Shown one piece after another: positions 1-22,162 of a DNA stretch of 22,162 nucleotides; within the stretch, counting starts at the first letter, position 1, and each line of letters opens with the position of its first letter. The DNA comes from a virus, in the IMG/VR virus record IMGVR_UViG_3300022690_001016, positions 1 through 22,162 of that record; one strand, 5' to 3'. The notes under the pieces are model-generated. The model was not told the DNA's origin and ran no database searches. It saw only the letters and a program-made list of their open reading frames with translations. The translations under genes and the position numbers were made by a program.

Positions 1-276
1 CGTAAAAAAATGGGAGTAGCTAGATGTGCTCGTGTGTCATACTTAACTCATGATGGAGTTCGTTCTGTAGATAAAGACATTGTTCTATACAATAGATTGC
101 TTACAGGTAGTGGACATGGCCACTGGAGTCCTTTTGAACATGTAGCTAGAGCTACGAGTGCAGAAGCTGAATATTATAACTTCATTACAAATAAATTTGA
201 AACACAATCAATATGGTGTGGAAATTTCCAAGGATGGATTCAGTATAGAAAACTTCATAAAGGTGAGTGTCAATAA
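1..276 (+). CDS. thyX: Flavin-dependent thymidylate synthase ThyX, C-terminal part (5' truncated)
   Basis: The reading frame is open from the window edge, so the start lies upstream; the ATG at 10 is probably internal. ThyX makes dTMP from dUMP using FAD, NADPH and methylene-tetrahydrofolate. The fragment shows an ARCARVSY block, a GHWSPFEH block and a closing GNFQGWIQYRK segment. These recur in the C-terminal portion of long phage-type ThyX proteins, where the ARVS/SPFEH elements reappear after the catalytic domain; that placement is from family knowledge. The RHR ThyX signature is not in the visible part. The stop TAA (274-276) overlaps the ATG of the next gene, so the two are translationally coupled. 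It fits with the downstream dUTPase, MazG and thymidine kinase as a thymidine-pool module. Confidence 0.75.
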   Translation, partial: RKKMGVARCARVSYLTHDGVRSVDKDIVLYNRLLTGSGHGHWSPFEHVARATSAEAEYYNFITNKFETQSIWCGNFQGWIQYRKLHKGECQ

Positions 277-1397
277 TGGACCTAAGCGCACTTAGTCCTT
301 CTAGAATAAAGACGACCAAAAATTGCGAGTTTAAATATTTCTTGCAATATCATCTTCGTCTGCCAGAATCACGAGAGAGTAATATCTACGGAATTAAGGG
401 AACCGCTGCGCACGAGGCATTAGAATTTTATGTAAACTATATACGTTGTGAGCGTGATTCTGAATTAAAAAATGAAATTAAAGAAGAAGAAAGAAACGAA
501 GATTACGAACAAGTTTTAAAAGATTTTTATGCCAAGACTGAGTTGTGGAAGCTAGACGATAGACAGGGAGAACACAGAAATGGAACTCCAAAAGGTTGGC
601 CGCATCCTGTTCAAAAGAGTTGCGACAGTTGCCCCTGGGCTTCTAAAGATGGTATGTGTGAAATTGCCAATATCCCATATGATAATGTAGATGGTTGTCC
701 AAGGCCAAATTTTGAAGATGATTTAAAAATAGTCAAAGATACAGTTGACAGCACTGAGTTTGAGATTTTCAAGGAGAAGATTTTAGGAACAGAAGTTAAG
801 TATACTATGGAGCTTGAAGGTGGAGTTAAAGCAAGAGGAGTTATTGACCTTGTTGTAGAAATTGATGATGATACCCTTGAGATTATAGACTATAAGAGCG
901 GCAATAGTACACTTAGCTATAATGCTGCTTTAACTGACCCTCAAATGAGAATATATGCCATGGTAGCTAAGAAATTATATCCCAAATATAGCACTTATAT
1001 GATGAGTTTATATTATGTTCGTAAGAAGAAAATGCTTACTTGTGTCTTTTCTGAGAAAGATGATGAGAAGACTCTTAAGGCAGTTCAAGTTCATTGGAGA
1101 GATATTAAGGCTAATAAAAATCCATACCGTCCCTCTCGCTCATTCTGGCTATGTAATTTCTGTGTGGGTTATGATAGATGTGGTCAGATTCAAAAAAATC
1201 ACACAATAAATGGCAAGTTTATTTTGCCGGTTATTAATTGTTCTCAAGCTTCTAGTGACACTAAATGTTGGGGTCCAATAAGTCCAGAGAATCCTAGTGA
1301 AGTAACAGCATTTAATACCCACGAAATGACTTATGCTTGCGCATCTCATTATGAGATTCATAAGGGTGGAGAATATATCCACGAGGAAGACAAATGA
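276..1397 (+). CDS. PD-(D/E)XK nuclease, Cas4/AddB-like, with probable Fe-S cluster
   Basis: This 373-residue protein resembles the RecB/AddB/Cas4 exonuclease fold. The nuclease core is D191 (GVID), then D205-Y206-K207 as the (D/E)xK, then Q223-x3-Y227, the QxxxY motif of RecB-family nucleases. C17 near the N-terminus and C293-x2-C296-x5-C302 near the C-terminus match the Cas4/AddB spacing that holds a 4Fe-4S staple. An extra insertion has C116, C119, C128 and C141, which could bind a second metal. A likely role is processing DNA ends in phage recombination or replication, since it sits directly before dnaE. I chose ATG 276 over the in-frame GTG at 267: the AAGGTG Shine-Dalgarno at 260-265 is ten bases from the ATG but touches the GTG. 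The fold is well supported; the substrate is unknown. Confidence 0.8.
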   Translation: MDLSALSPSRIKTTKNCEFKYFLQYHLRLPESRESNIYGIKGTAAHEALEFYVNYIRCERDSELKNEIKEEERNEDYEQVLKDFYAKTELWKLDDRQGEHRNGTPKGWPHPVQKSCDSCPWASKDGMCEIANIPYDNVDGCPRPNFEDDLKIVKDTVDSTEFEIFKEKILGTEVKYTMELEGGVKARGVIDLVVEIDDDTLEIIDYKSGNSTLSYNAALTDPQMRIYAMVAKKLYPKYSTYMMSLYYVRKKKMLTCVFSEKDDEKTLKAVQVHWRDIKANKNPYRPSRSFWLCNFCVGYDRCGQIQKNHTINGKFILPVINCSQASSDTKCWGPISPENPSEVTAFNTHEMTYACASHYEIHKGGEYIHEEDK

Positions 1398-3322
1398 AAA
1401 AATATCAAAAGGTACCAATGGCACATCTCCATGTTCACTCATCTTATAGTGAATTGGATGCCATAAGTAAAATACCACAATTAGTTAAACGTGCTTCTGA
1501 ATACTCACATTCTAGCTTAAGTTTAAGTGACCACGGGACCATCGCAGGGTTACCAGCTTTCCATTCGGAATGTAAGAAGCAAGGCATAAAGCCCATACTC
1601 TCATGTGAGTTTTATTTTGTGCCAGATGCTGTAAAACCTCCAGAGGATATGGACAAAGAAAAAAAGAAAGAAATACGAAAAAAGCAGCGCAAACGCGGCC
1701 ACATTGTTTTAATGGCCCAGGATTTTGAAGGATGGACTAATTTAAAGAAACTTGTCACTAGAAGCAATAAGCAGTTCTACTATATGCCAATTATTGGATA
1801 TAGTGACCTTAAGGAATTTAGCAACGGATTAATATGTCTTTCTGGATGCATGAAAAATCAAATAAAACAGGCAATAATTGCCGAGGACTATGATGTAGCT
1901 GTTGAACATTTATTAAAGTTTCAAAAAATCTTTGGTGACCGCTATTATTTAGAAATTCAGGATGGCGGTCTAGATGTGCAACTACATATTAATAGAGTAA
2001 TTAGAAGGTTAAGTGAGAAGTTTAATATACCTTTGGTTGCAACACAGGACGCTCATTATATTGATGCTAAGGATGCGGAATCTCATGAGGCCATTTGGGG
2101 AATGAGAACAAGACAAACTCTGGATATGCCATCTGAGGCTGATATTAAAACTGTGCGTGGAAGATGTGAAGATACTGTTTGTGGGAATAATTCACACAAA
2201 CACTCTCATAATATGGATGAGTGTAGAATGTATTATAGCACCAAGGAATTTTGGCTAAAGGATGGTCATCATATTTTGAATGAACCTCTTCATACTGAAT
2301 TTGGTGAAGAGCGCAAAAATGTTATTAGACAGAGTGAAGTTGAAGAAAGTGCAAAGATTGCAGATAGAATAAAAGAATATGATATTAAGACTGGACTACA
2401 TCTTCCAGAATATAAGTTCATTCCTGAGACTGCAATTGTAATAAAAGGCGAGACTCCTCAATTCAGTTACCTTGTACAGCTTGTTGAGCAAGGCTATGAA
2501 AAAGTTTATGATTACAAATATATGGATATGCCTTCAGAGCATAGAGATAGATTAGATAAAGAGTTTAGAGATATTAAAGATGCAAAACTTTCAGATTATT
2601 TCTTAATCGTGTGGGATATTATTAATGCTGCTATAGAGAAAAAGATTCGTGTTGGTCCAGGTCGTGGAAGTGCGGCGGGTTCAATGGTCTCATTTTGTTT
2701 AGGAATAACAAAGATTGACCCACTTAAATATGGATTAATTTGGGAACGATTCTATAACGCTGGGCGTAAAGGTTCTTTAGCTGATATTGATTCCGATTTT
2801 AGTAAGACCGGACGGCCAAAAATAATTAAATACATTTCCGAAAGGTTTGGTGAGGACCGTGTCGCTCAGATGGTTACCTTTAATTCCATGAAGGCAAAGG
2901 CAGCTCTTAAAGATACGGCTAAAGTATTGGGTAAATTTGGTATGGCATTTGAAGATGCTAATGTTATGACGAGATTTGTAGACAAAAAACCAAATACAAC
3001 TATTGAGAAGAGTTTGGAGAAAAGTGAGAAGCTCCAAGAGTATCAAGAGAAAAATCAGAAGCTATTTAGAATTGCTAAGATGCTTGAGGGATGTCCTAAG
3101 AGTCGTGGAACTCATGCTGCTGGAATTATTATATCAGACGAACCCTTTGATACAGGAAGCGTTCCGTTAAGATGGATGACTAATGATAAAAAGTTTGTAA
3201 CTGAGTTTGATGGTGAAACATTAGAGGGGTTAGGATTTTTAAAAATAGATGCGTTAGGTTTAAAAACGATGGATGTACTAAGTGATATAGAAAACGAAAT
3301 CAATAATGCCATACAAAAATGA
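1394..3322 (+). CDS. dnaE: DNA polymerase III alpha (DnaE), N-terminal half of a split gene: PHP and palm
   Basis: This is the first 642 residues of a family-C replicative polymerase. The PHP domain opens the protein, and all nine metal ligands can be aligned to those of bacterial DnaE enzymes with active PHP: H13, H15, D22, H47, E72, H103, C152, D219, H221. The palm has the GPGRGSAAGS signature, ADIDSDF with D464 and D466 (Pro of the usual PDxDxDF is Ala), and D619 in the KIDALGLKT block as third catalytic Asp. A Cys/His patch (C258, C263, H268, H270, H272, C277) is an uncommon insertion. The frame stops 23 residues after D619, in the linker before the fingers; the rest is encoded at 6096-7652. 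The two halves sum to about 1160 residues, the usual DnaE length. The start overlaps the nuclease stop (ATGA), and the last 17 bases overlap the homing endonuclease. Confidence 0.93.
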   Translation: MKKYQKVPMAHLHVHSSYSELDAISKIPQLVKRASEYSHSSLSLSDHGTIAGLPAFHSECKKQGIKPILSCEFYFVPDAVKPPEDMDKEKKKEIRKKQRKRGHIVLMAQDFEGWTNLKKLVTRSNKQFYYMPIIGYSDLKEFSNGLICLSGCMKNQIKQAIIAEDYDVAVEHLLKFQKIFGDRYYLEIQDGGLDVQLHINRVIRRLSEKFNIPLVATQDAHYIDAKDAESHEAIWGMRTRQTLDMPSEADIKTVRGRCEDTVCGNNSHKHSHNMDECRMYYSTKEFWLKDGHHILNEPLHTEFGEERKNVIRQSEVEESAKIADRIKEYDIKTGLHLPEYKFIPETAIVIKGETPQFSYLVQLVEQGYEKVYDYKYMDMPSEHRDRLDKEFRDIKDAKLSDYFLIVWDIINAAIEKKIRVGPGRGSAAGSMVSFCLGITKIDPLKYGLIWERFYNAGRKGSLADIDSDFSKTGRPKIIKYISERFGEDRVAQMVTFNSMKAKAALKDTAKVLGKFGMAFEDANVMTRFVDKKPNTTIEKSLEKSEKLQEYQEKNQKLFRIAKMLEGCPKSRGTHAAGIIISDEPFDTGSVPLRWMTNDKKFVTEFDGETLEGLGFLKIDALGLKTMDVLSDIENEINNAIQK

Positions 3323-4016
3323 TAGACCATGTATTTATGGAATTTACTGTAAGGGTAATGATAAACTTTATATAGGAAGTAGTGAAACTGTATATCATAG
3401 ATTAGCTATTCATAAAAGCTTGTTAAGAGGCAAAACTCATTTTAATATATATTTACAACGAGCTTATAACAAATATGGAGAGGATAGTTTTCAATTTACT
3501 GCTATTGAAGAAGTAGAATATATAGATAAAATACTGGAAAGAGAGCAATGGTATATAGATAGTTTAAATACATTAATTCCAAATGGTTTTAATATAGCAA
3601 AAGATACTAAAGCTCCAATGAGAGGTAGAAAACATTCTAAAGAAACTAAAGAGAGGCTTAAAATATTAAGTAGTGGTAAAAATAATGGAATGTATGGGAA
3701 GAAACATTCTAAAGATTCTATAGTAAGAATGTCTACAACTAGAAAAGAAAATATGAATGATGACCTTAGAAAAATTATGTCAGAAAATGCAAAGAAAAGA
3801 ATTGGTAAACTAAATGCATTTTATGGTAAATCACACAATGATAATACAAAAAATAAAATTAGAAATGCCCGCCATGTATTAAATAAAAGTCAGGTATTAG
3901 AAATTCGAGAACTATTAATACAAAAAATTACTCATAAAGAAATAGGTAATAAATTTGGAGTTTCTAGAACAGTTATTACAAATATTGCTTTAGGTAATAC
4001 ATATAAGGAGAAATAA
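3306..4016 (+). CDS. GIY-YIG homing endonuclease with NUMOD3 repeats (copy 1)
   Basis: This 236-residue free-standing endonuclease belongs to the I-TevI/Seg type. The N-terminal catalytic domain has Y11, YIG at 22-24, R32 and E80, all expected for activity. The first glycine of the GIY motif is Cys here (CIYGIY), while the paralogue at 9910 has Gly. NUMOD3-type DNA-binding repeats follow (RGRKHSKETKE, NGMYGKKHSKD, NAFYGKSHND), then a C-terminal helix-turn-helix-like stretch (KEIGNKFGVSRTVI). Its ATG lies inside the end of the N-terminal dnaE half, and it ends directly before dut. It therefore sits exactly at the dnaE break point, as expected if insertion of this gene caused the split. Such enzymes cut alleles lacking the insertion and spread by repair. 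It has the same GATC-free coding as its neighbours, so it is not a very recent arrival from a GATC-containing genome. Confidence 0.92.
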   Translation: MPYKNDRPCIYGIYCKGNDKLYIGSSETVYHRLAIHKSLLRGKTHFNIYLQRAYNKYGEDSFQFTAIEEVEYIDKILEREQWYIDSLNTLIPNGFNIAKDTKAPMRGRKHSKETKERLKILSSGKNNGMYGKKHSKDSIVRMSTTRKENMNDDLRKIMSENAKKRIGKLNAFYGKSHNDNTKNKIRNARHVLNKSQVLEIRELLIQKITHKEIGNKFGVSRTVITNIALGNTYKEK

Positions 4017-4469
4017 ATGAGTAGACCGCAAGTAAAAGTTCTATTAGATGGAGGACAATTGCCTGAGTACAAAAATCCTGGTGATGCTGGAGCAGATGTT
4101 CGTGTGATTCCAAATCCAAATACACACGATAAGGATTATTGTATTCAGCCAGGACAAACAGTCATGATTTCATTAGGATTTAGAATAGAGGTCCCAGAAG
4201 GATGGGAAATGCAAGTTCGTTCTAGAAGTGGTTTAAGTAAAAAAGGACTTGTTGTAGCAAATGCTCCAGGTACGATTGATTCTGGATATCGTGGACCATG
4301 TATGGTTTTATTGCATAATCAAAGTACAAAACCTTTTGTTGTACTTCCTAATGAGCGAGTTGCACAATTTGTATTAAAGCGAGCGCCACAAGCGAATTTT
4401 GTTTTGACTGATTCTTTGAGTGAAACGGAACGTGGAGAAGGTGGTTTTGGTTCAACAGGGACCAAATGA
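4017..4469 (+). CDS. dut: dUTPase (deoxyuridine triphosphatase, trimeric type)
   Basis: The enzyme hydrolyses dUTP to dUMP and pyrophosphate, keeping uracil out of DNA and feeding ThyX. All five trimeric-dUTPase motifs are visible in 150 residues: DAGAD at 23-27, RSRSG at 68-72, APGTIDSGYRG with catalytic D88 and Y91, PNERVAQ, and the Gly-rich closing RGEGGFGSTG arm. Length is typical of the family. The start has a strong AAGGAG at 4005-4010, six bases upstream and inside the end of the homing endonuclease gene. It lies within the insertion that separates the dnaE halves and is followed by mazG with a short overlap. Confidence 0.96.
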   Translation: MSRPQVKVLLDGGQLPEYKNPGDAGADVRVIPNPNTHDKDYCIQPGQTVMISLGFRIEVPEGWEMQVRSRSGLSKKGLVVANAPGTIDSGYRGPCMVLLHNQSTKPFVVLPNERVAQFVLKRAPQANFVLTDSLSETERGEGGFGSTGTK

Positions 4470-4801
4470 TGACTCCACAAGAATATATGGAGTTCACAAG
4501 AACAACTCGTTGTAAGATGGCAGTTGATAAACAAATGGTATTACCTATACTTTGCCTTGGATTAGCTGGTGAGACTGGTGAAGTTTGCGATAAATTAAAA
4601 AAGCATATCAGGGTTGGAGCAGATGTAAAGACTATTGACTCTGACGGTCTAAAAAAAGAACTTGGTGATATACTGTGGTATCTGACATCTATTACAGATG
4701 AATTGGGTTTTACATTGGATGATGTTATCAATGCTAATGTAGCAAAAATTCGTGGTCGTATTAAACGTAACATTCTTTATGGGTCTGGAGATAATAGATA
4801 A
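4466..4801 (+). CDS. mazG: MazG-like nucleotide pyrophosphohydrolase
   Basis: This 111-residue single-domain MazG-type all-alpha NTP pyrophosphatase has the metal-binding pattern ETGE (E36, E39) and ELGD (E65, D68), the EExxE...ExxD signature of the superfamily. Phage MazG proteins are thought to act on dNTPs or on host (p)ppGpp; the sequence does not tell which. Two adjacent ATGs are possible. The one at 4466 overlaps the dut stop as ATGA. The one at 4469 is better placed, seven bases after AGGGA at 4457-4461, and would remove one Met. It sits with dut and tdk in a nucleotide-pool group inside the split dnaE locus. Confidence 0.9.
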   Translation: MMTPQEYMEFTRTTRCKMAVDKQMVLPILCLGLAGETGEVCDKLKKHIRVGADVKTIDSDGLKKELGDILWYLTSITDELGFTLDDVINANVAKIRGRIKRNILYGSGDNR

Positions 4802-5280
4802 TGGGAAATTTTCTTAGAGACCTAGCAGAAAGTCAAGTAGCGGTTGATGCACTTCTTAATCATCTTATTGACCGTGGATTTGTTGCTCATGAGTTGGAAG
4901 GTAAGCGTGAGCAGAAGTGTGGTGATATTAGGTATTATCCTGTAGACTTAGAGACACCAGTTGATATTGAAGTTAAATTTGACAAGATGAGTAAACGAAC
5001 TGGAAATATGTGTTTTGAAATTGCAAACAATAAAGGACTGACTGGAATATCTAAAACTAAAGCAGACCGTATTGTATATATGTGTCCTACTTCTAGCGGA
5101 TATGATGTTTATGTTTTTGAACCAGACACTCTTAAATCATTCTTATTTGATGTTGCTAATACAAAAAAAATAACAATTAAAAATGGCGGCGATGGTAAAA
5201 GATTTACTCTAGCTTTAGTAAAAATTCATGTTATAGACAGTGAAAAGGTGTGGCTAGAAAAGTGGAGTATTGATGCCTAA
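4801..5280 (+). CDS. Small PD-(D/E)XK-like nuclease, possible Holliday junction resolvase type
   Basis: The 159-residue protein has an N-terminal helix with E10, then GD at 41-42, D55-I-E57-V-K59 as the core (D/E)xK, and a conserved-looking FEIANN...GLTGISKTKAD block at about 72-89. This order (helix Glu, D, ExK, then a G-[IL]-xx-TKAD strand) is that of small phage PD-(D/E)XK endonucleases, some related to junction resolvases. The assignment is by motif only, and the substrate is unknown. It starts on the mazG stop (TAATG) and overlaps the zinc-ribbon gene downstream. Its place next to polymerase and nucleotide genes favours a repair or recombination role over restriction. Confidence 0.6.
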   Translation: MGNFLRDLAESQVAVDALLNHLIDRGFVAHELEGKREQKCGDIRYYPVDLETPVDIEVKFDKMSKRTGNMCFEIANNKGLTGISKTKADRIVYMCPTSSGYDVYVFEPDTLKSFLFDVANTKKITIKNGGDGKRFTLALVKIHVIDSEKVWLEKWSIDA

Positions 5281-5563
5281 TTTTTTGTATAAATGTGAAT
5301 TATGTAAAGATATAATAGACATTCCTTTGCCTATTAGCTTTGACCCAAAAGAAACAATTAATCATCCAGGGCATAAGAATATTTGTCTTGGTTTATTTAA
5401 GAGAATTATGAGGGCTCCTGGAGCTGTAAAAGGTTTTAAAACTTTTGCCGGAGATTGGTTTAAGAAAACTTATGGTCACGATATAGCTAAACCTTATGAA
5501 GATAAGGCTCGCCAGAAGACTGATTATGAGACTATGAAGCGCGAATTGGATAAGGATAAATAA
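5273..5563 (+). CDS. FmdB-like zinc-ribbon protein
   Basis: This is a 96-residue protein with an N-terminal YKCELC knuckle (C8, C11) followed by a second, partly degenerate half (HPGHKNICLGLFKRI) in which His and a single Cys may replace the usual Cys pair. This layout resembles the FmdB zinc-ribbon family, common in phages and of unknown function. The C-terminal third is charged and probably helical. I chose ATG 5273 over the in-frame TTG at 5270 because GGAG at 5264-5267 is spaced five bases from the ATG. It overlaps the stop of the small nuclease and ends on the tdk start (TAATG). It may be a DNA- or protein-binding accessory; no catalytic motif is visible. Confidence 0.55.
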   Translation: MPNFLYKCELCKDIIDIPLPISFDPKETINHPGHKNICLGLFKRIMRAPGAVKGFKTFAGDWFKKTYGHDIAKPYEDKARQKTDYETMKRELDKDK

Positions 5564-6099
5564 TGCTCACTGTTATTGTTGGAAGTATGATGTCTGGCAA
5601 ATCATCTAGACTGATATCGATAATTAATTCACATATAATTGCTGGGAATTCGGTTATTGTTTTTAAACCTCAAAAAGATACACGGTGTGGTAACAAGATT
5701 ATTACTCATTGTGGCCGCGATTATCCTGCCCATTCAATTAAAAATTCTACAGATGCCTTGAACACATATGTTGACGCTCACGACGTGGTTTGTTTTGATG
5801 AAGCACAATTTTTTGATAACTATTTACCTTATGAAGTAGACAATCTATTGAAGTGTGGATATGAAGTTATATGTGCTGGATTATCACAAGATTCATTTGG
5901 TCAACCATTTGGACCAATGCCACAACTGCTTTGTAAGGCAGATAAAATAATACATTTAACTGCTGTTTGTGTAAAATGTAAATCTATTGCTGCAGCAACA
6001 AGAACTTTTAGAAAAGTTAGTGCGAAGGAACAGGTTTTCATTGGTGGCACCAGTATGTATGAGGCTCGCTGTTTTGATTGCTGGAAAGAAGATAAATGA
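5563..6099 (+). CDS. tdk: Thymidine kinase, type II
   Basis: The enzyme phosphorylates thymidine to dTMP, a salvage route parallel to ThyX. The P-loop is GSMMSGKS at 7-14, the Walker B/Asp-Glu is FDEAQFF with D79-E80, and the C-terminal zinc-binding lasso has C136-x2-C139 and C170-x2-C173, the standard type II pattern. Length (178 residues) is close to the bacterial and phage TK family. The start overlaps the zinc-ribbon stop, and its own stop overlaps the ATG of the C-terminal dnaE half. That half is thus translated by coupling to tdk, far from the N-terminal half. Confidence 0.95.
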   Translation: MLTVIVGSMMSGKSSRLISIINSHIIAGNSVIVFKPQKDTRCGNKIITHCGRDYPAHSIKNSTDALNTYVDAHDVVCFDEAQFFDNYLPYEVDNLLKCGYEVICAGLSQDSFGQPFGPMPQLLCKADKIIHLTAVCVKCKSIAAATRTFRKVSAKEQVFIGGTSMYEARCFDCWKEDK

Positions 6100-7652
6100 T
6101 GAAGTTTAAGTGCGGTTGTGAATTCGACAAGCTTGACTTTGACAAAGTCCCATTAGACTGCGAGGCCACGTGGGATTTAATATGTTCGGGCTACACACGA
6201 GGTATCTTCCAGCTAGAAGGAAATCTTGGGAAGAGGTTTTCTAAGGAGATTAAACCTAGAAATATTGAAGAGTTGAGTGACCTTGTAAGTCTTATTCGCC
6301 CTGGTTGTCTTGAGGCTGAGTATCGTGAAGACCCAGAAAAGCCTGGAAAAATGTGGTCAATCACTACAACATATATAAAAGTAAAGGACAAAATAGTAGA
6401 GCCAGAGTATGCTCATCCGGTTTTAGAGCCAATATTTAGTCCCACATATAGTGTTCCAGTTTATCAAGAACAAATTATGAGAATTTGTACAGATTTTGCT
6501 GGATTTACCCTACAGGAAGCCGATAAAACTAGGAAGGCTGTTGGTAAAAAAATAGAAAAGCTTATGGAGGAAGTTAAAGAAAAGTTTATTAAGGGTGCTA
6601 TAAAACAAGGACATAGTAAAGAACTTTCTGAAACTATATTTGGTTGGATTAACAAGTTTAGTTCTTATGGCTTCAATAAGTCGCATGGTGTAAGTTATGC
6701 TATGATTGGATATCAAACTGCATATGCTAAGCGTCACTTTCCGCTTCAATACTTTAAGGCTATGTTAACTCACTCTGAAGATAAACAAGATGCATTGGAC
6801 GAAGTGCAAGCTTTGGTGCACGAGGCCAAACTATTTGATATTAAAATTAATCCACCTTGCCTAAAGCTTTGTAATCCAAACTTTGATATTCAGGATGATA
6901 ATAATATAGCATTTGGTTTAGGACACATTAAAGGTGTAGGTAAAAGCTCTATAGCTGCAATTAAAAAAATAGCCAAAATTAATTCTACCAATGATATATT
7001 TAAGAAAAGTTTTACTAAAGGTAGTAAGGTTAAGCGTAATGTAATGGAGGCATTAATTAAATCAGGGGCTTTAGATTACTTTGGTGAAGATAGACTTCAG
7101 TTGATTGTTAAATATAAAATACTATGTGGATTAACAGATAGAGAACGTGATGTTGTATTTAAAGAGTTTGTTAAAGATGGTTTATTTGAAGCATTTAAAT
7201 TGTTAAAAGACTCTAAAGTTCCGCGCGGCGCTGCTAGAAAGCAAAAAGTCAAGGATTTAATAGTAGATTGTAAGAAGGAATTGCATGGAAATACTAAACG
7301 CACTTCTATTGGGTATGAGAAGTTCTACTTAGGCATTCCGCTAAGTGGAAGCCTAGTAGAATTGTCTAATAATCCGTGGGTCAATATTAAATGCCGCCAA
7401 TTAAATAAACTGAGAGATGGCGTTCAAGGATGCCTTGGGGTTGTTATTGATAAGATAAAGAAAATTAAAGATAAGAATCATAATGAAATGTGTTTCCTGA
7501 CCGTCTCTGATGATACCTATCTAATTGATGCCGTAGTTTTCTCATCCGTCTATAAGCATTATTCATGGATTATTGAGGAGGGAAAACCGGTATTGCTGAC
7601 AGGCAAAAAATCAAAAGATAGTTTTCTTGTTAGAAAAATTGAACATTTGTAA
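6096..7652 (+). CDS. dnaE: DNA polymerase III alpha (DnaE), C-terminal half: fingers, HhH and OB region
   Basis: This 518-residue frame picks up where the product of 1394-3322 stops. Conserved DnaE blocks run in order: FDKVPLD..., GIFQLEG, LVSLIRPG, YQEQIMRI, RKAVGKK, the GFNKSHGVSYA finger block, then the HIKGVGKSS helix-hairpin-helix (duplex DNA binding) and a C-terminal OB-like stretch (GVVIDKIKKIKD ... FLTVSDDTYLIDAVVF). No catalytic Asp is here, so it needs the N-terminal half. The first residues (MMKFKCGCEF) correspond to the variable linker before the IPLD motif of intact DnaE, and there is no intein C-terminal motif. No clear clamp-binding peptide was recognised at the end. The ATG at 6096 overlaps the tdk stop (ATGA), and 6099 is an equally possible start. 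Confidence 0.92.
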   Translation: MMKFKCGCEFDKLDFDKVPLDCEATWDLICSGYTRGIFQLEGNLGKRFSKEIKPRNIEELSDLVSLIRPGCLEAEYREDPEKPGKMWSITTTYIKVKDKIVEPEYAHPVLEPIFSPTYSVPVYQEQIMRICTDFAGFTLQEADKTRKAVGKKIEKLMEEVKEKFIKGAIKQGHSKELSETIFGWINKFSSYGFNKSHGVSYAMIGYQTAYAKRHFPLQYFKAMLTHSEDKQDALDEVQALVHEAKLFDIKINPPCLKLCNPNFDIQDDNNIAFGLGHIKGVGKSSIAAIKKIAKINSTNDIFKKSFTKGSKVKRNVMEALIKSGALDYFGEDRLQLIVKYKILCGLTDRERDVVFKEFVKDGLFEAFKLLKDSKVPRGAARKQKVKDLIVDCKKELHGNTKRTSIGYEKFYLGIPLSGSLVELSNNPWVNIKCRQLNKLRDGVQGCLGVVIDKIKKIKDKNHNEMCFLTVSDDTYLIDAVVFSSVYKHYSWIIEEGKPVLLTGKKSKDSFLVRKIEHL

Positions 7653-7659
7653 TTCACTC

Positions 7660-7687
7660 TTGTCGTTTTTAAAATTCAACCTATAAT
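7660..7687 (+). promoter_or_regulatory. Sigma-70-like promoter for ssb
   Basis: TTGTCG at 7660-7665, a 16-base spacer, then a perfect TATAAT at 7682-7687. It lies in the first real non-coding gap of the window, between the dnaE C-terminal half and ssb. The promoter at 17481-17508 has the same spacer length and the same ACC before its -10, which supports both. The expected transcript start is near 7694, at the foot of the hairpin. Confidence 0.6.
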
Positions 7688-7694
7688 GTTATTT

Positions 7695-7710
7695 GAGGCA
7701 ATCTGGCCTC
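7695..7710 (+). promoter_or_regulatory. Short GC hairpin at the 5' end of the ssb transcript
   Basis: GAGGC (7695-7699) pairs with GCCTC (7706-7710) around a six-base loop and is followed by a T-rich GTTTGTTTTG. It lies a few bases after the predicted -10, so it would sit at the extreme 5' end of the ssb message and could protect it. For transcripts coming from upstream it could act as a weak intrinsic terminator. The stem is short and the T-run is interrupted, so the terminator reading is uncertain. Confidence 0.4.
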
Positions 7711-7740
7711 GTTTGTTTTGAAACTATTAAGGAGAATGTT

Positions 7741-8151
7741 ATGTTTTATGTGAATGAAGTTCGTTTACTTGGTCGTGCCACCAAGGATGCTGAGTTTAAG
7801 GTTATTGGTAAGGATAGTAAATTAGCTACTTTTCGTCTAGTATCTAATAGGCGCATCAAGAGACGTGATGGAACATATGGTGATAAAGCCACATTTGTTG
7901 ATTGCGAGGTTTGGGGCCAGAGGGCAGAGTATGCCAGTGACAATGTTAAGAAGGGAACTCCTGTTCTTATTGCTGGTCAACTAGAAACTGATGAGTGGGA
8001 GAAGGATGGACAGAAGCGTAGTAAGTTGAAGATTTACTGTAATAGTATTCAAGTTGACCGTCCAAGAAGCGAAAGCGCCGAAGGTGGTCAGGAACAAGGT
8101 GAGCCTGTAACTGCAGGAACTTCTAGCACTAACGACGATGTTCCCTTTTAA
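7741..8151 (+). CDS. ssb: Single-stranded DNA-binding protein
   Basis: This 136-residue bacterial-type SSB has an OB-fold over about residues 1-105 (NEVRLLGRATKDAEFK..., VDCEVWGQRAEYA..., GTPVLIAGQLETDEW), a flexible Gly/Ser/Glu-rich linker, and the acidic tail DDVPF at 132-136. That tail matches the DDIPF tip that recruits host or phage replication proteins. I chose ATG 7741 because AAGGAG at 7729-7734 lies six bases upstream; the longer in-frame TTG start would fall at the predicted transcription start and inside the hairpin. It has its own promoter and is the only replication gene separated from the upstream operon by a gap. Confidence 0.95.
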   Translation: MFYVNEVRLLGRATKDAEFKVIGKDSKLATFRLVSNRRIKRRDGTYGDKATFVDCEVWGQRAEYASDNVKKGTPVLIAGQLETDEWEKDGQKRSKLKIYCNSIQVDRPRSESAEGGQEQGEPVTAGTSSTNDDVPF

Positions 8152-8242
8152 GAGCTTAGCCTAATTCTACGAGTTTTCAACTGAAGACTGTGGCCCGCAG
8201 GTAGGCATGGGGATACAGATGTCTAGTCCACAAAGGAGATAA
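8152..8242 (+). promoter_or_regulatory. Structured intergenic leader between ssb and the glycosyltransferase cluster
   Basis: These 91 bases carry no gene. AGTTTTC (8172-8178) pairs with GAAGACT (8183-8189) over a four-base loop, with one G-U pair. TGTGG (8189-8193) can pair with CCACA (8228-8232), which abuts the AAAGGAGA Shine-Dalgarno for the gene at 8243. Closing that second stem could limit access to the ribosome site. No -10/-35 pair, T-run terminator or tRNA-like fold was recognised. A regulatory role is inferred from fold and position only. Confidence 0.3.
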
Positions 8243-9913
8243 ATGGTAAAACGCAGAATTTTATTTTGTGGGGAGAGCAGCTGGCTTTCAACGGGGTTTG
8301 CTATCTATAATAGGGAAATCTTGCAAGGACTTCACGCTACAGGAAAATATATATTAGCTGAAATGGGTTCATATGGTTCTGAAAATATGCCACAAGCTCA
8401 GAAACTTCCTTGGAAATTTTATGGAGTTCTTCCAAAAACAGAACAAGAAAAAAAGATGTATGAGTCGAATCAAGCTAATGCATTTGGTCAATATAAAATA
8501 GATGCTGTTGTTGCAGATTTTCAGCCTGATGTGATATTTTCTTGTACTGACCCATGGATGACATTACACCTTCAAGCTTGTAAATTTAGAGATAACTATA
8601 AACTAGTTTTGATGCCCACGGTCGATTCTGCCCCACAAAGAAAAGATTGGCTTAGTGGGTTATTTGACAAAGCAGACCATTTACTTACATATAGTAGATA
8701 TGGTAAGCGTGTTCTAAATGATGCTGGATTAAAAGTAAATAGCGTTCCTAGCCCTGGTGTTTGTCTTGATAAGTTTAAACCTTTGGATAAACAAACCATT
8801 AGAGATAAATATCAAATAAAACCATCCCTTCTTATTATTGGAACTGTAATGAGAAACCAAAAGAGAAAACTTTTTCCAGAACTTTTTGAAATTTATGCTA
8901 GTCTTCGTAAGAAATATAGGATGACTAAGAAAAATAAAGAAGATGGTAAAGTAATAAGAATTTATCATAGCGCCCTTCTTTGCCATACTAGTTGGCCAGA
9001 TAATGGCTGGAATATACCAGAGCTTCTAGAGAGACATGGCTTAACACGTCACGTAATATTTACGTATAAGTGTGAGGCATGTAAAGCAGTATTTCATTCG
9101 TGGTTTATTCCATGTGACCAGAAAGGTTTTGGAGTATGCAGAATTTGTGGTGAGAAGCAGACACATATGCCAAATACTCACAGTGGAGTTAGTCGAGAAC
9201 AGCTAGCTGAGATTTACAATTTAATGGATATCTATGTTCAGCCTGCTATCTGTGAAGGATGGGGTCTTCCCATTATGGAAGCTAAGGCTTGTGGTGTTCC
9301 GGGCTTATATCAGAATTATTCAGCCATGGAAGACCATGTTCAAAATGGCGGAGGTTTACCAATTAAAATTGGTCGTTTCTATACTGAGTGTGAAACTATG
9401 GCAATTCGTTCTTTACCAGATAATACAGATTTTGAGAAAAAGCTTGAAATGCTTTGTTTAGATTCTAAGAAGAGAAAGAGACTAGCTAAAGAAGCTAGAA
9501 AATGTGCAGTAAAGATGCATAATTGGGATTTGTCTGTTAGAAAAATTGAGAAATTATTTGATACAATGAAACTTAAGGACAGAGATACAAGTTGGGATAG
9601 ACAGCCAAAGTTTAAGTATTTAACAGAACAACGTCCTCCTGCAAATTATTCAAATCAAGATTTTATTCACTGGTGTTACACAAACATTTTAGGAAGAGTG
9701 GCTGACGAAAAGGGATTTAATGATTGGATGAATTCTCTACAAAAGAATGAAGATAGAAATTCTGTTGAACAATTCTTTAGGAATGAGATTAAGGGTCATA
9801 ATATTTTTGAAGAAATAAGGTGGAAAAATTCACTCAAGCTTCGCAATCTTTCACTAGAGATTGAAGAAGTTGTTAGCTCATATTCTAATGCTATACCTGG
9901 AACGGTATTATGA
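8243..9913 (+). CDS. GT4-type glycosyltransferase with zinc-ribbon insertion and DUF4214-like tail
   Basis: This 556-residue protein is longer than a plain GT-B enzyme. The N-terminal Rossmann half covers about 1-180. The C-terminal half carries the EX7E donor-binding motif (E338 and E346 in CEGWGLPIMEAKACG). Between them is a Cys cluster, C277-x2-C280, C291 and C299-x2-C302, that looks like a zinc ribbon inserted in the donor domain. Residues about 465-556 (HWCYTNILGRVADEKGFNDW and following) resemble DUF4214, a domain often fused to glycosyltransferases. It has a strong AAAGGAG before the ATG and opens the cluster. Donor and acceptor cannot be told. The stop overlaps the start of the second homing endonuclease. 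Confidence 0.85.
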   Translation: MVKRRILFCGESSWLSTGFAIYNREILQGLHATGKYILAEMGSYGSENMPQAQKLPWKFYGVLPKTEQEKKMYESNQANAFGQYKIDAVVADFQPDVIFSCTDPWMTLHLQACKFRDNYKLVLMPTVDSAPQRKDWLSGLFDKADHLLTYSRYGKRVLNDAGLKVNSVPSPGVCLDKFKPLDKQTIRDKYQIKPSLLIIGTVMRNQKRKLFPELFEIYASLRKKYRMTKKNKEDGKVIRIYHSALLCHTSWPDNGWNIPELLERHGLTRHVIFTYKCEACKAVFHSWFIPCDQKGFGVCRICGEKQTHMPNTHSGVSREQLAEIYNLMDIYVQPAICEGWGLPIMEAKACGVPGLYQNYSAMEDHVQNGGGLPIKIGRFYTECETMAIRSLPDNTDFEKKLEMLCLDSKKRKRLAKEARKCAVKMHNWDLSVRKIEKLFDTMKLKDRDTSWDRQPKFKYLTEQRPPANYSNQDFIHWCYTNILGRVADEKGFNDWMNSLQKNEDRNSVEQFFRNEIKGHNIFEEIRWKNSLKLRNLSLEIEEVVSSYSNAIPGTVL

Positions 9914-10629
9914 AGTTAAGTAATAATCCAGGAATATACTTTATCCATTGTAAAGGAAATGATAAGTATTATATAGGCAGTAGTTTAAAAGTTAAATCTA
10001 GAATAACTGAACATAAACGTCAGCTTAGAAAAGATTGCCATTTTAATAAATATTTACAAAGAGCATGGAATAAATATTCTAAGGATATGTTTGAATTTGA
10101 TATTATAAAGATTTTTGATAATAATATAACACTTTTTCAACTTAGAGAAATTGAAGGTCAATATATTAAAAAGTATGATTCTTTTTTGCCACATGGATTT
10201 AACATAGTAGAAGACCCAAAAGTTGGCCCAAGGCTTTTAGGTTCTGACAATGGAATGTATGGAAAGACACACTCTATTGAAGCGCGCAATAAAATATCTA
10301 TGGCCCACAAAGACATACCTCTTTCTCAATCTCATAAAGAGAATATATCTGAAGCAACAAAAGGTGAGAAAAATCATTTCTATGGAAAGAACCACTCTAA
10401 AGAGACTAAAGAAAAAATGTCTAAAAATCATGCTAATGTTTCTGGTAATAAAAATCCTTTTTATAGAAAAGGGAAGCTTAGCACTAAAGATGTTGTTGAA
10501 ATAATTGAGACATTAAAGTCTAATAAATTTTCACATAGACAAATAGCTAATAAGTATAATGTTTCTCGTCAAATAATTACAGGCATTAATATAGGAGTTA
10601 TTTTTAAAGATGTTCCAAGACAATCCTAA
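9910..10629 (+). CDS. GIY-YIG homing endonuclease with NUMOD3 repeats (copy 2)
   Basis: This 239-residue paralogue of the enzyme at 3306-4016 shares long runs by eye, such as CKGNDK-YYIGSS versus CKGNDK-LYIGSS, then HFN-YLQRA and NGMYGK. The catalytic set is intact: G8-I-Y10, YIG at 21-23, R31 and E82. Three NUMOD3-like repeats (NGMYGKTHS, NHFYGKNHS, NPFYRKGKLS) and a C-terminal helix-turn-helix-like segment (HRQIANKYNVSRQII) should bind DNA. It begins inside the stop of the upstream glycosyltransferase (ATGA) and its last 20 bases overlap the start of the next one, so it is wedged between two transferases with no spare sequence. The neighbours look whole, so a split here is less clear than at dnaE. 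Confidence 0.92.
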   Translation: MKLSNNPGIYFIHCKGNDKYYIGSSLKVKSRITEHKRQLRKDCHFNKYLQRAWNKYSKDMFEFDIIKIFDNNITLFQLREIEGQYIKKYDSFLPHGFNIVEDPKVGPRLLGSDNGMYGKTHSIEARNKISMAHKDIPLSQSHKENISEATKGEKNHFYGKNHSKETKEKMSKNHANVSGNKNPFYRKGKLSTKDVVEIIETLKSNKFSHRQIANKYNVSRQIITGINIGVIFKDVPRQS

Positions 10630-11767
10630 ATTATTATATATTGCTCCTTTGAAAGATTTCAGTGGTTACGCTAATAGTGCCAGAAACTATATTAAAGCCC
10701 TTGATTTAATTGGTATGAACATTGTAACTCGAACACTTAATTATGATGGTGCTCAACACAATCTTTCTCCAAGATTAAAAGAATTAAATAATCGTAATAC
10801 AGATAATATAGATATAGTACTTCAGCACACAACTGGTAACGAAACTCAAAGGAAGGATGGTGTTTTCAACGTTCTTTATTTTGCATGGGAAACAGATAAG
10901 GTTCCTACTGAATGGGTTAATAAAATTAATCAAATGGATTTGGTGCTCGTTCCATGTGAAGAGAATATACGTGCTTCTAGAAGGTCAGGTGTGGTTGTAC
11001 CAATGCACAAAATTCCCCATACTTTTGACGCTAAGAAGTATAAGAAAAAGATTTCTCCTTATTTTGTTCCAGGACTTGAGGATGGCTTTAAATTTTTGGC
11101 AATATGTCAATATTCAAAGAAGAAAGGTATAGACCCATTACTTAAGGCTTATCTTAGTGAATTTAATAAAGAAGATAATGTTGCGCTTATATTAAAAATT
11201 TATGTTGGTTCTTCGGATACTAACGATGATAAGAATAAGATTCAACATTTAATAAATGCAATGAAAGGAATTTTAAGAATTCCAGAATATCCACCTATTA
11301 TTCTAATTCATGATGTTTTATCGGATGATGATATTGAAAAATTATATAAAACAGCAGACTGTTACGCTCTACCATCTCGTGGTGAAGGCTGGGGTATTCC
11401 TCATTTTGATGCACTTGGATTTGGACTACCAGCTATAGCAACTAATTGGGGAGGTCCGACAGAATTTATAAATAAAGATTGCGGCTGGCTTGTTGATTAT
11501 CATATGTCTCCTGTTGTTGAAATGCCACATCCTCATACGTTTATGTATACTGGTAAAGATAACTGGGCAGAGCCTCATGTTAATCATTTAAAAGCTTCTA
11601 TGAGAGAAGCATATGAAATATGGAAAAATAATAAAGAGAAATGGAAGAGTATGCAAGAAGCTGCTAGAGAAAGAGTAAATGATTTCTCATATGACAAGAT
11701 TGGTAAAGAAATGAAGGGCGTAATAATGAGTTACTATAATAAATGGAAGGCAGCAAATGTTTGTTAA
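10610..11767 (+). CDS. GT4-type glycosyltransferase
   Basis: This 385-residue GT-B enzyme has an N-terminal LLYIAPLKDFSGYANSAR opening typical of the acceptor domain and a C-terminal donor site, SRGEGWGIPHFDALGFG, in which E259 is followed eight residues later by Asp instead of the usual second Glu. GGPTEFI follows, as in sugar-nucleotide-binding GT4 enzymes. The start lies inside the end of the homing endonuclease gene, and the stop overlaps the next start by 11 bases. Specificity is unknown. The cluster context suggests successive sugar additions to one glycan. Confidence 0.85.
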   Translation: MFQDNPKLLYIAPLKDFSGYANSARNYIKALDLIGMNIVTRTLNYDGAQHNLSPRLKELNNRNTDNIDIVLQHTTGNETQRKDGVFNVLYFAWETDKVPTEWVNKINQMDLVLVPCEENIRASRRSGVVVPMHKIPHTFDAKKYKKKISPYFVPGLEDGFKFLAICQYSKKKGIDPLLKAYLSEFNKEDNVALILKIYVGSSDTNDDKNKIQHLINAMKGILRIPEYPPIILIHDVLSDDDIEKLYKTADCYALPSRGEGWGIPHFDALGFGLPAIATNWGGPTEFINKDCGWLVDYHMSPVVEMPHPHTFMYTGKDNWAEPHVNHLKASMREAYEIWKNNKEKWKSMQEAARERVNDFSYDKIGKEMKGVIMSYYNKWKAANVC

Positions 11768-12836
11768 TTTAATTGCCCCAATATCATATCTAGGTTATGG
11801 GGTTGTGGGCTATAATGTTTTAAAAGGACTATTTGAACGCGGCCACTTTGTATCTTATTTTCCAATTGGTCAGCCACAGTGGGATGGCGATAATGATTTT
11901 GCCGCTCTTATTAAAAAAACCACCGAGAATGCAAAACTTTATAATAAAGATGCCAATTGCATAAGAATCTGGCACCAACACGAGCTAGATAAATTTGTCG
12001 GTAAAGGACAAAGAGTAGGTTGGCCTATCTTTGAACTAGATACGTTTAACCAAGTTGAACTTCATCAACTTATGAATGTTGATAGATTGTTTGTATGTTC
12101 AAATTGGGCTAAGAAAGTTTGTGAAGATAATAAAATAAGCGTACCAATTGATATTGTTCCACTTGGTGTTGATACAAGAATTTTCTTCAATGATGAGAAT
12201 GATAAGAAAACTCGCCCCTATTGGACCAAAAATACTACAGTATTTTTAAATGCAGGAAAGTGGGAAGTCAGAAAAGGCCACAATGAACTTTGTGAAGCAT
12301 TCTCTAAGGCATTCACGAAGGATGATGATGTTGAATTGTGGATGCTCAATGATAATCCGTTCATAAATAATGAGAATGAGGTATGGAAGCGCAAATATAT
12401 TAGCAGCCCAATGGGTGAGAAAATAAAGATTTTGCCGCGAGTTAATACCCAGGCCCAACTCAAGCAGCTATTTAATCATGTTGACATAGGTTGTTTCCCA
12501 TCGCGCGCGGAGGGTTGGAACCTAGAGATTCTAGAATTAATGGCGTGCGGCGCTCGTATTATTGCCACGGATTATTCCGGCCACACGGAGTTTCTTAATA
12601 AAGATAATGCTTTTCTACTAGAAGCAACTGGAATGGAAAGTGCACAAGATGGCAAGTGGTTCCATGGTCAGGGTAATTGGTGTACTTTTGATGTTGACCA
12701 ACTTGTTGAGGCTATGCGTTCGGCTCATGACCAGAAGCAAAGCAGTAGTTATACTGTTTCTGATGAGATATTGAAGAAAACAGTAGATAAATTTACTTGG
12801 ACTAAATCGATAGAAAAGATTGAACAAGTATTATGA
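11757..12836 (+). CDS. GT4-type glycosyltransferase
   Basis: This 359-residue GT-B enzyme has a glycine-rich start (PISYLGYGVVGYNVLKGL), a VPLGVDTRIF linker segment typical of GT4, and the EX7E donor motif (E252, E260 in RAEGWNLEILELMACG) followed by a SGHTEFL loop. It seems related to the preceding gene, probably by an old duplication. The 11-base overlap with the upstream gene implies coupled translation. A patch with GC-rich runs (about 12480-12590) stands out from the AT-rich surroundings but is in frame and conserved in motif. Confidence 0.85.
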   Translation: MFVNLIAPISYLGYGVVGYNVLKGLFERGHFVSYFPIGQPQWDGDNDFAALIKKTTENAKLYNKDANCIRIWHQHELDKFVGKGQRVGWPIFELDTFNQVELHQLMNVDRLFVCSNWAKKVCEDNKISVPIDIVPLGVDTRIFFNDENDKKTRPYWTKNTTVFLNAGKWEVRKGHNELCEAFSKAFTKDDDVELWMLNDNPFINNENEVWKRKYISSPMGEKIKILPRVNTQAQLKQLFNHVDIGCFPSRAEGWNLEILELMACGARIIATDYSGHTEFLNKDNAFLLEATGMESAQDGKWFHGQGNWCTFDVDQLVEAMRSAHDQKQSSSYTVSDEILKKTVDKFTWTKSIEKIEQVL

Positions 12837-13087
12837 GTAATCCTATTTGGTTAGGACCTGGAATGAAGGTTCAAATTCAACATCCAAAATTAAGTTATTC
12901 AGAATCTAATCCAATATCTAATTTATCTCACGCAGATACTGGTATTGTAATTAAATATATTGAAACTTGCGGGCGATTTAAAAATGATAATCCTAAGTTT
13001 TATGACCACAAATATTTAGTTAAATTTGGCAACCTAAATATAGAGGTATTTGAAGGCGACTTATATTGGGAGAGTAAGGAAAATTAA
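12833..13087 (+). CDS. Small protein of unknown function within the glycosyltransferase cluster
   Basis: I do not recognise this 84-residue protein. It looks like a small beta-rich fold: GMKVQIQHP near the start, a TGIVIKYI strand, and HKYLVKFGNLNIEVFEGDLYW near the end. This is reminiscent of SH3-like or KOW-like domains, but without a firm motif. There is no signal peptide, membrane segment or Cys pair. It is tightly packed (ATGA overlap upstream, TAATG downstream) and uses the same codon pattern as its neighbours, which supports it being real. Confidence 0.6.
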   Translation: MSNPIWLGPGMKVQIQHPKLSYSESNPISNLSHADTGIVIKYIETCGRFKNDNPKFYDHKYLVKFGNLNIEVFEGDLYWESKEN

Positions 13088-14121
13088 TGGACTTTTCATC
13101 AGGACAAGTTAATAGAATATTAGAAGAAGTCAATTTCAAACAGAAAATAGTTCTTGTTAAATGTCTTGCTGTGCATAATGAAGAAGGTTGGGTTGAATAC
13201 AATCTCAAGAACAATTATGACGAATTCGATATTATTCGGGTCGTAGAAGGAGCTGTTGAAGGAAGACCAGCTAGCACACCAAATGGTCATTCTACAGACA
13301 AAACTCTTGAGATTATTAGGAACTTCCCAGACCCAGCTAATAAGATAGAATTAATAACAGCAGACAGATACTTTAAATCTTTAGAGGAACAAAAACAAAC
13401 TTTCTTAGATTATGCAAATGAAGATGAGTGGTTATTTATAGTAGATTGTGATGAATTTTATTTAGAAGGAGAGATTAATCGTGTTAGAAAAGCTATTGAA
13501 AAGCATCCAAAGGCTGTTGAAATTATTCCGACGTTCCTCCACTTCTACAGAGATTTCTTCCACCTTAGAGCACCACATCCACAGTGGGGCATACAACACC
13601 AGAGAATCATTCGATATCAAGCAGGACTCAGATATCATACACATCCAGTGGCAACGAACGCCCAAGGGAAATGTACATATTTCACACCAGAATATCAGCC
13701 AGGGAGATACACAATACCAGGCTTGTATATCTTCCACTATGGACACGCAAAAGGTGAAAAGTTCCAAAAAATGAAGGCTGAGTTTTATAATAAAGAACTT
13801 GCAAAATATGAGGGCAGGGGCGGCAATGCTGCTAATGAGTTTATGCTTAAGCTAGATGAGTTTGTTAATTACACGGAAGACCTTAATGAGATTTTAAATT
13901 ACAATGGACCACATCCTGCAGTAATGGTGAACCATCCTCAAAGAAAGCTTATAAGTGAACACTATATGATTGCTCACTTAGCTCAGAATGCGGAAACACC
14001 AAAAAATTGGAAAGAAGATAAAGTTTACAGTAAAGATAAGCTTCCTAATATTGTTGTATGGATGGAGCCTCATTGGGGAACTCAGCGTATGGCTCCATTT
14101 TATAATGTAATTGAGGTGTGA
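13087..14121 (+). CDS. GT-A glycosyltransferase (GT2/GT92-like)
   Basis: The 344-residue protein begins with a nucleotide-binding strand (IVLVKCLAVHNEEGWVEY), then a segment with the wording of GT2 relatives (HSTDKTLEIIRNF), and a metal-binding DCDEF motif with D120 and D122. A His/Trp-rich middle (FHLRAPHPQWG, HPVATNA, IFHYGHAKGEKF) resembles the acceptor side of GT2/GT92-like transferases. It starts on the stop of the small gene. No membrane segment is seen, so it should be soluble. Donor and acceptor are unknown. Confidence 0.8.
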   Translation: MDFSSGQVNRILEEVNFKQKIVLVKCLAVHNEEGWVEYNLKNNYDEFDIIRVVEGAVEGRPASTPNGHSTDKTLEIIRNFPDPANKIELITADRYFKSLEEQKQTFLDYANEDEWLFIVDCDEFYLEGEINRVRKAIEKHPKAVEIIPTFLHFYRDFFHLRAPHPQWGIQHQRIIRYQAGLRYHTHPVATNAQGKCTYFTPEYQPGRYTIPGLYIFHYGHAKGEKFQKMKAEFYNKELAKYEGRGGNAANEFMLKLDEFVNYTEDLNEILNYNGPHPAVMVNHPQRKLISEHYMIAHLAQNAETPKNWKEDKVYSKDKLPNIVVWMEPHWGTQRMAPFYNVIEV

Positions 14122-14975
14122 TGAAAGAAATTAAGCTAGATACAAAGTTGCCACTAGTTTCGATTACAGTTCCTGTGCTTGATGGAAAGTTTCTTCAGGG
14201 TGTATTAAATTCTTTAATTACACAAAAATTCCAAAACATTGAGATTATTGTAATTAATGATGGTGGTGGGGATGATATTGATAAGACTATAGATTTATTT
14301 AGTTTTTTCCGAAATCTTAGATATTACAAAAAGAAAAATGGAGGAACGGGAAGTGCACTTAATTTGGGTCATGCACTGTCGAAAGGTAAATATCTGACAT
14401 GGTGTAGTGCAGATAATGTTTATTTTCCATATTTTGTAGAATCATTTGTCAAGGCATTTAAAGCAGTCGAGGTTCAAGGTGCAGCAGTTGAGCTTATTTA
14501 TTCTGACTTTTGCTATATCAATGAAGGTGGCCAAGTTATAAACGAGGTTAAGCATGATAAACCACAGAGTGGCAAAGACTTATGTGCTGGCTATGATGTC
14601 GGAATGTCTTTTATGTATACCAAAAACTTATGGAGAAAGACTGGCCCATATTGGAATAGAATCTGCGAAGATTTTGACTGGACCGTTCGGGCTGCCCAAC
14701 ATACTGAATTTGGATTAATTAAAAATAGTCTAGCAGCATTTCGTATTCATGGTGGTCAAATCACTGGAAATAAAAAGGTTGAAGAAAAGCAGGCGGCTGA
14801 CGATTGTAAGACTCTGGCGAGGGATTTGTTCCTAGGCTCTGAGATGCCCCAGAAAAAACGCGAATATAATTGGAGGCACGCACCTGGTTGGCATCAGGGA
14901 GAATTTTTGCAGGTCTCTGACGATTTATTAACTAGTAATAACGCTCCTAGTAAACATGTAGATTTAAAGGAGTGA
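14121..14975 (+). CDS. GT2 family glycosyltransferase
   Basis: This is a classic GT-A fold: LPLVSITVPVLDGKFL, then EIIVINDGGGDD for the nucleotide, GGTGSALNLGHAL, and SADN with D98 in the DXD position. The downstream GYDVGMSFMYTKNLW and ICEDFDWTVRA segments carry the acidic ED catalytic base region of GT2 enzymes. The ATG at 14121 overlaps the previous stop (TGATG); a GTG three bases earlier is also in frame. GAGGTG is close upstream of both, and reinitiation probably dominates. Confidence 0.85.
   Translation: MKEIKLDTKLPLVSITVPVLDGKFLQGVLNSLITQKFQNIEIIVINDGGGDDIDKTIDLFSFFRNLRYYKKKNGGTGSALNLGHALSKGKYLTWCSADNVYFPYFVESFVKAFKAVEVQGAAVELIYSDFCYINEGGQVINEVKHDKPQSGKDLCAGYDVGMSFMYTKNLWRKTGPYWNRICEDFDWTVRAAQHTEFGLIKNSLAAFRIHGGQITGNKKVEEKQAADDCKTLARDLFLGSEMPQKKREYNWRHAPGWHQGEFLQVSDDLLTSNNAPSKHVDLKE
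14967..14972 (+). promoter_or_regulatory. Shine-Dalgarno that fixes a TTG start
   Basis: AAGGAG lies ten bases before TTG 14983. The nearest ATG (14993) is in another frame, so the TTG is the only start that gives the full N-terminal strand of the next glycosyltransferase. This is the only TTG start I would accept in the window. Confidence 0.6.
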
Positions 14976-14982
14976 TAAGCTA

Positions 14983-15852
14983 TTGAGAATTAATGTTGTT
15001 ACAGTCAAAAGTGGCTGGATACTACAGAAAATTGCAGAGCGAATAGTTCAGAATGCGCCTAATAGTGTTGAAATGGAACTATCTTATGCTCCTAGGGCAA
15101 ATATAAATAATTTCTATATTGATGTGCAGAATTGTTATCGAGGCCCAATGGGCGGCAAAGATGTGGGATTATTTACTCATGTCCATGAAAATGATATGAA
15201 GCATGTTCCAGATTTATGGTTTACACTAGACGCTATAATGCATATGAGTGCAAGGTCATTTGATATGTTTTATGATGACCGAAGATATTCTATTTATAAG
15301 CCAAAAATGTTAAATCAGATGCCTGGCGAAATTCCTGAAGGATTTGATTATAGTAAGCCTACTATTGGTATTTTTCAACGTGGAAAATATGAGGGCAAGG
15401 GCTTTAATTTAATGATGGAGTTGGCCAATACTAATGTAGCTAGCTATTTTAAATGGATTTTTGCTGGAAATGATTGGCAACCTGTAGTAGATAACCTTAA
15501 TAAAAAAACCGAGGTATTGAGTTATTCTGATAATTCTCTTGAGTGGCCTGGAGGTTACCTAAGTCTTTATAATATATCAGATTATGTTCTTATTCCATCT
15601 AAATGGGAAGGTGGACCAATGAGTATCATAGAGGCTGCTGCTCTTGGAAAACAAATAATTGCTCCTGAGGTTGGCTGGGTTAATCAAGAAATTCCTATTG
15701 ATTATTTATATAAACTAGGTAATACTAAGGATTTAAGTGGAGTACTTTTTAAACTGAAAGAAAAAAGAGAAGCTGCTCGAAGAATTGTTGAAAAACTATC
15801 ATATAAAAATTATTCTAAGATAGTATGTAAGATATTTGAAGGGCTAAAATGA
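14983..15852 (+). CDS. GT4-like (GT-B) glycosyltransferase, TTG start
   Basis: The 289-residue protein is shorter than usual GT4 enzymes. It starts directly with a beta strand (RINVVTVKSGWILQKIA) and shows the donor-site EX7E motif, E209 and E217 in KWEGGPMSIIEAAALG, then an APEVGWVNQEI loop. Its N-terminal acceptor domain is reduced. It begins seven bases after the previous stop, using TTG behind a strong AAGGAG, and its stop overlaps the next start. It is likely to act on the same glycan as its neighbours. Confidence 0.8.
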   Translation: MRINVVTVKSGWILQKIAERIVQNAPNSVEMELSYAPRANINNFYIDVQNCYRGPMGGKDVGLFTHVHENDMKHVPDLWFTLDAIMHMSARSFDMFYDDRRYSIYKPKMLNQMPGEIPEGFDYSKPTIGIFQRGKYEGKGFNLMMELANTNVASYFKWIFAGNDWQPVVDNLNKKTEVLSYSDNSLEWPGGYLSLYNISDYVLIPSKWEGGPMSIIEAAALGKQIIAPEVGWVNQEIPIDYLYKLGNTKDLSGVLFKLKEKREAARRIVEKLSYKNYSKIVCKIFEGLK

Positions 15853-16586
15853 AGCTAATAGGTTTTCTAAGTGTATATAATGAAGTAGAGAAAAAGAATC
15901 TTAAACGATGTTTAGAATCTCTTTCTCGTTACTGTGATGAGATTGTTATATATGATGATGCTAGTACAGACGATAGTGTAAAAGTAGCGCAAGAATATAC
16001 CAATCTTATTATTGAAGGTGAAACTAATGAGTGGGGTAAGGAAGCAGAACACAGGCAGCAATTGCTTGAACTTGCCCTAACAAGGAATCCTGATTGGATT
16101 TTTTGGATGGATGCCGATGAAGTTATTGAAAAGAGGGGTGAGGAAGGTGGAATCAGGCAACTTTGCAAAACACAAGAGTTTGATTCCTATTCTTTTCATG
16201 AGGTAAATCTATGGAGAACTCCGTCTTTTTATAGAATAGATAGCTCTTATAATGATGGAATATTTTGTCGTCTTTGGAAAAATAATGGAACACTTAAAAT
16301 ATTAAATAAACCAGGACTGCATCAAAGACTTGTTCCATATACATTAAAAAAAGAATCTATATCTACAATACAAGTTCTTCATCATGGATTTTCTTCAGAT
16401 GATAGAATTATTGATAAGTATCTAACTTATAAAAAGCATGGCCAAAATGGTTGGGCATTAGATAGACTTATTGATGAAAGAACTCTTATTGTAAATCCAT
16501 CTAGGCAAGAATGGTTTAGAGAACCGCTGCTAGATGTGAGTAAAAATGAGATATACAAGATTCCGCTTCGTACCAAATTGGTTTAA
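15849..16586 (+). CDS. GT2 family glycosyltransferase
   Basis: This 245-residue GT-A enzyme opens with MKLIGFLSVYNEVEKKNLK, has YDDASTDDS for the nucleotide, a conserved EAEHRQQLLE helix and the metal-binding FWMDADE motif (D88, D90). The C-terminal half has QRLVPY and VLHHGFSSDDR, typical of the GT2 subgroup close to LPS core transferases. It is the last of seven transferases in the run. Its 3' end overlaps the membrane protease by 41 bases in another frame, the longest overlap in the window. Confidence 0.83.
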   Translation: MKLIGFLSVYNEVEKKNLKRCLESLSRYCDEIVIYDDASTDDSVKVAQEYTNLIIEGETNEWGKEAEHRQQLLELALTRNPDWIFWMDADEVIEKRGEEGGIRQLCKTQEFDSYSFHEVNLWRTPSFYRIDSSYNDGIFCRLWKNNGTLKILNKPGLHQRLVPYTLKKESISTIQVLHHGFSSDDRIIDKYLTYKKHGQNGWALDRLIDERTLIVNPSRQEWFREPLLDVSKNEIYKIPLRTKLV

Positions 16587-17484
16587 AAGCGTATTAATTG
16601 GTATATTTATTGGACTAATAACTACTCTATTAGTTTATTTGTTACTTTTACTCATTCCAAAACAAAAGTCCCCCTTTATTAATGATGATAAATTTGACCC
16701 GATAATGGCAACGTGCTTAGTTGATAACGCCAGAGGTACAGGTACAGGTGTTTTATTAAATACAGGATATATTATTACAGCAGGACATGTTGTAGATATT
16801 AATAGAGATGGAACGATAGATAAAAAAGAAAGAAATCTTAAAGTTATTTTTTATGATGACTTAGGAGCTATAGCTACTATACATAGTGCTCGCATTGTAT
16901 ATAGTTGGGGTGCTAAAAAAGCTAAAAATGATTTTGCTATATTGGAAGTTCCAGAAAATATAAAGTCTAAAGTAAAACTCATTAAAGATTATGTAAAGGT
17001 GGGTGAAGAATTATTTACTATAGGATGTTCTAAAGGAAGAATTCCTCATATTGCATATGGATACAAATCTACAGACCATTATTATCCACTTAAAAGAGCA
17101 AGCTTAGATACATATTTTGGAAGTAGCGGTGGCGGTATTTATATAGATGAACACAAAATGGTTGGAATAGTTAAGGGTGTTGGTTTTGATAGGAGGTCGA
17201 CTCCAATTAGAGCACACTTAGTCATTGGTAAAGGTAAAAAGGTACAGCTTCATTTTATACAAGGTAGAGTTAATTATTTTGATGTTGTACCAGGTTGGAC
17301 AGAATATACTACGGCAAATGAAATTATTAATCATCTTGAGTCTAAAAATCTTTTGCAACTTGTTGAAGTTCAAGATAAAGAATTTAATATAGTCTATCCA
17401 AAATATATATTAATCACCCTATTACAAATATTAGCAGTATTATTTTGTGTGGGTTATTTTAGAAAAATAATATTCACCCCTTGA
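16546..17484 (+). CDS. Membrane-anchored trypsin-like serine protease
   Basis: This 312-residue protein has a hydrophobic helix at about 14-35, a chymotrypsin-fold domain, and a second hydrophobic stretch at about 285-305. The catalytic triad is visible in order: H81 in ITAGHVV, D129 in KNDFAIL, and S194 in FGSSGGG (the GxSGG nucleophile site). The N-terminus is positively charged before the helix, so the protease domain would face the far side of the membrane (periplasm or exterior); this topology is inferred. Proteases of this kind are common in bacteria (Deg-like) but unusual inside a phage sugar operon. It lacks a PDZ domain. The ATG at 16546 has only a weak upstream GAG and depends on coupling to the overlapping transferase. 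Confidence 0.82.
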   Translation: MRYTRFRFVPNWFKSVLIGIFIGLITTLLVYLLLLLIPKQKSPFINDDKFDPIMATCLVDNARGTGTGVLLNTGYIITAGHVVDINRDGTIDKKERNLKVIFYDDLGAIATIHSARIVYSWGAKKAKNDFAILEVPENIKSKVKLIKDYVKVGEELFTIGCSKGRIPHIAYGYKSTDHYYPLKRASLDTYFGSSGGGIYIDEHKMVGIVKGVGFDRRSTPIRAHLVIGKGKKVQLHFIQGRVNYFDVVPGWTEYTTANEIINHLESKNLLQLVEVQDKEFNIVYPKYILITLLQILAVLFCVGYFRKIIFTP

Positions 17485-17508
17485 CCATATATAGTTTCGA
17501 CCTATTAT
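17481..17508 (+). promoter_or_regulatory. Sigma-70-like promoter for the nucleotide-sugar operon
   Basis: TTGACC at 17481-17486 (overlapping the protease stop), a 16-base spacer, and TATTAT at 17503-17508 preceded by GACC. It has the same architecture as the promoter at 7660-7687 and lies in the third non-coding gap. An AGGAG Shine-Dalgarno at 17538-17542 then serves the ATG at 17553. No terminator is visible before it. Confidence 0.5.
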
Positions 17509-17552
17509 TAGAATAGAGGTAGTCTGTTTAAATTAATAGGAGTATCGTCGGA

Positions 17553-18514
17553 ATGATAAAAAAAATAATGGTAACCGGCGCGGTGGGATATATTTCAGAC
17601 TTTGTAGTTCAAGAATTATTGGCTCGTGACTGTGATGTTGCAGCTGTTGATAATTTAATTTATGGCGGTTCCTATTTACGTGGACTTGGTGACGAGCGAC
17701 TGTTTTTTTATAAACTAGATATAACAGATGAGTGGGAATTTGAAAGTATTTTAAATAAATTTAAACCAGATATAATCATTCACGCGGCAGCTTTAGTAGG
17801 AGACACTGTTTGTCAAATAGACCCAGAAAGAACTATTAAAGTAAATGAGTGTGCCACAATATGGCTTGCTGATTATTGTCAAACACATAGTATTAAACTT
17901 ATATTTATTTCTACGTGTTCTGTATATGGCGCCAACAATGAGCTTCTAGATGAAAAAAGTAAAACAAATCAAAACTGAATGCCGAGAAATTTATTCAGGA
18001 AAATCTAACTGATTATATAATTTTCCGCCTTGGAACAGTGTTTGGTATTAGTTCTGAGCATGCAAGAATACGTTCCGACCTAGTAGCAAATATATTAACC
18101 TTTAAAGTATGTGAGGGCCAAGATATTACTGTGTTTGGTGGCGAACAATGGCGGCCACTTATTCATGTTAAAGATGTGGGGTGGGCATTAGTAGAGGCGG
18201 CATTGGAAGATGTAGAGTCTGGTGTTTATATTTTATCTGCATACAATATGAAAATAATAGATTTGGCTAAAGAAATATGGAAAATTAATCCTAGAGTAAA
18301 TCTTATAACTACTGATGCTAAATTTGAAGATTTAAGAAATTATAGGGTAGATAATTCTAAAGCATTGGATGTTGGATTTCAACCTATTATTCCATTTAAG
18401 ATGGGTATTGAAGAAATGGCAGATATAGTTAGAGAAGGTAGAATAGCAGATGTTTGGAGTTCAGACTATAATAATGCTAAATTTATAGGGGCGAAATATG
18501 GTATTAATAGTTAA
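17553..18514 (+). pseudogene. NAD-dependent sugar epimerase/dehydratase, broken by deletion and frameshift
   Basis: Two consecutive frames encode one extended short-chain dehydrogenase. The first (17553-17978) has the Rossmann start TGAVGYIS, where the third glycine of GxxGxxG is Ser, then DNLIYGG, HAAALVGD and STCSVYG. It stops just after EKSKTN. The homologous continuation KLNAEKFIQENL...RLGTVFG is in a frame that is open from 17963 and ends at 18514. In intact relatives a segment of about eight residues ending in YxxxK lies between KTN and KLNAEK, so roughly 22 bases appear deleted and the catalytic Tyr goes with them. The second frame could start at GTG 18038, but that would make only a C-terminal fragment. 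This may be a true pseudogene or an assembly or sequence error; the neighbours are intact. Relatives include GalE-like 4-epimerases. Confidence 0.8.
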
Positions 18515-18956
18515 AGAGATTGATTGGACTAAACCGCGAGTTAATGATATACCATTACACTTAGATGATAGAGGAAGTGTTTATTGTGTCTTTGACCATT
18601 TGGATATGAGTAAAATAAAACGCTCTTATGTTGTAAGAAATTGGCAACCAGGAACAGTTCGAGGGTGGCACGGGCATTCTAAAGCTGCCACCTATATCCA
18701 TGTAATTAAAGGTACCTCCAAAGTTTGTGCTAAGAAAATGGATGGCGATGAAATATTTTCTGCCACAATATCTGCCGCCAAGCCACAACTTTTTTATGTG
18801 CCGCCAGGTTGGTATAATGGAACAATGACTCTTCAAGAAGACACAAGGATACTTGTTTTTTCAACACTCACATTTAATGAAGTTAAGAATGATGATATTA
18901 GAAAAGAAGTAACTAAAGAAGAGCTTGATACTATATGGAAAGTTGCTAATAGATGA
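18498..18956 (+). CDS. RmlC-like cupin, sugar-nucleotide epimerase or isomerase
   Basis: The 152-residue single cupin has PLHLDDRGSVYCVFDH near the start, then the RGWHGH metal/substrate block, the IHVIKGTSKV strand turn and YVPPGWYNGT. These are features of the dTDP-4-dehydrorhamnose 3,5-epimerase (RmlC) and ketoisomerase group. Proteins with RGWHGH are annotated as RmlC-like but differ from classical RmlC (RGLHFQ), so the exact reaction is open. AGGGG lies before the ATG inside the end of the broken epimerase. The stop overlaps the start of the RmlD-like reductase, suggesting paired action on a 4-keto sugar. Confidence 0.78.
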   Translation: MVLIVKEIDWTKPRVNDIPLHLDDRGSVYCVFDHLDMSKIKRSYVVRNWQPGTVRGWHGHSKAATYIHVIKGTSKVCAKKMDGDEIFSATISAAKPQLFYVPPGWYNGTMTLQEDTRILVFSTLTFNEVKNDDIRKEVTKEELDTIWKVANR

Positions 18957-19804
18957 GTGAGAAAGTTGTACTATTAGGGAACAGCGGCATGCTTGGTAGT
19001 ATGGTTCAAAAAATACTTTCGCGCCAAATGGACCTCAACGTTAATGGATTTGGCCGCGAAGCCCTACAACTTTACCCTAGAAGCCTAAATAATATGGGTA
19101 GCAAACTTACTGAATTACTTGGTTTTGATACTAAGTGGATAATTAATTGTATGGGAGCCACAAAACCATATTTCGATAATTGTAGTGACCTAAGTATTCC
19201 TATTTATGTTAATGCTCTTTTCCCCCATCAGCTTGCAAAGTGGGCAGAACTAATGCCACACAAACCTAATGTACTCCATATAACAACGGATTGTGTTTAT
19301 GATGGCTATATTGGTAGATATGACGAGAGGGCATCGCATAGTTCTGAAGATTTATATGGCAAATCAAAGAGCCTAGGTGAGCCAGATAATTGTATGGTAT
19401 TGCGTACTAGTATTATTGGTCCAGAAACTGAGGGTCGTTCTAGACATTTTTTGAGTTGGATTAAAAATCAGGATGGAAAGTCTTGTAATGGATATACGAA
19501 TCATTGGTGGAATGGAGTAACTACACTTGAACTAGCTTATGTAATTTCTGATATAATTTGTACGGACCATTATGAGAAAGGTACGTTTCATATATTTTCT
19601 AATGATATATCCAAGCATGATATGATACAGCAAATTGCAGAAGTGTATAATCTTGATATAGACTTAACTCCTACTAAAACAAAAATAGAGTGTGATAGAA
19701 GATTGAGGACCGTTAAGAAACTTAATGATTTTACTAATCAAAAGCCGTTTAAAGAAATGATACAGGAACTTAAAAAGTTTGAGGATATAGAAAAGAATAT
19801 ATGA
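18953..19804 (+). CDS. RmlD-like sugar nucleotide reductase (SDR family)
   Basis: This 283-residue extended SDR is of the dTDP-4-dehydrorhamnose reductase type. It has the cofactor loop GNSGMLG at 9-15, INCMGATKP, the TTDCVYDG strand and the catalytic Y135-x3-K139 (YGKSK), all intact. The substrate is likely a 4-keto-6-deoxy-hexose made upstream and epimerised by the adjacent cupin. It has tight overlaps on both sides (ATGA). In the UDP-FucNAc pathway an RmlD-like domain is fused to a cupin (CapF), so the adjacent pair could be a split CapF equivalent; a rhamnose-type pathway is the alternative. Confidence 0.85.
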   Translation: MSEKVVLLGNSGMLGSMVQKILSRQMDLNVNGFGREALQLYPRSLNNMGSKLTELLGFDTKWIINCMGATKPYFDNCSDLSIPIYVNALFPHQLAKWAELMPHKPNVLHITTDCVYDGYIGRYDERASHSSEDLYGKSKSLGEPDNCMVLRTSIIGPETEGRSRHFLSWIKNQDGKSCNGYTNHWWNGVTTLELAYVISDIICTDHYEKGTFHIFSNDISKHDMIQQIAEVYNLDIDLTPTKTKIECDRRLRTVKKLNDFTNQKPFKEMIQELKKFEDIEKNI

Positions 19805-20946
19805 AGTACAAATTAACTTTCATAATTGGAACAAGGCCAGACATCATAAGATGTTCTAAGTTAATAGAATTGCTGGACAATAATCCAAAAATAGACTTAA
19901 CTCTTATTCATACTGGTCAACATTATGATAGTAATTTATCTGACTCATTCTTTAAAGAATTGAATATAAGAAAGCCAGACATTGTATTAAGTACTGGTGG
20001 CGTATCTCCATGTCAACAACACTCAAAATTAATAAGTCAACTAGAGCCTGTACTTATTAAATTAAATCCAGATGCTTGTATGTTTATAGGTGATACAAAT
20101 GCTGTAATTGGATGTATAGTTCCACTTAGATTAAATATTCCAATAATCCATTGCGAAGCAGGGATGCGCGCTTATAATTGGGATATGATTGAGGAAAGAA
20201 ATCGTGTACTTATTGACAATGTAAGTGATGTGCTTTATGTTTATCAAGATGATTATAAAGTTCAATTAGTTCAAGAAGGAATTGACCCCACTAAGATTGT
20301 TGTAACTGGCAATATTATTGTTGATATAATTGAAGAACATATAAGAGAATTTGACTGGCGTGGCGATGATAGCAGCCCATATGGTTTTAAAAGTATACAA
20401 GGAGTAAATATAGAGTGTTCAGACTATGCACTTATGACTCTTCACCGTGATGAACATATGAGAGACCCAAAACTGTCACAGAAAATTATAGACCAAGTTG
20501 GAAGAGCTACTAGCAGGCGAAACCTATCTGTTGTATTAATTGAAATGCCGCGACTCAAAGCTCTTCGGTTGGAATATCCGGCAAATTTTATTATATCGCC
20601 GCCTCTTGGTTATTTTGAGTTTGGTATGCTAGAAGCGAATGCCGCTATAGAATATACTGACAGCGGAACTAATCAGGAAAGTGCTAGTTTATTTTCTGTT
20701 CCCTGTGTTGTGACAAGGGTTTGTACAGAACGACCTGAGTGCCGAGATTGTGGAACCACTGTTTTGAGTGGCTATAGTCGTATTGAGGAGGCAACTGAAT
20801 TAGTTTTATCTGCCCAATACAACCCTAATTTCTCTCTAGGAGACGGAAAGAGTTCACAGCGTATTGTTGATGATTTAATTGAACGATTTGATAATAATTT
20901 TTGTAACAAGAATAGTTTTAAGTATAGGCATTTTGCTCAACTATGA
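19801..20946 (+). CDS. wecB: UDP-N-acetylglucosamine 2-epimerase, non-hydrolysing (WecB-like)
   Basis: This 381-residue GT-B-like epimerase interconverts UDP-GlcNAc and UDP-ManNAc, or acts on related 6-deoxy sugars. Motifs run in order: GTRPDIIR, HTGQHYD, GDTNA, HCEAGMRAYNWDMIEERNR with H117 and E119, TLHRDEH with H215, and TDSGTNQE. The acidic and His positions match the catalytic set of E. coli WecB. Length is normal. It overlaps the reductase upstream and the methyltransferase downstream. Since the epimerase at the operon head is broken, this may be the main functional supplier of the special sugar, unless a host enzyme completes the path. Confidence 0.9.
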   Translation: MKYKLTFIIGTRPDIIRCSKLIELLDNNPKIDLTLIHTGQHYDSNLSDSFFKELNIRKPDIVLSTGGVSPCQQHSKLISQLEPVLIKLNPDACMFIGDTNAVIGCIVPLRLNIPIIHCEAGMRAYNWDMIEERNRVLIDNVSDVLYVYQDDYKVQLVQEGIDPTKIVVTGNIIVDIIEEHIREFDWRGDDSSPYGFKSIQGVNIECSDYALMTLHRDEHMRDPKLSQKIIDQVGRATSRRNLSVVLIEMPRLKALRLEYPANFIISPPLGYFEFGMLEANAAIEYTDSGTNQESASLFSVPCVVTRVCTERPECRDCGTTVLSGYSRIEEATELVLSAQYNPNFSLGDGKSSQRIVDDLIERFDNNFCNKNSFKYRHFAQL

Positions 20947-21512
20947 AACAAGTAATATTAGATAGATTTAATACTGATGATTTAAAGATTCGCAAAGATA
21001 ATTGGCTTGAAATATATAATGATATATCTGAGCAATGTAATATTGATACTATATTAAATATAGGAATTGGTCCAGGTCATGCATGTATTTCTTGGAATGA
21101 ATTTCTTAATAATCTGTGGCTTGCACAATATCTTGAGAATTTAGAAATAGACAAAGCTATATGTGATAGTGCAAAAGCTACAGATAATTATTTAATAGCA
21201 AATATTCAACATGGTGATGTTAGAAAAATAGATGAGATATATAGTGATAACTCATTTGATTTAATTTTCTGGTCTCATGGTCCGGAACATATTGAAAGAA
21301 AAGAATGGGTGGCAACTTTTAAGAAGATTGAAAAGATTGCCTCAAAGGTTGTTATTCTTCAAATGCCTTGGGGTGACGGGTATGATTATGATACGGGCCA
21401 CTTGTCTAAATCAATTAAACGAGGTGAAATAGAAAAGTTTGGCTATACGGTCTATTACGATGGCGTAGAAAATACGAAAAATGCTGGGATAACAGGATAT
21501 AAATTACCATGA
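20943..21512 (+). CDS. SAM-dependent methyltransferase (class I, small)
   Basis: The 189-residue protein has the SAM-binding strand and loop ILNIGIGPGHA near residues 37-46, an acidic IQHGDVRKID segment and FDLIFWSHGPEHIER as the post-IV region, the layout of class I methyltransferases. Position in the sugar operon suggests O-methylation of a glycan or a sugar nucleotide; this is inference. No DNA methyltransferase motif (DPPY or PCQ) is seen, so it is unlikely to protect DNA. It is coupled at both ends by overlap. Confidence 0.72.
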   Translation: MKQVILDRFNTDDLKIRKDNWLEIYNDISEQCNIDTILNIGIGPGHACISWNEFLNNLWLAQYLENLEIDKAICDSAKATDNYLIANIQHGDVRKIDEIYSDNSFDLIFWSHGPEHIERKEWVATFKKIEKIASKVVILQMPWGDGYDYDTGHLSKSIKRGEIEKFGYTVYYDGVENTKNAGITGYKLP

Positions 21513-22078
21513 AGACTTTTGATTATACAACTATTATAGGGCGCTCGCCTTCTTTGTGGCGCTGGCATGTGGACAACGTGTTAAGAAATGCTGGTTTAGC
21601 TCGTGACCTTTGGACGTTTAATGTTGTTATTTATTATCATAAACAATTACGTGAAACAGATGTTACTGATGAGCTAATTAGTATATGTGAAGAGAATGAT
21701 ATTAACTATCAGTTACATTATGAAGACCCAAACGTATCATTTATAGAAAGATTATACGACTGTTGGAATTTAGTACAGGAGATAGGAGATAGGCCATATA
21801 CTTTGCGAGGTGGAAGTGACCAAGCTTGGTATAAGAATAGTTTTGATAATATTTTTAATGTCCTCGCTCAATCCAATTCTGATATTATTTTACAGGCACA
21901 GACAATAGAAAGTCCTTTGGCTGGAGCATCTCGACATTTTGTAAAGGATTTTGGTTCGACTCCTGAAGATTTTAATGAGGAGGAATTTAATAAATTCTGT
22001 AAAGAAATATTGCGCCATGATTTGTTTTACTTTTTTCATCTAGAAGCTCATTGTTGGCGCCATATACAGAACACGTAG
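21509..22078 (+). CDS. Glycosyltransferase-like protein, unusual 3' end
   Basis: The 189-residue protein has an opening FDYTTIIGRSPSLWRWHVDNVLRNAG, VVIYYHKQL and a TLRGGSDQAWYKNSF segment. These recall nucleotide-diphosphosugar transferase-like proteins found in phage and bacterial glycan clusters. I could not match a definite family. It ends with HCWRHIQNT and a TAG, the only TAG stop among the genes here, while a different frame stays open from 22044 to the window end. The tail could therefore be truncated by a frameshift. It is coupled to the methyltransferase by ATGA overlap. Confidence 0.5.
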   Translation: MKTFDYTTIIGRSPSLWRWHVDNVLRNAGLARDLWTFNVVIYYHKQLRETDVTDELISICEENDINYQLHYEDPNVSFIERLYDCWNLVQEIGDRPYTLRGGSDQAWYKNSFDNIFNVLAQSNSDIILQAQTIESPLAGASRHFVKDFGSTPEDFNEEEFNKFCKEILRHDLFYFFHLEAHCWRHIQNT

Positions 22079-22162
22079 AAATAAATATAAGTTTAATACT
22101 ATGTGTTTGACAATAATCAGCAAGCCATATTGTGGCACACTCATTTACTTTAATAGTTCTTT
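22079..22162 (+). other. 3' edge: open frame and weak promoter-like site
   Basis: No complete gene is seen. One frame is open from 22044 to the edge with an ATG at 22101 but no Shine-Dalgarno. TTGACA (22107-22112), 15 bases, TATTGT (22128-22133) is a weak promoter-like pair with a shorter spacer than the two better ones. Confidence 0.2.

What the first reader, a model, noticed from the sequence alone, without database searches (positions are those of the whole stretch)
1394..7652. Replicative DNA polymerase split in two genes by a 2.8 kb insertion of homing endonuclease and nucleotide genes
The N-terminal half ends 23 residues after the last catalytic Asp, and the C-terminal half resumes in the same variable linker before the IPLD/FQLE blocks, so nothing essential is missing. 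A GIY-YIG gene sits exactly at the break, followed by dut, mazG, two small genes and tdk. Splits caused by homing endonucleases are known in phage genes such as nrdA and T4-type polymerase, but a PHP-DnaE split between palm and fingers that also holds a nucleotide-pool cassette seems unusual. The halves must assemble in trans.
Basis: partly seen in the sequence, partly recalled or inferred. Interest (0 to 1): 0.82.

Follow-up and report, generated by a model that had tools for sequence, protein, structure and literature searches.

The report
Phage replicase built from two proteins
This uncultured phage, like dozens of its environmental relatives, encodes its only known DNA-copying enzyme as two separate proteins cut at one flexible joint of the normal single chain, with other useful genes lodged in the gap; the two halves are both preserved by selection and must presumably join to work.

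Summary
A complete PHP-type PolIII alpha (DnaE) is encoded by two genes: polN (1394-3322, PHP+palm+thumb) and polC (6096-7652, fingers+HHH+OB). They are 2.77 kb apart and together miss about two residues of E. coli DnaE (polN aligns to 1-578, polC from 581). The proposed cause is not supported: ten related contigs carry the same split and a dut/orf159/orf97 cassette (tdk in nine) without the GIY-YIG gene, including the nearest relative, L014. The GIY-YIG gene is a late arrival at the polN|dut boundary. The split is neither an artefact nor a one-off: 63 IMG/VR contigs break at the same linker (profile 564-586 of 1063), against 0 of 78 bacterial dnaE loci. Cultured Mycobacterium phage Fowlmouth (gp85/gp86) has the same break with no insert. 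Both halves are under strong purifying selection (dN/dS 0.03-0.08), and no other-family polymerase was found in long relatives. In most split loci a DnaQ-like proofreading gene lies between the halves; the window lineage has none there but keeps a complete PHP exonuclease site. At least three independent splits at this linker are supported. Best reading: a stable two-subunit C-family replicase assembling in trans. Assembly is inferred, not shown.

The parts
1394..3322 (+). polN: N-terminal half of PolIII alpha (PHP, palm, thumb); catalytic D466, D468, D619; full PHP metal set H13 H15 D22 H47 E72 H103 C152 D219 H221
   Evidence: Pfam PHP 2.8e-39 and DNA_pol3_alpha 1.7e-76; phrog_405 37-616; AlphaFold pLDDT 88, aligned to 2hnh 1-578 with Z 40.2; catalytic Asps D in 62/62 split sequences; PHP motif
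3306..4016 (+). GIY-YIG + NUMOD3 free-standing homing-type endonuclease gene, recent insertion exactly at the polN|dut boundary
   Evidence: Pfam 4e-11 and 2.8e-12; absent at this junction in all other split loci; empty site seen in L014, L002, L003, L004
4017..4469 (+). dut, dUTPase
   Evidence: Pfam 8.2e-24; PRK00601 9.3e-43; conserved in the slot across the window clade
4466..4801 (+). MazG-like pyrophosphohydrolase, variable cassette member (not in L002)
   Evidence: Pfam 1e-11; no match in relatives
4801..5280 (+). orf159, unassigned protein with invariant D42...E57-x-K59, PD-(D/E)XK-like signature; homologues found only between polymerase halves
   Evidence: alignment A7; distribution; no database family
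5270..5563 (+). orf97, small zinc-ribbon-like protein
   Evidence: homologue L011 matches PF09723 Zn_ribbon_8 1.1e-8
5563..6099 (+). tdk, thymidine kinase
   Evidence: Pfam 2.1e-37
6096..7652 (+). polC: C-terminal half of PolIII alpha (fingers, HHH, OB), start overlaps tdk stop (ATGA)
   Evidence: Pfam finger 1.2e-41, HHH_6 1.1e-14, OB 2.6e-7; phrog_405 623-1081; AlphaFold pLDDT 91, aligned from E. coli residue 581
267..1397 (+). upstream neighbour, PD-(D/E)XK exonuclease of the conserved replication module, overlaps polN start by 4 nt
   Evidence: PDDEXK_1 2.5e-26; same position in split and intact relatives
7693..8151 (+). downstream neighbour, single-stranded DNA-binding protein (true start probably ATG 7741)
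   Evidence: TIGR00621 2.6e-26; conserved synteny

Best explanation
The locus encodes a stable two-subunit form of PolIII alpha. polN supplies the PHP exonuclease site, the thumb and all three catalytic aspartates; polC supplies the fingers, HHH and OB domains. The break sits in the linker between the palm's last strand/helix and the fingers (E. coli about residues 575-583). The subunits are made from one tightly overlapping operon, together with dNTP-pool enzymes, and are inferred to join in trans into one active polymerase. The split is old and shared by the whole phage lineage; the gap between the halves behaves as a gene-acquisition slot. In the window lineage it holds dut, orf159, orf97 and usually tdk, and proofreading is probably done by the intact PHP site. 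In a larger related lineage it usually holds a DnaQ-like proofreading exonuclease. The GIY-YIG gene is a late homing insertion into the polN|dut boundary of this phage. Shown: anatomy, complementarity, conservation, selection, recurrence, absence of another polymerase in long relatives. Inferred: physical association, activity, PHP proofreading, operon-driven stoichiometry.
For: Complementary halves on profiles and structures. Catalytic Asps D in 62/62 split sequences. Same split with the cassette in L002-L005, L011-L015 and L042. 63 IMG/VR contigs split at profile 564-586 of 1063 versus 0/78 bacterial dnaE loci. dN/dS 0.03-0.08 for both halves. Halves co-diverge as in intact enzymes (r 0.86 split; 0.77 intact phage; 0.87 bacteria). 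Of 12 contigs searched, 11 hold a single fingers domain and the twelfth (L071) looks like a genome read past its end; no PolA or PolB in nine long contigs. No intron found by Rfam. GIY-YIG absent at the junction in every other split locus. A cultured phage, Fowlmouth, carries the same break, so it is compatible with a viable phage. Among split loci the PHP site is disrupted only where DnaQ is present, apart from L092 and the truncated L090.
Against: No biochemical evidence; the two chains could not be co-folded with the tool on hand. None of the contigs is certified complete, so a further polymerase elsewhere is not strictly excluded. The OB domain of polC fits solved structures only with domain movement (rmsd 3.4-8.4). 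It remains possible that the phage relies on the host polymerase, although both halves are strongly conserved.
Confidence: 0.83

Rival explanations
1. The GIY-YIG homing endonuclease now at the break inserted into an intact dnaE and split it, carrying or later attracting the cassette.
For: The gene lies exactly at the end of polN; homing endonucleases split nrdA, gene 60 and possibly gene 43 in T4-like phages (PMC2988022).
Against: All other window-clade relatives, including the nearest one, L014, have the split and the cassette without it; the empty site polN-SD-dut is visible in four of them. GIY-YIG genes sit at other places in L004, L011, L209 and in the window itself.
Confidence: 0.04
2. 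An older mobile nuclease split the gene and has been lost or remains as orf159, a PD-(D/E)XK-like protein found so far only between polymerase halves.
For: orf159 homologues occur in the slot in the window clade, in L209/L212 and in L075, and nowhere in the flanks of intact relatives; invariant D...ExK; other endonucleases (LAGLIDADG, HNH, Endonuclease VII) also visit the slot.
Against: No database match or activity for orf159; most of the large clade has DnaQ instead; Fowlmouth is split with no insert at all.
Confidence: 0.22
3. The halves are rejoined into one chain: an intron or trans-splicing, or a split intein.
For: True inteins occur within these polymerases in L004, L014, L042, L031 and L033; split DnaE inteins are known in cyanobacteria.
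Against: polN stops 5 residues after the last residue conserved in its clade; median 3, at most 26, beyond the profile match across split loci, leaving no room for an intein half; no Rfam intron; the intervening DNA is overlapping conserved genes.
Confidence: 0.03
4. The polymerase is decaying and the phage uses the host replicase.
For: Some phages lack a polymerase (general knowledge).
Against: dN/dS 0.03-0.08 on both halves in relatives, all catalytic residues kept in 62/62, both models confident.
Confidence: 0.04
5. On origin: one ancestral split in the main lineage followed by restoration of an intact gene in some branches, rather than repeated splitting there.
For: AU test does not reject the window clade, L209/L212 and the large clade as one clade (p 0.21 without L209/L212, p 0.17 with them); orf159 is shared by three split groups.
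Against: Best trees place intact L031/L033/L053 and L055/L061/L082 among them; including L092 as well is rejected (p 0.0005), and Fowlmouth is far away.
Confidence: 0.4

Closest known systems
Mycobacterium phage Fowlmouth gp85/gp86 (NC_048734)
   Same: PolIII alpha in two genes broken at the same palm|fingers linker, in a cultured phage
   Different: Genes overlap by 4 bp with nothing between them; only distantly related (28-32% identity); independent split by the tree
Microbacterium cluster EF phages (AnnaSerena, PMC7302621), Microbacterium phages Dauntless and Sparcetus, Mycobacterium phage MontyDev
   Same: Two genes for PolIII alpha; noted for cluster EF in PMC7302621
   Different: In Dauntless, Sparcetus and MontyDev the break lies between PHP and palm (profile about 281-315), not palm|fingers
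Split gp43 (PolB) and split nrdA/gene 60 of T4-like phages (PMC2988022)
   Same: A vital phage enzyme split into two chains, sometimes with an adjacent homing endonuclease; split NrdA is fully functional
   Different: Different enzyme families; here the endonuclease is not common to the split lineage and a metabolic cassette fills the gap
Cyanobacterial split DnaE (split-intein)
   Same: Same enzyme family encoded by two genes
   Different: There the chains are spliced together by intein halves; here no intein parts flank the break, which lies elsewhere (position from general knowledge)
Two-gene archaeal PolB of Methanothermobacter (from general knowledge)
   Same: Natural two-chain replicative polymerase
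   Different: B family, cellular, different break

Membership tests
C-family DNA polymerase (PolIII alpha / DnaE) | Palm with three catalytic Asp | tested here: met
   D466, D468, D619; D in 62/62 split sequences
C-family DNA polymerase (PolIII alpha / DnaE) | PHP domain with the HHDHEH[C/H]DH metal site | tested here: met
   HHDHEHCDH in the window and its clade (motif definition in PMC12926913)
C-family DNA polymerase (PolIII alpha / DnaE) | Fingers, HHH and OB domains in order | tested here: met
C-family DNA polymerase (PolIII alpha / DnaE) | Single polypeptide chain (usual, not catalytic, feature) | tested here: not met
   Two genes 2.77 kb apart; 78/78 bacterial loci are single-chain at this point
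Homing-endonuclease-split gene (Aeh1 nrdA/mobE type) | The endonuclease gene at the break explains the split: relatives without it have an intact gene | tested here: not met
   Relatives without the GIY-YIG gene have the same split
Homing-endonuclease-split gene (Aeh1 nrdA/mobE type) | Split product is active as two chains | not testable with these tools
   needs biochemistry
Free-standing GIY-YIG homing endonuclease | GIY-YIG catalytic domain with NUMOD DNA-binding motif, inserted where relatives have an empty site | tested here: met
Free-standing GIY-YIG homing endonuclease | Cleaves the empty allele | not testable with these tools
   needs cleavage assay
Split intein | Intein halves at the ends of the fragments | tested here: not met
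   polN ends 5 residues after its last clade-invariant residue, and polC has only about 11 residues before conserved sequence
Group I/II intron-interrupted gene | Intron RNA between the exons | tested here: not met
   No Rfam match in 3200-6300 even at E 1, nor at gathering thresholds in 8 relatives

The most novel reading that the evidence does not exclude
The palm|fingers linker is a natural break point of C-family replicases. Two-chain PolIII alpha arose at least three times in phages, and one large uncultured lineage runs on an ordered operon alphaN - (proofreader or dNTP genes) - alphaC. The gap acts as a slot for replication-fidelity and nucleotide genes, and the replicase is assembled as its parts are translated.
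Probability: 0.5. Interest if true: 0.8.

Novelty: new variant of a known kind. Interest (0 to 1): 0.62.

Why it matters
Replicative C-family polymerases are treated as single chains whose palm and fingers form one unit (E. coli palm-fingers were fitted as one rigid body in PMC4703070). A widespread, selected, recurrent two-chain form would show the active site can be shared between subunits, and would offer natural parts for split-polymerase designs. It would also give a natural test of how PHP and DnaQ proofreading trade places: among split polymerases the PHP site is broken only where a DnaQ-like gene is present (with two explained exceptions). It shows as well that annotation of phage genomes by single-gene markers can count such phages wrongly.

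Tried and rejected
blastn to INPHARED gave nothing. A single-sequence polN scan of IMG/VR gave no relatives. A search for named phages close to the split lineage found none above about 35% identity. The genome-contig scan returned ordinary bacterial dnaE, used as a control and outgroup, but no host or prophage. Rfam found no introns. orf159 had no Pfam, PADLOC or PDB match worth the name. I first read the PHP/DnaQ relation as an exact exchange (0/47 with the cysteine form); the published motif also allows His at that position, so 13 of the 47 DnaQ-bearing loci count as PHP-active, and the claim was weakened accordingly. A clamp (PF02767) search in long relatives found none, which may only mean divergence or host use. 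Single origin of the main split groups could not be rejected.

Full report
What is there. The window is a whole 22,162-bp IMG/VR record of a phage. Genes 267-7652 form a run of overlapping or abutting genes: exonuclease, polN, GIY-YIG, dut, mazG, orf159, orf97, tdk, polC. polN carries PHP and palm; polC carries fingers, HHH and OB. Both map to one DnaE profile without overlap or loss: phrog_405 37-616 and 623-1081, TIGR00594 3-573 and 579-1022. AlphaFold models from family alignments are confident (pLDDT 88 and 91, pTM 0.88 and 0.86). The polN model aligns to E. coli DnaE 1-578 (2hnh, Z 40.2, 564 residues, rmsd 2.8) and to Taq 5-641; polC aligns from E. coli 581 and Taq 639. The cut therefore lies in the linker after the palm's last strand and helix, before the fingers.

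It is shared and old, and the GIY-YIG gene is not. IMG/VR relatives L002, L003, L004, L005, L011, L012, L013, L014, L015 and L042 have the same break. Between the halves lie dut, orf159 and orf97 in all of them, and tdk in all but L042. None has a GIY-YIG gene there; in four checked junctions polN runs straight into dut behind a GGAGGA-type ribosome site, and the window has the GIY-YIG gene at exactly that point. GIY-YIG genes of this type sit at other sites in L004, L011 and L209, and at 9910-10629 of the window. mazG is also not constant. True mobile interruptions exist: inteins at GRG|SAA in polN of L004 and at FNK|SH in polC of L004, L014 and L042, with a polN interruption at the same GRG|SAA point in L011. 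They fall in catalytic motifs, unlike the split.

The wider survey. A scan with a diverse polC alignment gave 80 more loci. With a full-length DnaE profile (1063 positions) the palm end and fingers start lie in different ORFs in 63 distinct IMG/VR contigs (a few near-identical) plus the window and Fowlmouth. Over the 61 loci tabulated, the N-side ends at 568-579 and the C-side starts at 564-586. Seventy-eight of 78 informative bacterial loci are uninterrupted there. Gaps run from 36 nt to 5.7 kb. These are the best-scoring loci, so the numbers are not a prevalence. The commonest gene in the gap is a DnaQ-like exonuclease; others include UDG, macro domain, D12 methyltransferase, Endonuclease VII, HNH and LAGLIDADG. 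Neighbours exo and gt1, and often ssb and gt2, are kept in split relatives and in the nearest intact ones alike.

Cultured precedent. Mycobacterium phage Fowlmouth gp85 and gp86 break at the same linker with a 4-bp overlap. Microbacterium and other actinophages break between PHP and palm; two PolIII alpha genes were noted for Microbacterium cluster EF in PMC7302621. No paper found in the searched library describes the palm|fingers split or this lineage; subscription journals are mostly not in that library.

Function. dN/dS for pairs of relatives is 0.025-0.078 in both halves. Catalytic Asps are D in 62/62 split sequences. Distances of palm and C-half correlate as in intact enzymes. Of 12 contigs searched, 11 hold one fingers domain each; L071 has a second copy 146 kb away, which suggests a genome read past its end. 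No PolA or PolB was found in the nine long contigs tested. So the two halves are very probably the phage replicase and act together. That they bind each other is inference from architecture.

Proofreading. The nine-residue PHP site (HHDHEHCDH) is complete in the window clade, and no DnaQ-like match was found in the five window-clade contigs tested. Among 47 split loci with DnaQ between the halves, 34 have a disrupted PHP site and 13 keep the allowed His variant; among 15 without, 13 are complete, L090 is truncated, and L092 has an exonuclease elsewhere in its record. The PHP site thus seems to be given up only where DnaQ is available, as known in bacteria (PMC12926913, PMC5636811).

Origins. 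Parsimony on 106 sequences needs four changes, all forced by supported branches; a careful tree and later trees place intact lineages among split ones. Holding all sampled splits but Fowlmouth as one clade is rejected (p 0.0005); without L092 it is not (p 0.17-0.21). So at least three independent splits (main lineage, L092, Fowlmouth) are supported, with L092 on a long branch, and up to five on the best trees.

orf159. This protein has invariant D42, E57, K59 (PD-(D/E)XK-like) and was found only between polymerase halves: the window clade, L209, L212 and L075 (L202 is cut off by its contig end). It may be a replication nuclease or a relic of the element that first split the gene; this is a lead, not a result.

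Verdict.

Noticed in passing
window 9910-10629: Second GIY-YIG + NUMOD3 gene, related to the one at 3306-4016, inserted between two glycosyltransferase genes with short overlaps.
   Followed up: partly
L004 about 2500-3850 and 7240-8000; L014 7190-8000; L042 7555-8340; L011 3968-5250: Inteins interrupting the split polymerase halves at GRG|SAA (L004) and FNK|SH (L004, L014, L042), some with HNH motifs; L011 is interrupted at the same GRG|SAA point, not inspected residue by residue.
   Followed up: partly
window 4801-5280; L209, L212, L075 homologues: orf159: uncharacterised PD-(D/E)XK-like family seen so far only between PolIII alpha halves.
   Followed up: partly
L104, L106, L112, L117, L119: PolIII alpha with the PHP domain missing or reduced and a DnaQ-like gene directly upstream (in L112/L117 between a PHP remnant and the palm).
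   Followed up: partly
L031 6648-12404 and 13031-17734; L033 6732-13655: Intact dnaE relatives carrying two to three inteins each; L031 glycosyltransferase also carries an intein.
   Followed up: no
L014 5406-6047: Free-standing LAGLIDADG endonuclease gene between orf97 and tdk inside the polymerase gap.
   Followed up: no
L071 contig (206 kb): Two copies of fingers and exonuclease matches about 146 kb apart, probably a circular or redundant genome read past its end, or a real duplication.
   Followed up: no
window 8243-22078: Long run of glycosyltransferases, epimerase, methyltransferase and sugar-nucleotide genes plus a trypsin-like protease ORF (16546-17484), suggesting glycan decoration; the first glycosyltransferase is syntenic with the replication module in most relatives.
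   Followed up: no
L042 5061-6160: Two dut-like genes in tandem within the polymerase gap.
   Followed up: no
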